Shown here: positions 1-64,000 of the stretch, one piece after another | Layout: every line of letters starts with the position of its first letter | How positions within the stretch are numbered: the stretch's first letter is position 1 | DNA from: Peptococcaceae bacterium 1109 | GTDB taxonomy: Bacteria > Bacillota > Limnochordia > Darwinibacteriales > Darwinibacteriaceae | Assembly: GCA_001028815.1 (NCBI GenBank) | Contig: LDJB01000001.1 | Coordinates: 1-64,000 of the forward strand | Direction: 5' to 3' | Length of the DNA stretch: 64,000 nt | The notes under the pieces: model-generated | What the model saw: the letters and a program-made list of their open reading frames with translations, nothing else | What the model was told of the DNA's origin: nothing | Database searches by the model: none | Made by a program: the position numbers and the translations under genes

Positions 1-49
1 CCAAAACCCGGACAATTATCGTGACTGAAAACAGCTAGAGGATATTAGT

Positions 50-169
50 ATGAGTTCCAAAGTTACACCCACCATGCGAGACAAGGCGGCCCAGATCTTG
101 GGGGATGTGCTGGAGGTATGGAACAGAATAGCAGAAGTGGTTAGGTGTGCTAAACAGCCGCCAAACTAA
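50..169 (+). CDS. Possible small 39-aa protein
   Basis: A 39-codon frame opens with ATG behind a purine-rich AGAGGA about nine bases upstream and closes with TAA shortly before the next gene. The peptide is mostly charged and helical in character (a run containing KAAQILGDVLEVW). I recognise no family. It could be the tail of a regulatory leader or chance coding, because it is short and sits at the window edge. Confidence 0.25.
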   Translation: MSSKVTPTMRDKAAQILGDVLEVWNRIAEVVRCAKQPPN

Positions 170-253
170 TTTTTTGTGGCGCAGGGGAAAACAATCTTGC
201 GTAGAAATATGAAATTAAATGTGGCAAAATTCTGCAAACGTGGAGGGGTTCTT

Positions 254-1723
254 TTGAGAAGAACAATAGTACTTGCCAGTCTTTTACTAATTGTATTAAT
301 TCTGAATGGCTGTACGGGCGGTGGTGGGCAAACCGGAAATCTCGAGGGAAAGATCTATGAGAAGGGAACGGAAAATTTAGTCACTGAAATCGTTGTTGTT
401 ACGGTTGGATCAAAAGAGCTACCAGTTACTGATGGGCAATACAGTTTTACAAAACTTTCGGCAGGAAAGCAAACGTTAAAGGCTGAGGCGATAGGATATA
501 AGCAATATTCCGAAGCCGTTACGATTACCTCTGGTAAGACAACGACAAAAGATATTTACTTGGAGAAGATGGAAGATCCAGAAGTCAAAGTAACAGGCGT
601 GAGTCTGGATAAGGTTAGCATCAGTTTAGTTGAGGGTAGTTCATACCCTTTGGTTGCCACAATCAGCCCTGCTAATGCCACGAATCAAAATGTCATTTGG
701 AGTAGTTCTAAGGACGACATCGCCAAAGTTGATCAAAACGGTAAGGTGCAGGCTCTAAAAGCAGGTATGGCCATAATTACGGTCAAAACGGAAGATGGCA
801 ATCATGAGGCTATTTGCGAGGTTACAGTTACGGCTTTAATGTTAAAGGTCCCAAGCGAGTATACGACAATTCAGGCCGCTATCGATGGGGCCCAAGACGG
901 GTGTATCATAGTAGTCTCGCAAGGAACATATAAAGAAACTCTAAACCTTGACGGTAAAAACATCGAAATTAGAAGTGCCGATCCCCAAGATCCGACTGTA
1001 GTAGCGGCAACCATTATCAGCGGCGAAGATGGTGATGACTCTGTGATCACGATTCGAAATTGCAATATAGGTGTCGCCATCAATGGGTTTACCATTACTA
1101 AAGGGAAAGGGAAACTGGCTGTTGATTGGCGCTCCGGAGGCGGCATCTATATCAAAGATTCATCCGCAACGATCGGGTTTTGTGTAATCGAAAACAATGA
1201 AGCAGACGGTGGTGGCGGTGTATATGTTGAGGGTACTCTCTCTCTTCAAAACAATACGATCAGCGGGAATAGTGCCCAATCCACCGGGGGCGGTTTACTT
1301 TTATTTGGAGGCAAGCATACCATTGAAGGAAATAAGATTATTTATAACACTGCTGGATCTAATGGCGGCGGTTTGGCTTCATTTAACAGCGAAGATATCA
1401 TTGAAGGAAATGAGATTAGTTTGAACACTGCGGCGGGAGGTTATGGCGGCGGTCTACATTCAACCAGGGGCGAGCATACAATCCGAGGCAATACGATCAG
1501 TGGGAACTACGCTGATTATGGCGGTGGCGGCTTGTATCGGGAAGGCGGCCTGCACACAATAGTAGGCAATACAATCAGTGAGAATAGCGCTAATGATGGC
1601 GGTGGTTTATGGGCCTCGTCAAACGGAATAGCTTTAATTGCTGACAACAGTTTTGTGAGTAATGATGCAACTGGCCAAGGCGGGGGTTCTTTGGGTTTGG
1701 GCACCCTTTATCGCAGTGACTGA
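254..1723 (+). CDS. Surface lipoprotein: Ig-like (BIG2) plus right-handed beta-helix, frameshifted at the 3' end
   Basis: The likely start is TTG at 254, preceded by GGAGGGG at 242-248. It gives a short basic N-terminus, a hydrophobic segment and a lipobox ending LNGC with Cys20, so an exported lipoprotein. Residues about 26-105 resemble a carboxypeptidase-regulatory-like beta sandwich. Residues about 113-195 match the bacterial Ig-like group 2 fold (VTGVSLDK start, VIWSSS core). The rest is a right-handed parallel beta-helix with repeated NTISGN / GGGL turns, the type found in pectate-lyase-like and NosD-like surface proteins. The frame stops at 1723, but the +1 frame continues to TAA at 1803-1805 and encodes a typical beta-helix ending (ENNRPNDIHLQ). 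Removing one G from the five-G run at 1682-1686 would join the two. Ligand or substrate is unknown; the architecture suggests adhesion or polysaccharide binding. Upstream in-frame GTG 176 and ATG 209 are alternative starts but give no clean signal peptide. Confidence 0.75.
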   Translation: MRRTIVLASLLLIVLILNGCTGGGGQTGNLEGKIYEKGTENLVTEIVVVTVGSKELPVTDGQYSFTKLSAGKQTLKAEAIGYKQYSEAVTITSGKTTTKDIYLEKMEDPEVKVTGVSLDKVSISLVEGSSYPLVATISPANATNQNVIWSSSKDDIAKVDQNGKVQALKAGMAIITVKTEDGNHEAICEVTVTALMLKVPSEYTTIQAAIDGAQDGCIIVVSQGTYKETLNLDGKNIEIRSADPQDPTVVAATIISGEDGDDSVITIRNCNIGVAINGFTITKGKGKLAVDWRSGGGIYIKDSSATIGFCVIENNEADGGGGVYVEGTLSLQNNTISGNSAQSTGGGLLLFGGKHTIEGNKIIYNTAGSNGGGLASFNSEDIIEGNEISLNTAAGGYGGGLHSTRGEHTIRGNTISGNYADYGGGGLYREGGLHTIVGNTISENSANDGGGLWASSNGIALIADNSFVSNDATGQGGGSLGLGTLYRSD

Positions 1724-1819
1724 TGATGCTGGCACGCCACTTGTTTCACCCGATGATGCAAACATGTATGAAAACAACCGTCCGAACGATATCCATTTGC
1801 AATAACGTAACACTATGGG

Positions 1820-1845
1820 GGCGGCCGTGCTAGGCCGCCTTTGCT
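1820..1845 (+). terminator. Rho-independent terminator after the lipoprotein gene
   Basis: A 7-bp G+C stem, GGCGGCC at 1820-1826 paired with GGCCGCC at 1833-1839, has a six-base loop and is followed by a short T-rich stretch (TTTGCTT). It lies just after the frameshifted reading frame's stop at 1805. Confidence 0.6.
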
Positions 1846-1932
1846 TGTGGAAATAAACGCGGACACTCTCACGGAGTCGGCAAAAACCACTTTCCAAGTT
1901 ATGGGTGATGATCAATTGATGATCAATTTTCT

Positions 1933-1965
1933 CTAAAAAACAACAAAACCCCAGCTAAAATGGGG
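1933..1965 (-). terminator. Terminator of the tRNA-Leu gene
   Basis: Read on the minus strand, CCCCA pairs with TGGGG around a seven-base loop, followed by TTTTGTTGTTTTTT. It sits about a dozen bases beyond the CCA end of the tRNA. Confidence 0.7.
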
Positions 1966-1977
1966 TATAAATTCATA

Positions 1978-2064
1978 TGGTGCCGAAGGTGGGATTTGAA
2001 CCCACACGGGCTATTGCCCACTGCGCCCTGAACGCAGCGCGTCTGCCAGTTCCACCACTTCGGC
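1978..2064 (-). tRNA. tRNA-Leu (anticodon CAG)
   Basis: On the minus strand the gene opens GCCGAAG and closes with CTTCGGC, A and an encoded CCA. It has a long variable arm (GTGGGCAATAGCCC) typical of class II leucine tRNAs. The anticodon stem CTGCG/CGCAG encloses the loop TTCAGGG, which places CAG as the anticodon. The TPsiC arm has GGTTCAAATC. All arms pair well, so this is a functional tRNA reading CUG codons. Confidence 0.95.
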
Positions 2065-2084
2065 ATGTCGTTTCAACAGTTATT

Positions 2085-2113
2085 AGGTTACCACGGACGA
2101 TTGAAAATGTCAA
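2085..2113 (-). promoter_or_regulatory. Sigma-A promoter for tRNA-Leu
   Basis: On the minus strand TTGACA (plus 2108-2113) and TAACCT (plus 2085-2090) are separated by exactly 17 bases and lie about 20 bases upstream of the tRNA 5' end. Confidence 0.7.
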
Positions 2114-2230
2114 TCCTTTAAGCGGATTTTTCCCCAGCTGGGCACGGAAGCGCCTGGCCGCCATTTCCCTCGCAGCGGGCTGCAGAGTGGATGGGTTTTC
2201 AAAAAATCCGCTTTTTCGTGGGTCATGGTA

Positions 2231-2259
2231 TTCAATTGTACTCTACAAAGTGCTAATAT
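2231..2259 (+). promoter_or_regulatory. Extended -10 promoter candidate for hppA
   Basis: TAATAT at 2254-2259 is preceded by TG one base upstream, giving an extended -10 element. A weak -35, TTCAAT, lies 17 bases upstream. It precedes the hppA start by about 95 bases. Confidence 0.4.
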
Positions 2260-2353
2260 ATAGGTTGGGTGCCCAGGATCTTTCACACCCACAACAACTA
2301 AGTTCTAGGGATCGGGAGAGTCTCGGAATAATTTAGGAAGGAAGTGTTGTCAC

Positions 2354-4522
2354 ATGAACTGGCTGGTATTAGTTTTTTTCGCTAGCGTACTGGCTATAGC
2401 GTACGCAGCCATGAACTTCTACTCGGTCAAGAAAATCGATGAAGGCACTCGTTTGATGAAGGATATCGCATCCCGGATCCGCATGGGAGCGATCACATTC
2501 TTGAACTATGAATTTCGGATTATCGCTTCTATCGTCTTAGTTGTTGCTGTACTTATGGGTATCGTTGTGGGTTGGTATGTTGGTGTCGCTTTCCTGATCG
2601 GCGCAACCATGAGCTCCTTGGCAGCAGTGGTAGGCATGCGGATTGCCACTTATGCTAACGTGCGGGTATCGAATACTGCCCGGACCACCAAGAGGTTGGG
2701 AAAAACCCTAAAGGTGGCCTTTAGAGGCGGTTCTGTTATGGGCCTTTGCGTGGGCGGTTTTGCTCTCCTTGGCCTAGTCATCGTCTATGTAGTCTTTGGA
2801 ATTCTTCTTAAGCAGCTGTCAATCGAAAACATCTACCTAGTGAGAAACTGGCTAGGGATTGAGTTCTCACCCTTTACCATGACTATCTCAGGTTATGCAC
2901 TGGGATGCTCAATCATCGCCATGTTTTTCCGCGTTGGGGGCGGTATTTACACCAAGGCCGCTGACATGGGTGCTGACCTTGTGGGGAAAGTGGAAGCAGG
3001 TATTCCAGAGGATGATCCTCGGAACCCCGCCACAATCGCGGACAATGTTGGCGACAACGTGGGAGACGTGGCTGGCCTTGGCTCAGACCTTCTGGAAAGC
3101 TTTGTGGGCGCCATATCGTCCGCAGTGATTCTCGCCTTCCACCTTTTCCTCTCTAGCGAGGCTATGAACGGGGGAATGACCCAGTCCATCCTGCAAAAGA
3201 TGTTCATGTATCCTGTGGTCTTAGCAGGGTTTGGCATGCTGGCCTGCATAGTGGGCATCGCGTACATCCTTCTGAAAGAGCTCTCTGAGGATCCCCATCG
3301 GGAACTCAACATCTCAACCATGGTATCTGCGGGCCTCACAGTAATTCTGGCGGGTGTCGGCTCATGGATAATGTTCGGCGGGGAAGACTTAACTGGCCTC
3401 AACTTCCGCCTGGGAGCGTTCTCGCCGTGGATCGCCTCGGTTTTAGGCATTGCAGCGGGAGTCGTTATCGGCTTTATTGCTGAGTACTACACCAGCTACG
3501 ACTACAAACCCACAAGAAGCATTGCTGCAGCCAGCACTGAAGGCCCTGCTTTGACCATCACCCAGGGCATGTCTGTGGGTATGCGCTCCACCATGGCACC
3601 GGTTTTGATCCTGGGGGCCACTATGATTGCTGCTTACGGCGCTGCAGGGATGTACGGCATTGCCATGGCTGCAGTGGGCATGCTGTCCTTTGTTTCCACA
3701 ACAGTGACCGTTGATACCTACGGACCCATCTCAGACAATGCTGGCGGAATTGCGGAAATGAGCCAGCTGGATCAAGAAGTCCGGGAAATCACGGACAAGC
3801 TCGACTCGGTGGGTAACACAACTGCTGCTATCGGTAAGGGATTTGCCATCGGCTCTGCGGCCTTAGCGGCCACATCCCTCATGGTGGCGTATATCTTCTC
3901 CTTCTCGCCTCCAGAGGTGGATCCCATCCTTGACATTATCAACCCCATGACGTTGGTGGGTGTTCTGGTCGGTACTGCTCTGCCTTACCTCTTCTCCGGT
4001 ATGCTTATTGAATCGGTTACCAAAGCAGCCCGGAAGATGGTCGATGAGGTGCGCCGGCAGTTCAAGGAAAAACCAGGCATCTTGGATGGAAGCGAAGAGC
4101 CTGATGTGAACTCCTGCATCGCCATTGCTTCCGAAGGGGCCTTGCAGGAGATGAAACTCCCATCCTACATGGCTGTTCTCGCCCCCATAGTGGGAGGATT
4201 CATCTTTGGAGCAGACTTTGTTGGTGGTATCTTGATCGGTGCGATCATGTCTGCGATTATGCTTGCCCTGTACACCGGAAACGCCGGTGGCGCATGGGAT
4301 AACGCCAAGAAACTCATTGAGTCCGGCGGCCTGGAAGGGCACGCGAAGGGCGGCCCAACGCACGCTGCTGCAGTCGTAGGCGATACAGTGGGCGACCCCC
4401 TCAAGGATACAGTTGGCCCGTCCTTGGACATCTTGATCAAGATCATGTCCACCATTTCCCTGGTAGCTGTCGCGATTTTCTCGAAGTACAACCTCTTCGC
4501 CTTGCTTTCAAACCTGTTTTAG
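2354..4522 (+). CDS. hppA: K+-dependent membrane-bound ion-translocating pyrophosphatase
   Basis: This is a membrane pyrophosphatase that hydrolyses pyrophosphate to pump H+ or Na+ outward across the cytoplasmic membrane. The 722 residues form about 16 membrane segments, the normal family size. The substrate-binding block at residues about 195-240 is intact (TKAADMGADLVGKVE, then DDPRNPA and DNVGDNVGD). The motif GNTTAA near residue 487 has alanine where K+-independent enzymes have lysine, so the enzyme should need K+. The sequence does not let me decide between H+ and Na+ as the coupling ion. The SD AGGAAGG precedes ATG 2354. The gene is a single transcription unit with its own terminator. 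It may contribute ion gradient in a cell whose ATP synthase genes are split. Confidence 0.95.
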   Translation: MNWLVLVFFASVLAIAYAAMNFYSVKKIDEGTRLMKDIASRIRMGAITFLNYEFRIIASIVLVVAVLMGIVVGWYVGVAFLIGATMSSLAAVVGMRIATYANVRVSNTARTTKRLGKTLKVAFRGGSVMGLCVGGFALLGLVIVYVVFGILLKQLSIENIYLVRNWLGIEFSPFTMTISGYALGCSIIAMFFRVGGGIYTKAADMGADLVGKVEAGIPEDDPRNPATIADNVGDNVGDVAGLGSDLLESFVGAISSAVILAFHLFLSSEAMNGGMTQSILQKMFMYPVVLAGFGMLACIVGIAYILLKELSEDPHRELNISTMVSAGLTVILAGVGSWIMFGGEDLTGLNFRLGAFSPWIASVLGIAAGVVIGFIAEYYTSYDYKPTRSIAAASTEGPALTITQGMSVGMRSTMAPVLILGATMIAAYGAAGMYGIAMAAVGMLSFVSTTVTVDTYGPISDNAGGIAEMSQLDQEVREITDKLDSVGNTTAAIGKGFAIGSAALAATSLMVAYIFSFSPPEVDPILDIINPMTLVGVLVGTALPYLFSGMLIESVTKAARKMVDEVRRQFKEKPGILDGSEEPDVNSCIAIASEGALQEMKLPSYMAVLAPIVGGFIFGADFVGGILIGAIMSAIMLALYTGNAGGAWDNAKKLIESGGLEGHAKGGPTHAAAVVGDTVGDPLKDTVGPSLDILIKIMSTISLVAVAIFSKYNLFALLSNLF

Positions 4523-4539
4523 GCTATAGGTGATGATAA

Positions 4540-4575
4540 CCGCTAACGGGCATCCTGCCCGTTAGCGGTTTTTTT
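4540..4575 (+). terminator. Strong terminator after hppA
   Basis: A perfect 12-bp stem, CCGCTAACGGGC with GCCCGTTAGCGG, has a five-base loop and seven T residues. The stem DNA also encodes the last codons of the convergent DUF421 gene on the other strand. Confidence 0.95.
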
Positions 4576-5310
4576 GTGCTTATGCTCGATATACAGCCTG
4601 CCCTTGGTGTCCAGAATTACCGCTGCTAGCTGTGACACGTCCCCTGCACCTTGCTTTACTAGCTCCTCTAAGAGCCAGTCTTTGGTGAGCTTGTTGCGTT
4701 CCAGGTTATCCAGGACAATGTTGCCATCTTCAACTAATACTACAGGCCGTCCCTCGTATTCAGTGGGTATTCCTAAATCTGCTGGCGTCACAGGCCGGGC
4801 CTGGGATTTGGGAATCACACTAAGCTCCCCATTAGATTCCAAGAAAGCAAACTCTACATCATGGATATTGGGGTAATTCTTCAGCCGCCGGCCTGCTAAT
4901 AGATCATCCAAATTGACCATGGTCTTGGCAAGCATATCGTAGCGGATTTGGCCGTTTTCAATCAGGGTAATGGACTCGTCTTGGATGATGCGGCGGGCCT
5001 TCGGCTCTTTCAATCCTAGGTACGCAAAGATGATGTCCAGTGCTCCGATGGTAGCCACTGATACCAACGCGCCCATCATGGGAACCTCGCTGTCTGCTAG
5101 ATGGGAAGAGGCCACGCTGCCGATGGTAATTGCCACCACGAAGTCAAACATGTTCATGCGGCCGGTTTCCCGCTGGCCCATAAGTTTTGCCACGAGCATC
5201 AGCCAGAGCACAGTGACAGATGCCCGCAGAATCCAGCCCACAACAGTCAGCGTAGGCTGCCCCTGCCAGAAGTTCAAAGAATCACCCCTTGGGATAGCTT
5301 CTCCCGCCAT
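4543..5310 (-). CDS. DUF421 (YetF/YdfS-like) membrane protein
   Basis: The 255-residue protein has two to three N-terminal membrane helices followed by a conserved hydrophilic part. It matches the DUF421 family: KLMGQRETGRM and FDFVVAITIGSVASS in the membrane region, then RRIIQ, LIENGQI and LDDLLAGRRLK. In spore formers the family is often linked to sporulation or spore germination, but its biochemical role is unknown. ATG at plus-strand 5308-5310 is chosen because it leaves a short N-terminus before the first helix; the frame is open further upstream to 5445, with a hydrophobic stretch that could be an additional helix. The ribosome site before the chosen start is weak. A 12-bp palindrome CCAGTATACTGG lies directly upstream. 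It is convergent with hppA and divergent from the GH3 gene. Confidence 0.85.
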   Translation of the reverse strand: MAGEAIPRGDSLNFWQGQPTLTVVGWILRASVTVLWLMLVAKLMGQRETGRMNMFDFVVAITIGSVASSHLADSEVPMMGALVSVATIGALDIIFAYLGLKEPKARRIIQDESITLIENGQIRYDMLAKTMVNLDDLLAGRRLKNYPNIHDVEFAFLESNGELSVIPKSQARPVTPADLGIPTEYEGRPVVLVEDGNIVLDNLERNKLTKDWLLEELVKQGAGDVSQLAAVILDTKGRLYIEHKHKKTANGQDAR

Positions 5311-5437
5311 GGATCCAGTATACTGGCGCTCTTCAATAAAACATATGTGAAAAAAATGAAGCGCGACAGGATTAAATGTGAAGATTAAGAATAGTATTAG
5401 GGACTGAGGAATCATGATTGGACGAGGAGGATCGGCG

Positions 5438-7750
5438 TTGAGCAAGCAGTGGATTACCGAAGAGCATTTGACAGAGGCCCGGAAACTTGTTCAGCAAATG
5501 ACCCTAGAGGAAAAGGTGGCTCAACTGGGGTCCTACGGGCCGGATAAGTTGCTAGAGAATGGACGGTTAAGCGCAGAGGGCCGGAAGCTTCTCCGGCACG
5601 GCATTGGCCAGATTACCCGCCTTGCTGGAGCCAGCGATATGGATCCGGAAGATGCTGGCCGGGCCGCGAACGAGATCCAAGAGTACCTGATTAACCACAC
5701 CCGCATGGGCATTCCCGCGCTATTCCACGAAGAATGCTTATCGGGCTTTATGGGTAAAGGGGGCACAACGTTCCCGCAGAACCTGGGCATGGCAGCAAGT
5801 TTTACGCCGGAGCTCATGGAAGAGTCTACTGCCATCACTCGGAGCCAAATGCGGGCGATTGGGGCTCATCTAGGGTTATCCCCAGTCTTGGACCTTGCCC
5901 GGGATTTGAGGTGGGGCCGGGTGGAGGAGACCTTCGGGGAAGATCCATACTTAACGGCGGTCATGGCCGGGGCCTATGTGCGGGGCCTGCATGGCCCGGA
6001 TCTGGAAACAGGGGTAGTTGCGACCTTAAAGCACTTTGGCGGCCACGGAGTGTGCGAAGGGGGACGCAATCATTCGCCTGTCTACGTCTCGGAACTGATC
6101 ATGCGGGAACAGCACCTGTTCCCCTTTGAGGCAGTGGTTAAGACGGAGGGTGTCCTCTCAGTAATGAACGCTTATCACGACTGGGACGGGGTGCCGTGTG
6201 CCTCCTCAAAGAAACTGCTCACGCATATTCTTCGGGAAGAATGGGGCTTCCAAGGAGTGGTGGTGTCCGACTACTGGAGCATACCCATGCTCAATACGGA
6301 CCACCGGGTGTCCCCAGATGAGAAGCATTCAGGGGTGCTGGCCCTCAAGGCGGGCCTTGACATTGAGCTCCCGTTCACCCAGTGTTATGGGGAAAAACTG
6401 GTGGAAGCGGTGCGGGAAGGCTTGATCGCAGAAGAAGTGATCGACCGCTCGGTAGAGCGTCACCTTGCTGTGAAGTTTGCCCTTGGGATCTTCAAGCAGC
6501 CTCTAATCCCCGAAGTTAGGGAAATGGAACAGTTCGAAACAGAGGCCCATCGTAAGTTTGCCCGGGAAGCGGCTCGGCGAACCATGGTGCTGTTGAAAAA
6601 CGAAGGGGGCCTTCTGCCCCTGAAGAAGGATATTGGGACCATCGCGGTGATTGGCCCCAACGCAGCTTCTACCCGCAACCTCCTCGGTGATTACGCCTAC
6701 AGTGCCCATGTAAACCGGGCAGAAGATGCTGTGCGCATCGTAAGCGTCCTTGAGGGCATCAAGTCCGCGGTGAGCAGCACTACTAAAGTGATCCACGCGG
6801 AAGGGTGCACCATCTTAGGGAAAGACCTCTCCCGCATCCCAGAGGCGGTTGAGGCGGCCAAGGAGTCCGATGTGGTAGTACTAGTTGTGGGCGGCCGCTC
6901 TGGACTGGCGGGAGTGAATGTACTCAGTGAAGACGAACGGTACCTCAGCGGAGAGATGGATGTTGCCCAGCTTGACTCTGATGGCGAGTTCCAGGACCGC
7001 ACCGATCTGGGGCTCCCTGGCGTCCAGCAGCAGCTGGTAGAAGAGGTATTAGCTGTGGGCAAGCCCACAGTGGTGGTTTTGGTGAACGGCAGGCCCTTGG
7101 CCTTGCCCTGGTTGGATAGACACGCACAGGCTATCCTAGAAGCGTGGCTCCCTGGGGAAGAGGGAGGTAATGCTGTTGCCGATATCCTCTTTGGGGACTA
7201 CAACCCCAGCGGCCGCTTGCCTGTGTCCATACCCAAGGACGTAGGGCAGATTCCCGTATACTACAGCAGGAGCTACATTTCTAGGAACCGGAACTATCTT
7301 CTCATGGACAGTAAGCCTTTGTACCCCTTCGGTTTCGGACTATCCTATACCACTTTCGCCTACGGCGATTTGGAGGCAGCGTTCAGCGGAGAAGAGTTGG
7401 TGGTATCCTTTACCGTGACCAATACAGGCGAGCGGGAAGGGAGAGAAGTGCCTCAGCTCTATGTAACTGACCTTGTGGCCTCCCGGGTCCGGCCCACGCT
7501 GGAGCTGAAAGGCTTTCAGTCGATCAGCCTCACCCCAGGGCAGGCCCAGAAGCTTACATTCCACCTTCCAGTGGAGATGCTGTCGTTCCTTAGCGAGGAG
7601 GGGAAATGGATCACAGAGCCCGGCGATTTCCGGGTTGCCGTTGGGCGATCCTCTGAGGAACTGCTCTTGGAGAAAGTTGTGACCCTCAATGGCGATGTCC
7701 GAGTATACCCCAAGCGCAAAGGGTTTTTCAGCAGCTGTACTGTATATTAG
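5438..7750 (+). CDS. Glycoside hydrolase family 3 (beta-glucosidase/beta-xylosidase type)
   Basis: This predicted cytoplasmic GH3 enzyme would release non-reducing terminal beta-linked sugars. It has no signal peptide. Order of domains: GH3 (beta/alpha)8 barrel residues about 20-330, GH3 C-terminal alpha/beta domain about 370-600, and fibronectin type III-like domain about 640-735. The nucleophile is Asp278 in VVVSDYW, and the substrate-binding KHFGGHG block is present. TTG 5438 is preferred because GAGGAGG lies seven bases upstream; ATG 5414 is an alternative adding eight residues. At 770 residues it is of normal length. Exact specificity (glucoside, xyloside or arabinoside) cannot be read from sequence. 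It stands alone with its own terminator, with no sugar transporter beside it. Confidence 0.9.
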   Translation: MSKQWITEEHLTEARKLVQQMTLEEKVAQLGSYGPDKLLENGRLSAEGRKLLRHGIGQITRLAGASDMDPEDAGRAANEIQEYLINHTRMGIPALFHEECLSGFMGKGGTTFPQNLGMAASFTPELMEESTAITRSQMRAIGAHLGLSPVLDLARDLRWGRVEETFGEDPYLTAVMAGAYVRGLHGPDLETGVVATLKHFGGHGVCEGGRNHSPVYVSELIMREQHLFPFEAVVKTEGVLSVMNAYHDWDGVPCASSKKLLTHILREEWGFQGVVVSDYWSIPMLNTDHRVSPDEKHSGVLALKAGLDIELPFTQCYGEKLVEAVREGLIAEEVIDRSVERHLAVKFALGIFKQPLIPEVREMEQFETEAHRKFAREAARRTMVLLKNEGGLLPLKKDIGTIAVIGPNAASTRNLLGDYAYSAHVNRAEDAVRIVSVLEGIKSAVSSTTKVIHAEGCTILGKDLSRIPEAVEAAKESDVVVLVVGGRSGLAGVNVLSEDERYLSGEMDVAQLDSDGEFQDRTDLGLPGVQQQLVEEVLAVGKPTVVVLVNGRPLALPWLDRHAQAILEAWLPGEEGGNAVADILFGDYNPSGRLPVSIPKDVGQIPVYYSRSYISRNRNYLLMDSKPLYPFGFGLSYTTFAYGDLEAAFSGEELVVSFTVTNTGEREGREVPQLYVTDLVASRVRPTLELKGFQSISLTPGQAQKLTFHLPVEMLSFLSEEGKWITEPGDFRVAVGRSSEELLLEKVVTLNGDVRVYPKRKGFFSSCTVY

Positions 7751-7768
7751 GCTTCAGTGCAGTTTCCA

Positions 7769-7796
7769 AGGTGCCGTGCTCGCGGCACCTTTTTTA
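7769..7796 (+). terminator. Terminator after the GH3 gene
   Basis: AGGTGCCG pairs with CGGCACCT around a six-base loop and is followed by TTTTT. Confidence 0.85.
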
Positions 7797-7808
7797 ATGT
7801 GGCGGAGT

Positions 7809-7838
7809 TTGACAACACCCCCCGGGGGGGAGTATAAT
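7809..7838 (+). promoter_or_regulatory. copA promoter, consensus -35/-10
   Basis: TTGACA at 7809-7814 and TATAAT at 7833-7838 are both perfect, separated by 18 bases. The spacer is almost entirely the palindromic tract CCCCCC GGGGGGG, so a dimeric regulator bound there would block RNA polymerase. Confidence 0.8.
7817..7831 (+). promoter_or_regulatory. CsoR-like operator 1 (within promoter spacer)
   Basis: The tract ACCCCCC GGGGGGGA lies between -35 and -10. CsoR-family copper repressors bind short C-tract/G-tract pseudopalindromes. Location in a copper ATPase promoter supports a copper-responsive repressor, although no csoR gene is in the window. Confidence 0.55.
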
Positions 7839-7849
7839 GGAACCGAAGG

Positions 7850-7867
7850 ACACCCCAGGGGGGTAGG
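7850..7867 (+). promoter_or_regulatory. CsoR-like operator 2 (over the start of transcription)
   Basis: The second G/C-tract element, ACACCCC AG GGGGGTAG, lies about 12-30 bases downstream of the -10 box. Its ACCCC...GGGGGT form is close to the known CsoR/CstR operator layout. It would act together with operator 1. Confidence 0.5.
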
Positions 7868-7928
7868 GTGTATATAGATCCCCTCTGCTTGGATAGACTA
7901 AGCACGATTCACTCTAGGTGGTGTGATC

Positions 7929-10385
7929 ATGAAGAAGGATACTCTGGCTGTGAAAGGCATGACATGTGCTGCCTGCGCCAGTGCTGTAGAGAAAAGCGTG
8001 AGCAAGGTGGATGGGGTAGCGAGCGCCCATGTCAACTTCGCCACAGAACGGCTCCATGTGGAATATGGGGATGACGTGACCATCGAGGAGATAAAGTCTG
8101 CGGTTCAGCAAGCGGGATACGATGTGGCTGAGGAGGACGCAGGGATTCAGCAGGTGACCATCCCTATCAAGGGAATGACCTGTGCCGCGTGCGTTGCTGC
8201 GGTGGAGCGCGCCGTGCGAGGCGTAGCGGGAGTCAGTGAAGTGAGTGCCAACCTCGCAACTGAGCAGGCTAAGGTGGCCTACGATCCAAGCGTGGTGCGC
8301 CTTTCTGAGATCAAGGCTGCGGTCAGCCAAGCAGGATATGAGCCCTTGGAGATCGACACTGCTGCTGAGGCCGATGCGCATCAAGCACGCCGCAATGCAG
8401 AAATCCAGGCCCTATGGTTCCGTTTCTTGTTTTCCGCGATCTTCACTGTACCTCTGTTCTACATTTCTATGGGGCACATGGTGGGCCTGCCCTTGCCAGG
8501 GTTCATCTCACCGATGGTCAACCCCCTCGCCTTTGGAGTGGCGCAGCTGCTCCTTACCGCGCCTGTGCTTGCCGCGGGCTACCGGTTTTACACCGTGGGT
8601 TTCAGCAAACTTCTGCGGGGCCAGCCCAACATGGACTCCCTGATTGCTGTAGGCACCGGTGCTGCTTTTGTGTACGGCTTGTACGCAGTCCTGCAGATTT
8701 TCGCAGGCCATCATGGCTACGCCCACGAGCTGTACTTTGAAACTGCAGGGGTGATCATCACCCTCATTCTCTTAGGGAGATACCTAGAAGCCGTGGCCAA
8801 GGGGCGCACCTCAGAAGCAATTAAGAAACTCATGGGGTTGGCCCCCAAGACAGCGACGGTGATCGTGTCCGGGAAGGAGCAGGTGATCCCCATTGAGGAA
8901 GTGGAAGTGGGCGATCTCATCCTTGTGAAGCCTGGAGAGCGTATCCCTGTCGATGGGGTAGTGGTAAGCGGCCATACTGCCGTAGATGAGTCCATGCTCA
9001 CTGGGGAAAGCATTCCGGTGGAAAAGGCCGTGGGCAGTGAAGTGGTGGGAGCCAGCATCAACCAGAATGGAACCATCACCATCGAAGCTTCCCGGGTAGG
9101 CAAGGACACTGTCCTAGCTCAGATTATCAGGTTGGTGGAAGAGGCTCAGGGCTCCAAAGCACCCATTGCCAAGCTTGCAGACATTGTCGCGGGGTACTTC
9201 GTACCCATCGTGATGGGTATTGCGGTTGTTGCAGGCCTGGCGTGGTTCCTTTCCGGGGAGTCGGTAGTGTTCTCCTTGACCATTTTTATATCCGTTTTGG
9301 TAATTGCCTGCCCCTGCGCTTTGGGCCTTGCCACCCCTACGGCCATCATGGTGGGGACGGGGAAAGGCGCGGAACACGGTATTCTTATTAAGAGCGGCAC
9401 CGCTTTGGAAACTGCCCATCAAGTGCAGGTTGTAGTCCTAGATAAGACGGGAACCATTACTGAGGGCAGGCCTGAAGTTACCGACGTGATCACAGCATCA
9501 CGCATGCCTCGAGATCGCCTCCTCCAGCTTGCCGCTTCGGCAGAAAAGGGCTCTGAACACCCCTTAGGCGCGGCAATTGTGCGCCGGGCGGAGCTGGAAG
9601 GCCTAGAGTTCCTTCCCGGTGAGAACTTCCAAGCCATACCAGGCCGCGGTGTTGAGGTGGCCATCCAGGGCCAAGTGGTTCTCCTAGGCAACAAGAAGCT
9701 CATGCACGATCGGGGGATTACCTTAGCTTTGGAACAGGAATCTGATGCCCTGGCCGAGGGAGGGAAGACCCCCATGTATGTAGCAGTGGAGGGCGAGCTT
9801 GTGGGGATTATTGCCGTGGCAGATGTGATCAAACCCAGCAGCAAAGCGGCAATTGCTAAGCTGCACAAGCTGGGCATTGAGGTGGCTATGATCACAGGTG
9901 ACAACCAGCGAACGGCCAAGGCCATTGCCCGCCAGGTGGGCGTTGACAGGGTCCTGGCTGAAGTCTTGCCAGAGGATAAGGCCCGAGAGGTTAAGCAGCT
10001 TCAAGTGGAGGGCAAGCGGGTCGCCATGGTAGGCGATGGCATTAACGATGCACCAGCCCTGGCCCAGGCTGATGTAGGGATCGCGATCGGTTCAGGAACA
10101 GATGTGGCTATGGAGTCTGCGGATATTGTTCTCATGCGCAGTGACCTTGTGGACGTGGCTGCTGCCATCGAACTCAGCCGGGCGACAATCCGGAACATCA
10201 AACAGAACCTGTTCTGGGCCTTTGCTTACAACACTGCGGGTATTCCCATCGCTGCGGGCCTCTTGTATGCTTTTGGCGGGCCTCTCCTCAATCCTATGAT
10301 TGCCGCGGCGGCCATGGCCTTTAGCTCAGTTTCTGTGGTCAGCAATGCTCTGCGCCTTAGGCGCTTCCGTCCCACCATCCACTAA
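7929..10385 (+). CDS. copA: Copper-translocating P1B-type ATPase with two metal-binding domains
   Basis: Exports Cu(I) from the cytoplasm using ATP. The protein is 818 residues. Two N-terminal heavy-metal-associated domains (residues about 1-70 and 75-140) each carry GMTCAAC. About eight membrane helices follow. The transport motif is Cys461-Pro-Cys463. The actuator domain has TGES. The phosphorylated Asp505 is in DKTGT, and the ATP-binding hinge has GDGINDAP. The first GMTC lies only a few residues in, so nothing is missing. ATG 7929 is chosen with AGGTGG eight bases upstream; GTG 7923 is also in frame. The gene is monocistronic behind a promoter with two candidate copper operators. There is no copZ chaperone or csoR alongside. 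Confidence 0.96.
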
Positions 10386-10399
10386 GTTTTTTCGCTTTA

Positions 10400-10424
10400 C
10401 CCCGGCTCCCTGCCGGGGTTTTTT
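10400..10424 (+). terminator. Terminator after copA
   Basis: CCCCGGC pairs with GCCGGGG around a five-base loop, followed by six T residues. Confidence 0.9.
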
Positions 10425-10472
10425 GCTGCCTGGGGGAATATACTTGCCCAGAGGAGGAAACGGGCGAATATT

Positions 10473-11888
10473 ATGGAATTCATCAAGAAAATTGTCCTTA
10501 ATGAGGTGATTCGCACATTGGTCCATAGTCTGAGGGACGTTGAGGCTTGTTTGCGTGTGGAACAAGAGTTCCAGCAGAAGATAACCTGGCGGATCTCGCC
10601 TCGCCCTTTCCAAATCGATAGGAATACTTACGCGGAGATTGAGAGCCTTGGCGCACTCCTCCTAGAGTTTTACAGGTGCATCCAGGAGCTCTATTTTGGT
10701 TCCGCTTCGGGGCGCCTGCCCCGCTGGATTGGAGAGTACTTGGAGCTTGGCAAGCCAGAGCAAGTTATCGAGTACGGACGCATGCGGAGGTTCCGCCGGG
10801 ATGTGCCGCTAATTATCCGCCCGGACATCCTCTTAACCGAGGACGGTTTGGCCATCACCGAGTTGGACAGCGTTCCGGGAGGGTTCGGCCTCACTGCCGA
10901 ACTGGGACGGGCGTACACTTTGTTGGGCTACGACGTGATCGGGGGCCCAGATGGAATTGTACAGGGCTTTGCCCAAGGTATAAGGGGCATGGTAGAGGAA
11001 GAGCCGGTGGCCGCGATAGTGGTGTCGGAGGAATCTAGCGATTACCGGGAAGAGATGGAGTGGCTGGCTAAGGCCCTCAGGGAACAGGGCTTGATGTGTT
11101 TCGCAGTCGCCCCGCAGGAACTGGTGTTTCAGGAGGACGGCCTCTACATAAGGGCCGCTGGAGAGATAATGCGGATTACGGTCCTGTATCGGTTTTTTGA
11201 ACTCTTTGACCTCAAGAATATCCCTAAGATTGACCTCATCATGTATGCTGTACGGAAGCGTCTGGTGCGGGTGACCCCGCCGCTGAAGAGCTACTTGGAG
11301 GAGAAACTCAATTTCGCCCTCTTCCACCACCCGTCCCTCGCTGAGTGGTGGGAAGAGCGCCTCGGGGAAGGCTTTGCCAAGCTCAGGGCAGTGATTCCCC
11401 AAACGTGGGTAGTGGATAACCGGCCTCTGCCGCCCCACGCTGTGATCCCCGGCCTAGAGGTGAATGGGAGGCCCGTGACGGACTTTTCCCAGGTAGCTCA
11501 GGCGACCCAGTCGGGGCGGGAGTTTGTACTGAAGGTTTCTGGCTTTTCCGCACTGGCCTGGGGAAGCCGGGGAGTTGCGGTGGGCCAGGACCTGTCCCAA
11601 GCAGACTGGAATAGGCGCGTGGCAGAAGCATTGGAGAGTTTCCCCACCAATCCCTACATTCTGCAGGAATTCCGCAAGGCTCGCCAAGTGGAGACTGCGT
11701 ACTACGACTCTGGGAACGGCACGGTAAGAGAGATGCGGGGAAGAGTGCGTCTGTGTCCCTATTTCTTCGTGCATGGCCCGGGGGTCAGTTTAGGTGGGAT
11801 CTTGGCCACGATCTGCCCTGCAGATAAAAAGCTAATCCACGGTATGGTGGATGCTGTGATGGTACCAACTATGGTGGATGGGAGCTGA
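10473..11888 (+). CDS. ATP-grasp-like protein of unknown substrate
   Basis: A 471-residue soluble protein. I see features of ATP-grasp ligases: an ITELDSVPGGFG segment near residue 128, then a C-terminal part with EFVLKVSGF about residue 350 (lysine for ATP phosphate), GSRGVAVG as a glycine-rich loop, and YILQEF as a metal/ATP-binding strand. The layout recalls the glutathionylspermidine-synthase-like or circularly permuted ATP-grasp groups, but I cannot place it in a characterised family. If it is an ATP-grasp enzyme it would join a carboxylate to an amine or thiol through an acyl phosphate. It is followed four bases later by lysine 2,3-aminomutase and then an ABC exporter, so beta-lysine is a natural candidate substrate; this is inference. 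GAGGAGG lies 15 bases before ATG 10473, rather far. A terminator isolates the operon from copA. Confidence 0.6.
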   Translation: MEFIKKIVLNEVIRTLVHSLRDVEACLRVEQEFQQKITWRISPRPFQIDRNTYAEIESLGALLLEFYRCIQELYFGSASGRLPRWIGEYLELGKPEQVIEYGRMRRFRRDVPLIIRPDILLTEDGLAITELDSVPGGFGLTAELGRAYTLLGYDVIGGPDGIVQGFAQGIRGMVEEEPVAAIVVSEESSDYREEMEWLAKALREQGLMCFAVAPQELVFQEDGLYIRAAGEIMRITVLYRFFELFDLKNIPKIDLIMYAVRKRLVRVTPPLKSYLEEKLNFALFHHPSLAEWWEERLGEGFAKLRAVIPQTWVVDNRPLPPHAVIPGLEVNGRPVTDFSQVAQATQSGREFVLKVSGFSALAWGSRGVAVGQDLSQADWNRRVAEALESFPTNPYILQEFRKARQVETAYYDSGNGTVREMRGRVRLCPYFFVHGPGVSLGGILATICPADKKLIHGMVDAVMVPTMVDGS

Positions 11889-11892
11889 TTGC

Positions 11893-12987
11893 ATGTCAGC
11901 GGTGTGTTGTCTGTGCAAGCCGGAACGGTGGCACGATTGGCGCTGGCAGTTCCGCCACCGGCTGCGGACCATAGAGCAGCTTGGGCAAGTCATCAAGCTC
12001 ACTCCGGAAGAAGAAGCAGCTCTATCCCAGCCGAACTTCGTGGTGGGTATCACGCCCTACTTCGCTTCCCTGATGGACCCTGAGGATCCCACCTGCCCAA
12101 TCAGGCGGCAGGCTATCCCCTTGGCTGCCGAGGGGGCTTCGGGGCCAGGGACTGCCGCGGATCCCCTTAACGAGGAAGGCTTGTCACCGGTTTCCCGGAT
12201 CATTCACCGCTACCCGGACCGGGTTGTGCTCTTGGGCACAGAAACGTGCCATACCTACTGCCGGCACTGCACCCGCCGGCGGCGAGTGGGCATGGTGGAG
12301 AAGGGCCTCACCCGAGACGAACTGGAAGGCGCGGTGGAGTATATTGCAGGGCGCCCCGAGATCCGGGATGTGCTTATCAGTGGGGGCGACCCCCTGACCT
12401 TGGCAAACGGGCAGTTGGACCGCATATTGGCGAAGATACGGGCAGTGCCCCATGTGGAGATCATCCGCATTGGGACGCGGGCGCCTGTAACCAATCCCTA
12501 CCGAATCACTCCTGACTTGGTTGCGGTGTTGAAGAAGTACCATCCCTTGTGGATAAACGTGCAGTTTAACCATCCCAAGGAGATTACGGAAGCCTCTGCC
12601 CGGGCATGCGCGGCCTTGGTAGATGCTGGGATCCCCGTGGGGAACCAGACGGTGCTGCTTAAGGGGATCAATGACAGCGTGGACGTCCAGAAAAGGCTGG
12701 TTCAGGAGTTGCTCAAGCTCCGTATCCGCCCTTATTATCTTTACCAATGCGATTTGGCTAAGGGGATCGATCATTTCCGAACCCCCGTGGCAAGGGGTAT
12801 TGAGATCATTGAAGGCCTGCGGGGGCATACTTCAGGGCTCGCCGTACCCACCTTTGTGATCGACGCACCAGGTGGAGGAGGGAAGATTCCCGTGAGCCCC
12901 CAGTATGTGATCTCCCAATCTCCCGAAAAGGTCGTGCTGCGTACCTACGACGGGAAGATCGTTGAATACCCCGAACCCCAGTTTTAG
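11893..12987 (+). CDS. kamA: L-lysine 2,3-aminomutase (radical SAM, PLP)
   Basis: Converts L-lysine to L-beta-lysine by a radical mechanism using a 4Fe-4S cluster, S-adenosylmethionine and PLP. The cluster ligands are Cys119, Cys123 and Cys126 (CHTYCRHC). The PLP lysine is Lys331 in PGGGGK. The two acidic residues that bind the lysine side-chain amine in characterised enzymes are both present, Asp287 in YQCD and Asp324 in VIDAP. Glutamate 2,3-aminomutases have replaced these residues, so lysine is the likely substrate. The length of 364 is somewhat shorter than the 416-residue Clostridium enzyme, mainly at the N-terminus. ATG 11893 with GGGAG upstream is preferred; ATG 11878 overlaps the previous gene. 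No N-acetyltransferase (ablB) follows, unlike the usual osmolyte operon. Confidence 0.92.
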   Translation: MSAVCCLCKPERWHDWRWQFRHRLRTIEQLGQVIKLTPEEEAALSQPNFVVGITPYFASLMDPEDPTCPIRRQAIPLAAEGASGPGTAADPLNEEGLSPVSRIIHRYPDRVVLLGTETCHTYCRHCTRRRRVGMVEKGLTRDELEGAVEYIAGRPEIRDVLISGGDPLTLANGQLDRILAKIRAVPHVEIIRIGTRAPVTNPYRITPDLVAVLKKYHPLWINVQFNHPKEITEASARACAALVDAGIPVGNQTVLLKGINDSVDVQKRLVQELLKLRIRPYYLYQCDLAKGIDHFRTPVARGIEIIEGLRGHTSGLAVPTFVIDAPGGGGKIPVSPQYVISQSPEKVVLRTYDGKIVEYPEPQF

Positions 12988-13000
12988 AGGAGATACCCAT

Positions 13001-13930
13001 ATGAGAAACGGGCACGGCGAGGTTGCCGTAGAAGTTATCGATCTGAAGAAATACTATGGAGAAGTGAAGGCCGTTGACGGTGTGTCCTTTTACTGCCTCC
13101 GGGGCCAGGTGTTTACCCTCTTGGGCCCTAATGGCGCAGGCAAGACCACTATCGTGGAGATCTTGGAAGGCCTTCGGGAGGCGGACAGCGGTGAGATTAT
13201 CTTTCTAGGAAAGCCTTGCCGCACCATCGGCCGGGAAGAAAAGGAGCGCATCGGTGTTGTGCTGCAGCAGACTAATTGGCTTCCCCGGCTCAAGGTCAGG
13301 GAGATGCTGGAGATGTTCTCCGCCTTATACAGGCGATCCGTAGGAGTAGATCACCTGCTGGAAGTGTGCAGCCTCACAGATAAAGCCGGCGCTTTAGTGG
13401 ATACCTTAAGCGGAGGCCAGCGTCAGCGGCTGGCCATCGCTTTGGCTTTGGTCAACGATCCAGAAGTCATTTTCCTCGACGAGCCTACCACGGGCCTCGA
13501 TCCCCAAGCCCGCAGGAACATCTGGGATCTCATTCAAGACCTCAAGGGCCAGGGTAAGACGATTTTTCTCACCACTCACTACATGGAAGAGGCGGAGCAG
13601 CTGTCCGATTACGTGTACATCATGGATCAGGGGAGGATCATCGCCAAAGGCACGCCCCAATCCTTGATTGATGATCTTGGCCAAGATAACGTCATCGAGT
13701 TCAGCCGTGGGGAGCTAGATCCGGGGCAACTGCAGAACATCCTAAGCACCCAGGGCTTGCGAGTGGGGGAAGAGCGAATAACGGTGTACACCCAGGACCT
13801 GGCCGGGGACTTGGCCCGGATCCTGGAATGGGCGAAGGATGGGGGTAGCCGCATTGAGCATCTGGCAGTGCGCCGCTCAAATCTGGAAGACGTGTTTTTG
13901 CACCTGACGGGCAAGGGGTTGAGGGATTGA
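13001..13930 (+). CDS. ABC transporter ATPase, ABC-2 exporter type
   Basis: A 309-residue nucleotide-binding subunit. Walker A is GPNGAGKTT, the Q-loop is QQTNW, the signature is LSGGQRQR, Walker B is VIFLDEP and the switch histidine is in TTHYMEE. The C-terminal 80 residues resemble the extra domain of DrrA/CcmA-type drug and lipid exporters. It begins 13 bases after kamA with AGAGGAG ahead of ATG 13001, and its TGA overlaps the start of the next gene (TGATG), so it is translationally coupled to a membrane partner. Predicted to power export of a product of the same operon. Confidence 0.9.
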   Translation: MRNGHGEVAVEVIDLKKYYGEVKAVDGVSFYCLRGQVFTLLGPNGAGKTTIVEILEGLREADSGEIIFLGKPCRTIGREEKERIGVVLQQTNWLPRLKVREMLEMFSALYRRSVGVDHLLEVCSLTDKAGALVDTLSGGQRQRLAIALALVNDPEVIFLDEPTTGLDPQARRNIWDLIQDLKGQGKTIFLTTHYMEEAEQLSDYVYIMDQGRIIAKGTPQSLIDDLGQDNVIEFSRGELDPGQLQNILSTQGLRVGEERITVYTQDLAGDLARILEWAKDGGSRIEHLAVRRSNLEDVFLHLTGKGLRD

Positions 13931-15054
13931 TGCGGCAAGTAAGCGCGGTGTTCCGAGGTTTTCTCCTTAGCAGCCTGCGGGACAAGTACACGTTGTTCTG
14001 GGATCTGGTATTCCCCCTTATCTTGCTGGTGATTCTGGTCTCCATCTTCGGGAATCTGGGAGAAACCATTTCAGAGGCCGTTTTCGATGTGGGGCTGGTG
14101 CTGCATGCCCATGAGGGTGGGGGGATCCCCATAGGCAGCATCGTCCAAGGGGCCCTGGAGGAGATGGCAGGGGAAGATCCCACATGGCTGAGGTTGTTCA
14201 CCGGAAGTTCTTTGGGGGAAGAGCTTGACGCTTTAGGGCGGGGTGAGCGTCATGCGGTGGTGGAAGTTCAAGGGCAGGATGTGGAGGTGAACGTCCGTTC
14301 CGGGCGGATGATGTCTGAGATAGCTGGGGATGCTCTGGCGCAAGTGCTAGAGTACCTTAATTTGGAAGTGAACCGCCGCCTGGGATTAGTGAGCGGCCCT
14401 ACGGTGCGCACCATCTATCGAGAGGTAGAAGGGGTAAGCTCCGCCCCGGAGTCCTTCAATTTCGCGGCGTACATGGTTCCCGGAATTATCCTCATGGTCT
14501 TCCTCAACTCTGGGCTGGGCCCCATGGTTCAGCGGCTTGCCATCGACCGAGAGCTGGGAAGGCTGCGCCGCCTGTTTGCATCGCCACTAGGAAGGGGACA
14601 GTATTTTGCAGGAGTTCTGCTGTACATTCTTGCCCTTTCGGTAGTGCAAGTTAGCCTCATTCATGCTGCCGGATGGCTGCTGTTTGGAGTAAAGCTGCAC
14701 CTTTTAGCTTGGCCGCCGCTGTTTTTCATGATCCTCGCGTTGGTCACCCTACTTGCCCTGGGCCTTGTCATAAGTGCAGTGGCGAGAACAGCCAATGCTG
14801 CATCAGCCCTGGCTAACGGCCTGCTGTATCCCATGATGTTCTTGGGAGGACTATACTTTCCTGTGGGGCAGCTGCCTTATCCCATCAAGCTGGTGGTGGT
14901 AGTCAACCCTGTCACATACCTTGTTAACGGACTTCGCCATAGTTTAGGAGTGCTCACTTCACCCACGCCGCACTGGGCTAACGTAGCTGTACCACTAGTT
15001 TTTACCGGTCTAACGCTGCTTATCGGCCTGAAAAGGTTTGACTGGGATGTTTAA
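13930..15054 (+). CDS. ABC-2 type exporter permease subunit 1
   Basis: A 374-residue membrane protein with one N-terminal helix (residues about 18-40), an external domain of about 130 residues, and five helices in the C-terminal half, the layout of ABC2_membrane_3 permeases. The start ATG shares one base with the stop of the ATPase gene. With the next gene it probably forms a heterodimeric channel. Substrate unknown. Confidence 0.88.
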   Translation: MRQVSAVFRGFLLSSLRDKYTLFWDLVFPLILLVILVSIFGNLGETISEAVFDVGLVLHAHEGGGIPIGSIVQGALEEMAGEDPTWLRLFTGSSLGEELDALGRGERHAVVEVQGQDVEVNVRSGRMMSEIAGDALAQVLEYLNLEVNRRLGLVSGPTVRTIYREVEGVSSAPESFNFAAYMVPGIILMVFLNSGLGPMVQRLAIDRELGRLRRLFASPLGRGQYFAGVLLYILALSVVQVSLIHAAGWLLFGVKLHLLAWPPLFFMILALVTLLALGLVISAVARTANAASALANGLLYPMMFLGGLYFPVGQLPYPIKLVVVVNPVTYLVNGLRHSLGVLTSPTPHWANVAVPLVFTGLTLLIGLKRFDWDV

Positions 15055-15068
15055 GAGGTGCCCATAGT

Positions 15069-16142
15069 ATGAAGAGTTACTTCGCAATCACAAAAGCCCT
15101 CATGTCTAGCTTGTTTAGGGATCGGGAAGCGCTGTTTTTCTCAGCTGTGCTCCCTCTCATATTCCTGCTCATTTTCGCCCCCACTTTTGCCGGGTCTGGT
15201 GAAGGCAGCAAGGTTGAGGTGGCAGTCTATACCACAGCCAATGGGGAAGACCGTGAGCTCTTGGACGGAGTAATCCGCGAGATCGGTGGGTTAGAAACCA
15301 CCTACTACCACAGCCTAGATGAGGTCTTTGACCTCGTTGCTCACCAGCAGGCTGATTTCGGCCTGGGGTGGGATGGCTCTAACCTAGAGGTATTGATGAA
15401 TCCCGCCCGCCTGCAGGACAATGCGGTTTACCGCCAGCTTAGCGAAGGAATCCGAGCTCAGCTCGATAGGGAGCGCCTGGGTCTGAAGGATTTACTGCAC
15501 GTCAAGGTAAGGGGGGCCGCCCCGCAGGGGCAGACTGGTGGAGAAATGGGATATCTCTTCCCTGGGGTAATTGCGTTGGGAGTGATGTCATCAGGCCTCT
15601 TCCTTATCTCTGCATCGTTTATGTATATGAAGGAGCGCTTTGTTCTCAAGCGCCTCGCTGCCACACCCCTTGCCAAGCTCAGCTTCTTGGCAGGCCTGAT
15701 TACCACCCGCATGGCCTTGAGCGTGATTAGCGCATGCTTAGTGCTCCTTGTGGGCTGGCTGGTTTTAGGGGTGCGCCTGCCCATCAACTGGCCACTGTTT
15801 GTCCTGTATCTGATTGCTGCCACCCTGATCATGAGCGGCACAGGGGCTGTTATTTCCCTGATCGCGAAAAGTGCCCGCAGTGCCTCGGAGATTGCAGGGC
15901 TGTCGATAACCATTATGACCTTTGTTTCGGGGGTATACTTCCCCCTGGAGTTCTTGCCAGAGTCCTTTCGCTCTGCTAGCCTGATTCTGCCGGCCACATA
16001 TGTAGCCCGGGGATTTCGGTTTGTGATGGGGGTGGAGGCCATGCCATGGCTGAGCTTCATCTGGGAAACACTTGTTCTGTGCGCCTTCTCCCTGGCAGCG
16101 ATCTGGATTGTGGCAGTGAAGGGCAGTTGGGATGCCCATTAG
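15069..16142 (+). CDS. ABC-2 type exporter permease subunit 2
   Basis: A 357-residue paralogue of the upstream permease with the same topology: N-terminal helix, external domain about residues 40-150, five C-terminal helices with the conserved FVSGVYFPLEFLP segment before the last helix. AAGAGGTG precedes ATG 15069. It is the last gene of the operon starting at 10473; I see no strong terminator directly after it. Confidence 0.88.
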   Translation: MKSYFAITKALMSSLFRDREALFFSAVLPLIFLLIFAPTFAGSGEGSKVEVAVYTTANGEDRELLDGVIREIGGLETTYYHSLDEVFDLVAHQQADFGLGWDGSNLEVLMNPARLQDNAVYRQLSEGIRAQLDRERLGLKDLLHVKVRGAAPQGQTGGEMGYLFPGVIALGVMSSGLFLISASFMYMKERFVLKRLAATPLAKLSFLAGLITTRMALSVISACLVLLVGWLVLGVRLPINWPLFVLYLIAATLIMSGTGAVISLIAKSARSASEIAGLSITIMTFVSGVYFPLEFLPESFRSASLILPATYVARGFRFVMGVEAMPWLSFIWETLVLCAFSLAAIWIVAVKGSWDAH

Positions 16143-16167
16143 TCAGGGGGGATTTTCACAACGCGCG

Positions 16168-16195
16168 TTGACTTTTGAATTGAGAGTGGTATACT
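16168..16195 (+). promoter_or_regulatory. Sigma-A-like promoter with palindrome over the -35
   Basis: TTGACT at 16168-16173 and TATACT at 16190-16195 are 16 bases apart. The -35 overlaps the end of a perfect 12-bp palindrome, CAACGCGCGTTG (16159-16170), a possible operator. Transcripts from here would meet a terminator hairpin after about 70 bases. Confidence 0.55.
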
Positions 16196-16223
16196 AATCA
16201 ATAAAGGAAGTTCAGTTTCCAAC

Positions 16224-16289
16224 ATGGCTGCTCTTTCCAAGACTTTTTACGGATTTGTAGAAGGTCTTGTTTTTTGTGGACAAGTATAA
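16224..16289 (+). CDS. Possible 21-aa leader peptide overlapping a terminator
   Basis: ATG 16224 opens a 21-codon frame (MAALSKTFYGF start) that runs through the whole terminator hairpin and stops at TAA 16287-16289. AAGGAAG lies 13 bases upstream, a weak ribosome site. Translation would disrupt the hairpin, which is why it is worth listing, but it may be chance. Confidence 0.25.
   Translation: MAALSKTFYGFVEGLVFCGQV
16239..16275 (+). terminator. Terminator or attenuator between the exporter operon and codY
   Basis: AAGACTTTTTAC (16239-16250) pairs along all 12 positions with GTAGAAGGTCTT (16257-16268), allowing three G-U pairs, with loop GGATTT and then GTTTTTTG. It lies between the promoter at 16168 and the separate codY promoter, so it could end a short RNA, act as an attenuator, or terminate the upstream operon. 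Confidence 0.6.
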
Positions 16290-16387
16290 ACAGCCCGAAA
16301 TTCGCGAAGCCTAAGCCAGGAGCTCCGAACACTAAAGTGGATCCCCTTTTGTTTGTTATCATTATGTTAATATTAGCGCAACGGCGG

Positions 16388-16404
16388 AATTATTTCAAAT
16401 AATT
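16388..16404 (+). promoter_or_regulatory. CodY-box-like palindrome upstream of codY
   Basis: AATTATT TCA AATAATT is a perfect 7-3-7 inverted repeat resembling the CodY box AATTTTCNGAAAATT. It ends 21 bases upstream of the codY -35, so autoregulation is plausible. Confidence 0.45.
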
Positions 16405-16425
16405 GGTAATCAAGATTGTTTATCG

Positions 16426-16454
16426 TTGACACTCGACAAATTTCGAAATATAAT
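16426..16454 (+). promoter_or_regulatory. Consensus sigma-A promoter of codY
   Basis: TTGACA at 16426-16431 and TATAAT at 16449-16454 are both perfect, with the optimal 17-base spacing. The expected transcript starts about 40 bases before ATG 16501. Confidence 0.9.
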
Positions 16455-16500
16455 CAACATTAGAGGCAACTCGACATATCTGAAAGGTGGAAACAAGACG

Positions 16501-17247
16501 ATGCTGATCAATAAGATGCAGTCCCTCACACACCTCCTCCAGCGAGATGGAGCCCGGGTGAATTTTGATGATTTTTGCCAGGCAATTCGCGCAGGTGTTA
16601 CCGGTGCGAATATATACTTGATTACCCGCAAAGGGAAGCTCCTTGGCTATGCGTTGGAGGCAGGGTTTGAGAACACCCCCTTCGATCAGGAATGGCTCGA
16701 CAGCCGGGAAGCCCCAAACGAGCTCCAATCGACGGTCAACCGGGTTGCAGCCCAAAGCGTGATTCCCTGGACCAACGGCGAGCTCGTGATGGTCACCCCT
16801 GTGGTGGGAGGCGATGAGCGAGTTGGTTCCCTGCTGTTTGTTAGGGAAGAGGGAGAGTTCAACGAGGATGACGAGATCATCGGTGAGTTTGCTGCCACTA
16901 CCGCAGGCATGATCATTGCCCGGGTCATTGACGAGCGGCAGGAAGATGAAGTGGCAGAGGTGCGGGCAGCCCGCAACGCCATTAACAGCTTGTCATATTC
17001 GGAAGTCATGGCCATGCAGCGCATTTTTGAAGAGCTGGATGGGGACGAAGGCCTGCTGGTAGCCAGCAGGATTGCAGATGAAGCAGGCATTACCCGCTCC
17101 GTGATCGTCAACGCCCTGCGCAAACTGGCTTCTGCCAACGTGATTGAATCCCGCTCTCTGGGGATGAAAGGTACCTACCTGCGCATCCTCAATAAGGAGA
17201 TTCGGAAAGAATTCGACCGGCACTGGTATCCCCAGACTAGGTCGTAA
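16501..17247 (+). CDS. codY: CodY, GTP- and branched-chain-amino-acid-sensing repressor
   Basis: Global regulator that senses GTP and isoleucine/valine/leucine and represses nutrient-limitation genes. The 248 residues have an N-terminal GAF-like effector domain (about 1-155) and a C-terminal winged helix (about 185-240) with ASRIADEAGITRSVIVNAL and ESRSLGMKGTYL, nearly the family consensus. ATG 16501 has AAAGGTGG ten bases upstream. The family in other Firmicutes often sits with clpYQ/xerC, which are absent here. It has its own consensus promoter and a CodY-like box, suggesting autoregulation. Confidence 0.96.
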   Translation: MLINKMQSLTHLLQRDGARVNFDDFCQAIRAGVTGANIYLITRKGKLLGYALEAGFENTPFDQEWLDSREAPNELQSTVNRVAAQSVIPWTNGELVMVTPVVGGDERVGSLLFVREEGEFNEDDEIIGEFAATTAGMIIARVIDERQEDEVAEVRAARNAINSLSYSEVMAMQRIFEELDGDEGLLVASRIADEAGITRSVIVNALRKLASANVIESRSLGMKGTYLRILNKEIRKEFDRHWYPQTRS

Positions 17248-17250
17248 AGG

Positions 17251-17273
17251 AAGGCCCTCAGTGAGGGCCTTTA
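17251..17273 (+). terminator. Terminator after codY, shared with the convergent kinase gene
   Basis: AAGGCCCTC and GAGGGCCTT form a 9-bp stem with a three-base loop followed by TATTTG. The stop codon of the minus-strand kinase gene lies inside the hairpin. Confidence 0.75.
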
Positions 17274-18493
17274 TTTGTGCTATTAGATTGCTCTGTGGGA
17301 AAAGTGATGGTTACTGTGGTGCCCAGCTCGCTGGAGTCGATGGCCGCTTGAGCATCGTACTTTTCCAGAATCCGAAAGCATACGGGAAGCCCCAGCCCTG
17401 TGCCTCGCTCTTTTGTTGTGAAAAAGGGAGTGCCGACCTTAGCCATGATCTCCGGCGGTATGCCGTGCCCCGTATCCTTGATGCGGAGGACGGCATGGGG
17501 ATAGCTGTGCTCAGTGGTGATGGTCAAGACTCCGTTCGCGGGCATGGCATCGAAGGCGTTCTGCGCGAGATTAAGGATCACTTGGCGGGCTTCTGCAGGC
17601 TTACAGGGAACGTCAGGGACAGGGGACAGCTCGATGCGTACCCATTGATGGCGCTTAGCCGCAGCCGCTTCCAGCAGGGGGCGGACAGCATCGATGACCG
17701 AGTTTAAGTTGCAGCCTGTGCTGCTGGTGGGGGCAAACGTTTTCGCTAAACACAGGAACTGGCGGGCAAGCATATCTACCCGGTCCACCTCATCGATGAC
17801 CTTGTCGATAATATCACCGTAGAGGTTGAACTCTGGTTTGCTGTGGAGCAGTTCCATCAGGGCTCGGATTGCCGTAATAGGATTTCGGATTTCGTGTACC
17901 ACTTCCGCCGTAATGGTGCGCAGCACATTGTAGCGGTTAAGGGTGGACAAGGCACCGTTGTGGGTTGATGTTCCTCGGAAGAATGTGAACGTGTGGCTGT
18001 TGGAAAGAGCGATTATTTCAGCTAGGCTGCATGCTTGGAGAGGGTAGGGGCAGAGGACAATGGCAGGTTGATCTTCGAGGAGCTGATCGAGCACAGCTTC
18101 CTGGGCGAGGATAGTATCCCTATCCCAGGGAAAGACGTCCGCAGTGCAGTGGACCACCCTGAGTCCCGTATAGCCTTCCTTGAGCAGGATGGTTACCTTG
18201 TGCCGCCATTTCTCCAGCAAGGCCTCAGGTTGGTGGCCTCCTGTCAGGCACCATTCGCTATAGGGCGCGATCTCCACTTGCTGCCGTGGGGCCTTGTCAA
18301 GAGCACGGGAATCAGTATTTGTGATCCAGAGGCAGTACTCATTGGCTGCAGCTCCAGCACTGAGAAAGGCCATAACCATCTGCATATGGTCTTGCTCACT
18401 CTCGTAGAAGCCGCACATATGAGTGCCCCAAGGAACGCGATCGAGAAACTCAATGCCTGTGTGCCGCAGTTCGCTGCGCGCCTGAGGTTGCAT
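17258..18493 (-). CDS. Orphan sensor histidine kinase with MEDS domain
   Basis: A 411-residue soluble kinase. Residues about 10-175 match the MEDS sensory domain (GTHMCGFYES near the N-terminus), a RecA/KaiC-like input module first seen in methanogen and methylotroph regulators. The HisKA helix carries the phospho-acceptor His200 in VVHEIRNP. The HATPase domain follows (NLAQNAFDAM N-box, DTGHGIPPE G1, GTGLGLPV G2). There is no membrane segment, so it senses an internal signal. No response regulator gene is adjacent, as is usual for sporulation kinases that feed Spo0F/Spo0A. Two perfect Spo0A boxes lie just upstream, so it may be a Spo0A-controlled phosphorelay kinase. GGGGAGA lies six bases before ATG (plus 18491-18493). 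Confidence 0.88.
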   Translation of the reverse strand: MQPQARSELRHTGIEFLDRVPWGTHMCGFYESEQDHMQMVMAFLSAGAAANEYCLWITNTDSRALDKAPRQQVEIAPYSEWCLTGGHQPEALLEKWRHKVTILLKEGYTGLRVVHCTADVFPWDRDTILAQEAVLDQLLEDQPAIVLCPYPLQACSLAEIIALSNSHTFTFFRGTSTHNGALSTLNRYNVLRTITAEVVHEIRNPITAIRALMELLHSKPEFNLYGDIIDKVIDEVDRVDMLARQFLCLAKTFAPTSSTGCNLNSVIDAVRPLLEAAAAKRHQWVRIELSPVPDVPCKPAEARQVILNLAQNAFDAMPANGVLTITTEHSYPHAVLRIKDTGHGIPPEIMAKVGTPFFTTKERGTGLGLPVCFRILEKYDAQAAIDSSELGTTVTITFPTEQSNSTNKGPH

Positions 18494-18522
18494 AGCAGAT
18501 CTCCCCGTACGTTGATTGCCGC

Positions 18523-18540
18523 TTCGTCAATGTTTCGACA
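18523..18540 (-). promoter_or_regulatory. Tandem Spo0A (0A) boxes upstream of the MEDS kinase
   Basis: On the minus strand TGTCGAA (plus 18534-18540) and TGACGAA (plus 18523-18529) both fit TGNCGAA. They are 11 bp apart centre to centre, one helical turn and on the same face. An AAAGGAGTT element about 20 bases upstream resembles a sigma-H -35. Confidence 0.55.
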
Positions 18541-18583
18541 CAGCCTGTGAAACTCCTTTACATATATTGAGTAAAATTAGAAA

Positions 18584-19744
18584 TTATTGCGAATCATCGT
18601 TTATCAGAGTGCGCCCCTTAGTAATGGCACCCCGCTGAAACCGAGCGTTGATCTTGTCCATGACCTCACTGAGGCGGTGGGCGCTCTCTACCTCCTCAAA
18701 AAGAGACAGCTGTACCGCTTCTGTGAGGTTGCTCACAGTTACTCCTAGCAAGCGGATAGGCTGCAGTTTTTCCCCCTCCAGCAGCCTGAAGGAGGTGTGG
18801 AAGATCGTATCGTCGTCGCAAAAAGCTGCTTCAAGGGTGTGGCTCCTTGTGATAGTTCTGAAGTTATAGTAGCGGACTTTCAGGGTTACCGTACGGGCAT
18901 AGAGGTTGTGGCGGCGGAGGCGCCAGCCCACATCTTCCACCAAGCGCCCCAGCTGGCTTTTGAGTATGGCAAGGCTGGTTACATCGTCCTCAAAGGTGAT
19001 TTCATGGCCGATTGATTTTGCCTCATGGAGCGGCTCCACCTTTCGGGGGTCAATCCCCCTGGCCAGGTTGTAGATATGGAGTCCGAAGGACTGGCCAAAC
19101 TTAGCCTCTAAGTCCTGTAGGGAATAAGACAGCAGATCACGAACGTAGTAAATGCCGAGCTTGTTCAGCTCTTGCGCGGATTTCTTGCCCACACCCCAGA
19201 GTTTCCCAATGGGCAAGTTGTGCAGGAAGTCATCTACCTCCTCTGGGCGGATGATGCACAGGCCATCAGGTTTGTTCCGGTCTGAGGCCAGTTTGGCTAG
19301 GAACTTGTTTGGGGCAACGCCAACAGAGGCTGTAAGGCCCGTTTCTTCTTTTATGCGCCCTTTGAGGCGGAGGGCCATGGATTCCAGATCAGGGTAGAAG
19401 TGTTCACAGCCGGTCATGTCAAGGAATGCCTCGTCAATTGACAAGGGCTCCACAATAGGAGAGAATTCAGGAAAGATGGCATGAATTTTCTCGGAAACTT
19501 CCCGGTAGCGGCCCATGCGGCCGGGAATGAAGATCCCGTGGGGACAAAGGGCCACCGCTTGGGCGATGGGCATGGCGCTGTGCACGCCGTATTGCCGAGC
19601 CTCATACGAACAGGTGGAGACCACGCCCCGGCGGCTGTCTTTGTATCCCCCAACGATCAAGGGTTTGCCCGCGTACTCTGGATTGTCCAAGACCTCCACC
19701 GCGGCAAAGAACGCATCCATGTCAACATGCATTATAGTTGCCAT
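18584..19744 (-). CDS. dinB: DNA polymerase IV (Y-family translesion polymerase)
   Basis: Error-prone polymerase that bypasses damaged template. The 386 residues contain DMDAFFAAVE, the catalytic SIDEAF acidic pair, the thumb/HhH region IGKLWGVGKKS, and a C-terminal sliding-clamp motif QLSLF. The start is ATG at plus 19742-19744 because GGAGGG is well placed upstream and the protein then begins five residues before the first catalytic motif; an open frame extends further upstream without homology. I see no LexA box. Divergent from hflX. Confidence 0.95.
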   Translation of the reverse strand: MATIMHVDMDAFFAAVEVLDNPEYAGKPLIVGGYKDSRRGVVSTCSYEARQYGVHSAMPIAQAVALCPHGIFIPGRMGRYREVSEKIHAIFPEFSPIVEPLSIDEAFLDMTGCEHFYPDLESMALRLKGRIKEETGLTASVGVAPNKFLAKLASDRNKPDGLCIIRPEEVDDFLHNLPIGKLWGVGKKSAQELNKLGIYYVRDLLSYSLQDLEAKFGQSFGLHIYNLARGIDPRKVEPLHEAKSIGHEITFEDDVTSLAILKSQLGRLVEDVGWRLRRHNLYARTVTLKVRYYNFRTITRSHTLEAAFCDDDTIFHTSFRLLEGEKLQPIRLLGVTVSNLTEAVQLSLFEEVESAHRLSEVMDKINARFQRGAITKGRTLINDDSQ

Positions 19745-19816
19745 AGGCCATCCCTCCGGGGTAAGATTTCTGGAGGAGAGTGTTTGATTCCTCCATGGAC
19801 GAATTGAGGTGTTGTG

Positions 19817-21031
19817 ATGCAAAGAACATACCTAGTGTCCCTGCAGCTGCCTGGGGACAGCGATTGGGATGTGGAAGACAGCCTCCGGGAGCTGAAGGAC
19901 TTAGCGGAAGATGCAGGCCTGGAAGTGGTAGATTGGTTCGTGCAAAAGCGGCCTTTCCCTGATGCCGCAACGTTCATCGGCAGCGGGAAGGCAGAGGAGC
20001 TCGCCGCTGTAGTGGAGCCTGAAGACCTGGTCATCTTTGACAACGAACTCAGCCCTGCTCAGCAAGGGAATCTGTCGGATATCATCGGCGCAGCGGTGAT
20101 TGACCGCACCCAACTCATCTTAGATATTTTCGCGCAGCGGGCTTGGACCAGGGAAGGGAAAATCCAGGTGGAGCTCGCTCAGCTGAACTACCTTCTGCCG
20201 CGCCTGGTTGGTTCAGGGGCCGCGCTGTCCCGGTTGGGCGGAGGAATTGGGACCCGAGGCCCAGGGGAAACGAAGCTGGAAACCGATCGCAGGCGGGTCC
20301 GTAAGCGCATCACCGACCTCAAAGCGGAACTGGAAACAGTGCGCCACGTCCGGGCAACGCAGCGGGCCCGCCGGGAGAAGCTCGCGGTACCCCTTGTAGC
20401 TTTAGTAGGATACACGAACGCAGGGAAATCTACGCTGCTGCGGGCCTTAACCGGGTCTGAAACCTTTGTTGCTGACCAGCTCTTTGCCACCTTGGATCCC
20501 ACTGTGCGCCGCTGGGAGCTCCCAGATGGCCGCTGGGTGTTCTTAAGCGACACGGTTGGCTTTATCCGCCGCCTCCCCCACACGCTGGTTGCCGCCTTCA
20601 GGGCGACCTTGGAGGAAATCTTGTATGCAGATCTTCTCCTTCATGTGATAGATATCAGCCATCCTCAGGCGCGGGAACAGCAAGAGGCGGTGGAGAAGGT
20701 GCTTGCAGAGATTGGTGCCGCGCAGCCAGTGATTAATGTGTATAATAAGATAGATATATGTCCCGACGGACAGGAGTTTACCGGGCTAGGCGTGGCAGTC
20801 TCAGGGGTTACCGGAGAGAACCTGGACCGGCTTGCCCATGAAGTAACGGCCTTTTTCAGCAAGTATTTGAGTGTGCAGACCTTCCGCTTTGCCTTTTCTG
20901 ACCTTGGCAGTGCGAGTAAGCTCCGAGAGCTAGGAAGAGTGCTTGAAGAGCGCTACACTGCTGAAGGACTAGAGATTACGGCCGAGGTTGATCCAGCCAC
21001 CGCTGGCTTGCTGCGGGATTATCGCATTTGA
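19817..21031 (+). CDS. hflX: HflX ribosome-associated GTPase
   Basis: GTPase that binds the ribosome and helps split or rescue stalled ribosomes. The 404 residues have the HflX N-terminal domain, the linker GTRGPGETKLE, and a G domain with P-loop GYTNAGKST, DTVGF and NKID. ATG 19817 follows GAGGTG by about six bases; GTG 19814 is directly upstream in frame. It is first of a co-directional run that reaches the ATP synthase genes. Confidence 0.95.
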   Translation: MQRTYLVSLQLPGDSDWDVEDSLRELKDLAEDAGLEVVDWFVQKRPFPDAATFIGSGKAEELAAVVEPEDLVIFDNELSPAQQGNLSDIIGAAVIDRTQLILDIFAQRAWTREGKIQVELAQLNYLLPRLVGSGAALSRLGGGIGTRGPGETKLETDRRRVRKRITDLKAELETVRHVRATQRARREKLAVPLVALVGYTNAGKSTLLRALTGSETFVADQLFATLDPTVRRWELPDGRWVFLSDTVGFIRRLPHTLVAAFRATLEEILYADLLLHVIDISHPQAREQQEAVEKVLAEIGAAQPVINVYNKIDICPDGQEFTGLGVAVSGVTGENLDRLAHEVTAFFSKYLSVQTFRFAFSDLGSASKLRELGRVLEERYTAEGLEITAEVDPATAGLLRDYRI

Positions 21032-21117
21032 GGCCGTTCAACGTCTGGCGGCAGGATTACACTCCACAGTGGGAGAAATGCATCATGTTAAGAGCACAGC
21101 AGTTTTGAGGTGAAAAG

Positions 21118-21708
21118 ATGCAGTACCGGGAGGCTTCATGGCTGGAGTTAATTGTAGGATGTATGTTTTCTGGCAAGTCGGAGGAGTTAATTCGCAGGGT
21201 CAAGCGGGCAAGCATTGCGAAGCAAAAGGTTGTTGTGGTTAAGCCCCTGATTGACAACCGCTACAGTCAGGAAAAAGTAGTGGCCCATAATGGAAGCGAG
21301 GTGCACTGCATTCCCTTGGCCCACGCTGAGGAGATCGTAGGGCATGTGGATGACACTTGCGACGTGGTTGCCATCGATGAAGTGCAGTTCTTTTCTGATG
21401 ATATCATTGAGGTGTGCCAAACCCTCGTGCGCCAGGGGAAGAGGGTAATTGCCGCTGGCCTCGATCAAGATTTCCGGGGTGAGCCCTTCGGGCCTGTGCC
21501 CAAGCTCCTAGCCCTGGCAGATGAGGTGACCAAGCTAAATGCGATTTGCGTGGTGTGCGGGCGCCCTGCAAGCCGCACACAGAGAATAATTAACGGCAAA
21601 CCGGCCAGTTACCACGATCCCATCATACTCATTGGCGCCACCGAAAACTATGAAGCGCGCTGTAATCGCTGCCATGTAGTGCCGGGCCGCGGAGGAGATG
21701 GGGTATAA
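21118..21708 (+). CDS. tdk: Thymidine kinase (type II)
   Basis: Phosphorylates thymidine in nucleotide salvage. The 196 residues have P-loop [20 protein letters not shown] catalytic glutamate region, the lasso loop, and a zinc site made of CVVC and CNRC pairs. ATG 21118 follows GAGGTG. In many Firmicutes tdk lies close to prfA, as it does here. Confidence 0.95.
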
Positions 21709-21709
21709 G

Positions 21710-22609
21710 ATGGCCCGGGGGAAGTCAAGAATAGCCATCGGCTTTATTCTCATAGCCCGTGCAATTGTGGTGGGTGTTGCCTACTACCTAGTGCGCTATA
21801 TTCCAGATCTGCCCTCGTCGTTTGTGGCCGTTTTTGCCGGGTTCCTTGCCTTTGATGTGATCGTGGCGATGCCCAAGTTTTCCCTGCGCCCGAAGCATTG
21901 GGTGCAGATGGTGGTGGTTTTGCTTCCCAGGCTCAGTGCCACTGCTTTGGCCCTAACTGCGGGCCTTGCCCTTGGTGCCCTCTTTGGCGCAGTGACGAAG
22001 GTGGGGGTGCCGGTGGTGGTGGGCGCTGTGCTCTGCCTGGGATTGGCGTACAGCGCGGCAGAGCGGATTAAGGGAAATATCTCGAGCTATGTGGGGATGA
22101 TTTCTGCCCTATCCATCTTTGACCGGATTGTCCGCTTGGAGAAGTTGGGCGAGGCTTGGTGGTATGACCTAGGCGGCCCGGTCTTGCAGTTGGTTTACAG
22201 CACCTTTGTGGGCCTAGTCATGGGCTGGCTGGTGGGAGTGGTTGTGGGAGTTATTACTCGCCTGTTTCTCCCCCGGGGCTACCGCAGCGTGCGGAGCAGC
22301 GCCTATGAGCGCCCCTTGTGGATGCAGCCCTTTAGAGATGTTACCCGCTTCGGTGATGATATGGTTGTTATGCAGGTTGAGGTGGGAGATGGTGCGCCCA
22401 TCGCATACCGCACCCTCGCTGAGCTTAAGCTCGCGAGCGTGTACGGGATCAGGGTGCTGTCCATTTACCGTACGCCCCAAGAAGTCATTTCCCCGAAGGG
22501 CGATGATGTAGTCCTTCCCACGGACCAGCTCACAGTGGTGCTGCCTGCAGAACAGGCCAGCGCCCTGATTTCCTTAACAAAAGGGAGAGAAATAGATGAG
22601 CAAATTTAG
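21710..22609 (+). CDS. Multi-pass membrane protein with C-terminal TrkA-C (RCK_C) domain
   Basis: A 299-residue protein with about five or six membrane helices in residues 1-190 and a soluble C-terminal domain of TrkA-C type (about 210-290: IAYRTLAEL, then VLPTDQLTVVLP). Such domains bind nucleotides or c-di-AMP in ion channels and transporters. I do not recognise the membrane part. ATG 21710 is chosen; ATG 21698 would overlap the end of tdk and sits directly on the SD. It overlaps the next gene by 14 bases, so it is co-transcribed. Confidence 0.7.
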   Translation: MARGKSRIAIGFILIARAIVVGVAYYLVRYIPDLPSSFVAVFAGFLAFDVIVAMPKFSLRPKHWVQMVVVLLPRLSATALALTAGLALGALFGAVTKVGVPVVVGAVLCLGLAYSAAERIKGNISSYVGMISALSIFDRIVRLEKLGEAWWYDLGGPVLQLVYSTFVGLVMGWLVGVVVGVITRLFLPRGYRSVRSSAYERPLWMQPFRDVTRFGDDMVVMQVEVGDGAPIAYRTLAELKLASVYGIRVLSIYRTPQEVISPKGDDVVLPTDQLTVVLPAEQASALISLTKGREIDEQI

Positions 22610-23516
22610 ATACGGCGGACAGGCGGTAATCGAGGGTGTGATGATGCGGGGCAAGTGGTTCTCCTCCATCGCGGTCCGTAAAATGAACAACGAGATCACG
22701 GTGCGGGTCGATGCCCTTAAGCCCTGGTCGGAGAGGTTTCCCATCTTGAAGAAGCCTGTCCTCCGAGGTGCCGTGGCTCTTGTGGAAACGCTGATCATGG
22801 GCATTAAGAGCCTGAGCTACTCCGCAAGTGAGTACGGCGAAGAGGAAGAGGAACAGCTCACCACCAAGGAATTGGTGCTCACCATGGGCTTTGCTGTCCT
22901 CTTAACCGTGGCGCTTTTTGTTGTCCTTCCCGCCTTTCTCATCCGGTTAATTCAGCCCTATATTACTTCAAATATAGTGCTGAACTTGGTAGAAGGCCTG
23001 ATCAAGGTAAGCTTCTTTGTGGCGTATATTATCGCTATCTCATGGATGAAGGATATTCAGCGGGTGTTCCAATACCACGGTGCGGAGCACAAGTCTATCA
23101 ACTGCTATGAGGCAGGCTGTGAGCTGACAGTGGGAGAGGTGCGCCGCCACAGCCGCATTCATGCCCGGTGCGGGACGAACTTCCTGTTGATCGTACTGTT
23201 TACCAGCGTAATTGTGTTCTCCTTTTTTGGACGCCCACCGCTGCTGCAGAGGATCCTGATCCACTTGGCCATCATGCCGCTGGTTGCAGGGCTGTCCTAT
23301 GAAGTGATCCGCCAGGCGGGCAAGGATGACTGCCACCCCGTGTTTAAGTGGCTGGCTAAGCCTGGCATGGCTCTGCAGTATTTCACAACCAAAGAGCCAG
23401 ACGACAGTCAAATCGAAGTTGCCATCCGGGCCTTGCAGACTGTGATTCAGCGAGACGCATCCCACAACGAAGAGCGGAAGGTGAAGCAGTTCCCTGGGTC
23501 CAGCACTCATGTGTAG
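22596..23516 (+). CDS. yqhQ: DUF1385 membrane protein (YqhQ-like)
   Basis: A 306-residue inner-membrane protein of the DUF1385 family. Key blocks are GGQAVIEGVMMRG at the N-terminus and YHGAEHKSINCYEAG near residue 160, with four or five membrane helices. It is conserved beside prfA in many Clostridia and its function is unknown. Its start overlaps the preceding gene. Confidence 0.9.
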   Translation: MSKFRYGGQAVIEGVMMRGKWFSSIAVRKMNNEITVRVDALKPWSERFPILKKPVLRGAVALVETLIMGIKSLSYSASEYGEEEEEQLTTKELVLTMGFAVLLTVALFVVLPAFLIRLIQPYITSNIVLNLVEGLIKVSFFVAYIIAISWMKDIQRVFQYHGAEHKSINCYEAGCELTVGEVRRHSRIHARCGTNFLLIVLFTSVIVFSFFGRPPLLQRILIHLAIMPLVAGLSYEVIRQAGKDDCHPVFKWLAKPGMALQYFTTKEPDDSQIEVAIRALQTVIQRDASHNEERKVKQFPGSSTHV

Positions 23517-23529
23517 GAGGGGATAGTTA

Positions 23530-24597
23530 ATGCTTGAAAAGCTAGAGTCGTTAGAAGAGAAGTACGAGGAACTGAATCATAAACTGAGCGATCCAGAGAT
23601 CATAAGCGATCCGAATGCCTATACTAAGCTTGCCAAGGCCCATGCGGAACTGGAGGAGATCGTCACAGAATTCCGGAGCTACAAGGGTATCCTCAAGGAC
23701 CTGGAGGAAGCCCGGGCCATGCTTAGGGAAGACTCGGATCAAGAGTTTGTAGCTATGCTAAAAGAGGAAATTGCCGAACTAGAGGAGAGGCAAGAGAATC
23801 TGGAGCACAGGCTGCAGGTACTCCTGATCCCTAAGGACCCCAATGATGAGAAGAACGTTATTGTGGAAATCCGAGCTGGGACAGGGGGCGAGGAAGCGGC
23901 TCTGTTTGCAGGTACTTTGTTCCGCATGTATTCCCGCTACGCTGAGGAAAACCGCTGGCGGGTGGAAATCATGAGCAGTAATCCTACCGAGCTTGGGGGC
24001 TTTAAAGAGGTTATCTTCATGATTGAGGGGAAGGGAGCCTACAGCCGCCTGAAGTTTGAGAGCGGCGTCCACCGGGTACAGCGGATCCCCGCCACTGAGT
24101 CAGGGGGCCGTATTCATACTTCCACCGCTACGGTAGCAGTCCTTCCTGAAGCGCAAGAGGTGGAAGTGGAGATCGACCCAAATGATCTGCGGATTGATGT
24201 TTACCGCTCTTCTGGGCCAGGCGGGCAGAGCGTGAACACCACCGACTCCGCGGTGCGCATCACCCACTTGCCCTCCGGATTGGTAGTTTCTTGCCAAGAT
24301 GAGAAGTCACAGCACAAGAACAGGGAGAAGGCCATGCGGATTCTCCGGGCGCGCCTTTACGACCTTGCAAAGGAAGAGGCGGAACGGGAGCAGGCTGCAG
24401 CCCGTAGGTCCCAGGTTGGAACGGGAGAACGCAGCGAACGGGTGCGCACGTATAACTATCCCCAAGGTAGGGTGACGGATCACCGCATCGGTTTGACTCT
24501 CTACAAACTAGATGCCATCCTCGATGGGGATATCGATGAGATCATTGATGCCTTGATTACGGCAGACCAGATCGCACAACTGGAAACGGTGGAGTAG
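23530..24597 (+). CDS. prfA: Peptide chain release factor 1
   Basis: Recognises UAA and UAG and triggers peptide release on the ribosome. The 355 residues show the decoding tripeptide PAT (in RIPATESGG) and the peptidyl-transferase motif GGQ ([12 protein letters not shown]). Length is normal. AGGAGGGG precedes ATG 23530. It is followed by prmC, whose product methylates the GGQ glutamine. Confidence 0.97.
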
Positions 24598-24604
24598 TAG
24601 AAGA

Positions 24605-25472
24605 GTGAAGAAACAGTATACGGTGCGAGAATTGCTTTCCATCAGCACACAATACCTGAACGAGAAGGGGTGTGTTTCCGCGCGCCTTGATGCGGAACTG
24701 CTCTTAGGGCACGTTCTGGAGATGAGCCGCATTGATCTATATCTTAATTTAGATAAGCCCTTAACATCCAAAGAGGTTGATGCCTACCGAGAGTGCATTG
24801 GCAGGCGGGCTCGCCGGGAGCCAGTTGCCTATATTACCGGGACAAAAGAGTTTTACTCTCTACCCGTTTTTTGTGACGCCTGCGGTCCTGATTCCTCGCC
24901 CTGAAACAGAGCTGCTGGTGGAGAAAGTGGTTGCTTTGGCCAAGGCCCGCCTTGAGGCGGGGGCCGCCCAAGTACGCATCTTAGATGTGGGAACCGGCAG
25001 CGGTGCCATCGCCATTGCGGTGGCCAGGCAAGACCCGGACATTCAGGTTGTTGCGGTGGACCTGTCGGAGGAAGCATTGGAAGTGGCGGCGAGAAATGCT
25101 GCCTGTAACGAAGTGGAAAGCCAAGTCCAGTTTGTGCAGAGCGATCTGTTGGCCGGGGTGGAGGGGGAATTTGACATTATCTGCTCCAACCCCCCCTACC
25201 TCTCTAAGGCAGAGATGGACAACTTGCAGCCGGAGGTAGATTTTGAGCCTGCCTCTGCCCTCGATGGGGGCTTTGATGGGCTGGGGTTCTACAGGCGGAT
25301 TTTCGCGGAAGCTCCGCCTCACTTGCTGGAAGGCGGATACCTTGTGGTTGAAATCGGGGCTGAGCAAGGAGAGGCGGTGGCGGCCATCGCCCGAGAGTAC
25401 GGTTTTACCGTGGAGGGATGCCTCCTAGATTATGGGGGCCGTGACCGGGTGGTGGTGGCCAAATGGAATTGA
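24605..25472 (+). pseudogene. prmC: prmC, release-factor glutamine methyltransferase, interrupted by a frameshift
   Basis: PrmC methylates the GGQ glutamine of release factors using S-adenosylmethionine. The N-terminal helical domain is in the frame starting at GTG 24605 and ends ...ITGTKEFYSLP. The catalytic domain is in the +1 frame from about 24867 (FFVTPAVLIPRPETE), with the SAM motif DVGTGSGA and the catalytic NPPY. One extra base near CCCGTTTTTTG (24863-24873) separates them; deleting one base there restores a full protein of about 288 residues with family-typical sequence across the join. It may be a sequencing or assembly error, a real mutation, or programmed slippage. Both halves are otherwise well preserved. 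The stop overlaps the ywlC start. Confidence 0.85.
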
Positions 25473-26491
25473 CAACAGTTGTGCTGAAACCTGAAGAACT
25501 GGACAAGGCCGCGGCTTTCTTACAGAGGGGCCAGTGTGTGGCCTTTCCCACTGAGACTGTCTATGGGCTGGGTGCCAACGCCCTTGACGCCCAAGCGGTA
25601 GCGGCCATTTTCACCGCCAAGGGACGTCCCCAGGACAACCCCTTGATTGTCCACTGTGCTAGCGAGGCACAGGTCTTGAGTTTGGTTGGAGATGTTAGCC
25701 CTGAGGCTCGCAAGCTTATGAGGCGCTTTTGGCCGGGCCCGCTCACCTTGGTCTTGCCCCGGGCCGATAAGATCCCGTCGGTAGTAAGCGCTGGTTTGGA
25801 TACGGTGGCGGTGCGCATTCCCAGCCACCCCATTGCCCTTCAGCTCATTGAACAGGCCGGCCTACCCTTAGCCGCCCCTAGTGCCAACCTGTCCGGCAGG
25901 CCCAGCCCTACCACAGCACGGCACGTTCTTGAGGACCTCGGGGGCCGCATCTCTGCGGTGGTTGATGGGGGAGAAACAGGGTGGGGCGTGGAATCAACGG
26001 TAGTGGACTGTACCACCAAGCCCTTCCGCCTACTGCGCCCGGGAGGAGTGACCCTGGAGGAGCTGGAATCAGTAACTCCTGTCCTCGTCGACCCTGGCGT
26101 TTACGGCCAGCTGCAGCCAGGCAGTACCCCGCGTTCTCCTGGCATGAAGTACCGCCATTATGCGCCTCGGGCCCATGTCATCCTTGTTGTGGGGAAGGGG
26201 GCGCCGGAGCGCATTGCGGCGCTGGGCAGAGAGTATCAGGCTGAGGGGAAGAAAGTGGGCGTGATGGCCCCTGCGGAGCACTGCCCTGCCTACCAGGAGT
26301 TTACTACCTTGCCCATGGGGTCTTTGTCTAACCTTCAGGAGATTTCTGCGAACCTGTACCGCCTGCTCCGGGAAGCAGATGAACTTCGCCTGGAGATTCT
26401 CTTGGTGGAAGGTATCACTGAAGCAGGCCTGGGAATGGCTATCATGAACAGGCTGAGACGGGCCGCCGAAGTATACATTCAGGAGGGTTAG
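25463..26491 (+). CDS. ywlC: L-threonylcarbamoyladenylate synthase (Sua5/YwlC type)
   Basis: Makes threonylcarbamoyl-AMP from threonine, bicarbonate and ATP, the first step of t6A tRNA modification. The 342 residues have the TsaC/YrdC domain (about 10-205, with FPTETVYGLG and the KxR-type KGRPQDNPLI) and the extra C-terminal Sua5 domain after the SPGMKYRHYAP linker. Overlaps the end of prmC. Confidence 0.95.
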   Translation: MELTTVVLKPEELDKAAAFLQRGQCVAFPTETVYGLGANALDAQAVAAIFTAKGRPQDNPLIVHCASEAQVLSLVGDVSPEARKLMRRFWPGPLTLVLPRADKIPSVVSAGLDTVAVRIPSHPIALQLIEQAGLPLAAPSANLSGRPSPTTARHVLEDLGGRISAVVDGGETGWGVESTVVDCTTKPFRLLRPGGVTLEELESVTPVLVDPGVYGQLQPGSTPRSPGMKYRHYAPRAHVILVVGKGAPERIAALGREYQAEGKKVGVMAPAEHCPAYQEFTTLPMGSLSNLQEISANLYRLLREADELRLEILLVEGITEAGLGMAIMNRLRRAAEVYIQEG

Positions 26492-26493
26492 GT

Positions 26494-26997
26494 TTGAAAT
26501 CAGTGCTGTTTGTCTGTACTGGGAATACATGCCGCAGTCCCATGGCCGCGGCCTTGCTAAAGCACTACGCCCAGGAAGCGGGCATTGAAGTCCGAACTGC
26601 TTCTGCTGGTCTTGGTGCCTTTACAGGTGATTCTGCCAGTGAGCACGCGCTTAAAGCCATGTCCGAACTTGGCCTGGACCTTAGCGGACATCGCTCTCGG
26701 AAGTTCCATACGGCACTGGCCGAGGAGTTTGACTTGATCCTGGTGATGACGGAGGGCCACAAGAGGCAGCTGCTCCAGGCTGCGCCCGAGTTGGCGGAGA
26801 AGGTTTTCCTGGTGCAGGAATACAGCCGCGCCGCCCGTTATAGGGAGGAACTGCAGAACGGGAAGGAGAAGGTATACGAGATTGCCGATCCATTCGGCCA
26901 GTCTTTAGATGTGTACCGCCAGGTGAGAGATGAGCTGGCGCAAGCCGTGCAGGCAATCATCGCTGCTTGGCAGCGAGAAAAGGGGGATAACGCATGA
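26494..26997 (+). CDS. ywlE: Protein-arginine phosphatase (YwlE type)
   Basis: Low-molecular-weight phosphatase fold. The active-site loop is CTGNTCRS with nucleophile Cys8 and Arg14. Thr11 is the residue that distinguishes arginine phosphatases such as YwlE from tyrosine phosphatases, which have isoleucine there. A DP pair near residue 130 (ADPFG) supplies the general acid. It probably removes phosphate from arginine residues added by an McsB kinase, which is not in the window. The start is TTG 26494 with AGGAGG seven bases upstream. Confidence 0.9.
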   Translation: MKSVLFVCTGNTCRSPMAAALLKHYAQEAGIEVRTASAGLGAFTGDSASEHALKAMSELGLDLSGHRSRKFHTALAEEFDLILVMTEGHKRQLLQAAPELAEKVFLVQEYSRAARYREELQNGKEKVYEIADPFGQSLDVYRQVRDELAQAVQAIIAAWQREKGDNA

Positions 26998-27425
26998 AGA
27001 TCGCGATTGGCAGTGATCACGGCGGTTTCCATGCCAAGGCTGAGATTATCAGATTTCTCCAGGCGGAGCAGTATGAGGTAGAGGATTTCGGCACCCACTC
27101 CGCGGAGAGCTGTGATTACCCGGACATCGCCCATAAGGTAGGGGAGGCTGTTGTCGGGGGTGAATGCGATCTAGGCATTTTGATCTGCGGCACTGGCATT
27201 GGCGTTTCCATAGCAGCCAATAAGGTCCCGGGAGTACGGGCCGCTCTGTGCAGCGATACGTATTCTGCCCGGATGGCCCGAGCCCACAACAACAGCAACG
27301 TCCTCTGCATGGGAGCTAGGGTCTTGGGTACCGGGCTCATGGAAGACATTGTGAAAGCGTACTTAACGGGGGAATTTGAAGGGGGCAGGCATGCCCGCAG
27401 AGTAGACAAAATTGAATATCGCTAA
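26994..27425 (+). CDS. rpiB: Ribose-5-phosphate isomerase B
   Basis: Interconverts ribose 5-phosphate and ribulose 5-phosphate. The 143 residues match RpiB/LacAB: IGSDHGGF at the start, catalytic Cys in ICGTGIG, and HNNSNVLCMGARV. It overlaps ywlE by four bases (ATGA), so translation is coupled. Confidence 0.96.
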   Translation: MKIAIGSDHGGFHAKAEIIRFLQAEQYEVEDFGTHSAESCDYPDIAHKVGEAVVGGECDLGILICGTGIGVSIAANKVPGVRAALCSDTYSARMARAHNNSNVLCMGARVLGTGLMEDIVKAYLTGEFEGGRHARRVDKIEYR

Positions 27426-28094
<669 letters not shown>

Positions 28095-28114
28095 CAAAAA
28101 TGCGGAGTGATAGC

Positions 28115-28576
28115 GTGCAGGAACGCCCTACCTGGGACGAATATTTTATGCAGATTGCTGAACTAGTCAGCAGCCGTTCCACTTGCCTCCGCCGACACGT
28201 CGGTGCCATCTTGGTGAAAGACCGCAGGATCATTGCTACCGGATATAATGGGGCACCTGCCCGGATCGCCCACTGCGCTGAAGTTGGCTGCCTCCGCCAA
28301 CAGCTTGGCATTCCCTCAGGGGAAAGGCATGAGATTTGCCGGGGTATACATGCTGAGCAGAACGGGATCATTCAGGCTGCCCTTCACGGCGTAAGCACGC
28401 AAGGGGCAGTTTTATACTGCACCACGCAGCCCTGCGCACAGTGTGCTAAGATGCTCATCAATGCTGGTGTAGAGCGCATCGTTTACCGAGGCGGATATCC
28501 CGATTCCTTAGCCCGGGAACTTCTGGAGGAAGCGGGCATCGCGGTGGAACAGTGGCCAGATTACAAGGAGGGATGA
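28115..28576 (+). CDS. comEB: dCMP deaminase (ComEB-like)
   Basis: Zinc-dependent deamination of dCMP to dUMP. The metal site is HAEQN with PCAQC. The 153 residues begin with [12 protein letters not shown], typical of the family. GTG 28115 is preferred because GGAG lies upstream; ATG 28100 has no ribosome site. In the upp-comEB-tagO run seen in many Clostridia. Confidence 0.93.
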
Positions 28577-28577
28577 T

Positions 28578-29609
28578 ATGATCCCGCCAGAACTGTTAAT
28601 TCCTTCGCTTGTGGCCTTTACAATCACCTTTGCCTTGACGCCCTTAGTCAAGCGCTTAGCACCGCGCCTTGGCCTGGTTGACGAACCCAATCCCCGCCGG
28701 ATCAACAAAGTGCCCATGCCCACCGGCGGTGGGCTGGCGGTGTTTGCCGGCTTTGTGGTGGCCGCGTTGCTTGCGGATATTCCGCATATTCTCCCCACCA
28801 TTCTTGCCGCAGCGGTAGTTACCTTTGTTGGAGTGGTGGACGATCGGGTGGGGCTTGGGGCTGGCCAGAAATTTGCCGGCCAGCTCTGCGCTGTCCTTAT
28901 ATATGTCATCTGGGGCGGACGGATTGAGTTTGTGAGCAACCCCTTTGGGGAAATGCTCTACTTAGGCTATTTTTCCATCCCCGTGACACTCTTGTGGGTA
29001 CTGGCACTGATTAACCTGATGAACTTCATTGACGGCTTAGATGGCTTGGCGGTAGGCATTACGTTGATCGCTGCCTTTACTCTCCTTAGCTTGGCCTGGG
29101 ATTTAGGGCGGGTTGAGGCCGGAGTCCTTTCCGCGATCTTGGTGGGTGTTAGTGCCGGTTTTCTACCCTACAACTTCAACCCGGCGAAACTGTACTTAGG
29201 AGATGCGGGAGCCATGTTGTTAGGCTTTCTCTTGGCAGTGGTCTCTACAGAAGGAGCCCTCAAGGGAGCGGCCACCATCGGGCTTTCTGTACCCATTCTC
29301 ATTTTTGCTCTGCCCATTGTTGATACGGTTTGTGCCATTGTCCGCCGCCTCCAGCAGGGCATTCCCTTTTACCAGGCAGATCAAAGTCATTTTCACCATC
29401 GCATGCTGAAGCTGGGCCTAACGCAGCGGCAAGTTGTACTGCTTGCTTACTTCCTCTCCAGCATTTCTGCTTGTGCCGCTCTGTTTGCCGCCCGCCACTC
29501 CTGGGCTGCCTATATTCTGGTCCCACTGATTGCTGTATCTTTCTTGTATGGTTCCGCCCGGGTGGGCATGATCCAAGTACCATCATCAAAGATTGAGCGG
29601 AGACTGTAA
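28578..29609 (+). CDS. tagO: Undecaprenyl-phosphate GlcNAc-1-phosphate transferase (TagO/WecA family)
   Basis: Integral membrane enzyme that starts teichoic acid, O-antigen or other surface polymers by moving GlcNAc-1-P to undecaprenyl phosphate. The 343 residues have about eleven helices. Catalytic landmarks are PTGGG, NFIDGLDGLA, YLGDAGAM and a histidine-rich HFHHRM loop. Paired with mnaA, which supplies ManNAc. Confidence 0.94.
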   Translation: MIPPELLIPSLVAFTITFALTPLVKRLAPRLGLVDEPNPRRINKVPMPTGGGLAVFAGFVVAALLADIPHILPTILAAAVVTFVGVVDDRVGLGAGQKFAGQLCAVLIYVIWGGRIEFVSNPFGEMLYLGYFSIPVTLLWVLALINLMNFIDGLDGLAVGITLIAAFTLLSLAWDLGRVEAGVLSAILVGVSAGFLPYNFNPAKLYLGDAGAMLLGFLLAVVSTEGALKGAATIGLSVPILIFALPIVDTVCAIVRRLQQGIPFYQADQSHFHHRMLKLGLTQRQVVLLAYFLSSISACAALFAARHSWAAYILVPLIAVSFLYGSARVGMIQVPSSKIERRL

Positions 29610-29610
29610 G

Positions 29611-30720
29611 ATGGCGAAATTCGCAGTTGTCTTTGGTACCAGGCCAGAGGCCATTAAAATGGCCCCAGTAGTCTTGGCCATGAGGCAGAACCCTAAGTGG
29701 GACGTGCGGGTCATTTGCACGGGCCAGCACCGGGAGATGCTCCACCAAGTGCTTGAGGTTTTTCAGATAAGGCCCGATTACGATCTTGATATTATGACCC
29801 ATGGGCAGACCTTGGAGGATATTACAACTCGCGTGCTGCAGGGCGTAGGGGAAGTATTCCGGAACTGGCGCCCTGATTTAGTGCTGGTGCACGGGGATAC
29901 TACCACGGCCTTTGCCGCGGCTCTGGCCGCCTTTTACGCCCAAGTGCCCATTGCCCATGTGGAGGCAGGACTGCGCACAGCGGATTTAGGCAATCCTTTT
30001 CCGGAAGAGGCAAATCGCCGCCTAACTGATGTCTTAGCCGAGATCCACTTCGCCCCCACAGAGCAGGCCGCGGAAAACATCCGCCGAGAAGTGCGGGGCA
30101 GCAAGGAAGTATACATAACGGGCAATACGGTCATCGATGCACTCTTACAGGTGGTGGAGGAAGATTACCAGTTCCGCACCCCTGCTTTGGCTGGACTCGA
30201 TTTTTCTAAGCCGATAGTAGTAGTTACGGTGCACCGCAGGGAGAACTGGGGAACTCCGCTGGTGGGAATATGTCAGGCCCTGCGGGAGATTGTCGCGGCC
30301 CATCAATGCCAGATTGTGGTGGCCATGCACCAGAATCCTCGGCTTCAGGAAGTCTTCCGGCGGGAGCTCGATGGGGTAGAGCACGTTTACCTCATCCCAG
30401 CTCCCGACTACCGCGAGTTTGCCAACCTCATGAAGCGCAGCAAACTGCTCCTTACCGACTCCGGGGGCCTTCAGGAAGAAGCTCCTGCCCTCAATGTGCC
30501 CGTGTTGGTCCTCAGGGAGCAAACGGAACGCCCTGAAGGGGTGGCCGCGGGTACATGCAAAGTGGTAGGTACTGCGCCTCAGAGGATTGTGGAAAGTGTT
30601 GCTGAGCTCCTCACTAACGCTCAGGTTTACAATACGATGGCCCTGGCTCCCAACCCCTATGGGGACGGCCGGGCAGCTCAAAGAATATGTGGTATTCTAG
30701 AGCAGAAATACACGGTGTAA
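29611..30720 (+). CDS. mnaA: UDP-N-acetylglucosamine 2-epimerase (non-hydrolysing)
   Basis: Interconverts UDP-GlcNAc and UDP-ManNAc for surface polysaccharides. The 369 residues show [11 protein letters not shown] at the N-terminus, [17 protein letters not shown] and [17 protein letters not shown] precedes ATG 29611. Only 13 bases separate its stop from atpA, where the Fo genes would be expected in this gene order. Confidence 0.95.
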
Positions 30721-30733
30721 TGGAGGAACGAGG

Positions 30734-32242
30734 ATGACCATGAGACCTGATGAAATAGTGGCAATTCTGCGCCGCCAGATCCAGGAACTAGATTCGGAGC
30801 TGAAGATCGAATCAGAAGGAACAGTGTTGACTGTGGGGGACGGCATTGCTCGCATCTATGGGTTAGATCAAGCAATGGCCGGCGAGCTCTTGGAGTTTCC
30901 CCAGGAAACTTACGGCATGGTCCTTAACCTGGAGGAAGACAATATTGGTGCGGTCATTTTAGGCCCATATGAGCACATTAAGGAAGGGGACCTGGTGAGG
31001 CGTACGGGCAGGATTGTGCAGGTGCCTGTGGGGGAAGAGCTCATTGGCCGTGTGGTCAATCCCTTAGGCCAGCCAATCGATGGGAAAGGCCCCATTAACG
31101 CCAAATCTTACCGCCCCATCGAATCTCAGGCACCAGGGGTCATCGACCGGCGGGGCGTTCACCAACCTCTCCAGACAGGCCTCAAATCCATTGACTCCAT
31201 GATCCCCATTGGCCGTGGCCAACGGGAGCTGATTATCGGAGACCGCCAGACAGGTAAGACTGCGATTGCGGTGGACACTATCCTCAATCAGCATGATCAG
31301 AATGTGATCTGTATCTACGTAGCCATTGGGCAGAAGGCTTCTACTGTTGCCGGAGTTGTGGAGACGCTCCATAGGCGCGGAGCCATGGACTACACCATCG
31401 TGGTCTCGGCCACCGCAAGTGAGCCAGCGCCACTCCTTTACATTGCCCCTTATGCAGGCTGTGCCATGGGCGAGGAGTTCATGTATAAGGGTAAAGATGT
31501 CTTGATCATCTACGATGATTTGTCTAAACATGCTGCCGCTTATCGGGAGATGTCCCTGCTTCTCCGGCGCCCGCCTGGCCGGGAAGCTTTCCCTGGCGAT
31601 GTGTTCTACATCCACTCCCGTCTTCTGGAGCGGGCTGCGAAGCTCAAGGACGAACTGGGGGGTGGCTCTATGACCGCGCTGCCCATCATTGAAACCCAGG
31701 CCGGGGATATTTCCGCCTACATCCCCACTAACGTCATCTCTATTACGGACGGGCAGATCTACCTCGAATCTGACCTGTTTTACGCTGGCATCAGGCCTGC
31801 CATCAGCGTTGGGCGGTCTGTATCCAGGGTAGGGGGCGCGGCTCAAGTGAAAGCCATGCGCCAAGTGGCCGGAACACTGCGCCTTGACCTTTCCCAATAC
31901 CGGGAGCTTGCAGCATTCGCTCAGTTTGGGTCCGATCTTGACCGGGTAACCCAGGCCAAACTTGCCAGGGGAGAGCGGATGTATGAAGTTCTCAAGCAGG
32001 AACAGTACAAACCCATGTCCGTCCCTGAGCAGGTTGTATCCCTTTACGCCGCGGTAAACGGCTACATAGACAGCATCGCGGTGGGGGATGTGGTCCGCTT
32101 TGAGCGGGAGCTCTTGACGTACATGCAGCGGGAGCACCCAGAGATCCTTACGGCCATTGCGGAGCAGAAGGAGATAACTAGCGAAGTAAAAGGAAAGCTA
32201 GACCAGGCAATCAGTGCTTTTAAGCATACCTTTGTGAGTTAG
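30734..32242 (+). CDS. atpA: F1 ATP synthase subunit alpha
   Basis: Non-catalytic nucleotide-binding subunit of the F1 sector. The 502 residues include the P-loop [19 protein letters not shown], and the family signature [19 protein letters not shown] lies seven bases before ATG 30734. Directly upstream is mnaA rather than atpH/atpF. Confidence 0.97.
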
Positions 32243-32253
32243 GGGGGGCGTAA

Positions 32254-33138
32254 GTGGCACAATCAGGCCGGGAAATCAAGCGGCGGATGACTACCATCCG
32301 CAGCATCCAACAGATTACCAAGGCAATGGAAATGGTGGCTGCCTCCAAACTACGGCAAGCCCAGACTAAGGCCCAGGCAACCCGCCCCTACTTCGCCAGA
32401 CTGCAGCAGTCCCTAGCCCGCGCCCTTGCCGCGGCAGAGCGGGTTGGCGAAGAACTCCCTCCCATTGCTCAGAGGCGTGATGGGGATAGGCATTGCCTCA
32501 TCGTTGTTACCTCTGATCGGGGCTTGGCCGGGGGATACAACGCCAATGTTCTCCGCAAGGCAGCAGAGTTCTTGGAGGAACACCCAGAGACTCTATTGGT
32601 GGTTGTAGGCCGCAAGGCTCGGGATTATTTTCGCCGCCGCAACCGGGACACTCTAGGGGAGTTTATCAACCTCGGTGACACCATTACCACGGGGCAGGCC
32701 CACCAGATTGGGCAGATGATATATGACTTTTACGTACACGATCTCTTCGATAAAGCAACCATTCTCTACACCCGGTTTATCAACACAGTGACCCACCGGG
32801 TTGAGCTCCGCCCGGTCCTGCCTATCAGCGATGCCTACACAGGCGCTGCACCGGGCGAGGAGGCCGGTTTCGATGCTGTGTACTACTATGAGCCCAGCTT
32901 ATCGCAGGTCATCGATACAGTGGTCCCACTCCTGATTGATGCAGCTATCTTCCAATCTCTGATGGAAGCGAAGGCTAGCGAACTTGGGGCCCGCATGACC
33001 GCTATGCGGAACGCGAGCGATAACGCCGGAGAGCTGATTAGGGAACTGACGCTGTCCTTTAACCGGGCCCGGCAAGCAGCGATTACTAAGGAAATCGCTG
33101 AAATCGTGGGCGGGGCAGATGCTTTGGAAATGCGTTAG
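32254..33138 (+). CDS. atpG: F1 ATP synthase subunit gamma
   Basis: Central rotor stalk of F1. The 294 residues have the conserved N-terminal coiled coil (IQQITKAMEMVAASKL), SDRGLAGGYN, and C-terminal ITKEIAEIVGGA. It starts with GTG 32254 behind GGGGGG. Confidence 0.96.
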   Translation: MAQSGREIKRRMTTIRSIQQITKAMEMVAASKLRQAQTKAQATRPYFARLQQSLARALAAAERVGEELPPIAQRRDGDRHCLIVVTSDRGLAGGYNANVLRKAAEFLEEHPETLLVVVGRKARDYFRRRNRDTLGEFINLGDTITTGQAHQIGQMIYDFYVHDLFDKATILYTRFINTVTHRVELRPVLPISDAYTGAAPGEEAGFDAVYYYEPSLSQVIDTVVPLLIDAAIFQSLMEAKASELGARMTAMRNASDNAGELIRELTLSFNRARQAAITKEIAEIVGGADALEMR

Positions 33139-34571
<1,433 letters not shown>

Positions 34572-34572
<1 letters not shown>

Positions 34573-34988
34573 TGGCCGCGTTCCAGTTTGAGGTAGTCAC
34601 ACCAGAACGGACAGTGGTGCATCAGGATGTGGAGTACGTCTCCCTCCCAGGAATGGACGGCCAGTTTGGGGTGCTGGCTAATCACGCACCTTTAGCGGCG
34701 GTCCTGGAAATCGGGGTGGTTGAGTTTGGGGCTCGCCAAGGGGAGCGGGATTTCCTCGCCCTTGGGGGCGGGTTTGCAGAAATGCACGGGAACGTCCTCA
34801 CGGTCATGGGCAACACAGCAGAGCTGGCCCACGAGATAGATGTGGAGCGGGCGCAAGCGGCGAAATCCAGGGCGGAAGAACGGCTTGCCCAGAAGAGTGA
34901 GGAAGTGGATTTTGCCCGGGCGGAAGCTTCCCTGCGGAGGGCGATGGCCCGCCTGAAGGTGGCCAATTTCAGAGGCAATAGAAAGTAA
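34572..34988 (+). CDS. atpC: F1 ATP synthase subunit epsilon
   Basis: Inhibitory and coupling subunit. The 138 residues have the N-terminal beta sandwich (VVTPERTVVHQDVEYVSLPG) and a C-terminal pair of helices. It is the last gene of the atpAGDC block and is followed by a hairpin. Confidence 0.94.
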
Positions 34989-34990
34989 GT

Positions 34991-35022
34991 GAGAGGAAGG
35001 AGTTTATCCTTCCTCTCATTTG
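34991..35022 (+). terminator. Hairpin after atpC
   Basis: A perfect 11-bp stem, GAGAGGAAGGA with TCCTTCCTCTC, loop GTTTA, followed by a poor T tract (ATTTG). Confidence 0.65.
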
Positions 35023-35051
35023 CATATTGGGTAATATTTGGGTGCATACTA
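35022..35051 (+). promoter_or_regulatory. Forespore (sigma-G/sigma-F type) promoter candidate for the spoIIQ-like gene
   Basis: GCATA at 35022-35026 and CATACTA at 35045-35051 are 18 bases apart. This fits the Bacillus sigma-G consensus as I recall it (GHATR, 17-18 bases, CATWHTA). A sigma-E reading (GCATATT ... CATACTAT) is possible but its spacing is long. Confidence 0.5.
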
Positions 35052-35070
35052 TCCCCAAGGTGGTGATAGT

Positions 35071-35793
35071 ATGCGGCGCATTCAGCAGTTTAGGGCCGGA
35101 TTTGCTCAATGGTGGAGAAAACTGTCTCGGAGTAATATCCCACAATTTGCGGCAGTGGCTGTGGTGGCTGTGATCTTAGGCATCACTGCGGGCACCTACT
35201 TCAACTTGCCCCCGGTGGAGAAAGAACCCCCAGCCCAGGCTCAGCTCATAGAGGGAGAAGCGCTGAAAGCTGTGATTCGGGATCAAGTGCACTGGGTCTT
35301 GCAGGAGTCTTACCCGTGGGTCTTGGCGGAACCTAGCATACCCGCGGTGGTAGAGGCGCCCGTGCCCCATGCTCCCAGCCCTGCAGAAGCAAGGCCCGAG
35401 CCAGAGCCTGAAGTTGTGGACACAATCTCCTTCGAGCACCTGATTTGGCCTGCCAAGGGCGAAGTGAGCGTTCCGTTTGGCTGGTACCGGCACCCGGTGT
35501 ACAACGATTGGCGGTTCAACGCTGGTATTGAAATCGCCGTGAGCGGGGATGCTGTCCGCACCGTCCTTCCAGGAGAGGTCATCGCGGTGGTGTCTGACAG
35601 TGTTCATACGGAGCTCGTCATTGACCATGGGGGAGGGTGGCAGAGCACGTACCGTTCTGTGGAAGGGCTCACTGTGGCTCCAGGGCAAGTGGTAAAGCAG
35701 AACCAAACCATCGGGCAGGCTGCCAACGGCAAGGTCTTCTTCAGCCTCTCTCACAATGGCCAGCCGGTAAATCCCATGGCGTTTCTACGGTGA
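35071..35793 (+). CDS. spoIIQ: SpoIIQ-like membrane protein with degenerate M23 domain
   Basis: A 240-residue protein with one membrane helix (about 20-42), a proline-rich linker and a C-terminal LytM/M23 domain (about 125-240). In B. subtilis SpoIIQ sits in the forespore membrane and binds SpoIIIAH across the septum during engulfment. The zinc ligands of active M23 enzymes seem lost: the usual His-x-x-x-Asp is FNAGIEI and the final His-x-His is FFSLSHNG. It is therefore probably structural. AAGGTGGTG precedes ATG 35071. The position directly before spoIIID supports the assignment. It might instead be another M23 envelope factor. Confidence 0.75.
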   Translation: MRRIQQFRAGFAQWWRKLSRSNIPQFAAVAVVAVILGITAGTYFNLPPVEKEPPAQAQLIEGEALKAVIRDQVHWVLQESYPWVLAEPSIPAVVEAPVPHAPSPAEARPEPEPEVVDTISFEHLIWPAKGEVSVPFGWYRHPVYNDWRFNAGIEIAVSGDAVRTVLPGEVIAVVSDSVHTELVIDHGGGWQSTYRSVEGLTVAPGQVVKQNQTIGQAANGKVFFSLSHNGQPVNPMAFLR

Positions 35794-35800
35794 TCCATAA

Positions 35801-35828
35801 GCATAATCGCCTAACCCTGGCATATAAA
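35801..35828 (+). promoter_or_regulatory. Sigma-E promoter candidate for spoIIID
   Basis: GCATAAT and CATATAAA, 13 bases apart, resemble sigma-E -35 (KMATATT) and -10 (CATACAHT). It is about 30 bases before the spoIIID start. spoIIID is sigma-E dependent in B. subtilis. Confidence 0.5.
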
Positions 35829-35857
35829 TGTACAAAAAGCTGCTAGGGGGAGCGAAG

Positions 35858-36118
35858 ATGAGGGACTATATCCGCAAGCGGGTGGTGGATGTGAGCCAAT
35901 ATATCTTAAAGACGAATGCAACCGTCCGGCAGGCGGCATCGGTGTTTGGCGTGAGCAAGAGCACGATCCATAAAGATGTTACCGAGAGACTGCCCCGAAT
36001 CAATAAAGAACTATCCCGGCAGGTTAAGGAGGTGCTGGAACTCAATAAGTCCGAGCGGCACATTCGCGGCGGCGAGGCGACGCGCCAGAAGTACAGTAAG
36101 AGTTCGCAAGCATCCTAA
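35858..36118 (+). CDS. spoIIID: SpoIIID, mother-cell sporulation regulator
   Basis: Small DNA-binding regulator that modifies sigma-E-dependent transcription in the mother cell. The 86 residues contain the helix-turn-helix RQAASVFGVSKSTIHKD and the conserved basic tail region RHIRGGEATRQKY. ATG 35858 is used because AGGGGGAG precedes it and the protein then matches the family start (MRDYIRKR). The spoIIID-mbl-flhO order is that of B. subtilis. Confidence 0.96.
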   Translation: MRDYIRKRVVDVSQYILKTNATVRQAASVFGVSKSTIHKDVTERLPRINKELSRQVKEVLELNKSERHIRGGEATRQKYSKSSQAS

Positions 36119-36154
36119 GATTCAGCGGGAAAGGGACAGGAATTGCCCCGGCTT

Positions 36155-36161
36155 TGTCGAA
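36155..36161 (+). promoter_or_regulatory. Possible Spo0A box before mbl
   Basis: TGTCGAA is a perfect match to TGNCGAA, followed 17 bases later by the one-mismatch CGTCGAA. Single 7-mers occur by chance, so this is weak. Confidence 0.25.
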
Positions 36162-36196
36162 CACATGTAAAGTGATTCGTCGAAGGGGGCAGGCAG

Positions 36197-37219
36197 ATGT
36201 TTGGACTGGATATTGGAATTGACCTGGGTACCGCTAATATTTTGGTCTATGTACGGGGCAAAGGTGTCGTGATTTGTGAGCCAACCGTTGTGGCCATGGA
36301 TATAGATACCCAAAAAGTATGCGCCATCGGCACAGAAGCCCGGGAGATGATTGGACGCACACCGGGCAACATTCGAGCAATTCGGCCCCTTAGTGAAGGT
36401 GTCATTGCGGATTATCAGATCACAGAGGAAATCCTGAAGTCGTTCATTAAAAAGGCTGTCGGCCGGAACCGCCTATTCCGGCCGCGCGTTGTGATCTGCG
36501 TTCCTTCTGGAGTTACCAGTGTGGAAAAACGGGCTGTGCTAGAAGCAGCTGTCCAAGCGGGCGCGAAGGATGTATATCTCATCTCCGAACCCATTGCCGC
36601 GGCAATTGGCTGTGGGTTAGATATCGCGGCTCCCCACGGCAATATGGTGGTGGACATCGGTGGCGGCACAACTGACATAGCCGTGATCTCGCTGGGCGGC
36701 GAGGTAGTCTCTGAGTCCCTAAGGGTGGGCGGTGCTGACTTTGAGGAGGCCATCGTCCGCTATATTCGGCGCGTCCATAACCTGGCCATCGGCGACCGCA
36801 CTGCTGAAGACATCAAGGTCACCATTGGTTCAGCACTCCCAGGAAGGGACAAGACCATGCATGTACGGGGCAGGGATCTGGTAACAGGGTTGCCAGCAAC
36901 AATTGAGCTTTCGTCCAATGACATCTACACTTCCCTGGAGGAACCTATCCGGGCAATTGTGGAGGCTATCAAGCGCGTCTTGGAAATCACTCCCCCAGAG
37001 CTGGCAGCGGATATCGTAAACAACGGCATGATGCTTACTGGCGGAGGTTCCCTCTTAGACGGTATGGTACAGTTGATTCAGGAAGAAACGCAGGTTCCTG
37101 TGCAGCTGGCCGAGGATCCACTTACATGCGTAGCACGGGGGACAGGCGAAGTATTGGAGAAGCTGGATGAGCTGACTAAGCGTGCTGCCTTAACATCCCT
37201 CCGGGTTATGAGCCGGTAG
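36197..37219 (+). CDS. mbl: MreB/Mbl-type actin homologue
   Basis: Bacterial actin that guides sidewall synthesis and rod shape. The 340 residues carry the phosphate-1 loop GIDLGTANILVY, phosphate-2 DIGGGTTDIAV, and adenosine-binding GGGSLLDG. Between spoIIID and the flagellar genes it is most likely Mbl rather than MreB, which normally sits with mreCD. Confidence 0.94.
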   Translation: MFGLDIGIDLGTANILVYVRGKGVVICEPTVVAMDIDTQKVCAIGTEAREMIGRTPGNIRAIRPLSEGVIADYQITEEILKSFIKKAVGRNRLFRPRVVICVPSGVTSVEKRAVLEAAVQAGAKDVYLISEPIAAAIGCGLDIAAPHGNMVVDIGGGTTDIAVISLGGEVVSESLRVGGADFEEAIVRYIRRVHNLAIGDRTAEDIKVTIGSALPGRDKTMHVRGRDLVTGLPATIELSSNDIYTSLEEPIRAIVEAIKRVLEITPPELAADIVNNGMMLTGGGSLLDGMVQLIQEETQVPVQLAEDPLTCVARGTGEVLEKLDELTKRAALTSLRVMSR

Positions 37220-37237
37220 TTTTTTGCCATTTTTCCC

Positions 37238-37264
37238 TCAAGACCGTTGAAGATAATCCGATAA
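37238..37264 (+). promoter_or_regulatory. Sigma-D (FliA) flagellar promoter candidate
   Basis: TCAA, 15 bases, TCCGATAA; consensus TAAA-N15-GCCGATAA. It ends 34 bases before the flgF-like gene. The homologous flhO-flhP pair is sigma-D dependent in B. subtilis. Confidence 0.6.
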
Positions 37265-37298
37265 GATCAGTAAGGGTTAGCGGGAAGGAGGTGGCGTT

Positions 37299-38036
37299 AT
37301 GCTAAGAGGGCTGTACACAGCGGCATCGGGCATGCTGGTGCAGACTGCCAGGATGGATATGGCAAGCAATAACCTGGCAAATGTTGATACCGCGGGTTTC
37401 CAGCGGCAAGCGCCGCATATATACTCCTTTCCGGAGATGCTTATCTCCCGGGTACATAACGGAACAAGCACCCCCATTGGCCATTTAGGTACAGGCGCAG
37501 TGGTAAACGGAGACCGCTCGTCTTTCTTGCCTGGAGCCATTAAGACCACGGGCAATCCCTTAGATGTGGCCATCGTGGGGCCGGGGTTCTTTGCGGTAGA
37601 AACCCCTGATGGCCCCCGTTATACCCGAGATGGGCGTTTTGCGGTAAACCCATCAGGGTGGCTGGTTACCTTAGATGGGAACCGGGTCCGAGGCGAGAGT
37701 GGGCCGATCCTAGCAAAGGGGACCGAGGTTGTCATCGATGACGGGGGCCAGGTATTTGTAGATGGCCGTTTTGTGGACAAGCTGTTAGTGGTGGAGTTTA
37801 CCGATCGGGATGGGCTCATAAGGCGCGGTGCGAACCTGTATGAAGCGATGGAAGATGCGGGCCAGCCCTTCCGCTATCGGGATATGCAAGTAGTGCAGGG
37901 TGCAGTGGAGATGTCTAATGTGAATGTCATCAGGGAAATGGTGAACCTCATCTCCGTGCAGCGGGCGTACGAGGCCAATGCCAAGGTGGTGCAGGCCTAT
38001 GATGAAACGCTTGGCAAAGCCGTAAATGATATTTAA
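37299..38036 (+). CDS. flgF: Flagellar rod protein FlgF (FlhO-like)
   Basis: Proximal rod component. The 245 residues have the N-terminal rod motif (LYTAASGM, SNNLANVDTAGF), a central NPLDVAIVGPGFFAV segment and a C-terminal QRAYEANAKVV helix that form the D0 coiled coil. GGGAAGGAGGTGG precedes ATG 37299. First gene of the flgF-flgG-flgA-flgH-flgI-flgJ run. Confidence 0.9.
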   Translation: MLRGLYTAASGMLVQTARMDMASNNLANVDTAGFQRQAPHIYSFPEMLISRVHNGTSTPIGHLGTGAVVNGDRSSFLPGAIKTTGNPLDVAIVGPGFFAVETPDGPRYTRDGRFAVNPSGWLVTLDGNRVRGESGPILAKGTEVVIDDGGQVFVDGRFVDKLLVVEFTDRDGLIRRGANLYEAMEDAGQPFRYRDMQVVQGAVEMSNVNVIREMVNLISVQRAYEANAKVVQAYDETLGKAVNDI

Positions 38037-38151
38037 GCACAAACAGGGGTAGGGCCGGACTGGTTTACAGAAGCCCTCTGCGGCTGTTGAACGATGGATA
38101 CAGCCGTGTTCCCCCTGCCTTTGTGTTACTTAAACACAAGGAGGGTTTTTT

Positions 38152-38940
38152 ATGATGCGTTCGCTCTGGACTGCCGCATCGGGCATGACCGCTCAGCAGT
38201 TCAAAATTGACACTATTTCCAACAATCTCGCCAACGTGAACACTACCGGTTTTAAGAAGAGCCGGGTCGATTTCCAAGACCTGCTCTACCAAACTATGAA
38301 GTACGCCGGTACACCTACCACCGCTGGCGCGCAAGTCCCCACCGGCATGCAGATCGGACACGGTGTGCGCCCAGTAGCAACCCAGCGGATCTTTTCCCAA
38401 GGTACATTCCAACAAACGGATAACCCCATGGATATCGTCATCGAGGGAGATGGTTTCTTCCAGATCCTTCTGCCCGATGGTGGTGTTCGCTATACCCGTG
38501 ATGGGGCATTCAAGATGGACAGCGATGGGCGGCTGACCACCTCTGATGGTTTCCCTCTGGAGCCAGAAATCATCGTGCCCTCTGATGCAATTGACTTCAG
38601 CGTCGGTTCTGATGGCACAGTTTCTGTAATGCGCCCTGGCGCTAGTGAGCCTGAGACAATCGGCCAGATTGAGCTGGTCCGCTTCGTCAATTCTGCGGGG
38701 CTGAAAAGTGAAGGGAGCAACCTCTTTACCGCCACCGCTGCGAGCGGCCCGCCTATGATCGGCACACCTGGGCTGGACGGCTTCGGCAAACTGGCCCAAG
38801 GCTGGCTCGAGATGTCTAACGTGCAGGTTGTAGAGGAAATGGTGAACATGATTGTAGCCCAAAGGGCCTATGAGACCAACTCTAAGGCGATCCAGGCTGC
38901 AGATGATATGCTGCAGACTGCGAACAATCTCCGTAGGTAA
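38152..38940 (+). CDS. flgG: Flagellar distal rod protein FlgG (FlhP-like)
   Basis: Distal rod protein passing through the P and L rings. The 262 residues align along their length with Flg[24 protein letters not shown], the FlgG-typical [14 protein letters not shown] and C-terminal [20 protein letters not shown] precedes ATG 38152; ATG 38155 follows at once. The 115-base gap before it shows no clear promoter. Confidence 0.94.
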
Positions 38941-38945
38941 AGCCC

Positions 38946-39695
38946 ATGTTTAAGCGGTTGGTTGTCCTTTGCCTGTGCGTCCTTCTCTTACCCGCCCGTG
39001 TAGCAGCCCAGCACCAAGGGGTTATTCACCTCCAGGCAGAGGCTTGGGTGGAAGGCCAGACAGTGTTGCTGGGCCACATTGCCAGCTTCGAAGGCGATGC
39101 CGAGCTCACAGAGGCATTGGTGGAGGTAAATGTCGGTTCTGCGCCCCTGCCGGGGACAAGCCGCCGCCTGACCGTAGGACAGATCGAGGTGCGGCTCCGG
39201 CAAGCGGGGATCAACCCCAGGGACGTGGAAATCACCGGGGCTGCAGAAGTGATGGTCTACCGAGGAGCTGCCCAGCCCAGCCCAGAGCACGGGGTGCACG
39301 AGGAAGGCTATCCAGTGGTTGTGGCTGCCCGGGAAATTTCTCGCCTGCAGATTATCGCCGCAAGCGATCTGGAAATCCGCTATGAGAGCCGGCCTGGTGC
39401 CGCTTGGAACAGTGGCGAGCTCGAAGATTTCGTGGGCAAGCGTGCCACCCGCCACTTTCCTAGCGGAGCAGTCTTGACTCTCACTGGGGTAGAAGTGCCG
39501 CCGTTGATCGAGCGGGGCACTCCTGTCGTGATTGTCTCAGAAGTGGGCGGGATAAAGGTCTCTGCGCCGGGCGTTGCCCGAGCTGCAGGGGGCCTGGGGG
39601 AGATCATCCCTGTGGAAAACACCATCTCCAAACAAGTTGTGTATGGGGAAATCATGGATGCGGAGACAGTGCGTGTCATGGTAGGGGGGCAGTGA
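38946..39695 (+). CDS. flgA: Flagellar P-ring assembly chaperone FlgA
   Basis: Exported chaperone needed for P-ring assembly in diderm bacteria. The 249 residues have a signal peptide ending ARVAA/QHQ, a central pair of beta domains and a C-terminal SAF-type domain (PVVVAAREISR, then GTPVVIVSEVGGIKVS). It starts five bases after flgG and overlaps the next frame. Confidence 0.9.
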   Translation: MFKRLVVLCLCVLLLPARVAAQHQGVIHLQAEAWVEGQTVLLGHIASFEGDAELTEALVEVNVGSAPLPGTSRRLTVGQIEVRLRQAGINPRDVEITGAAEVMVYRGAAQPSPEHGVHEEGYPVVVAAREISRLQIIAASDLEIRYESRPGAAWNSGELEDFVGKRATRHFPSGAVLTLTGVEVPPLIERGTPVVIVSEVGGIKVSAPGVARAAGGLGEIIPVENTISKQVVYGEIMDAETVRVMVGGQ

Positions 39696-39697
39696 AC

Positions 39698-40279
39698 ATG
39701 AAGCGTGCTTTAGCCGCTGTTGCCATAGCGTTCTTATGTTTAGTATTGGCGCTGCCAGTTGCAGCGGAGTCCCTTTTTCCTTTAGATAAAGGCTCCATGT
39801 TTGCGGACCGGAAGGCCCGGGATGTGGGGGATTTAGTTACAGTGATCATTGTGGAACAGGCGCAAGCCCGCCAAACGGCTAACACCTCTACGGGGAAGGA
39901 ATCCCAGGTGCAGGTAGGCCCGGGCTTGGGGGTTCTGGCGGACCTGATTCCCCTCTTTGGGATGGGGGGCGGAGACTCGTATTCCGCCCATGGCCAGACC
40001 ACCAGGGGCGGCAGCCTGACTGCGAAGGTTACCACGCGGGTGATCGAAGTGTTGCCCAATGATACTCTTCGCATCGAGGGAAGCCAGTCAATTGTAATCA
40101 ACGGCGAGGAGCAGGAGATTGTGATTAGGGGTACGGTCCGCAGTCGGGATATCGCCCCAGATAACACTATTCTCTCGCCCCATGTGGCCGATGCTGAGAT
40201 TAGCTTTGTGGGAACGGGGATTGTGGCGGATAAGAACAATCCTGGCATCTTAACCAGGCTGTTTAACTGGTTGTTTTAG
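39698..40279 (+). CDS. flgH: Flagellar L-ring protein FlgH without a lipobox
   Basis: Outer-membrane L-ring subunit. The 193 residues contain the FlgH landmarks SLFPLDKGSMFADRKARDVGD, VTTRVIEVLPND and LRIEGSQSI. E. coli FlgH is a lipoprotein. This protein has an ordinary signal peptide with a predicted cleavage after PVAA and no cysteine at all near it, so it is not lipid-anchored. ATG 39698 follows GGGGGG by eight bases. Confidence 0.92.
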   Translation: MKRALAAVAIAFLCLVLALPVAAESLFPLDKGSMFADRKARDVGDLVTVIIVEQAQARQTANTSTGKESQVQVGPGLGVLADLIPLFGMGGGDSYSAHGQTTRGGSLTAKVTTRVIEVLPNDTLRIEGSQSIVINGEEQEIVIRGTVRSRDIAPDNTILSPHVADAEISFVGTGIVADKNNPGILTRLFNWLF

Positions 40280-40290
40280 GGGGAGTAATT

Positions 40291-41382
40291 ATGGCACGGC
40301 GAATGTGGACAGCGGTTCTGCTCATAATGGTGGTTGTTGCCGGCCAAGCTCTTGCCCAACAGCTGGAAGGCTCGCAGTATGACATCCCTGTGGTCCGGGT
40401 GAAGGATATCGCACGGGTCCAAGGTGTTCGGGACAACCAGATCTATGGCCTGGGCTTGGTGGTGGGCCTGCAGGGTACCGGCGACAGCAGCGGCGCACGG
40501 GCCAATGTGCAGATGATAGCCAATATGCTGGAAGGGTTTGGGATTACAGTTTCCGCAAGTGATCTTCGGCTGCGGAACATCGCGGCGGTAATGGTTACTG
40601 CAGACATCCCTTCATCGGTACGGGTAGGCGATCGGATCGATGTTACGGTGTCGTCAATCGGCGATGCCAGGAGCCTCCAGGGCGGTTTTCTTCTTCAAAC
40701 CCCGCTCCAGGCGGCCAACGGCCGGATTTACGCAGTAGCCCAGGGGCCTCTGTCCATTGGCGGCGTCTCGGCTCGGGGCAGCGGCAGCGGGCAAACCCAC
40801 ACCACAGTTGCTGCCATTCCTAACGGGGCCATTGTGGAGCAGGAGATCCAGTCGCGGTTGGGGGAGGATAACACTGTATCCATTATCCTCAATGAACCAG
40901 ATTTCACTACCGCGGCCCGTCTGGCAGATACAATCAACGAGGCCTACGGCGGGGACACCGCCCGGGCTGTTAATCAGGCAACGGTGGAACTTGCCGTTCC
41001 CCTCAGGTTTCGCGGCAACTTAGTAGGATTTATTGCCCAGATTGAAGAACTTCCCATTCGGCCTGATACCACCGCCCGAGTTGTGATAAACGAAAGGACG
41101 GGTACTGTGGTCATGGGCGCGGCAGTCCGCATCGCGCCGGTAGCCGTCTCCCACGGCGGGATTCGCATCCAGATTCAAGGTGGGGCCCAGTGGGACGAGA
41201 ACGGTATGCCTGTCTTTGAAGAGGAGATCGTGCACCAAACAGCTGTGCTGAGCAGCGGTGCCAATGTGCAGAACTTGGTAGACGCCCTCAACGCCATTGG
41301 GGTAGCGCCCCGGGATATCATCGCCATATTGCAGGCGGTAAAGGCCGCTGGGGCCTTGTTCGGAGAGCTTATTATCATCTAG
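40291..41382 (+). CDS. flgI: Flagellar P-ring protein FlgI
   Basis: Periplasmic P-ring subunit surrounding the rod in the peptidoglycan layer. The 363 residues have a signal peptide (cleavage near ALAQ), VRVKDIARVQGVRDNQ, the conserved GLVVGLQGTGDS, and C-terminal ALNAIGVAPRDIIAILQAVKAAGAL. With FlgH this shows a Gram-negative-type basal body. Confidence 0.96.
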   Translation: MARRMWTAVLLIMVVVAGQALAQQLEGSQYDIPVVRVKDIARVQGVRDNQIYGLGLVVGLQGTGDSSGARANVQMIANMLEGFGITVSASDLRLRNIAAVMVTADIPSSVRVGDRIDVTVSSIGDARSLQGGFLLQTPLQAANGRIYAVAQGPLSIGGVSARGSGSGQTHTTVAAIPNGAIVEQEIQSRLGEDNTVSIILNEPDFTTAARLADTINEAYGGDTARAVNQATVELAVPLRFRGNLVGFIAQIEELPIRPDTTARVVINERTGTVVMGAAVRIAPVAVSHGGIRIQIQGGAQWDENGMPVFEEEIVHQTAVLSSGANVQNLVDALNAIGVAPRDIIAILQAVKAAGALFGELIII

Positions 41383-41400
41383 ATAGTCTGGAGGTAAATC

Positions 41401-41715
41401 ATGCGCACCCATTGGGATCCTGGGATGAACATGGCTGCCAAGGCTGAGGCCGCGGCTCAGAAGAATCTATCCAGTTCAAGAAAAGCCCTTATGGAGGCAG
41501 CCCAGCAGTTTGAAGCTCTCTTCTTGAACCTGCTCTTGGCAGAGATGCGCAAGACTGTGCCCGAAAATGACCTGTTCGGCAATCAGCGGGCGGAGAAGTT
41601 GTTCCAGTCTATGTTAGATCAAGAAATTGCGGATCATTCGGTCAAGACACAGAGCCTGGGACTGGCTAAGATGATTTACGACCAGATGGCCTCCTATATT
41701 CCTGAAGAAGACTAG
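41401..41715 (+). CDS. flgJ: Single-domain FlgJ (rod-binding protein)
   Basis: A 104-residue protein equal to the N-terminal rod-cap domain of FlgJ (AAQQFEALFLNLLLAEMRKT, then FQSMLDQEIADH and GLAKMIYDQM). The peptidoglycan hydrolase domain of enterobacterial FlgJ is absent, as is known for many other phyla, so a separate hydrolase must open the wall. Confidence 0.9.
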   Translation: MRTHWDPGMNMAAKAEAAAQKNLSSSRKALMEAAQQFEALFLNLLLAEMRKTVPENDLFGNQRAEKLFQSMLDQEIADHSVKTQSLGLAKMIYDQMASYIPEED

Positions 41716-41730
41716 AGCTGGATGATGGGA

Positions 41731-41764
41731 AACTCTGTAGGTGTTAACACTTGCAGAGTTTTTT
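41731..41764 (+). terminator. Terminator after the flagellar genes
   Basis: AACTCTG pairs with CAGAGTT, with an inner GTGTT/AACAC stem, then TTTTC. It separates the flagellar run from the envelope cluster. Confidence 0.75.
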
Positions 41765-41822
41765 CACGGCAGGAGAATTGTTACATTTCCAGAATTTATA
41801 TCCTGAAATGGGGGGCCTGCCT

Positions 41823-43223
41823 TTGAAGTATCAGAGATTCATCTGGAGTATTTTTTTATTATTGGTGTTATCTACTACGACTGGGTACGGGGCTCAGTCC
41901 ATGACCCTTGAGATTGAGCCCAGTAAAATCGTCCTTGAGTTGGCTAAGGATGAAGGCCAGTCTTATCGTGTGTGGCATACCACCAGCCCCATGAAGGTGA
42001 TCGTTGATTCCCCCATTAACCCTTTAGGGCCCTCTCAGGAAGTTAAGGTGCAGGATGTGGCCTTAAAAGTGGTCCGCTGGTCAGATCTAGCTGATGGAAC
42101 CTTTCGGTTGGTGCTAGAGTTTGACTATCTCCTCCCAGCTCCCGTAGTGACAGACCTTTCCGATCGGATCGTAGTGGAGGTTTCTAAAGAGTATGTGCAG
42201 GCCAACGAACAGCTGGTAACGCCGGGGGTACACTACGGCCATCAGCGCCGGGCCAGCAGTGCAGGCCCAAATATTGTAAATTACCTCAAGGTAGATACCC
42301 TAAATCCCCGCATAGAGCTAAAGCTTGTCCTGGCGCAGGACACTGTGCTGGGCAGGGAACTGGTGAGCAGCATGGCCAGGCGTTCCCAGGCTGTGGCCGC
42401 GGTAAACGGAGCATTTTTTGCTCAGGACGGCAGGCCGTTAGGCTTGTTTGCTATTGATGGGGAGCTCATCAGTGAACCGTATGCCCGGCGCACCGCTCTG
42501 GGACTAGGACCCGACTTGGCACTCATTGAGGCCGTGGGTTTTCAAGGCAAGGTACGGCTTTCCGGTGGCGAGGAGTTTCCCATTACGGGCATAAACCGAC
42601 TCCGCATGCAAGATGATCTGATCCTCTACACCCGCCGGTACGGTGACACAACCCGCACCAACATTTACGGCTGGGATGTTGTAGTGATTGATGGTATAGT
42701 AGTAGAGATAGGTCAAGGGAACACTGTTATCCCAGCTGAAGGCTTTGTTTTATCCGGGCACGGTGCCGCCCGGGACTTCCTCGCCGCCTTGGACGTAGGC
42801 GATGAAATCACTGTGGAATATGCCCTAGAGCCTGACTGGTTTGCCCTCGGAGTAGAGCAGATTATCGGTGGAGGCCCTCGTTTACTGCGGGATGGCGCTA
42901 TAGATATTACGGGCGAAGTGGAGCTGTTCCAGTCAGATATTCTTGTAGGGCGGGCACCCCGCACCGCTATAGGTTTTACCGCAGATCACAAACTGCTGCT
43001 GGTCACAGTCAACGGCCGCCAGCCTGGGATCAGCGTGGGCATGACCTTAACGGAACTGGCTGAACTGATGCTGGAGTTGGGCGCCGTCAACGCGATGAAC
43101 CTCGACGGTGGAGGTTCAACAACGATGGTTATCCGCAATCGGGTACTAAATTTGCCCTCAGACGGGATCGAGCGACCGGTATCCAATGCCATCGTAGTGA
43201 TCGCGCATGAGAGCCGCAGGTAA
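41823..43223 (+). CDS. Exported AMIN-like plus NAGPA-family phosphodiester glycosidase protein
   Basis: The 466-residue protein has an N-terminal signal/anchor helix, an AMIN-like beta domain (about 30-125; VIVDSPINP, IVVEVSKEY) of the kind that targets proteins to peptidoglycan, and a C-terminal NAGPA/DUF2233 domain (about 170-460) with VNGAFFAQDGRP, VTVNGR and the signature MNLDGGGSTTMV. The family is linked to cleavage of sugar phosphodiesters on surface polymers. TTG 41823 has GGGGGG seven bases upstream; ATG 41808 is the alternative. Next gene follows after nine bases. Confidence 0.82.
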   Translation: MKYQRFIWSIFLLLVLSTTTGYGAQSMTLEIEPSKIVLELAKDEGQSYRVWHTTSPMKVIVDSPINPLGPSQEVKVQDVALKVVRWSDLADGTFRLVLEFDYLLPAPVVTDLSDRIVVEVSKEYVQANEQLVTPGVHYGHQRRASSAGPNIVNYLKVDTLNPRIELKLVLAQDTVLGRELVSSMARRSQAVAAVNGAFFAQDGRPLGLFAIDGELISEPYARRTALGLGPDLALIEAVGFQGKVRLSGGEEFPITGINRLRMQDDLILYTRRYGDTTRTNIYGWDVVVIDGIVVEIGQGNTVIPAEGFVLSGHGAARDFLAALDVGDEITVEYALEPDWFALGVEQIIGGGPRLLRDGAIDITGEVELFQSDILVGRAPRTAIGFTADHKLLLVTVNGRQPGISVGMTLTELAELMLELGAVNAMNLDGGGSTTMVIRNRVLNLPSDGIERPVSNAIVVIAHESRR

Positions 43224-43232
43224 GGAGTTGCT

Positions 43233-45020
43233 GTGGAAATGACCAAGCTATCCCGGCTTTTGATAGTGGGATTGTCCATATTAGTGTTTTCTGCCGGGTG
43301 TTACGCCCTGGAAGTGTTCCCATTGGACCAGGTGGTGCCTGGCCTTGTGGGCGTGGGCAAGACGGTAATCCAAGGAAGAGAGATTAAGGAGTTTGCAGTG
43401 GAGGTCCTCGGTGTGGTGCCGCAAAGCCCACCTACGCCGGACTTGATCTTGGTGCGGTTGAGTGGGGATGTCATTGATCAGGTGGGTGGAATTGCCAGCG
43501 GAATGAGCGGCAGCCCTGTTTATGTTGATGGGGCTCTCCTGGGGGCAATCAGCTATGGCTATTCCTTGTCTGATCACCGTATCTGCCTGATCACTCCTGC
43601 CCAGGCCATGTTCGAGCTCTTGGATCGGATCGCCCTGCAGGCTGGAGGCGAGCAGTCCTATCCAGAGCTGCCTCACGACGTGGTTGCCCTTTCTGCTCCC
43701 TTGGTTGTGAACGGCATTCGGGGGCGAGCCTTGGAGTATTTGCGGAGTTCCCTGCGCGACCTCCGTTTTGCTGTGGAACCTGGCTTAGCCCACAGCGTTG
43801 ATGTGGTACCTGCCGTGCTTGAACCTGGCAGCGCCTTTGCGGTGCAGCTCCTGAAAGGGGACTTTCAAGCCGCGGCATTCGGTACCGTTACCCATGTGGA
43901 AGACGATGGGCGGTTCGTGGGGTTTGGCCATCCCTTTACCCACAAGGGCCAGGTCAACTTCCTAGCAGCTGATGCGTACGTGCACTACACCATGCCCAGC
44001 CTGGATTTCCCGTACAAGATATTGTCCGTGGGAGAACCGCTGGGGGGAGTATTTGAGGATCGGGCTGCGGGTGTTGCCGGCGCCCTAGGCCAAATGCCAT
44101 CATACTTGCCAGTGACTGTAAAGGTTTATGATAAGGATCAGGGCAGAGGGCAGACTTTCAAAGTTGATGTGGTCACAGACCCTTCCCTGATGATCCCTTT
44201 GGTCCTATCCAGTGCCTACCAAGGCGTCGATGCTGTCCTGGACCGGGTGGGAGATGGCACATCCTATGTGAGGATGGAGTTTGATTCTCCTGATATTCCA
44301 CAGCCCATGATCAGGGAAAACCTGTTTTACAGCGACTCGGATATTGCGGTGTGGTCCCTAACGGACTTGAATGACGGTTTGGAACTGTTGGCTAACAACA
44401 GTTTGCAGGAAGTTGAGCTAACGGAGATTACAATTGAGATAGAGATCCAGCAAGCACGGCGCACTGCCTCCATTGAGCAAGCGGTGCCGCGCCTTTCCAC
44501 TGTGATGCCTGGGGACAGCTTGGAAGTTGAAGTGACCATCCGTCCCTATCGACAGGAGCCGGAAAAGCGCGTTTTGCGGATTGAGATCCCGGAGGATACC
44601 ATGCCCGGCCCCTTAACCGTGACGGTGCGGAGCGGTGCCGCAGGCTATTACGTCACTAAACCTCCTGTGCATAAGCCCCTGACCCCCAGCACAGAAGCGG
44701 AGGAAGAAGTTCCTCATACCGTGGCAACTGGGGCAGAGAGCTTGGAGCATCTGATCAACGGATTCATGGATCGGGAGAAAAACAACGAGATTGTCGCGGA
44801 GTTTTATCCATTCATAGATTCTTTTGCCACCTCTTCCAGGGCAGAAGAGAGTCCTGAGGAAGAGGTAGAGGCCTCAGGAGTAGAGGCGGAGAGCCGAAGT
44901 ATACAGGCTTTTCGCTGGAACGAAGGAACCAGCGAGGTGCAAAGCGTACGCCTAACTACCCAATACGTTATGGAAGGGATGGCCAGTTTCGACATAGAAG
45001 TTGTGGCAGCAGAGTATTGA
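43233..45020 (+). CDS. SpoIVB/S55-family envelope serine protease-like protein
   Basis: A 595-residue exported protein. The N-terminal half matches the long S55-domain proteins: VPGLVGVGKTVIQGREIKEF, LILVRLSGDV, the Ser motif GGIASGMSGSPVYVDG near residue 92, and a His-containing VGFGHPFTHKGQVNF near residue 230. The C-terminal half has predicted beta domains and an acidic region (EAEEEVPH, EESPEEEVEA). In sporulators SpoIVB itself has a PDZ domain and a different length, so this is a relative, not SpoIVB. Its place between a wall-associated enzyme and bamA suggests an envelope quality-control or processing role, which is inference. The N-terminal SAGC is a poor lipobox. GTG 43233 or ATG 43239 may be the start. 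Confidence 0.75.
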   Translation: MEMTKLSRLLIVGLSILVFSAGCYALEVFPLDQVVPGLVGVGKTVIQGREIKEFAVEVLGVVPQSPPTPDLILVRLSGDVIDQVGGIASGMSGSPVYVDGALLGAISYGYSLSDHRICLITPAQAMFELLDRIALQAGGEQSYPELPHDVVALSAPLVVNGIRGRALEYLRSSLRDLRFAVEPGLAHSVDVVPAVLEPGSAFAVQLLKGDFQAAAFGTVTHVEDDGRFVGFGHPFTHKGQVNFLAADAYVHYTMPSLDFPYKILSVGEPLGGVFEDRAAGVAGALGQMPSYLPVTVKVYDKDQGRGQTFKVDVVTDPSLMIPLVLSSAYQGVDAVLDRVGDGTSYVRMEFDSPDIPQPMIRENLFYSDSDIAVWSLTDLNDGLELLANNSLQEVELTEITIEIEIQQARRTASIEQAVPRLSTVMPGDSLEVEVTIRPYRQEPEKRVLRIEIPEDTMPGPLTVTVRSGAAGYYVTKPPVHKPLTPSTEAEEEVPHTVATGAESLEHLINGFMDREKNNEIVAEFYPFIDSFATSSRAEESPEEEVEASGVEAESRSIQAFRWNEGTSEVQSVRLTTQYVMEGMASFDIEVVAAEY

Positions 45021-45117
45021 TCTGGAAAGGTATACAGGAAATACCCACAGAGCTGAACAGGAATGCGAATGAAATAGTAGAAGGTAGATCAAGGATTCCG
45101 TAGGGATTGGAGGCAGT

Positions 45118-46878
45118 ATGATGAGCAAACATTTTGCGCAGACGGCAGCGGCCCTCATATGCTTGCTGCTGTTGGTGGGGGTAATTACCCCGACAGCACT
45201 GGGGCAGGGTGCCCCGAGCAATATTGTCCGGGAAATCGTTATTCAAGGGAATACCCACCTGGATGATGATGTGATTCGCGCCGCAATTGTGAAAACCCAA
45301 GTTGGGCAGCCCGCCGTCGATGAACTCATCCTGGATGATCTCCGTTCCATTTATGACACGGGCTATTTTCAGGATGCATCCGCGACTAAAGAACAGTTAG
45401 CAGATGGAATAGCCGTTGTGTTTTATGTGGTTGAAAACCCCATTGTGACGGATATTGTTTTCCGCAATGCAGAAAGCTACGCCATGGGCGAGTTTGAACG
45501 GCAGATGCGGGTCCAGAGGGGTAAAGTGTTAAATGTCATCGACTTGGTGGAAGACTTAAGAGGTCTCCATTCCTGGTTCGCCGAGAAGTACGGGCGCTTG
45601 ATACATGTCACCGATCTGGAAGCAGATACTCAGGGCATAGTTGTGGTGGAGCTCACAGAAACGGTCCTCAAAGGCGTCGAAATCGTTGGTAACGAAAAGA
45701 CGAAGGACTTCGTTATTGAGCGGGAACTCACATTCGAGCCTGGAGATGTGGTGGATATCAAAGAGATCGACCGGAGCCTCCGCCGCGTTCTTATGCTAGG
45801 GTTCTTTGACGAAATCACTCGGGAGTTCTCTCAAGAGGAAGACCCCAGTGAAACAGTACTCACCATCAACCTCAAAGAGCGGAAGAGTGGTTCTGCAACC
45901 TTTGGCGTGGCTTACGGGAAGCCTGATGGCCTAGTGGGATTTGTAGAAGCTGCAGATGACAACTTCCTTGGCCGGGGCCAGCGGATTAATGCCTCCCTGC
46001 AGCTGGGCAAGGGCATGCAGAGCTATGAGTTCGGTTTCTATGAGCCCTACATTGAAAAGGGTGGCACGTCCCTTGGTTTCAACCTCTACCGGAGGAACTC
46101 GAATATCGAGAAGAAGCTAGCGACTACGGAAAACCCAGATCTAGAGCCATTGACGGGGAGAAAGAGCACTACCGGCGGGGACATCACCCTGGGCCGCCCC
46201 TTCACTGAGTTTACCCGGGGCAGGTTGACCCTCACAGCGGAGAACAACCGCTATGTGCAGAACCTTGCCGACGATGAAACGGAACCGCATGAGGATTGGT
46301 TCAAGGACTACGCGACCCGCATCATCGGGTTTGGCGTGAATACAGATACTACGGACCATCCGTACTATCCAACAGAAGGTTACCGTAACGATGTGTACTT
46401 GGAGATGGGCCGGAAAATGCTGGGAGACGATTCCCAGTTCGCCAAACTGCGCTTGTCCCACAGCCGTTACTTCGAGCTGTTTGACGGCGGCTATGTTTTC
46501 GCAGTCCGTGGCTTAGGCGGGCGGACCCTCAGCGGCACGTTGGAGGAAAACGAAGAGTTCAAGATCGGCGGTGCCAACACCCTGCGGGGTTACAGCTACG
46601 GCGCGAATGATTCCCTCAAGGGAGACAATATGCTGGTGGTCAACGCTGAGTTCCGTTTCCCCATCGTAGAGAGAGTTACTGGCGTGGTCTTTACTGACTG
46701 GGGCCGGGCATGGGACAACGACGAGAAAATCACTCTCAGTGAGTTGAACAACAGCTTCGGCCTTGGTGTCAGGCTTGATACACCCCTTGGCCTCCTTCGC
46801 CTTGACTACGGCTTTGGTAAGGATGAAGAGAATAAGCGCACTGGCCAGTTCTACTTCGGCGTTGGCCAGACATTCTAA
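45118..46878 (+). CDS. bamA: BamA/Omp85 outer-membrane protein assembly factor with three POTRA domains
   Basis: Folds and inserts beta-barrel proteins into the outer membrane. The 586 residues consist of a signal peptide (cleavage near ALGQ), three POTRA domains (about 37-110, 112-185, 187-258) and an Omp85 barrel (about 262-586) with the loop-6 motif TLRGY and the terminal QTF ending in phenylalanine. Proteobacterial BamA has five POTRA domains. GGAGG precedes ATG 45118. No BamB-E lipoproteins are present. The three Skp-like genes follow, as in bamA-skp operons. Confidence 0.95.
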   Translation: MMSKHFAQTAAALICLLLLVGVITPTALGQGAPSNIVREIVIQGNTHLDDDVIRAAIVKTQVGQPAVDELILDDLRSIYDTGYFQDASATKEQLADGIAVVFYVVENPIVTDIVFRNAESYAMGEFERQMRVQRGKVLNVIDLVEDLRGLHSWFAEKYGRLIHVTDLEADTQGIVVVELTETVLKGVEIVGNEKTKDFVIERELTFEPGDVVDIKEIDRSLRRVLMLGFFDEITREFSQEEDPSETVLTINLKERKSGSATFGVAYGKPDGLVGFVEAADDNFLGRGQRINASLQLGKGMQSYEFGFYEPYIEKGGTSLGFNLYRRNSNIEKKLATTENPDLEPLTGRKSTTGGDITLGRPFTEFTRGRLTLTAENNRYVQNLADDETEPHEDWFKDYATRIIGFGVNTDTTDHPYYPTEGYRNDVYLEMGRKMLGDDSQFAKLRLSHSRYFELFDGGYVFAVRGLGGRTLSGTLEENEEFKIGGANTLRGYSYGANDSLKGDNMLVVNAEFRFPIVERVTGVVFTDWGRAWDNDEKITLSELNNSFGLGVRLDTPLGLLRLDYGFGKDEENKRTGQFYFGVGQTF

Positions 46879-46896
46879 CGGCGTACGGCCTAGACT

Positions 46897-46930
46897 GCCA
46901 GGCTGCCCCCAGGGCGGCCTGGCTTTTTTT
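46897..46930 (+). terminator. Terminator after bamA
   Basis: GCCAGGCTGCC pairs with GGCGGCCTGGC (one G-U) and is followed by seven T residues. Confidence 0.9.
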
Positions 46931-46934
46931 GCAT

Positions 46935-46964
46935 TTGTTTGGCTGCCCTCCAGGTTGGTATAAT
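46935..46964 (+). promoter_or_regulatory. Promoter for the Skp-like gene group
   Basis: TTGTTT and a perfect TATAAT are separated by 18 bases, placed between the bamA terminator and the first OmpH-like gene. Confidence 0.65.
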
Positions 46965-47018
46965 TGGGGAGCGGCCTTACCGCAAGACTGCGCAAATGCA
47001 CGAAGGAGGTATGTTGTA

Positions 47019-47426
47019 GTGAGTAAACGGCATTATCTTGTTGTTGGCGCCGTTATGGTGCTGGCGATCTTGGCGGGTCTCTTCGGAGGCGCGGTGCAAG
47101 GAAAGAACAGCGGCACAATCGGCGTTGTGGATATGGAACGGGTCATAAATGAATATGTGGCACAACCGCTCCTAGAGGCTCGGGATGAGCTCCAGGCCAA
47201 GTTTGATGAGGAGAGCGAGGGCCTTGAGGATGAAGTGGAAATCGCCCAGCTGTTCCAAAGCTACCAGGGCCAGCTCAGCAAACTGGAGGCAGATTACCGC
47301 CGGACAATTCAGAAGGCCATCGCAGAAGTGGGAGAGAAGCGCGGCCTTGAAGTAATCCTCCCCGCAGCCGGGGTGCTCTACGGCGGCACCGACATCACCG
47401 ATGATGTACTGGCGGTGCTGAACTAA
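47019..47426 (+). CDS. OmpH/Skp-like periplasmic chaperone 1
   Basis: The 135-residue protein has an N-terminal hydrophobic anchor (YLVVGAVMVLAILAGL), the OmpH start motif IGVVDMERVINEY, a coiled coil, and the typical closing strand region ILPAAGVLYGGTDITDDVL. Skp proteins form trimers that hold unfolded barrel proteins. The coiled coil is short compared with E. coli Skp. GTG 47019 follows AAGGAGG. Confidence 0.85.
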   Translation: MSKRHYLVVGAVMVLAILAGLFGGAVQGKNSGTIGVVDMERVINEYVAQPLLEARDELQAKFDEESEGLEDEVEIAQLFQSYQGQLSKLEADYRRTIQKAIAEVGEKRGLEVILPAAGVLYGGTDITDDVLAVLN

Positions 47427-47427
47427 C

Positions 47428-48012
47428 ATGAGGAGCTGTGCTGCGGGCTTGCTGGTGTGCCTTGCCCTGTTGGCCTGGGCAGCGCCCGCCTTCGGCAGCT
47501 TTGCCGATGAGGTTGAGTCTCTTCTGCAAAGCTTGGACGAGCAGCTTGAGGGCTACCGTTCTCAGCTTCACAGTGCTGGGGAAGAGGAACTGGCCAAGCG
47601 CCATGCGGAGATCCAGGCCCAACTAGACAGGGAATGGGAGGAGTGCTATGCACAGCTTGAGGAGGAAGGCACCGCCTATGCTGCTTGGCTCCAGGATGAG
47701 TACGGCAGTAGGCTCCTCCGCCTGCAGCTTGAACTGCTCTTGGTCAACCTGGGCCCAGAGGAGCGGGACGCCAAAGTTCAGGCTGCTGCAGCCCTTCAAA
47801 AGGACATGGACAGGCTCCGAGCGGAGAAAGAAGAGGAGCTGCGGGAACGCCTAGCAGCCTTTGAACTCCTCTTGGACGAACGCTTTGCTGAGCTCTCTGG
47901 AGAGGCATCCGATGAAATCGAGGCGCGCCTAGCAGAAGAGTATCTGGCATACAAGGATGACCTTTTGTGGGCCTTTGAGCATACTCTGCGTAACTCCTAT
48001 GCAAAGCGGTAA
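47428..48012 (+). CDS. Exported coiled-coil protein, Skp-like in context
   Basis: The 194 residues have a signal peptide (cleavage near AFGS) and are otherwise almost entirely charged helical heptads (VESLLQSLDEQLEGY, RLRAEKEEELRERL). It lacks the beta core motifs of OmpH at both ends, so it is not a clear OmpH. Start ATG is one base after the previous stop. Sandwiched between two OmpH-like genes; probably a helper or structural periplasmic protein. Confidence 0.7.
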   Translation: MRSCAAGLLVCLALLAWAAPAFGSFADEVESLLQSLDEQLEGYRSQLHSAGEEELAKRHAEIQAQLDREWEECYAQLEEEGTAYAAWLQDEYGSRLLRLQLELLLVNLGPEERDAKVQAAAALQKDMDRLRAEKEEELRERLAAFELLLDERFAELSGEASDEIEARLAEEYLAYKDDLLWAFEHTLRNSYAKR

Positions 48013-48043
48013 TACTAGGGGGGAGAGCAGAGGTGGTGACAGC

Positions 48044-48466
48044 TTGGCCAAGTACTTCCCTTGGATCGGCTTGGTGCTCTTGGGAGCTGCTCTAGCCTGG
48101 GCGTTGTGGGGTGCACCCGGCCAACCCCAGGTGGGCGTGATCGATTTGGTGAAGATCGTGGATGAAAGCCCCCGGGCCCAAACGCTGAACCGCATGTTGA
48201 TGGACAGGTACAATGAACTGGTGGAGCAGTTGAACGCAGAAGTGGACGAAGAAACCCCGGAAGAAGAACGGGCGGATCGGGAGCGCCAAGCCTACAGCGC
48301 TTATCTCGCTTACCGCCAGGAGCTAGAGGCCCAACTGCAGGCAGAAGTTGATCAAGCGGTGCAGGCCGTGGCCAAAGATAAAGGGATAGCCCTGGTGGTG
48401 GATAGAGATGTGGTGCGTTACGGCGGCGAGGATATCAGTGCGGAAGTGATCTCCCGCCTCAAATAA
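48044..48466 (+). CDS. OmpH/Skp-like periplasmic chaperone 2
   Basis: The 140 residues contain an N-terminal anchor helix, VGVIDLVKIVDESPRAQ, a coiled coil, and the closing AKDKGIALVVDRDVVRYGGEDIS segment typical of OmpH. TTG 48044 is the start, with AGGTGG seven bases upstream. It is a paralogue of the gene at 47019. Confidence 0.82.
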   Translation: MAKYFPWIGLVLLGAALAWALWGAPGQPQVGVIDLVKIVDESPRAQTLNRMLMDRYNELVEQLNAEVDEETPEEERADRERQAYSAYLAYRQELEAQLQAEVDQAVQAVAKDKGIALVVDRDVVRYGGEDISAEVISRLK

Positions 48467-48493
48467 AGGACAGCGAACAGGCTGTCCTTTATT
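48462..48493 (+). terminator. Hairpin after the Skp-like genes
   Basis: A 13-bp stem (AATAAAGGACAGC with GCTGTCCTTTATT) has a six-base loop; the T tract is provided partly by the stem. The upstream stop codon lies within it. Confidence 0.7.
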
Positions 48494-48585
48494 TGTTCCA
48501 GGAAATCCCGGAGCACCCCGGAAGGTAATCATCCTGCCCAAGGCGAATACTGCATTGGAATACTGGAGAAAGGTGGATTTCTCAC

Positions 48586-49194
48586 ATGCACAGACCAAAA
48601 ATGGGTGCTGCTGTACTTATACTCATCATTTTACTCTTCAGTGCAGGAATGCAAGCTCAAGCTAGGATCATGGTGGTGCCATCTGCGGACGTACTCCCTG
48701 ATGGAAACGTGGAACTTAGGCTGTATAACCACCTTGGCCGAACCTACTTAGGGGGAGCCGTTGGAATGTTTGGCGCGATGCAAGCTGAAGTGACTGGGAT
48801 CATCTCCACCACAACTCAGCTGCGGACTGCCATCCAACTTGCCTTAGTCAAAGAACAGCAGGCTGTGCCTGGCGTGGCATTGGGCATGGAAATCCAAGCA
48901 TCTCATGTGGGCTTCTACGGTGTTTTGAGCAAGCAGTTGGGCTTGGCAGGCCTTAGGGGCCATGTTGCCTGGGGAAGCGGGCGTTTTTCTAATGGGATGG
49001 TGGGCGTAAGCTATGTCCTCAATCCCGTACAAGTAAACAACAACACCCCTGTGGTAACCTTGGGTGTGGAGTATGACGGCCAGGGCCTTATCGGCGGCTT
49101 GATTGCCCAATTCGCGCAGAACGTAAGCGCACATGTATATCTGTCTGACTTTCAAAGGCTCGGGGCAGGGCTGCGGTACCGCCTTGCATTTTAG
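48586..49194 (+). CDS. Putative small outer-membrane beta-barrel protein
   Basis: The 202 residues have a signal peptide (cleavage after MQAQA), then alternating hydrophobic strands rich in glycine and aromatic residues, ending LRYRLAF with a terminal phenylalanine, as in outer-membrane barrels. A VPSADVLPDGNVELRLYN opening slightly resembles YjbH-like exopolysaccharide proteins. No recognised function. It lies between the Skp-like genes and the Lpt permease. Confidence 0.65.
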   Translation: MHRPKMGAAVLILIILLFSAGMQAQARIMVVPSADVLPDGNVELRLYNHLGRTYLGGAVGMFGAMQAEVTGIISTTTQLRTAIQLALVKEQQAVPGVALGMEIQASHVGFYGVLSKQLGLAGLRGHVAWGSGRFSNGMVGVSYVLNPVQVNNNTPVVTLGVEYDGQGLIGGLIAQFAQNVSAHVYLSDFQRLGAGLRYRLAF

Positions 49195-49234
49195 CACTTT
49201 ATCCTGGCGTTAGGTGTTAGAGGAGGAGAGAGGA

Positions 49235-50320
49235 ATGGGCTTGCCGCGCAAAGTAGATTGGTATATCGTGCGTGAATTCATGGGCCCATTTGCTTTTTGC
49301 GTAATTGGCTTCACGATTATCCTCATCAGTGGGCTCTTGTTTGAGCTCACTGATTTGATCTTTGTGAAAAGCGTCCCCGTGGAGACGGTTGGGCGGATGC
49401 TCCTGTATAAGCTCCCGGACATGGTGGTCCTGACTCTCCCCATCGCGGTGTTGTTTGCCACCTTAGTGTCCTTGGGGCGGTTGGTGCAGGACAGCGAGAT
49501 GAAGGTCCTTCGAGTGAGCGGCCTTTCCTTTCCCCGCCTGATCTTGCCTGTGGTTATCTTGGGCTTTGTGGTGAGCGGCGTAACGTACTGGGCATCAGAG
49601 GAAGTGGTGCCAGAAGCGAACCACAAGTACGAGAACACCTTGCGGAGGATAATTTTCTCGGAAGGGATTCCTCTCATCGAAGAAAATGTATTCTTTTATG
49701 GCGGTGAAAACCGCTACTTCTATATCAGCGAAGTGGATAACGAACGCCGCGAACTGTACAACATCCTCGTATATGAGCTGGGGAACGGGCCTTTTCCCCG
49801 GTTGATCACGGCAAAACGGGGAAGTTTCGTGGACAACATCTGGGTGCTGAATGATGGCATCGTACAGGAGCTAGATGACGAAGGTTTTGTCAGCCACGAG
49901 ACCCGCTTTGGCCAGATGGAGATTGTCACCGATCAGAAGGCAGATGTGTTTTTAGGGAACCAGCGCACCACCACCGAGATGAACCGCAAAGAGCTCAAGC
50001 AGCACATCGAACGGTTTCAGCGTAGTGGGCTGAAGGTGCTGTCCTTTGTAGTGGATTATCACATGAAGCTGGCCCTTCCCATGTCATCGTTTATTTTTGC
50101 CCTCTTTGCGGCACCTCTGACCCTGTACAGCCGGGCGGGACGCTCCTTTGGTGTGGCTGTGAGCCTAGTGGTGATCCTGCTGTACTATGTGGGGATGTCT
50201 GTGGCCCGCTCCTTGGGGGTAAATGGGGTTTTGCCGCCCATTGTTGCCGCGTGGTTGATTAACGGACTGTTTGCCCTGGTAGGGGTGGTCCTGATTTTCC
50301 TCGCGGACCGGCCAAAGTAA
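49235..50320 (+). CDS. LptF/LptG-family permease of the lipopolysaccharide exporter
   Basis: Inner-membrane permease that extracts lipopolysaccharide-type lipid with LptB. The 361 residues have three N-terminal helices, a periplasmic beta-jellyroll (about 110-270) and three C-terminal helices (YjgP/YjgQ family; DWYIVREFMGPF, EMKVLRVSG). Gram-negative bacteria usually have both LptF and LptG; only this one is present in the window. AGAGGAGGAG precedes ATG 49235. The stop overlaps the next frame (TAATG). Confidence 0.9.
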   Translation: MGLPRKVDWYIVREFMGPFAFCVIGFTIILISGLLFELTDLIFVKSVPVETVGRMLLYKLPDMVVLTLPIAVLFATLVSLGRLVQDSEMKVLRVSGLSFPRLILPVVILGFVVSGVTYWASEEVVPEANHKYENTLRRIIFSEGIPLIEENVFFYGGENRYFYISEVDNERRELYNILVYELGNGPFPRLITAKRGSFVDNIWVLNDGIVQELDDEGFVSHETRFGQMEIVTDQKADVFLGNQRTTTEMNRKELKQHIERFQRSGLKVLSFVVDYHMKLALPMSSFIFALFAAPLTLYSRAGRSFGVAVSLVVILLYYVGMSVARSLGVNGVLPPIVAAWLINGLFALVGVVLIFLADRPK

Positions 50321-50343
50321 TGTTGAAGAAAGGACCAACACTG

Positions 50344-52506
50344 ATGCGCCGAACAGGCTTGATCTTGGCAATGGTTCTGATCCTTGTATGTGGATCGGCC
50401 TTAAACGGAAGTGCGGCAGAAGAAGTAAGTGTCCGCATTTCTGCGGCGCGCTCTGGTTGGTATGATGCAGTGCAGAAGCTCTTCGTTGGGGAAGGGGACG
50501 TCCAGATAGCAACAGAGGATACCCTTATAACCGGCGACTATGTAGAGTGGAGCATCGACACGGGTGAACTAGTGGTCTCAGGCAACGTTGTCCTCAAGCA
50601 GAGTGAAAACGAACTTGCCGGGGAGTACCTTTTCTACAGCGTAAACCGGGGAGAAGGAGAGTTCCTTGATGTCTCGGCCCTCGTTGAGGCGCCCAAGGCG
50701 GAGGGCCCCATCTTTCTGCGCTCTGAGACAGTGGTGATCTCCAGGGACGGGACTTACCGTCTACTCAATGGCCGTATCACAACCTGTGACTTAGAGAAGC
50801 CCCACTACTATCTGGCGGTGAAGGAGTTAGAACTCTTCCCCAATGACAAGCTGATCGTCAGGAATGTGACATACTATGAGGGTTCCATCCCCCTGTTTTA
50901 CTGGCCTTACCTTATTCTCCCCGTCGGTGAGAACATCGCCGATATGCTCTCGCTGCTGCCGGTTGTAGGTTACAGCAACAACGAGGGGTTTTATGTGAAA
51001 ACCAACTTCGACTACTACCTCAATGAGAACCACTACGGAGTGGTCCACCTCGACCTTTACTCCAAGCTTGGGGTGGGGTATGGTTTTACCCACAATTATT
51101 CCCACAGCTGGCTGGGGAAAGGCAAGCTCAGGGCATTCCATATCCCCTTTGGGGATCAGGGTAAGTTTTCCGCGAACTTCAACCATGAGTGGAGCCAGGG
51201 CCCCTGGCGCTTCGTCACCACCAATGCCCTAGACACTGCCGGGAACGACCGCAAGGCTGACCTCCGCAGCCGCCTCACCTTGACTACCGCCAGTGTGTCA
51301 GCGAGCCTAAACGGGACTTATCAAGAGAATCTGGGGTCCAGTACGGGCAAGGCATGGGAGTACGGGGCTTCCTGGCGCCAGCAGCTAGCGGAGGGATTAC
51401 GTTTGACCTTGAACGGCAGCGTAACCGGGAAAGAGGGCAGCAAATCGCTGCGGATGTTGGATTACTTGGCGGAAACCACGTACACCAAGGGTTCTCATAC
51501 CCTTGCTTTGGCCGTGGAGCAAAAGTACAACCCAGACCTGCTGGAGGAGGGGGCGCAGCCCACCTGGTCCAGCCTAAATCGCATGCCCGAACTGTCGTGG
51601 CGCCTGACCAATCCTAGGCTATCACGGAGAGTGCTCCCCATTCAGCTGGAACTCAAGGGTGGGCACTACCATGAGTTCCCTTCTGATGTGGCTGATTGGC
51701 GCCTAGGGGGGACTGCGGCTTTGCTTACTCGCACTTGGCGGCCTACTCAGACTACGACCATAAGCTACGGGGGTGAAGCGGCCAGTGCTTGGTATGGGGA
51801 AGGTGGCAACCAGAGCGTACTCACAGGCAGGCTCAACCTGACCCAGCAACTTGGCAGCCGCTTGCGCCTAACTGCTCGGTACAACGAACAGTTGGTTTTC
51901 GGAGAGAGCCCGTTTCGTTTCGACAAGAAAAGCCCAGTCCGCTCTGTGAACCTCAGCCTGAGCCATACGAGTTCTGCCCTATCCTTAAGTGCCAGTACCA
52001 GCTACAACTTCTTGACAGAGAAGTACGGCACTCTAGCTCTGCAGGGCACGTGGCGCCCAACCGCTAACCTCAAGCTCAGCCTTTCAGCAGGATACGACCT
52101 GAACACCGACAAATGGGGCCGCATCGTCCCCAAGTTCGAGTATTCCGCCAAAGATGGGCAGGAGCGCACCAAGACGTTCCGGCTGGGCGGGAAGTATGAT
52201 GTGGGGGCCGGCCAGTGGGAAGAAGTTGAGGTTCAAGTCAAGTCTCCCGTTGGTGAAACATGGACCATCGGGTATGATGCCGTTTACGAGCCGAAGCAGG
52301 AAGATTTCCGCTCTGGGCAGATCAGAATCGACAAGGAGTTCCACTGCCGCTCCATCACCCTAGCCTACGACCATGTGAAGGGCAATGTGGCCTTCAGCGT
52401 GACCATAAATGCCTTCCCCACCCTGCCGTTTGGCTGGGACTCGGACAAAGGGGTCAGCTTGTTTGACGTGGACGATGTCTTGGATCTGATCGGGGTTGAG
52501 AAGTGA
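50344..52506 (+). CDS. lptD: LptD/OstA-like outer-membrane lipopolysaccharide translocon
   Basis: Inserts lipopolysaccharide into the outer leaflet. The 720 residues have a signal peptide, an N-terminal OstA jellyroll (about 30-150; GEGDVQIATEDTLITGD, LVVSGNVVL) and a large barrel. The GRITTCDLEKPHYYL and PLFYWPYLILPVG segments are typical LptD signatures. The mature chain has only two cysteines, one in TTCD and one in FHCR, so the two-disulfide control of E. coli LptD cannot apply as such. No lptE is seen. ATG 50344 follows AAAGGA; ATG 50320 overlaps the permease stop and is an alternative. Confidence 0.9.
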   Translation: MRRTGLILAMVLILVCGSALNGSAAEEVSVRISAARSGWYDAVQKLFVGEGDVQIATEDTLITGDYVEWSIDTGELVVSGNVVLKQSENELAGEYLFYSVNRGEGEFLDVSALVEAPKAEGPIFLRSETVVISRDGTYRLLNGRITTCDLEKPHYYLAVKELELFPNDKLIVRNVTYYEGSIPLFYWPYLILPVGENIADMLSLLPVVGYSNNEGFYVKTNFDYYLNENHYGVVHLDLYSKLGVGYGFTHNYSHSWLGKGKLRAFHIPFGDQGKFSANFNHEWSQGPWRFVTTNALDTAGNDRKADLRSRLTLTTASVSASLNGTYQENLGSSTGKAWEYGASWRQQLAEGLRLTLNGSVTGKEGSKSLRMLDYLAETTYTKGSHTLALAVEQKYNPDLLEEGAQPTWSSLNRMPELSWRLTNPRLSRRVLPIQLELKGGHYHEFPSDVADWRLGGTAALLTRTWRPTQTTTISYGGEAASAWYGEGGNQSVLTGRLNLTQQLGSRLRLTARYNEQLVFGESPFRFDKKSPVRSVNLSLSHTSSALSLSASTSYNFLTEKYGTLALQGTWRPTANLKLSLSAGYDLNTDKWGRIVPKFEYSAKDGQERTKTFRLGGKYDVGAGQWEEVEVQVKSPVGETWTIGYDAVYEPKQEDFRSGQIRIDKEFHCRSITLAYDHVKGNVAFSVTINAFPTLPFGWDSDKGVSLFDVDDVLDLIGVEK

Positions 52507-53156
52507 TGAGGCGGCTTTCACGGAGAAAGGTTATTGCCGCGTTGGCCGTTCTCATCTGCGCTGGGATCATAGGGATCTGGTGGCTTTCTAGGGAGCCTTC
52601 CCCACCTTCCCAGGAGGAAATGGAGACCCGTGCCGAACAGGGCATTTACATTTCTGACTCGAGGCTCGTAGGCCGCTTGGAGGGGAAACGGCAGTGGGAG
52701 ATCGCGAGCGCCAGTGTTAAGGATGATGGAGATAACGTAGAGCTAGCCCAGATTTCCCAAGTGATCATTTTCCAAGATGATGCGCCTTACTTCACAGTGG
52801 ATGCTGATCGGGGGCGGTGGCATCGGCCAACCAATGATTTGGAGCTTATGGGCGATGTCTCAGCGGTTGGCCCTGATGATTTCTCCCTTGCGACCACGCG
52901 CTTGATCTGGCAGGCGCGGACAGAAGTCTTGCAAGCCCCAGAACCTTTGGTGGTGCACTATCAGGGAGCGGTGATCCATGCTGATTCTATGGTTGCAGAA
53001 ACCAAGGAAGAGCTAGTGACCCTTACCGGTAACGTGCGCATCGTCCAGGATGGGCTGGCCTGGCACATGGAAGAGCTTGTCTATGAGCTGGATAAAGAGT
53101 TGATGCATGTATACGGCAGTGTGACTTTACAGGTGGAAAAGGGGAGTGGCGAATGA
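52506..53156 (+). CDS. lptC: LptC-like inner-membrane-anchored periplasmic protein
   Basis: Passes lipid from the permease to LptA. The 216 residues have one N-terminal helix (about 9-27) and an LptC jellyroll (about 45-200; AEQGIYISDSRLVGRLEGKR, LTGNVRIVQDG). It overlaps lptD by one base and lptA by four, so the three are coupled. Confidence 0.88.
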   Translation: MRRLSRRKVIAALAVLICAGIIGIWWLSREPSPPSQEEMETRAEQGIYISDSRLVGRLEGKRQWEIASASVKDDGDNVELAQISQVIIFQDDAPYFTVDADRGRWHRPTNDLELMGDVSAVGPDDFSLATTRLIWQARTEVLQAPEPLVVHYQGAVIHADSMVAETKEELVTLTGNVRIVQDGLAWHMEELVYELDKELMHVYGSVTLQVEKGSGE

Positions 53157-53722
53157 CGAAGTTAGCTCGCTGTATAACGGGAGTGCTGTTCATTCTGCTG
53201 GTGGTGTGCCCCAATGCCTTCGGGCAAGGGCGCACAGGCACCCTCCAGATGCTGGGCGTCCCAGTGGATGTGCAGGCAGGTACCTATGATGCGGGGTCGG
53301 GCGTTTTTACCGCAGATGTGCGGGAGATTCCTGAGGCCATGATTGAGGTGGCCTTCGAAGACATGCGAATCCAAGGCAAGCAGCTTGAATGGCGCACCAA
53401 GGATGAACATCTCACCTTTACCCAGTCCGTTTCCCTCTGGCGGGAGGACTTAGAGCTTGAGGCGAACTGGCTGGAATACGACAGCGCAACCAAGATCCTT
53501 ACTGCCAAGGGCGAGGTGAAGGTGAAGACCGAAGATGCGGTGGTTCGTGCAGAACAGCTGGTCTACAACGAAGAGACCGATGAGGCGTTGTTCACAGAAA
53601 ACGTGGTGGTGGAGTTTTCCGACGGAACCGTGAGCGGCGATCGCTTCCTCCTTCGAGTGGAGCAAAAGGTCATGCAGTTCTTCGGGCCATTCCAGGGTAG
53701 TTTCCAATCTAGCAGTAATTAG
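53153..53722 (+). CDS. lptA: LptA/OstA-like periplasmic bridge protein
   Basis: Forms the periplasmic filament that carries lipopolysaccharide. The 189 residues have a signal peptide (cleavage near AFGQ) and one OstA domain (LTFTQSVSLWRED, LTAKGEVKVKTEDAVVRAEQLVYNE). The start overlaps the lptC stop (ATGA). Confidence 0.88.
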   Translation: MTKLARCITGVLFILLVVCPNAFGQGRTGTLQMLGVPVDVQAGTYDAGSGVFTADVREIPEAMIEVAFEDMRIQGKQLEWRTKDEHLTFTQSVSLWREDLELEANWLEYDSATKILTAKGEVKVKTEDAVVRAEQLVYNEETDEALFTENVVVEFSDGTVSGDRFLLRVEQKVMQFFGPFQGSFQSSSN

Positions 53723-53768
53723 TACCATTTCAAGAGAGCATTACCACTTAAATCCCAGCTAGAGCCCG

Positions 53769-53777
53769 TGATATAAT
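53769..53777 (+). promoter_or_regulatory. Extended -10 promoter before the unassigned ABC transporter pair
   Basis: TGATATAAT combines TG with a perfect TATAAT. The -35 region (TTAAAT) is weak. It suggests a new transcript for the ABC pair and possibly fabZ, lpxB and lptB. Confidence 0.55.
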
Positions 53778-53803
53778 ATGGGCACTGGGTGAGGAGGATG
53801 GTT

Positions 53804-55948
53804 ATGCTCTCTTTTTTTCGCGATGGATTTTATAAAGACTTTATAGTACTTGTGCTGGTAACCATCTTACTGGGCACACTATTCTCCGCGGGTATTGCCT
53901 GGGCATTGGATGCCTACTTTGGCGATACCCTTACTGATATGATCGGGGAATATGGCCAGTACGACATTATCCTCCACATTCAAGAAGAATCGAAAGAAGC
54001 GGCCTTTCGGGAGCTGGAACGCTTGGGGGATCAGCAGTTCCCTGGCGCCCGCCTAAGTGAGACTATCACTATTGCAGGCCAAGCCAACTTCTTCTTCGGC
54101 CTGCCAGAAGAGTTCCGTACTAAAGAGGTTATGGCCAATCTTCCCTCATATTTCGCCGCGGTCCCAGGGCTGAACAGCCACACCATTATTTCCGATCCGA
54201 GCATCTTAATTCGGGGCGTACACGGCAGTGTTAGCGATGAGCTCGCGCAGAAGATTGAGGAACTCCCAGGGGTGCGCTTTACATTTACGGATATGGGTAA
54301 CATGATTGTCCTCCTGGAAGACCCAATCCTTGCCAAGGCTTTGGAGGAGGATATCAAGGAGATTCTGGGAGAGTACCAACTTGTGGAGCTCCGCTTCCCC
54401 ATGGGCTTTGAAGTGGATACGGCGCAAGTGGGTGAAGAGGCTATCCGCCTCTTAGAACAGGAACTGCCTGGGAGGAAGTACCGGAACGTCACTGCGGCGC
54501 AGTATGGCGAGGATCTGAATGCTTTCCTGAAAACCCTTGTGGAAATGCGGGATTTCTTGTTGAGCTATGCATCGAAAGTGCGCATTACCGCTGACCCAGA
54601 AGTCTACCTCATCGTGGGAGAGCAAATTGCTATCCAAGGCCAAGGCGCGGAGTTGGCGGAAGGGGGCATGCTCACCGAGGGGAACGTGGTGATCGAGATC
54701 ACGGCGGTCAACGGAGACCAGGCGGAAGGGATGATTATCCGGGGTGAGATTGCTCCAGCCATGGAGAGCCTTCATCAAGGGGGCTACCGGGTGTTTTCCG
54801 ACGGGCAAGTGGCCCGGCCCATCGGCCAGGTCGAAGTGGAAAACGAGCGCTACCGCCTGGCCTATGCCATTGATGAGAGCCTGCGTCTTCTGGAGGAGCT
54901 AGAGGTATTATCTGTACAGGCCACCGATGCGGTGCAAAATGCAGATGCGGTCCTGAACACTTTCCAAGAAGCCCTGCTCCAGCTGGAAGTTTTGCAGGCG
55001 CAGATGCGCCAGCTGAATCAAGGGATTTCGGGGAAGGATTCCACTTCCTCCAGCGAGCAGCTGCTGGTGAGCCTACTCATAAATGGCCTATTCCAAAGTC
55101 TGGCGCAAGCAGCGGTTCAAGCAGGGGAAGACAACCTTGATTCCCTCGAGAACCTGGACATTGCTGCCATGCGGGCTAGCCTGGACCAAATCAGCGATCA
55201 GGTCGCCAACGTGCAAGACATTGATGTACAGGCGATTATCAATCAGATTGAGTATGTCCGGGAAACCCTTCCTATGCTGGGGGATGAGGATATCGGCCGC
55301 TCCATCCGCCTGATCAACACCTACATCGCCGGCCAGGTGATCCCGGGAGAAAGAATCCAGATCATGGTGGAAAATGGGCAGGTGGATGAGGGGCAAGTGG
55401 AAACGGTGCTCCGCCGCAGCTTAGACAACCCTTATCTCAATATTTATTCAACGTCAGTAGGAGTGATCAACCCTGATGCTCGGTCGGAGATCTTCCGCCT
55501 CCTAACCGAAGTACGGGCCATTATTGCGGGGCTGTTGGCCATCGTGTTTACAGGAGCCATTCTCATGCTAGACCATGCTGTGGTGTTCAGCACCCTGAAG
55601 TACCTGCGCAGGGCTGGGCGAGCCAAGAGGCTTCGCTGGCAGGTGCTTAACCCAGTACTCCTCTTTGGAGGGCTCTTGGGGGCGGTGATTCTCACATCTG
55701 TTTACAGGCTGAGCGGAGCTGAGATCCCCTATCTCTCCTTAGGGTCAATCGTGCTCATTGGCGGGCTGGTAGGATGGGTGGTAGCCAGGTTTGCGGAGCG
55801 CTTCAGCCCAGTGAACATCAAGGAAGTCACCGCCGGCCAGGCTTTAGGCCTATCCAATGTACAGATCATGCGGGAAATCGTCATCCCCAGCAGCCGGCCG
55901 GGTTTGATGAACCTGCTCAACCGCTGGAAGCAACAGTTTAGGGGGTGA
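53804..55948 (+). CDS. Large ABC transporter permease with extended periplasmic region, function unknown
   Basis: The 714 residues have one N-terminal helix (about 12-34), a periplasmic region of about 530 residues that includes a coiled coil (about 365-500), and three or four C-terminal helices. The last 50 residues carry a cytoplasmic loop similar to the EAA coupling motif of ABC permeases (ALGLSNVQIMREIVIPSSRPG). The overall plan, one helix, large outer domain, C-terminal helices, recalls FtsX/MacB/LolCE-like transporters, but the EAA-like end does not fit them. GAGGAGG lies seven bases before ATG 53804. It is four bases from an ATPase gene and sits between lptA and fabZ, so a role in lipid or lipoprotein traffic to the outer membrane is the natural inference. 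Confidence 0.7.
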   Translation: MLSFFRDGFYKDFIVLVLVTILLGTLFSAGIAWALDAYFGDTLTDMIGEYGQYDIILHIQEESKEAAFRELERLGDQQFPGARLSETITIAGQANFFFGLPEEFRTKEVMANLPSYFAAVPGLNSHTIISDPSILIRGVHGSVSDELAQKIEELPGVRFTFTDMGNMIVLLEDPILAKALEEDIKEILGEYQLVELRFPMGFEVDTAQVGEEAIRLLEQELPGRKYRNVTAAQYGEDLNAFLKTLVEMRDFLLSYASKVRITADPEVYLIVGEQIAIQGQGAELAEGGMLTEGNVVIEITAVNGDQAEGMIIRGEIAPAMESLHQGGYRVFSDGQVARPIGQVEVENERYRLAYAIDESLRLLEELEVLSVQATDAVQNADAVLNTFQEALLQLEVLQAQMRQLNQGISGKDSTSSSEQLLVSLLINGLFQSLAQAAVQAGEDNLDSLENLDIAAMRASLDQISDQVANVQDIDVQAIINQIEYVRETLPMLGDEDIGRSIRLINTYIAGQVIPGERIQIMVENGQVDEGQVETVLRRSLDNPYLNIYSTSVGVINPDARSEIFRLLTEVRAIIAGLLAIVFTGAILMLDHAVVFSTLKYLRRAGRAKRLRWQVLNPVLLFGGLLGAVILTSVYRLSGAEIPYLSLGSIVLIGGLVGWVVARFAERFSPVNIKEVTAGQALGLSNVQIMREIVIPSSRPGLMNLLNRWKQQFRG

Positions 55949-55952
55949 TAGC

Positions 55953-56681
55953 TTGCTGGAGATTAAGGATATGAGGAAAACTTACGGCAAGACTACTGCC
56001 CTTGCGGGGGTAAACCTCAATGTAAAGCAGGGGGAAACGGTGGTAATCATGGGGCCTTCGGGCTGCGGTAAATCAACTCTGATCCGCTGCATCAACCGCC
56101 TGACGGAGCCTGATTCAGGAGAGGTGTTAGTACAGGGCAGGAGTGTGCTGCAGCTTTCCGACGAGGAGCTCATGGCCTTCCGCCGGAAAGTGGGCTTTGT
56201 CTTTCAGCAGTTCCATCTAATCGGCAGATTGACGGTCCTGGAAAACGTCATGTTTCACTTGGTGCTGGCGGGGGCAGATCGGACGTGGGCCAAGGAGCAG
56301 GCCGCTGCGGCCTTGGCGAAAGTGGGCCTCCACGACGTCCATGCCCGCAAGCCAGAGGAGCTCAGCGGCGGGCAGCAGCAGCGGGTGGCCATCGCCCGGG
56401 CCCTGGCTGCAGGGCCAGAACTGATGCTCTGGGATGAACCGACAGCCTCGCTAGACCCGATTCTAGTGGGTGAAGTCCTGGAGGTCATGGAAGACCTTGT
56501 GCGCAGCACCAACACAACCATGATCATCGTTACCCATGAAGTGTCCTTCGCCCTGCGGGTGGCTCACCGCATTGTCCTTATGGACCAGGGACAGATCGTA
56601 GAAGAGGGGCCTCCCGAGGTGATTTTCAAAGCACCAGTTTCTGAAATTGGCTTAAAATATAAAAAGCTTCTCGCGAGCTGA
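55953..56681 (+). CDS. ABC transporter ATPase partner of the large permease
   Basis: The 242 residues are a complete nucleotide-binding domain: Walker A GPSGCGKST, Q-loop FVFQQFHL, signature LSGGQQQR, Walker B LMLWDEPTASLDP and switch THEVSF. By sequence it looks like GlnQ/LolD-class ATPases. It starts with TTG 55953 behind AGGGGGTG. There is no binding protein or conventional amino-acid permease, so glutamine import is unlikely; it should energise the upstream permease. Confidence 0.85.
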   Translation: MLEIKDMRKTYGKTTALAGVNLNVKQGETVVIMGPSGCGKSTLIRCINRLTEPDSGEVLVQGRSVLQLSDEELMAFRRKVGFVFQQFHLIGRLTVLENVMFHLVLAGADRTWAKEQAAAALAKVGLHDVHARKPEELSGGQQQRVAIARALAAGPELMLWDEPTASLDPILVGEVLEVMEDLVRSTNTTMIIVTHEVSFALRVAHRIVLMDQGQIVEEGPPEVIFKAPVSEIGLKYKKLLAS

Positions 56682-56730
56682 AGGCCTGCCAAAGCAGGAA
56701 AACTGCATAGGTGTGCCGAATGTGTCTTTG

Positions 56731-56757
56731 GAGCCGAGGGTACCTCGGCTCATTTGC
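56731..56757 (+). terminator. Weak hairpin between the ABC pair and fabZ
   Basis: GAGCCGAGG pairs with CCTCGGCTC around GTA; followed by only ATTT. It may reduce rather than stop transcription into fabZ. Confidence 0.45.
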
Positions 56758-56783
56758 CATACTGACTTGTGAGGTGGAAAGAG

Positions 56784-57227
56784 GTGCTCTCCATCGACGA
56801 AATTCGCGAGAAGCTGCCGCATCGCTATCCTTTTTTGATGGTGGATAAAGTACTCGAACTTGAAGAGGGAAAACGCATTGTGGCGCTCAAAAATGTAACC
56901 ATCAACGAACCTTTCTTTCAAGGGCACTATCCACATTTTCCTGTGATGCCTGGAGTGATGATCCTGGAAGCCATGGCCCAGGTTGGGGGACTGGCTGTGG
57001 GCGGGTCTGAGGATGAGAGTATACCGCTGTTGGCTGCCGTGGAGCGTGCCCGCTTCAAGGAAATGGTCCGCCCTGGCGATCAGCTTGTGATCACCGCCCA
57101 GGTGGTGGCAAACCGCTCTGGGATTGTGAAGGTTGAGGCGGAAGCAAAGGTGAAAGATGTTCTGTGTGCAGCGGGGCAGCTGACATTCATGCTCGCCAAG
57201 AGAGGGGATGTTGTGGGACGTGGCTAA
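56784..57227 (+). CDS. fabZ: 3-hydroxyacyl-ACP dehydratase FabZ
   Basis: Dehydrates 3-hydroxyacyl-ACP in fatty acid synthesis; in diderm bacteria it is often encoded with lipid A genes because both use 3-hydroxyacyl-ACP. The 147 residues show PHRYPFLMVD, catalytic His48 in QGHYP and Glu62 in ILEAMAQ. GTG 56784 is preferred because GAGGTGG lies seven bases upstream; GTG 56769 is earlier in frame. Confidence 0.95.
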   Translation: MLSIDEIREKLPHRYPFLMVDKVLELEEGKRIVALKNVTINEPFFQGHYPHFPVMPGVMILEAMAQVGGLAVGGSEDESIPLLAAVERARFKEMVRPGDQLVITAQVVANRSGIVKVEAEAKVKDVLCAAGQLTFMLAKRGDVVGRG

Positions 57228-58368
57228 TCCGCGTATTATGCTCGTCGGAGCGGACAATACCAGCGACCGCTTTGGGGCGGCCTTGGCGCAGAAGCTCACG
57301 GAGAAGCGGCCTGAAGGTGTTGTGTTTGGCATAGGCGGGCCGCTCATGGCTGATGCGGGTGTGCGGCTGCTGTATGATATTAGTGAGATGGTCAGCCTCG
57401 GTGTGTTCGACTCTCTAAAGGGCGCCCACATCGTCAAGCGCTTGATCCAGCGTGTGAGTGAAACCATGGATGAAGAACGGCCCCATGTGATGGTGCAGAT
57501 CGGGCTTCCCCTTTTCAGCTTACGGTTGTTGGAGATCGCACGCTGTAAAGGACTTAGTACCATGTATTATTACACGCCTCTCAGCCGAGGCTTGGTTGAG
57601 TTTAAGACAGAACGGTTTGCGGGCCTTGTAGACAAGGTTATCGGGATCAGCAAGTTTGAGACAGAGAGTTGCCAGCAAGCGGGGATCAGCGCTGAGTTTG
57701 TCGGGCATCCCCTTGTGGATTTGGTAAGGTCCCGGCGGCCTGTGGAAGAAGTGCGGGCAGAGCTTAACCTGAAGCCCGGCAAACCGGTTATCGCGGTTCT
57801 GCCAGGGGCACGGGAAGTTGAAGTGAAAAACGTGCTTCCCACTGTGCTGAGAGCCATAGGGCAACTGCGCAAGCTCAAGCTGGACTGTCAGACAGTTGTC
57901 TCGGTAGCACCCACCGTTAGAAAAAGCTTTGTGGACCAGCTTGTTTCCAAAGCCCGCGGTATTGATGTGGTGGTGGGTGGGGATACAGGTGATGTGCTGG
58001 ACGCAGCAGACCTAGCGATTACCTCCATAGGTACGGTGTCTTTGGAGGCGGCTCTGATGGGAGTGCCGTGCCTTGCAGTTTACCGTGTGCCGACCACGAC
58101 TTATCTGTTTGACAAACTCTTCGCCAATAAGCCTAGAATGACCGTTGTGAACAACGTCCTGGAAGAGCAAGTGGTGCCTGAGTTTATTCAAAGCGAGTTT
58201 GGCTTGGGCAGGCTGGTGGACGAGATTGTCCGGCTCCTAACTGATGAAGCAGCTCGCCAGGAAATGCTGGGCAAGTTTGCCGCACTACCAGAACAGCTAG
58301 GCGAACCTGGCTCCGTGGACCGGGCGGCTGAGATGATCCTGGCCGCGGCAGCTCAGCGGGAGGAGTAG
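57208..58368 (+). CDS. lpxB: LpxB-like glycosyltransferase lacking key LpxB motifs
   Basis: The 386 residues have the two-domain GT-B fold of lipid A disaccharide synthase: FVGHPLVD, LPGAREVEVKNVLP and SIGTVSLEAALMGVPCLAVYR agree with the family. The N-terminal GE(A/T)SGD motif is GADNTSD here, the segment equivalent to E. coli GIDAPDFN (with the essential aspartate) is QIGLPLFS, and the SPSVWAWR motif is replaced by TPLSRGLVEFK. The fold is probably kept but the reaction may differ. It overlaps fabZ. The start could be ATG 57208, TTG 57211 or GTG 57220. No lpxA, lpxC, lpxD or lpxI is in the window. Confidence 0.75.
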   Translation: MLWDVANPRIMLVGADNTSDRFGAALAQKLTEKRPEGVVFGIGGPLMADAGVRLLYDISEMVSLGVFDSLKGAHIVKRLIQRVSETMDEERPHVMVQIGLPLFSLRLLEIARCKGLSTMYYYTPLSRGLVEFKTERFAGLVDKVIGISKFETESCQQAGISAEFVGHPLVDLVRSRRPVEEVRAELNLKPGKPVIAVLPGAREVEVKNVLPTVLRAIGQLRKLKLDCQTVVSVAPTVRKSFVDQLVSKARGIDVVVGGDTGDVLDAADLAITSIGTVSLEAALMGVPCLAVYRVPTTTYLFDKLFANKPRMTVVNNVLEEQVVPEFIQSEFGLGRLVDEIVRLLTDEAARQEMLGKFAALPEQLGEPGSVDRAAEMILAAAAQREE

Positions 58369-58371
58369 TAG

Positions 58372-59091
58372 ATGCCCATTATTGCCCGGGGCTTAGAGAA
58401 AAGCTATCGCCAGCGGAAGGTTGTCCGCAATGTTGACATTGAACTGCACCGGGGTGAAATTGTAGGCCTTCTCGGGCCGAACGGGGCGGGGAAAACCACT
58501 ACTTTTTCTCTAGTCCTTGGCCTGCAGCGGGCTGATGCAGGGACTATTACCCTAGACGGTATGGATATTACTCGCATGCCTATGTACCGGCGGGCCCGCC
58601 TAGGGCTGGGCTATCTCCCCCAAGAACCTTCGGTTTTTCGCAAACTGTCCGTGGAGGATAACATCAGGGCAGTTTTGGAGAACCGCTCGTTGGCAAGGGA
58701 CGAGGAGGACCAGATTGTGGAGCGGCTCTTGGCTGAGTTCAACCTAGAACAAGTCCGGCGCCAGCGGGGAAGCCAGCTTTCCGGGGGAGAGCGGCGCCGC
58801 ACGGAGATTGCCCGGGCTCTAGCACTAGAACCGGCCTTCCTATTCCTTGATGAGCCCTTTGCGGGGGTGGACCCAATTGCGGTAGGGGAAATCCAAGATA
58901 TTATTGCCGGCCTTCGCAGCCGCAATTTGGGGATTGTGATAACCGATCACAACGTCCGGGAAACCTTGCGCATTACAGATCGAGCTTATATCATGCACTT
59001 AGGCGATATTTTAGTATCAGGTACAACGGAGGAAATTGCCCAGAACGAACTGGCAAAAAGACACTACTTGGGATCGAACTTTACTCTCTAG
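58372..59091 (+). CDS. lptB: LptB, ATPase of the lipopolysaccharide exporter
   Basis: The 239 residues match LptB closely: GPNGAGKTTTFS (Walker A), YLPQEPSVFRKLSVEDNI around the Q-loop, the LptB-type signature LSGGERRR, FLDEPFAGVDPIAV and ITDHNVRETL. It begins four bases after the lpxB-like gene and is separated by about 4.6 kb from lptA. Confidence 0.95.
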   Translation: MPIIARGLEKSYRQRKVVRNVDIELHRGEIVGLLGPNGAGKTTTFSLVLGLQRADAGTITLDGMDITRMPMYRRARLGLGYLPQEPSVFRKLSVEDNIRAVLENRSLARDEEDQIVERLLAEFNLEQVRRQRGSQLSGGERRRTEIARALALEPAFLFLDEPFAGVDPIAVGEIQDIIAGLRSRNLGIVITDHNVRETLRITDRAYIMHLGDILVSGTTEEIAQNELAKRHYLGSNFTL

Positions 59092-59117
59092 AAGTAACAA
59101 CGCAAGGTGGTGAGTGT

Positions 59118-60266
59118 ATGTACGGCCTAACCCTGATCCTGACCCTGGCAGTTGTGGGAGGCGTCATCGCGTATATCGGCGATCGGCTTGGTATGAAAGT
59201 CGGCCGGAAAAAGCTCACCCTTTTTGGACTAAGGCCGAAGCACACCAGCATCGTGGTAACCATCGTGACTGGTGTGTTTATCGCGACTGCATCCATTGTT
59301 GTCTTGACCATCGTATCCCAAGATGTGCGCACCGCTTTGTTCCGTATGAAAGAGATCCAGGAGGAACTGGCAGCAGTGCAGCTGAGCTATGATGAGATGC
59401 GCCTGCAGCGGGACAATGCACAGCTAGAACTGGAGGAGGCCCAAACCTCACTGGCTAGTGCGGTGGAAGCGTACAATCAAGTGATGGACGATCTGCAAGA
59501 AGCACAAGCTGCTGTGGAGGAACAGCGGCTGCGCATCGCGGAAAACCAAGAGATCATTGCAGGTATGAGTACGCAGATTACTGAACTGGAACTGGAAGCA
59601 TCGCGCTTGATGGCGGAGATCGAGGAACTGTGGGGTTACCGTTTGGCCTTCGGCCAGATGCGGGGCGCAAACATTGCCTTTAACGCTAGTGAAGTGATTT
59701 CCAGTGTGGTGATTGAGCCGGGGCAAAGCAGGGCCGCAATCCGAAACGCACTCGATGGTTTCCTAAACACAGTAGATGATATTGCCTACCGGCGGGGAGC
59801 AAGGTCCACGGACGGGGATTATCGGGCTATTTACCTCCGGCCCGGAGTGGTAGACTTCGCCGTGGAAGAGCTGTACACCGCGGATACGGCCCGCATCATC
59901 CGTGCAGTAAGTGAGAGCAATACAATTCCGGGAATTCCCGTTGTAGCATACCTAGAGATTTACCCGGACCAGTTGGTCTATGCTAAGCATACTGTATTGG
60001 TGGAACGGGTTTGGAACCCAATGAGAGACAGCGAGATCGACCGGGTGATCCTGGATATGCTAAACCAGGCCAACGTCCAGGCTATTAATCTAGGAATGGC
60101 GGTGAATGAGGACCTAGAGGCGGTACTCCTGCCAGGAAGTGCTTTCCTTGAGGCTTTGTTCGTGGCCCGGGACATTAAAGAGCCAGTTACCATCCGTTTA
60201 GTGGTGGCAGAGGACACATGGCGCTCCGATACGCCTATCCCCATTGAGCTGCAAATCATTCGCTGA
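59118..60266 (+). CDS. DUF3084 membrane-anchored coiled-coil protein
   Basis: The 382 residues have two N-terminal membrane helices (about 2-22 and 47-68) separated by the conserved RLGMKVGRKKLTLFGLRPKHT segment, a coiled coil (about 75-175), and a folded C-terminal domain. This matches DUF3084, common in cyanobacteria and found with outer-membrane gene clusters of diderm Firmicutes. Function unknown. GGTGGTGAG precedes ATG 59118. Confidence 0.85.
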   Translation: MYGLTLILTLAVVGGVIAYIGDRLGMKVGRKKLTLFGLRPKHTSIVVTIVTGVFIATASIVVLTIVSQDVRTALFRMKEIQEELAAVQLSYDEMRLQRDNAQLELEEAQTSLASAVEAYNQVMDDLQEAQAAVEEQRLRIAENQEIIAGMSTQITELELEASRLMAEIEELWGYRLAFGQMRGANIAFNASEVISSVVIEPGQSRAAIRNALDGFLNTVDDIAYRRGARSTDGDYRAIYLRPGVVDFAVEELYTADTARIIRAVSESNTIPGIPVVAYLEIYPDQLVYAKHTVLVERVWNPMRDSEIDRVILDMLNQANVQAINLGMAVNEDLEAVLLPGSAFLEALFVARDIKEPVTIRLVVAEDTWRSDTPIPIELQIIR

Positions 60267-60276
60267 GACAATTTTC

Positions 60277-60301
60277 ATGGGAGTTCCACGAACTCCCATT
60301 T
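60277..60301 (+). terminator. Hairpin after the DUF3084 gene
   Basis: ATGGGAGTT pairs with AACTCCCAT around CCACG; a short T run follows. Confidence 0.55.
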
Positions 60302-60704
60302 GCTGTCGGCAGGAATTATGTGTATTGCGGGGAATTTAATGCGTATGACAGTGCTTGGTACTGCCCACGGACATAGAAACAACTTGCAGCCTACAGCGGA
60401 TAAACCGGGGGGAGAAAATATTCTGTACCCCCGCAAAAACGCGATCCCAATAGAAGGATTCTAAGGGAGAATCTCGAAGTACCAAGTAATCAGTGTGTCT
60501 AGCCGCAGTAGGCTGTGGGTATGGATGGTTAGAAAGGAGGTGCCCGTGGTTACCGCCTAACCCGAGAGACTGCAGGTGAGGCACGCCCCTTGCTTGGTTA
60601 GCAGGATGAGGTAACTAGGAAACTCATTCGTGCAGCCGCCGCAAGGGTTCTGCATCTAACTAACAACACACAACATAACCTGAAAAACCACTAAGGGGGT
60701 AAAA
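60302..60704 (+). other. 400-base leader region of ompM with several hairpins
   Basis: No gene is supported here. I see a hairpin GGGGG-AGAA...TTCT-CCCCC at about 60407-60432, a second GATTCT-AAGGG-AGAATC at about 60457-60473, and an isolated AAAGGAGG at 60533-60540 followed only by GTG and a four-codon frame, next to the inverted repeat GGTTA...TAACC. No riboswitch class is recognised. It probably holds the promoter and a long structured 5' untranslated region of the abundant porin mRNA. Confidence 0.45.
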
Positions 60705-63161
60705 ATGACCATGAAAGTAAGAAGCCTTGCGCTTGTACTAGCCTTCGTCTTGGTACTGGGCCCTGCGGCAGTAGCTTTTGCTAACAGCAACCCATTCTCA
60801 GACGTTCCGGCTGACCACTGGGCATACGATGCTGTTACTCAACTGGCAGCAGTTGGCCTCGTGGAAGGGTATCCTGATGGTACCTATGGCGGCACTCGCA
60901 TGATGACTCGTTACGAGGCTGCCCTGGTGTTCGCAAGAACACTTGCTCGCTTGGAAGCAATGGTTGAGGAAGAAGTTTACGCAACCAACGCTGACCTGCG
61001 GGATCAAGTTGTAGCAGAAGTCTTGGCTGATATTGAAGCAGCTAAAGCTCAACTCGCAGCGTTGATCAAAGAAGAACTCGCTAACATTGAAGTTCCCGTT
61101 GTGGAGCACACAATTGAGCGGGTAGTTGTTGAACAGCCCATCGAGAAGATCGTGGAAGTTCAACCAGTAGAACGTCCGTTCCAACTCACTCCTGAAGCTG
61201 AGAACGTCATTGGCAAGCTCGTTGCTGACCTGTTCAAGCAAGAGCTGGAAGCTGCTGAGCTCGGCGCTCAGGAAGTCGTAGTTGAAACCAAGATCATCGA
61301 GCGGATCGTTGAAGCTGAAGACGCTCTCACAGAAGAAGATGTGAACCGGATCGCCGCCGCTATCCTCGCCACCGAGCTCGAGCGGGTATACGCTGACCAC
61401 GACAGCTCCATCGCTGATGTGGAAGCCTGGATCGGCGCTGTTGTGAAGAGAGTACACGCTCTCGAGGCTGACCAAGCTGCTCTCGCTGGCGACGTAGCCG
61501 ATCTGCAGGCAGAGAACAATCGTTTCGCTGGCCTCATCGATGGCCTGCAAGCTGATGTTGCTGGCCTCGAAGCCGCTCTCGTAGCCGAGATCGCTCGTGT
61601 GACCGACTCCATCTACGCTCTCAACAACGAGTTCAAGACTGAGCTGGCTCTCCTGGGTGTCCGGGTTGACACTCTCGAGAAACTCTTCATCAGCTTGGAA
61701 GACCGCCTCTCTGGTGTAGAAGGCAGAGTCGCCCTGGTTGAGCAAGAGCAGACCACCCTTCGCAAGGATATGGAGCGCGTGCAGCTGGGCGGCGAACTGA
61801 CCTTCGAAGCTACCAGCGTCGGCACCAACGACGGAACAGTCAAAAGCTACTTTGGCGATGAGTATGAGCCTGCTGCTCTCGGCCTGACTCAAGAGGGCAA
61901 CCTGACCCTGACAGTGAAGGCTTCTGACAGCACCACTGTAAAGGCTATTGGAGCATACGAGGTTAGCATCCTTGGCGACAAGGACATCACCTTCTCGGAT
62001 TACCGGTTAGAAGTTACCTCCAGCACACCTATCACCAAGTTCGTGGCAGGCAACAAGCTGGGTGACTATGTATCCAAGGACATCAACTCCTATGTGCTCG
62101 GAAGCAAGCCTGGTACAGGCGCAACTGCTGACTTCAAGTTCTTTGACGGCTTTACCGGCGCTGCCGTTGTCGGTGACTCCGCTGACAGCCTCGTTGGCGC
62201 TGCTGCTCTCAGCTACAAGTTCATTCCAGAGCTTGGCCTGAAGGCTGCCGTGTCCGGTTCCTATGGCGATGAGGAGTACATGGTGAACGCCGCTTCCGCA
62301 GGCATCTTTGGCGAGCTGTTTGGTGTTGGCTACGAAGGCAACTTCGCCATCGACCTCACCGATAAAGAAGCTGAAGAGAACATGCTCTTTGGCGGCAAGC
62401 TTACCTTCAAGTACGAGCCCATCGAAGTTTGGGGCGAGTATGCATGGGCAGGCGACGACTTTGGTACCGCCGAAGGCTCTCTGTCTGGCCGTCCGTTCAT
62501 CCTGAAGCCTAGCGAAGATCCAGACGAAGAGTTTGGTAAGAGCAAGTTTGAACTTGGTGCAAGCGCTGAGTTCCTGGGCATCGATGTGAACGGTAACTAC
62601 TACAGAGAGATGGATGGGGAGAATGTTGCTGTTGTCCAAGCTTACAAGTTTGGCGCAACTGCTGAGTTCGATATCTTCGTTCCTCTGACACTCTCTGGCA
62701 AGTACGCTTGGAACCTCACTGGCCTTGGAGCAGATCCAGAAGTTGCCGTGAGCGCATCTGAAATCAAGATCGCAGTTGGCCCCATCGATGTCTTCGAGAC
62801 CGGCCTCTCGGTTGACGCAAGCTTTGCCATGGTCAACGGCACCCTGGAGAAGGACGCTTACAAGGAGAAGGGTAAGTTCAAGTTCGGTGAAAAGAAGGCA
62901 TTCGTCATCGGTGCTAACCTGAACTACGGCACCACCGTTGGCGGCGCTGGACTTGACCTCGGCTATGGCGTAGAGTTCGTCATGCCTCGGGTTGAAGAAG
63001 GCGAACCAGACCCGATTAACGAGCTCACCCACAGTGTCACAGCTGATTACAGCTTCACAGACAACCTGAAGCTGGAACTGGGCGCCACCATCTTCCACAC
63101 CTTGGAAGAAGTGCCTGAGACAGCTCAGAAGTACACCGCTGGCTTGACCTTCAAGTTCTAG
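60705..63161 (+). CDS. ompM: OmpM-type SLH-domain outer-membrane porin
   Basis: Major porin that also ties the outer membrane to the cell wall. The 818 residues have a signal peptide (cleavage after AFA), one SLH domain (about 28-85; FSDVPADHWAYDAVTQL, GYPDGTYGG), a long coiled coil (about 90-365; VERVVVEQPIEKIVEV, VADLQAENNRF) and a beta-barrel (about 370-818) ending in FKF with terminal phenylalanine. The SLH domain binds modified peptidoglycan in other diderm Firmicutes. Codon use is strongly biased toward CTC, GCT and AAG/GTT, unlike its neighbours, consistent with very high expression. AAGGGGG precedes ATG 60705. Confidence 0.95.
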   Translation: MTMKVRSLALVLAFVLVLGPAAVAFANSNPFSDVPADHWAYDAVTQLAAVGLVEGYPDGTYGGTRMMTRYEAALVFARTLARLEAMVEEEVYATNADLRDQVVAEVLADIEAAKAQLAALIKEELANIEVPVVEHTIERVVVEQPIEKIVEVQPVERPFQLTPEAENVIGKLVADLFKQELEAAELGAQEVVVETKIIERIVEAEDALTEEDVNRIAAAILATELERVYADHDSSIADVEAWIGAVVKRVHALEADQAALAGDVADLQAENNRFAGLIDGLQADVAGLEAALVAEIARVTDSIYALNNEFKTELALLGVRVDTLEKLFISLEDRLSGVEGRVALVEQEQTTLRKDMERVQLGGELTFEATSVGTNDGTVKSYFGDEYEPAALGLTQEGNLTLTVKASDSTTVKAIGAYEVSILGDKDITFSDYRLEVTSSTPITKFVAGNKLGDYVSKDINSYVLGSKPGTGATADFKFFDGFTGAAVVGDSADSLVGAAALSYKFIPELGLKAAVSGSYGDEEYMVNAASAGIFGELFGVGYEGNFAIDLTDKEAEENMLFGGKLTFKYEPIEVWGEYAWAGDDFGTAEGSLSGRPFILKPSEDPDEEFGKSKFELGASAEFLGIDVNGNYYREMDGENVAVVQAYKFGATAEFDIFVPLTLSGKYAWNLTGLGADPEVAVSASEIKIAVGPIDVFETGLSVDASFAMVNGTLEKDAYKEKGKFKFGEKKAFVIGANLNYGTTVGGAGLDLGYGVEFVMPRVEEGEPDPINELTHSVTADYSFTDNLKLELGATIFHTLEEVPETAQKYTAGLTFKF

Positions 63162-63177
63162 TGGAGACACACTCACA

Positions 63178-63202
63178 AGCCCCCGTTTTCGGGGGCTTTT
63201 TT
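63178..63202 (+). terminator. Terminator after ompM
   Basis: AGCCCCCG pairs with CGGGGGCT around TTTT, with a T tract following. Confidence 0.92.
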
Positions 63203-63259
63203 ATACCCACAAACCGTTATGGGGCACTGCGAAAGCTATTTGTGGGAAGGTGGTTTGCG

Positions 63260-63667
63260 ATGCATGGCCCAGTGCTAGCAATTGACCCGGGGACTGATAA
63301 GTGCGGCCTTGCGGTGGTGGATGGGGCACATACCCTGCGCAGATGGGTTGCGCCTCGCATAGAATTAATCCAAGAGGTTGGGAAAGCCATGGAGGAATTC
63401 TATCCTCACCTGATCATCTTGGGAGATCGCACTGGCTCCACGCGCTTTCGCGAGGAGCTGTCCAGGGCTTTTCCCAACGTAGAGATCGCGGTGGTCGATG
63501 AGCACCTTTCCAGCGTGGAGGCTCGGCGGCGCTACTGGAAGGAGAACCCGCCTCGGGGCTGGCGGAAGCTCATCCCCACAACCATGCAGGTGCCCCCAGA
63601 ACCCTACGATGATTTGGTGGCCGTTATCCTGGCGGAGCGCTTTTTGGGTATGGGGTACGTTAAGTAG
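63260..63667 (+). CDS. RNase H-fold nuclease of the YqgF/RuvX type
   Basis: The 135 residues have LAIDPGTDKCGLAVVD at the N-terminus, with the catalytic aspartate of RNase H-fold resolvases, LGDRTGSTRFREEL in the middle and EPYDDLVAVILAERFL near the end. It resembles YqgF but is a divergent subfamily, so the substrate may not be pre-16S rRNA. ATG 63260 is chosen because GGAAGGTGG lies upstream and the conserved core starts at once. Confidence 0.75.
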   Translation: MHGPVLAIDPGTDKCGLAVVDGAHTLRRWVAPRIELIQEVGKAMEEFYPHLIILGDRTGSTRFREELSRAFPNVEIAVVDEHLSSVEARRRYWKENPPRGWRKLIPTTMQVPPEPYDDLVAVILAERFLGMGYVK

Positions 63668-63775
63668 CTGTGTAAGATTATGGAATTTCCCGGCCTCGGA
63701 AGGTTTTCGTTCCATATTGTAGAAATAATGAATCTAGACTTCTTGCCCGTTTAAGCCTGGAAAGGAGGGGTCAGC

Positions 63776-64000
63776 ATGGCGAGAAACCCGTTGGTGTTTA
63801 TAGCCCTCCTGGCGTGCTTAGTGATGCTTGCCCCCTTGGTGGGCCAGGCCAACTCGCCTACAGATACTGTAGATGAGGATTGGGTGTACTTCGCTCTCGC
63901 AGAGTTGGGCCGAGGGCGTTCTGTCGCGCAGTTTATCATTCCGCAGGAGATGACCAGGTATCAGGGGGCCCTCTTAGTCTCCCGCCTGATTGAATACATC
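63776..64000 (+). CDS. Exported SLH-like protein, partial at the window end
   Basis: Only the first 75 codons are visible. A signal peptide (cleavage near VGQA) is followed by DWVYFALAELGRGR and MTRYQGALLVSRL, which resembles the latter part of an SLH domain. AAAGGAGGGG lies five bases before the ATG. It may be another wall-bound surface or outer-membrane protein paired with ompM. Confidence 0.7.
   Translation, partial: MARNPLVFIALLACLVMLAPLVGQANSPTDTVDEDWVYFALAELGRGRSVAQFIIPQEMTRYQGALLVSRLIEYI

Follow-up and report, generated by a model that had tools for sequence, protein, structure and literature searches.

Among the described systems that use beta-lysine, two are closest to the locus analysed here. 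In the AblA/AblB pathway, which makes N-epsilon-acetyl-beta-lysine, a lysine 2,3-aminomutase acts first and the second enzyme is an acetyltransferase; in the EpmB/EpmA system, a KamA-family enzyme and a ligase together beta-lysylate EF-P. EpmA is LysRS-like and not an ATP-grasp enzyme. Several ATP-grasp ligases also have to be considered. According to the passages of PMC12568646 on these enzymes, YgiC and YjfC, the peptide-spermidine ligases of E. coli, are stand-alone enzymes that join an acid to a cationic amine and, like glutathionylspermidine synthetase (Gss), use spermidine as the amine, and homoglutathione synthetase couples gamma-glutamylcysteine to a beta-amino acid, beta-alanine. The same source describes Cp1B of the E-64 pathway, a fungal enzyme that joins epoxysuccinate to amino acids, as an ATP-grasp enzyme whose sequence has no detectable identity to those of characterised ones, and its passages on Cp1B mention no aminomutase. 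In this lack of sequence identity the ligase analysed here resembles Cp1B.

The window, a stretch of 64,000 nucleotides from Peptococcaceae bacterium 1109, contains at 10473–16142 five intact, co-directional genes on the + strand, all uninterrupted reading frames, flanked by two terminator-like hairpins. As the original prediction stated, the genes are joined by overlaps or by gaps of at most 14 bases. Gene 1 (10473–11888), encoding an acid-amine ligase-like protein of 471 residues, overlaps by 11 bases gene 2 (11878–12987), which encodes a KamA-type lysine 2,3-aminomutase of 369 residues. Gene 3 (13001–13930) encodes a DrrA-like ABC exporter ATPase, and genes 4 (13930–15054) and 5 (15069–16142), 14 bases apart, encode ABC-2 permeases 1 and 2. 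The gene 3 frame is open from TTG 12962; ATG 13001, preceded by the Shine-Dalgarno sequence AGGAG, is the more likely start. Gene 4 may begin at TTG 13927 or ATG 13930. On the 5' side, a hairpin resembling an intrinsic terminator by consensus match only (10399–10419, + strand; an 8-pair stem, then a T run) lies between a CopA-type copper ATPase gene and gene 1, and a second one found in the consensus scan (16238–16269, + strand; 14 pairs, then a T run) probably marks the 3' end of the five-gene unit. A single hairpin is only suggestive, because the scan found 16 such sites versus 9.2 ± 2.9 in shuffles. The + strand of the gap 5' of gene 1 has no sigma-70-like site, the nearest being at 10273, within copA. 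Comparison with the locus from the same genus gives dN/dS values of 0.05–0.08 for all five genes, with dS saturated. A defence or phage origin was rejected: genes 1 and 2 have no PADLOC match, and gene 1 has none in PHROGs.

The gene 1 protein matches no family in Pfam or NCBIfam. Its AlphaFold (AF2) model has a pLDDT of 93.9 and a pTM of 0.91, and the best Foldseek matches are eukaryotic-type glutathione and homoglutathione synthetases at 12–15% identity, led by glutathione synthetase (E = 1.4e-15). VIA-align places YjfC (Z 28.0), YgiC (27.3), homoglutathione synthetase (26.9) and Cp1B (25.2, over 396 residues) first, followed by 3k1t at 14.0 and by other ATP-grasp enzymes, among them the unpermuted LysX, RimK and Ddl, at 8.9 or less. 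The predicted structure has the permuted ATP-grasp fold of the glutathione synthetase/glutathionylspermidine synthetase/YgiC/YjfC type, which agrees with the original description of the protein as ATP-grasp-like, for which structure prediction had been named as the check. The motif R116-x-D118...E130-x-D132 has the spacing of R316, D318, E330 and N332 in E. coli Gss, with aspartate replacing asparagine, and the four residues are invariant in an alignment of 54 sequences (the window and 53 of 61 full-length relatives). We take them to have the roles of the corresponding residues in the ATP-grasp motif R-x-D...E-x-N. Profile alignment with glutathionylspermidine synthetases makes the motifs coincide, weakly (hhalign probability 30%). 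No match to PF03738 (GSP_synth) is listed at maximum E-values of 1 and 10, where the HMMER filters drop most matches above 0.1, and the best PDB match to the family profile (E = 1.3) is not meaningful. YgiC, annotated as an acid-amine ligase, and YjfC share the fold over nearly the whole chain, at 10–14% identity in structural alignments, and YgiC has the same motif with one extra residue between D and E. Gene 1 differs from both in the missing PF03738 match and the aspartate, and its gene is linked to kamA, whereas ygiC, the one of the two whose context was compared, is not. By its fold, gene 1 would catalyse ATP-dependent amide formation; its family is a previously undescribed one without a Pfam or NCBIfam model.

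These nearest folds include the glutathione, homoglutathione and glutathionylspermidine synthetases, raising the possibility of a low-molecular-weight thiol or thiol conjugate as product; on the model of homoglutathione and glutathionylspermidine, beta-lysine would be coupled to gamma-glutamylcysteine or a similar peptide. A glutaredoxin-like gene lies directly 3' of the ligase gene in 15 of 67 other loci (Nitrospirota and Nitrospinota) and directly 3' of kamA in one Armatimonadota locus, with Pfam Glutaredoxin confirmed in two of the loci (L073 and L056), which would fit such a product. We consider it very unlikely. Glutamate-cysteine ligase, in a search that covered the GCS2 family, is found in none of 27 ligase-bearing relatives and in 3 of 37 named ligase-bearing genomes, one match being strong; these counts lend a gamma-glutamylcysteine route no support. 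Furthermore, Gss residues S335 and S337, which presumably bind glutathione, are P135 and G137 in gene 1, and because of this replacement the acid partner probably differs from that of Gss.

Gene 2 passes the model of KamA-family radical SAM enzymes (TIGR00238; 342.5 bits, cut-off 199.2) and misses the lysine 2,3-aminomutase equivalog model TIGR03820 by 7 bits (518.3, cut-off 525.4); LAM_C is matched only over the first 58 of its 127 positions. The protein matches the solved lysine 2,3-aminomutase 2a5h with E = 1e-143. It keeps CxxxCxxC, the lysine-site aspartate pair and the PLP lysine, D292, D329 and K336 aligning with D293, D330 and K337 of 2a5h, to which we assign these roles; the lysine-specific aspartates noted in the original prediction are thus in place. 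Gene 2 encodes the only KamA of the genome that exceeds the family cut-off. Gene 2 probably makes beta-lysine, as far as its sequence tells. Of nine partner KamAs scanned in other loci, eight have TIGR03820 as their best model; its cut-off is missed by 7 of the 9, three short Armatimonadota-type proteins falling about 260 bits under it, and passed by two (L030, 547.8; L034, 585.5). Since the window's KamA and seven partners miss this cut-off, beta-lysine is not certain to be the product everywhere. The active site was read in 51 of the 56 adjacent kamA frames (all except L047, L053, L073, L089 and L097): both aspartates and the PLP lysine are kept in 50, and the L050 frame stops before the second aspartate. 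In a KamA tree of 107 out of 118 sequences, from which near-copies were removed and whose non-partner KamAs are a subset from L134–L163 and 40 regions, the ligase partners spread over more than one lineage (the row L137, labelled 'other', is the partner KamA of genome G042).

The combination of a KamA-family enzyme with a ligase recalls EpmB/EpmA, and gene 1 might replace EpmA, with KamA acting as EpmB, to place beta-lysine on the tip lysine of EF-P. EpmA does not exceed the genX cut-off in any of the 37 named genomes, the set covered by this search, and the best sub-threshold matches lie mostly in open frames of about 500 residues, which we interpret as the expected lysyl-tRNA synthetases; the EF-P of the window's genome does have a tip lysine (KPGKG). 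The same tip occurs in relatives without the ligase, however, and the window's KamA (223.4 bits) and the nine partners, at 218–257 bits, stay under the EpmB cut-off of 369.3. EF-P was searched in 29 of the 37 named genomes and matched in 27, where the tip residue is lysine in 18, arginine in 7 (all Chloroflexota) and asparagine with a neighbouring lysine in 2 (Nitrospinaceae). Because 9 of 27 carriers lack the tip lysine, EF-P is unlikely as a general target; we rejected it in that role, and regard this reading as highly improbable.

What recurs across genomes is the ligase-kamA pair. We collected 73 loci and removed six repeats of the same contig, leaving 67 besides the window, including four in which a contig end cuts the ligase gene (L066, L067, L070 and L072). 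In 56 of the 67, a kamA gene shares the strand of the ligase gene and lies within 2.5 kb of it, downstream in 54 and upstream in 2. These pairs occur in Bacillota, Nitrospirota, Nitrospinota, Chloroflexota and Armatimonadota, and the conserved core of the unit, across five phyla, is the ligase and kamA. Their recurrence in distant phyla hints at an undescribed beta-lysine product. Ten loci have no nearby kamA despite flanking sequence, L058, L062, L063, L085 and others being true gaps; in L090, also one of the ten, the flank that holds kamA in other members of its genus is just 210 bases long. In family f5 (G025, G027 and G029), the ligase gene stands without an adjacent kamA, and a kamA-ablB pair is found elsewhere in the genomes. 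The genome-wide association of ligase and KamA is modest (24 of 27 versus 46 of 73 genomes, which are not independent; Fisher p 0.014). Among the clusters listed, no third gene is conserved in all phyla, and the glutaredoxin and lgt neighbours are confined to some groups. A distant ligase homologue on a Streptomyces plasmid (25% identity) lends the KamA link no support, since the radical SAM protein encoded two genes before it has matches to B12-type families but none to KamA.

The exporter is complete in the window, with an ATPase and two ABC-2 permeases. Gene 3 scores 107.7 bits with ABC_tran and 262.7 bits with the DrrA model TIGR01188, under its cut-off of 312.45, and both permeases exceed the cut-offs of ABC2_membrane and ABC2_membrane_3. 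A complete copy beside the pair is found only in the window and in the sole other genome of its genus. Permease homologues occur in 2 of the 67 other loci, the absence from the other 65 being absence in the available flanks only, because many loci are short contigs. In one of the two, from a genome of the same family, the exporter copy is damaged, with a truncated ATPase frame and no permease 1. Some loci, L033, L045 and L053 among them, do have ABC ATPases of 26–36% identity in the vicinity, without the permeases. The exporter is not part of the conserved core and looks like a local, lineage-specific addition. Thus, of the five-gene co-occurrence that the original prediction proposed to survey, the ligase-kamA association held and the exporter as an integral part did not; as a whole, its interpretation as a beta-lysine biosynthesis and export operon is partly supported.

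Export in the window's genus would also suit a different use, in which the carboxylate of beta-lysine is activated and the ligase transfers the beta-lysyl group to an amino group on a lipid, sugar or peptidoglycan of the envelope before export. The gene lgt lies just behind the pair or a lone ligase gene, in the window's order, in 12 of the 67 loci (Pfam LGT confirmed in L079), but it is absent from the neighbour list of other groups. Chloroflexota, a phylum that generally lacks an outer membrane, are among the carriers. For relatives of known reaction, the enzymes covered in those parts of PMC12568646 use the amine or amino acid as the nucleophile, which also argues against this scheme, and we think it improbable.

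We favour, with moderate confidence, a pathway in which KamA makes beta-lysine, the ligase joins it to a carboxylic acid and the window's genus exports the product. By its family and active-site residues, KamA would convert L-lysine to beta-lysine through radical SAM and PLP chemistry. Gene 1, to which fold and motif are assigned from the model and the alignment, would use ATP and Mg to convert a carboxylic acid to its activated acyl phosphate; by analogy with its relatives, the amine of beta-lysine is the probable nucleophile and would attack to form an amide. The ligase step would take the place of the AblB acetylation in the known pathway. The ABC-2 exporter, an addition to the unit in the window's genus, would carry the product or a derivative of it out of the cell; elsewhere the product may stay intracellular or exit by other means. 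There is, in our judgement, an even chance that ligase and KamA make a conserved, so far undescribed beta-lysine amide. It would be a further bacterial use of beta-lysine, alongside N-acetyl-beta-lysine and the modification of EF-P, found in members of at least five phyla, Nitrospinaceae and Manganitrophus-type lineages among them, and serving export in one Bacillota genus. We found no paper describing the ligase-kamA pair, and the literature searched contains no system of the five-gene composition, as originally suggested. If true, this would assign both a substrate and a reaction class to a family without a Pfam or NCBIfam model, and several widespread bacterial groups, most of them uncultured, would be expected to hold a new metabolite. 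Checking the claim is unusually inexpensive, since it requires no more than lysine, ATP and the two soluble enzymes.

AblB, as predicted, has no match in the whole genome of the window. AblB is over cut-off in 3 of the 27 ligase-bearing relatives and in 1 of the 37 named genomes; one ligase-bearing genome (G045) has a match of 181 bits, below cut-off. Its rarity beside the ligase, and the 65 loci in which no exporter permease was found, would suit a ligase that caps beta-lysine with an acid instead of acetylating it, giving a neutral intracellular compatible solute. The ligase carriers include the Nitrospinaceae, a marine group. According to PMC9337991, ablA is a known osmolyte gene. We nevertheless hold such an osmolyte unlikely: the product seems to be exported in the window's genus, a groundwater carrier exists (L054, by its record title), and a scan of the window and of 17 of the 67 loci found no Na+ or c-di-AMP riboswitch. 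In the window and ten of these loci no cis-regulatory RNA exceeds the Rfam thresholds; the single match in the seven further loci is an FMN riboswitch in L078, at a distance of some 3.6 kb from its ligase gene.

The five genes predicted at 10473–16142, namely a ligase gene (gene 1), kamA (gene 2), an ABC ATPase gene (gene 3) and two ABC-2 permease genes (genes 4 and 5), are all found as open reading frames in the window. A terminator-like hairpin stands between a CopA-type ATPase gene and gene 1 and a second one closes the unit, making a single transcription unit plausible; the stretch between the first hairpin's neighbour copA and gene 1 showed no sigma-70-like site. For the ABC ATPase, ATG 13001, preceded by AGGAG, is a likelier start than TTG 12962. 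Compared with L028, a locus of the same genus, dN/dS is 0.05 for the ligase gene (460 codons, downstream of an early in-frame stop in L028) and 0.05–0.08 for the other four genes, dS being saturated throughout.

No match to gene 1 is listed in Pfam, NCBIfam, PADLOC or PHROGs, and a sequence search of the PDB returned no meaningful one. AlphaFold2 predicted a structural model from 54 aligned sequences, the window's own plus those of 53 of 61 full-length relatives, with a pLDDT of 93.9 and a pTM of 0.91. Foldseek matches this model to glutathione synthetases (E 1.4e-15) and to a putative glutathionylspermidine synthase. In VIA-align, YjfC scores highest (Z 28.0 over 353 residues, 3.5 Å), followed by YgiC (27.3), homoglutathione synthetase (26.9), Cp1B (25.2) and 3k1t (14.0), with LysX, RimK and other ATP-grasp enzymes at 8.9 or below. 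R116, D118, E130 and D132 are invariant across the alignment, and their spacing equals that of R316, D318, E330 and N332 in E. coli Gss, which are metal- and substrate-binding residues there. Profile comparison with four PF03738-type proteins aligns the same motif, though weakly (probability 30%, E 5.5e-4); by the Pfam search, gene 1 is not a PF03738 member. The predicted fold, its structural matches and the Gss-spaced motif thus support the original reading of gene 1 as an ATP-grasp protein, one of the acid–amine ligase type.

Gene 2 encodes a KamA (TIGR00238, 342.5 bits; cut-off 199.2), the only one above cut-off in its genome. Its nearest model is lysine 2,3-aminomutase, at 518.3 bits just under the cut-off of 525.4. 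The protein keeps the cluster cysteines, the PLP lysine and both lysine-site aspartates, residues that the original prediction had pointed to.

The two genes form a conserved pair. Among 100 genomes from the window's species and its relatives, 27 carry a ligase homologue, and 47 loci belong, by genome title, to Bacillota, Nitrospirota, Nitrospinota/Nitrospinaceae, Chloroflexota, Armatimonadota, Tanganyikabacteria and one other bacterium. After removal of 6 repeats from 73 loci, 67 remain. At 56 of these, kamA shares the ligase gene's strand and lies no more than 2.5 kb away, 54 times downstream and twice upstream, with a median of 161.5 bases between match ends; ten have no nearby kamA and one ends too early to tell. 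Both aspartates and the PLP lysine are kept in 50 of the 51 partner KamAs read out of the 56, even at L086, where the N-terminal part is missing; the partner at L050 stops short of the second aspartate. TIGR03820 is the top model for eight of nine partners scanned and is exceeded at its cut-off by two of the nine. In the KamA tree, partners cluster relative to other KamAs (4 changes versus about 35 in shuffles) and fall in more than one lineage; the placement of Armatimonadota is unsure because the branches are long. The ligase tree closely tracks the phyla, with 4 changes for five groups, the minimum possible. KamA is above cut-off in 24 of the 27 ligase-bearing genomes versus 46 of the 73 others (Fisher p 0.014). 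Two of the three exceptions (G041 and G049) carry kamA pieces adjoining the ligase gene at contig ends, and the third (G045) has no kamA. One family of relatives has a ligase without adjoining kamA, its three genomes carrying kamA beside ablB elsewhere, and in two genomes (G083, G088) KamAs are present but unlinked to the ligase.

The exporter, which the original prediction made an integral part of the system, is not conserved in this way. Permease homologues appear at only 2 of the 67 loci, L028 and L029, in flanks of at most 10 kb and often less per side, indicating an exporter particular to the window's genus, and perhaps its family, and not one shared by the system at large. L029, a 4.2-kb contig of G005, a genome from the same family but a different genus, has an intact ligase gene and kamA and a damaged exporter at 2746–4186: the ATPase frame is 173 residues long and is followed by permease 2, with permease 1 absent. 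The damage is possibly an assembly fault.

Adjacency in five phyla joins a lysine-type KamA site to a predicted fold bearing the Gss-spaced motif. We suggest that KamA would make beta-lysine and that the ligase would form the acyl phosphate of a carboxylic acid, with beta-lysine as the amine nucleophile. The analogy is with YgiC/YjfC, which use a polyamine, and homoglutathione synthetase, which uses beta-alanine, according to PMC12568646. In the window's genus the ABC-2 exporter would export the product. An alternative, in which the product is a thiol, stays alive at low weight because glutaredoxin-like frames of 78–104 residues adjoin some loci: 15 in Nitrospirota/Nitrospinota, where the frame directly follows the ligase gene (L035 11372–11608 and 14 like loci), and one in Armatimonadota, where it directly follows kamA (L056 4157–4453). 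GCS2, which would supply gamma-glutamylcysteine, is found in 0 of the 27 ligase-bearing relatives and in 3 of 37 named ligase-bearing genomes (two weakly).

The acetyl-beta-lysine route was set aside since, as predicted, AblB has no match in the window's genome; it is above cut-off in 5 of the 100 relatives (3 with the ligase) and 1 of the 37 named genomes, with a sub-threshold match of 181 bits in G045. Riboswitches like the one controlling ablA in Dehalobacter, described in PMC9337991, were found neither in the window nor at 17 loci. Beta-lysylation of EF-P is unlikely as a general explanation: EpmA is above cut-off in none of the 37 named genomes, and the EF-P tip is Lys in 18 of 27 carriers, with Arg in seven others and Asn in the remaining two. 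At L223–L227, L230, L232, L234 and L235 the tip departs from the common KPGKG: the seven Chloroflexota have K-x-GRGG, and the two Nitrospinaceae (L226, L232) have TPGNKR.

The expectation that no system of this make-up had been described held up in a literature search whose coverage is thin on subscription papers: no paper pairs '3-aminomutase' with 'ATP-grasp' or 'aminomutase' with 'Nitrospina', and among the matches listed no title or abstract opening describes a KamA–ligase pair. PMC6150868, on beta-phenylalanine degradation, mentions both aminomutase and ATP-grasp. The ligase represents a new family within an established ligase fold, and its partner is an aminomutase of a known type.

Elsewhere in the window, long frames at 50320–52506 (728 aa) and 53789–55948 (719 aa) have no Pfam match at E 1e-5. 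An Omp85/POTRA outer-membrane protein (45118–46878) and an SLH-domain protein (60705–63161) make the host look like an outer-membrane-bearing member of the Bacillota. A CodY-like regulator is listed at 16426–17247, and a CodY-like gene also follows the exporter at L028. Because a perfect sigma-70-type promoter match (TTGACA-17-TATAAT) has its first hexamer at the listed TTG start, 16426, the true start is probably downstream, perhaps ATG 16501. A MEDS-domain sensor histidine kinase follows at 17258–18493 on the minus strand. On a Streptomyces plasmid (L204 5712–12271), a distant ligase homologue is flanked by an arginine-deiminase-family gene and a valine–tRNA ligase gene and lies behind a radical SAM gene with B12-type affinity; this may be a natural-product cluster that includes a resistance ValRS.

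Follow-up and report, generated by a model that had tools for sequence, protein, structure and literature searches.

The gene at 17258-18493 of the 64,000-nucleotide stretch of DNA analysed here (the window) encodes a soluble orphan histidine kinase with a MEDS input domain. In the reading that we prefer, at a probability of roughly 45%, it would be an accessory kinase of the KinA/KinB kind that is transcribed by sigma-H and phosphorylates Spo0A directly; what we say of sigma-H use, of partner and ligand and of any effect on sporulation is inferred from sequence.

A soluble MEDS histidine kinase without an adjoining response regulator

The kinase gene and its surroundings comprise the following features (window positions).

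17258-18493, minus strand: orphan MEDS-HisKA-HATPase_c histidine kinase gene, 411 aa, with its ATG at 18493-18491
17993-18424, minus strand: MEDS sensor domain, residues 24-167 (E 8.5e-24)
17741-17920, minus strand: HisKA domain, residues 192-251, with H200 within HEIRNPIT
17291-17599, minus strand: HATPase_c domain, residues 299-401, N/D/G boxes intact
18501-18506, minus strand: ribosome-binding site GGGGAG of the kinase gene, read from the sequence
17251-17271, no strand: hairpin AAGGCCCTC-AGT-GAGGGCCTT separating the ends of the convergent kinase and codY genes, spotted by eye
18584-19822, minus strand: Y-family DNA polymerase of dinB type, upstream neighbour, synteny kept in genomes G001 and G005
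16426-17247, plus strand: codY, convergent downstream neighbour, synteny kept in G001 and G005

The minus-strand open reading frame (18493 down to 17258), its domain matches and its hydropathy (highest 19-residue mean, 1.63) agree on a soluble histidine kinase with a MEDS input, as the first-pass annotation had proposed. The MEDS domain scored 84.6 bits against PF14417 (curated Pfam cut-off 29.8), and the HisKA/HATPase_c portion has the phosphorylatable histidine and intact ATP-binding boxes. The earlier statement that no response regulator lies beside the gene was also borne out, its flanks being the dinB-type polymerase upstream and the convergent codY downstream. A domain search gave no match to a PAS domain at the kinase N-terminus, where the MEDS domain sits instead; an N-terminal PAS is a frequent, not an obligatory, trait of orphan sporulation kinases. 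The orthologues in G001, of the same genus, and G005 are 68% and 58% identical to the kinase. Comparison with the G001 gene yielded a dN of 0.23 with dS saturated, and by these sequence measures the kinase gene is under purifying selection.

A putative sigma-H-type promoter and two Spo0A-like boxes

Upstream of the kinase gene, the following elements were identified.

18561-18583, minus strand: conserved A/T-rich block TTnCnAATTnTnCnCnATATATG directly upstream of the -35, from the three-genome alignment
18551-18559, minus strand: sigma-H-type -35 AAAGGAGTT, with AAAGGA identical in all three syntenic orthologues
18531-18539, minus strand: sigma-H-type -10 GTCGAAACA after an 11-nt spacer, GTnGAA invariant in the three orthologues, overlapping box 1
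18534-18540, minus strand: Spo0A-like box 1, TGTCGAA, exact, overlapping the sigma-H-type -10; TGTAGAA in G001 and GGTCGAA in G005
18523-18529, minus strand: Spo0A-like box 2, TGACGAA, exact, near the expected transcription start; absent in G001 and G005

The sigma-H consensus is RNAGGAWWW / RNNGAATWW with an N11/12 spacer (PMC8510167), and AAAGGA and GTnGAA are invariant in the window, G001 and G005 at this spacing. Both cores are kept at a distance at which synonymous sites are saturated, and of the 30 non-coding columns that span the A/T-rich block and AAAGGA, 23 are invariant in the three genomes. By itself, the site in the window is not significant, its best N11 score being 12 of 15 (shuffle p 0.16); the corresponding scores were 13 in G001 (p 0.009) and 14 in G005 (p 0.005). 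Near-perfect N11 promoters also precede each of two more distant orthologues from another family, in G032 (14, p 0.008) and G024 (15, p <0.0002), where G032 and G024 are not independent of each other, nor are the window, G001 and G005. No sigma-H-type site was found before three remoter orthologues of family f10 (L057, L058 and L055). The genome encodes SigH (380.7 bits, cut-off 294.8) and holds 21 perfect sigma-H consensus sites, 18 of them with an N11 spacer, versus 0 in the reversed control; one precedes the ribosome hibernation factor HPF. These data suggest that the kinase gene is transcribed from a sigma-H-type promoter. The upstream regions had no Rfam match, and comparison by eye with the CodY consensus gave no support for a CodY site in the conserved block.

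Other sigma-H-type sites lie elsewhere in the genome. A perfect one in the window, GCAGGAATT-N11-GGGGAATTT (60309-60337, plus strand), lies 367 bp before an 818-aa protein with S-layer-homology domains, and no convincing short ORF follows directly downstream. Another, scoring 13/15 (36136-36164, plus strand), is located between spoIIID and mbl/mreB and carries TGTCGAA in its -10 region, so that box and -10 overlap there as they do at the kinase promoter. Two perfect N12 matches, at L069 and L078, were considered as paired small RNAs and rejected, because they run antisense to the beginnings of paralogous long ORFs. The latter are probably insertion-sequence transposases and have near-identical 5' hairpins beside the antisense sigma-H-like matches; the hairpins had no Rfam match.

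The two boxes, which had been taken as a sign of Spo0A feedback, are exact TGNCGAA sites on the strand of the kinase gene, 11 bp apart start to start, and that much of the description holds. As a pair they do not exceed chance: same-strand TGNCGAA pairs with gaps of 2-5 bp number four in the 2.7-Mb genome, as in the reversed-pattern control (1.9 expected from site density), and single sites number 38 in the window against 29 +/- 5 (5 of 100 shuffles as high). Under the stricter pattern TGWCGAA the genome has no pair other than that of the kinase gene, against an expectation of about 0.26, which makes this pair mildly unusual. Spo0A contacts box bases G2, C4 and G5 (PMC3485338). The G001 orthologue has lost a contact base in each box, C4 in TGTAGAA and G5 in TGACACG; G005 has GGTCGAA in place of box 1 and no second box. 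Conservation of the boxes among orthologues, the mark of a direct Spo0A regulon member, was thus not found for the kinase gene. Nor were box pairs found before spoIIAA, spo0A or sigH of the same genome (a single exact box lies at -118 of spoIIAA, and the upstream regions of spo0A and sigH have none), so the local box geometry could not be learnt.

Since the conserved -35 and -10 blocks lie at this very spot, box 1 overlaps a probable sigma-H -10 and box 2 falls at the start expected some 7 nt downstream of the -10, near 18524. Spo0A bound over the -10/+1 region would block rather than activate transcription. Spo0A at these boxes would cover -10/+1 and thus probably occupy a repressing position, making the pair at most a lineage-specific addition that represses the gene once Spo0A~P is high. 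Unconserved, at chance level genome-wide and placed on the sigma-H-type promoter, the paired boxes do not support the Spo0A feedback previously proposed.

Candidate partners in the genome

When the whole genome (96.75% complete) was searched with Pfam models, 12 receiver proteins and 15 HATPase_c proteins were found, and their surroundings were then inspected. The 12 receivers comprise the che-cluster proteins CheY and CheB, two Spo0As and eight regulators encoded next to kinases; CheY, CheB and CheA apart, the only receivers with no adjoining kinase are the two Spo0As. Complete kinases without a receiver neighbour are limited to the MEDS kinase and a MASE3/SPOB_a kinase, and the MEDS kinase is the only complete orphan with a HisKA domain.

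L117:6053-6799, plus strand (C1:386478): Spo0A-family regulator, NCBIfam match
L118:6252-7007, minus strand (C1:696275): second Spo0A-family regulator, NCBIfam match
C2:461738-463123 (L114:3736-5124), minus strand: orphan MASE3 + SPOB_a + HATPase_c kinase, Pfam match

Both Spo0As exceed the NCBIfam Spo0A cut-off (263 and 209 versus 200 bits). The one at C1:696275 carries an N-terminal N-E-L-L-E-Y, the pattern expected at Spo0A specificity positions (compared with Table 1 of PMC6136694). The Spo0A at C1:386478 no longer has the acidic pair of the receiver N-terminus (VVAPQM) but retains a candidate phospho-Asp.

Spo0F was not found in the 96.75% complete genome, where the sole stand-alone receiver is CheY, between cheC and cheA. 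Neither was Spo0B: the only SPOB_a match is the 462-aa MASE3 kinase, and a highly diverged Spo0B is possible. These absences hold at the level of the searches, as either protein could sit in the missing ~3% or be too diverged. They speak against the earlier proposal of a phosphorelay kinase and make direct phosphorylation of Spo0A likelier than a relay. As the two Spo0As are the only orphan DNA-binding regulators, Spo0A is by elimination the candidate partner of the MEDS kinase. The broader suggestion of a Spo0A-pathway kinase is therefore reasonable, stripped of its phosphorelay and feedback parts. A separate HATPase_c piece (L115:6723-7235, minus strand), whose upstream frame is disrupted and which has no regulator gene close by, looks like the remnant of a degraded histidine kinase.

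Kinase core and MEDS sensor domain

The best PDB match of the kinase core is KinB of Geobacillus (3d36, E 4.5e-28), and no other kinase of the genome is as KinB-like as the MEDS kinase (97.9 bits versus 82.0 for the next). A scan of genome contigs returned only distant kinase cores. The best NCBIfam matches, AtoS and KinD, scored alike (151 and 150 bits), so similarity of the core alone is no proof of a sporulation kinase. At the HisKA specificity positions the kinase reads TAALEL and its orthologues TAALQL and SVATQL. Of the six residues TAALEL, three match KinA (TAGFQL); Dtox_1564 has TAAFEL and CA_C3319 has SVGLQL. The residues TAALEL are compatible with either Spo0A or Spo0F as partner and prove neither.

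The predicted MEDS fold comes from a model of that domain alone, with a pLDDT of 78 and a pTM of 0.77; the full-length AlphaFold model (71 and 0.44) positions nothing but the kinase core. The MEDS model matched Elp4/Elp6, FlaH and KaiC (Foldseek E about 1e-5 to 1e-4), with VIA-align Z-scores of 12-13 and an rmsd of about 3.1-3.4 to these RecA-fold proteins. The place of the P-loop reads GFYESEQDH and is without the GxxxxGK motif. A RecA/KaiC-like model lacking this motif suggests that MEDS is probably a P-loop-less sensor fold with no ATPase activity. Ten MEDS sequences have seven invariant residues in common (G23, H25, Y30, C54, E132, C148 and Y150), a hint that the domain may sense a metal, a thiol or a small molecule. 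A second MEDS protein of the genome (L001, C1:1097487-1097975) contains an in-frame TAA, and its downstream part resembles, by eye, an HD-GYP phosphodiesterase.

Distribution among genomes of the class

Of the 73 genomes of the class, 8 carry a MEDS kinase of the same type and 72 carry Spo0A (by Spo0A_C), mostly in two copies. Three of the MEDS kinase copies have in-frame stops, possibly assembly errors in draft genomes. Such a patchy and interrupted record points to an accessory, dispensable input, not a core kinase. The core of the MASE3 kinase was matched in 38 of the 73 genomes, with varied N-termini; its full-length form was matched in just G000, G001 and G005, which are also the genomes with the syntenic MEDS kinase.

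Alternative explanations and significance

According to the preferred reading, sigma-H RNA polymerase would make the soluble accessory kinase as growth slows. The P-loop-less KaiC/RecA-fold MEDS domain may sense a small molecule or the redox state and would control autophosphorylation of H200, from which the phosphate would pass directly to Spo0A because no Spo0F or Spo0B was found in the genome. That the MEDS kinase instead works through Spo0F in a phosphorelay, under direct Spo0A feedback via its two boxes, is very unlikely. Such a kinase would account for the exact boxes, the only TGWCGAA pair of the genome, and its core would be KinB-like, as here; a perfect single box is predictive of Spo0A binding in C. 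difficile (PMC3485338). However, both relay proteins are missing from the search results, the boxes are broken in G001 and incomplete in G005, their pair count equals that of the control, and they overlap the -10 and the start of the putative promoter.

A stress or metabolic kinase unrelated to sporulation, under sigma-H or not and with its target regulator elsewhere, is an unlikely reading that nevertheless draws on several observations: the core is equally close to AtoS, Pfam describes MEDS as a sensor found in regulators of methylotrophs/methanogens, the distribution is patchy, and sigma-H-type sites precede non-sporulation genes too. Against it, the genome offers no other orphan regulator. 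The MASE3 + SPOB_a + HATPase_c kinase counts against the preferred reading, as its wider distribution makes it count as an equal or better Spo0A partner, and it may be the more general one. It is nonetheless distinctly unlikely that this kinase is the real Spo0A donor and that the MEDS kinase feeds it or mainly dephosphorylates Spo0A. The recurrence of its core in the class and the shared occurrence of its full form with the syntenic MEDS kinase would fit, as would the phosphatase activity of several clostridial orphan kinases (PMC11210211), but its core is closest to DcuS/MalK, the citrate/malate sensor group, and its gene lies outside the usual place of spo0B between rpmA and obg.

Inputs to Spo0A are little known outside Bacillus and Clostridium. 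In a class mostly with two Spo0As, and in a genome without a detected relay, a kinase with a degenerate KaiC/RecA fold under sigma-H might feed metabolic state straight into Spo0A; that this is a new type of sporulation input is possible, if doubtful. If true, the MEDS domain would gain a physiological role. The genome leaves very few kinase-Spo0A pairings, and combining two kinases with two Spo0A receivers in vitro could define the initiation of sporulation.

Comparison with known systems

With KinA-KinE of Bacillus the kinase shares an orphan HisKA/HATPase_c arrangement, the HEIRNP H-box, a candidate sigma-H promoter and, as its closest solved relative, KinB. KinA is likewise cytosolic, and B. 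subtilis kinA is transcribed by sigma-H according to Predich 1992 as cited in PMC12090719. By contrast, MEDS here replaces the PAS or membrane sensor, the specificity residues are TAALEL rather than TAGFQL, and Spo0F and Spo0B were not found. Direct Spo0A kinases of Clostridium (CA_C3319 and PtpC) are also orphans that work without Spo0F. In CA_C3319, whose genome contains no Spo0F, the residues are relay-like (SVGLQL), but the enzyme phosphorylates Spo0A directly (PMC6136694). The sensor domains of these kinases differ from MEDS, and for the present kinase direct transfer is predicted. The RecA-fold proteins KaiC, FlaH and Elp456 share the predicted fold of MEDS, which has no P-loop motif and about 10% identity to them; the likeness does not imply an ATPase role. 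MEDS kinases themselves are already known from archaea, and a literature search for a link between MEDS and sporulation found no such paper. MA2082 of Methanosarcina acetivorans (PMC11784639) is, like the present kinase, a cytoplasmic orphan with a MEDS input; the kinase described here differs in belonging to a bacterial spore-former and in combining that input with a sigma-H-type promoter and a KinB/AtoS-like core.
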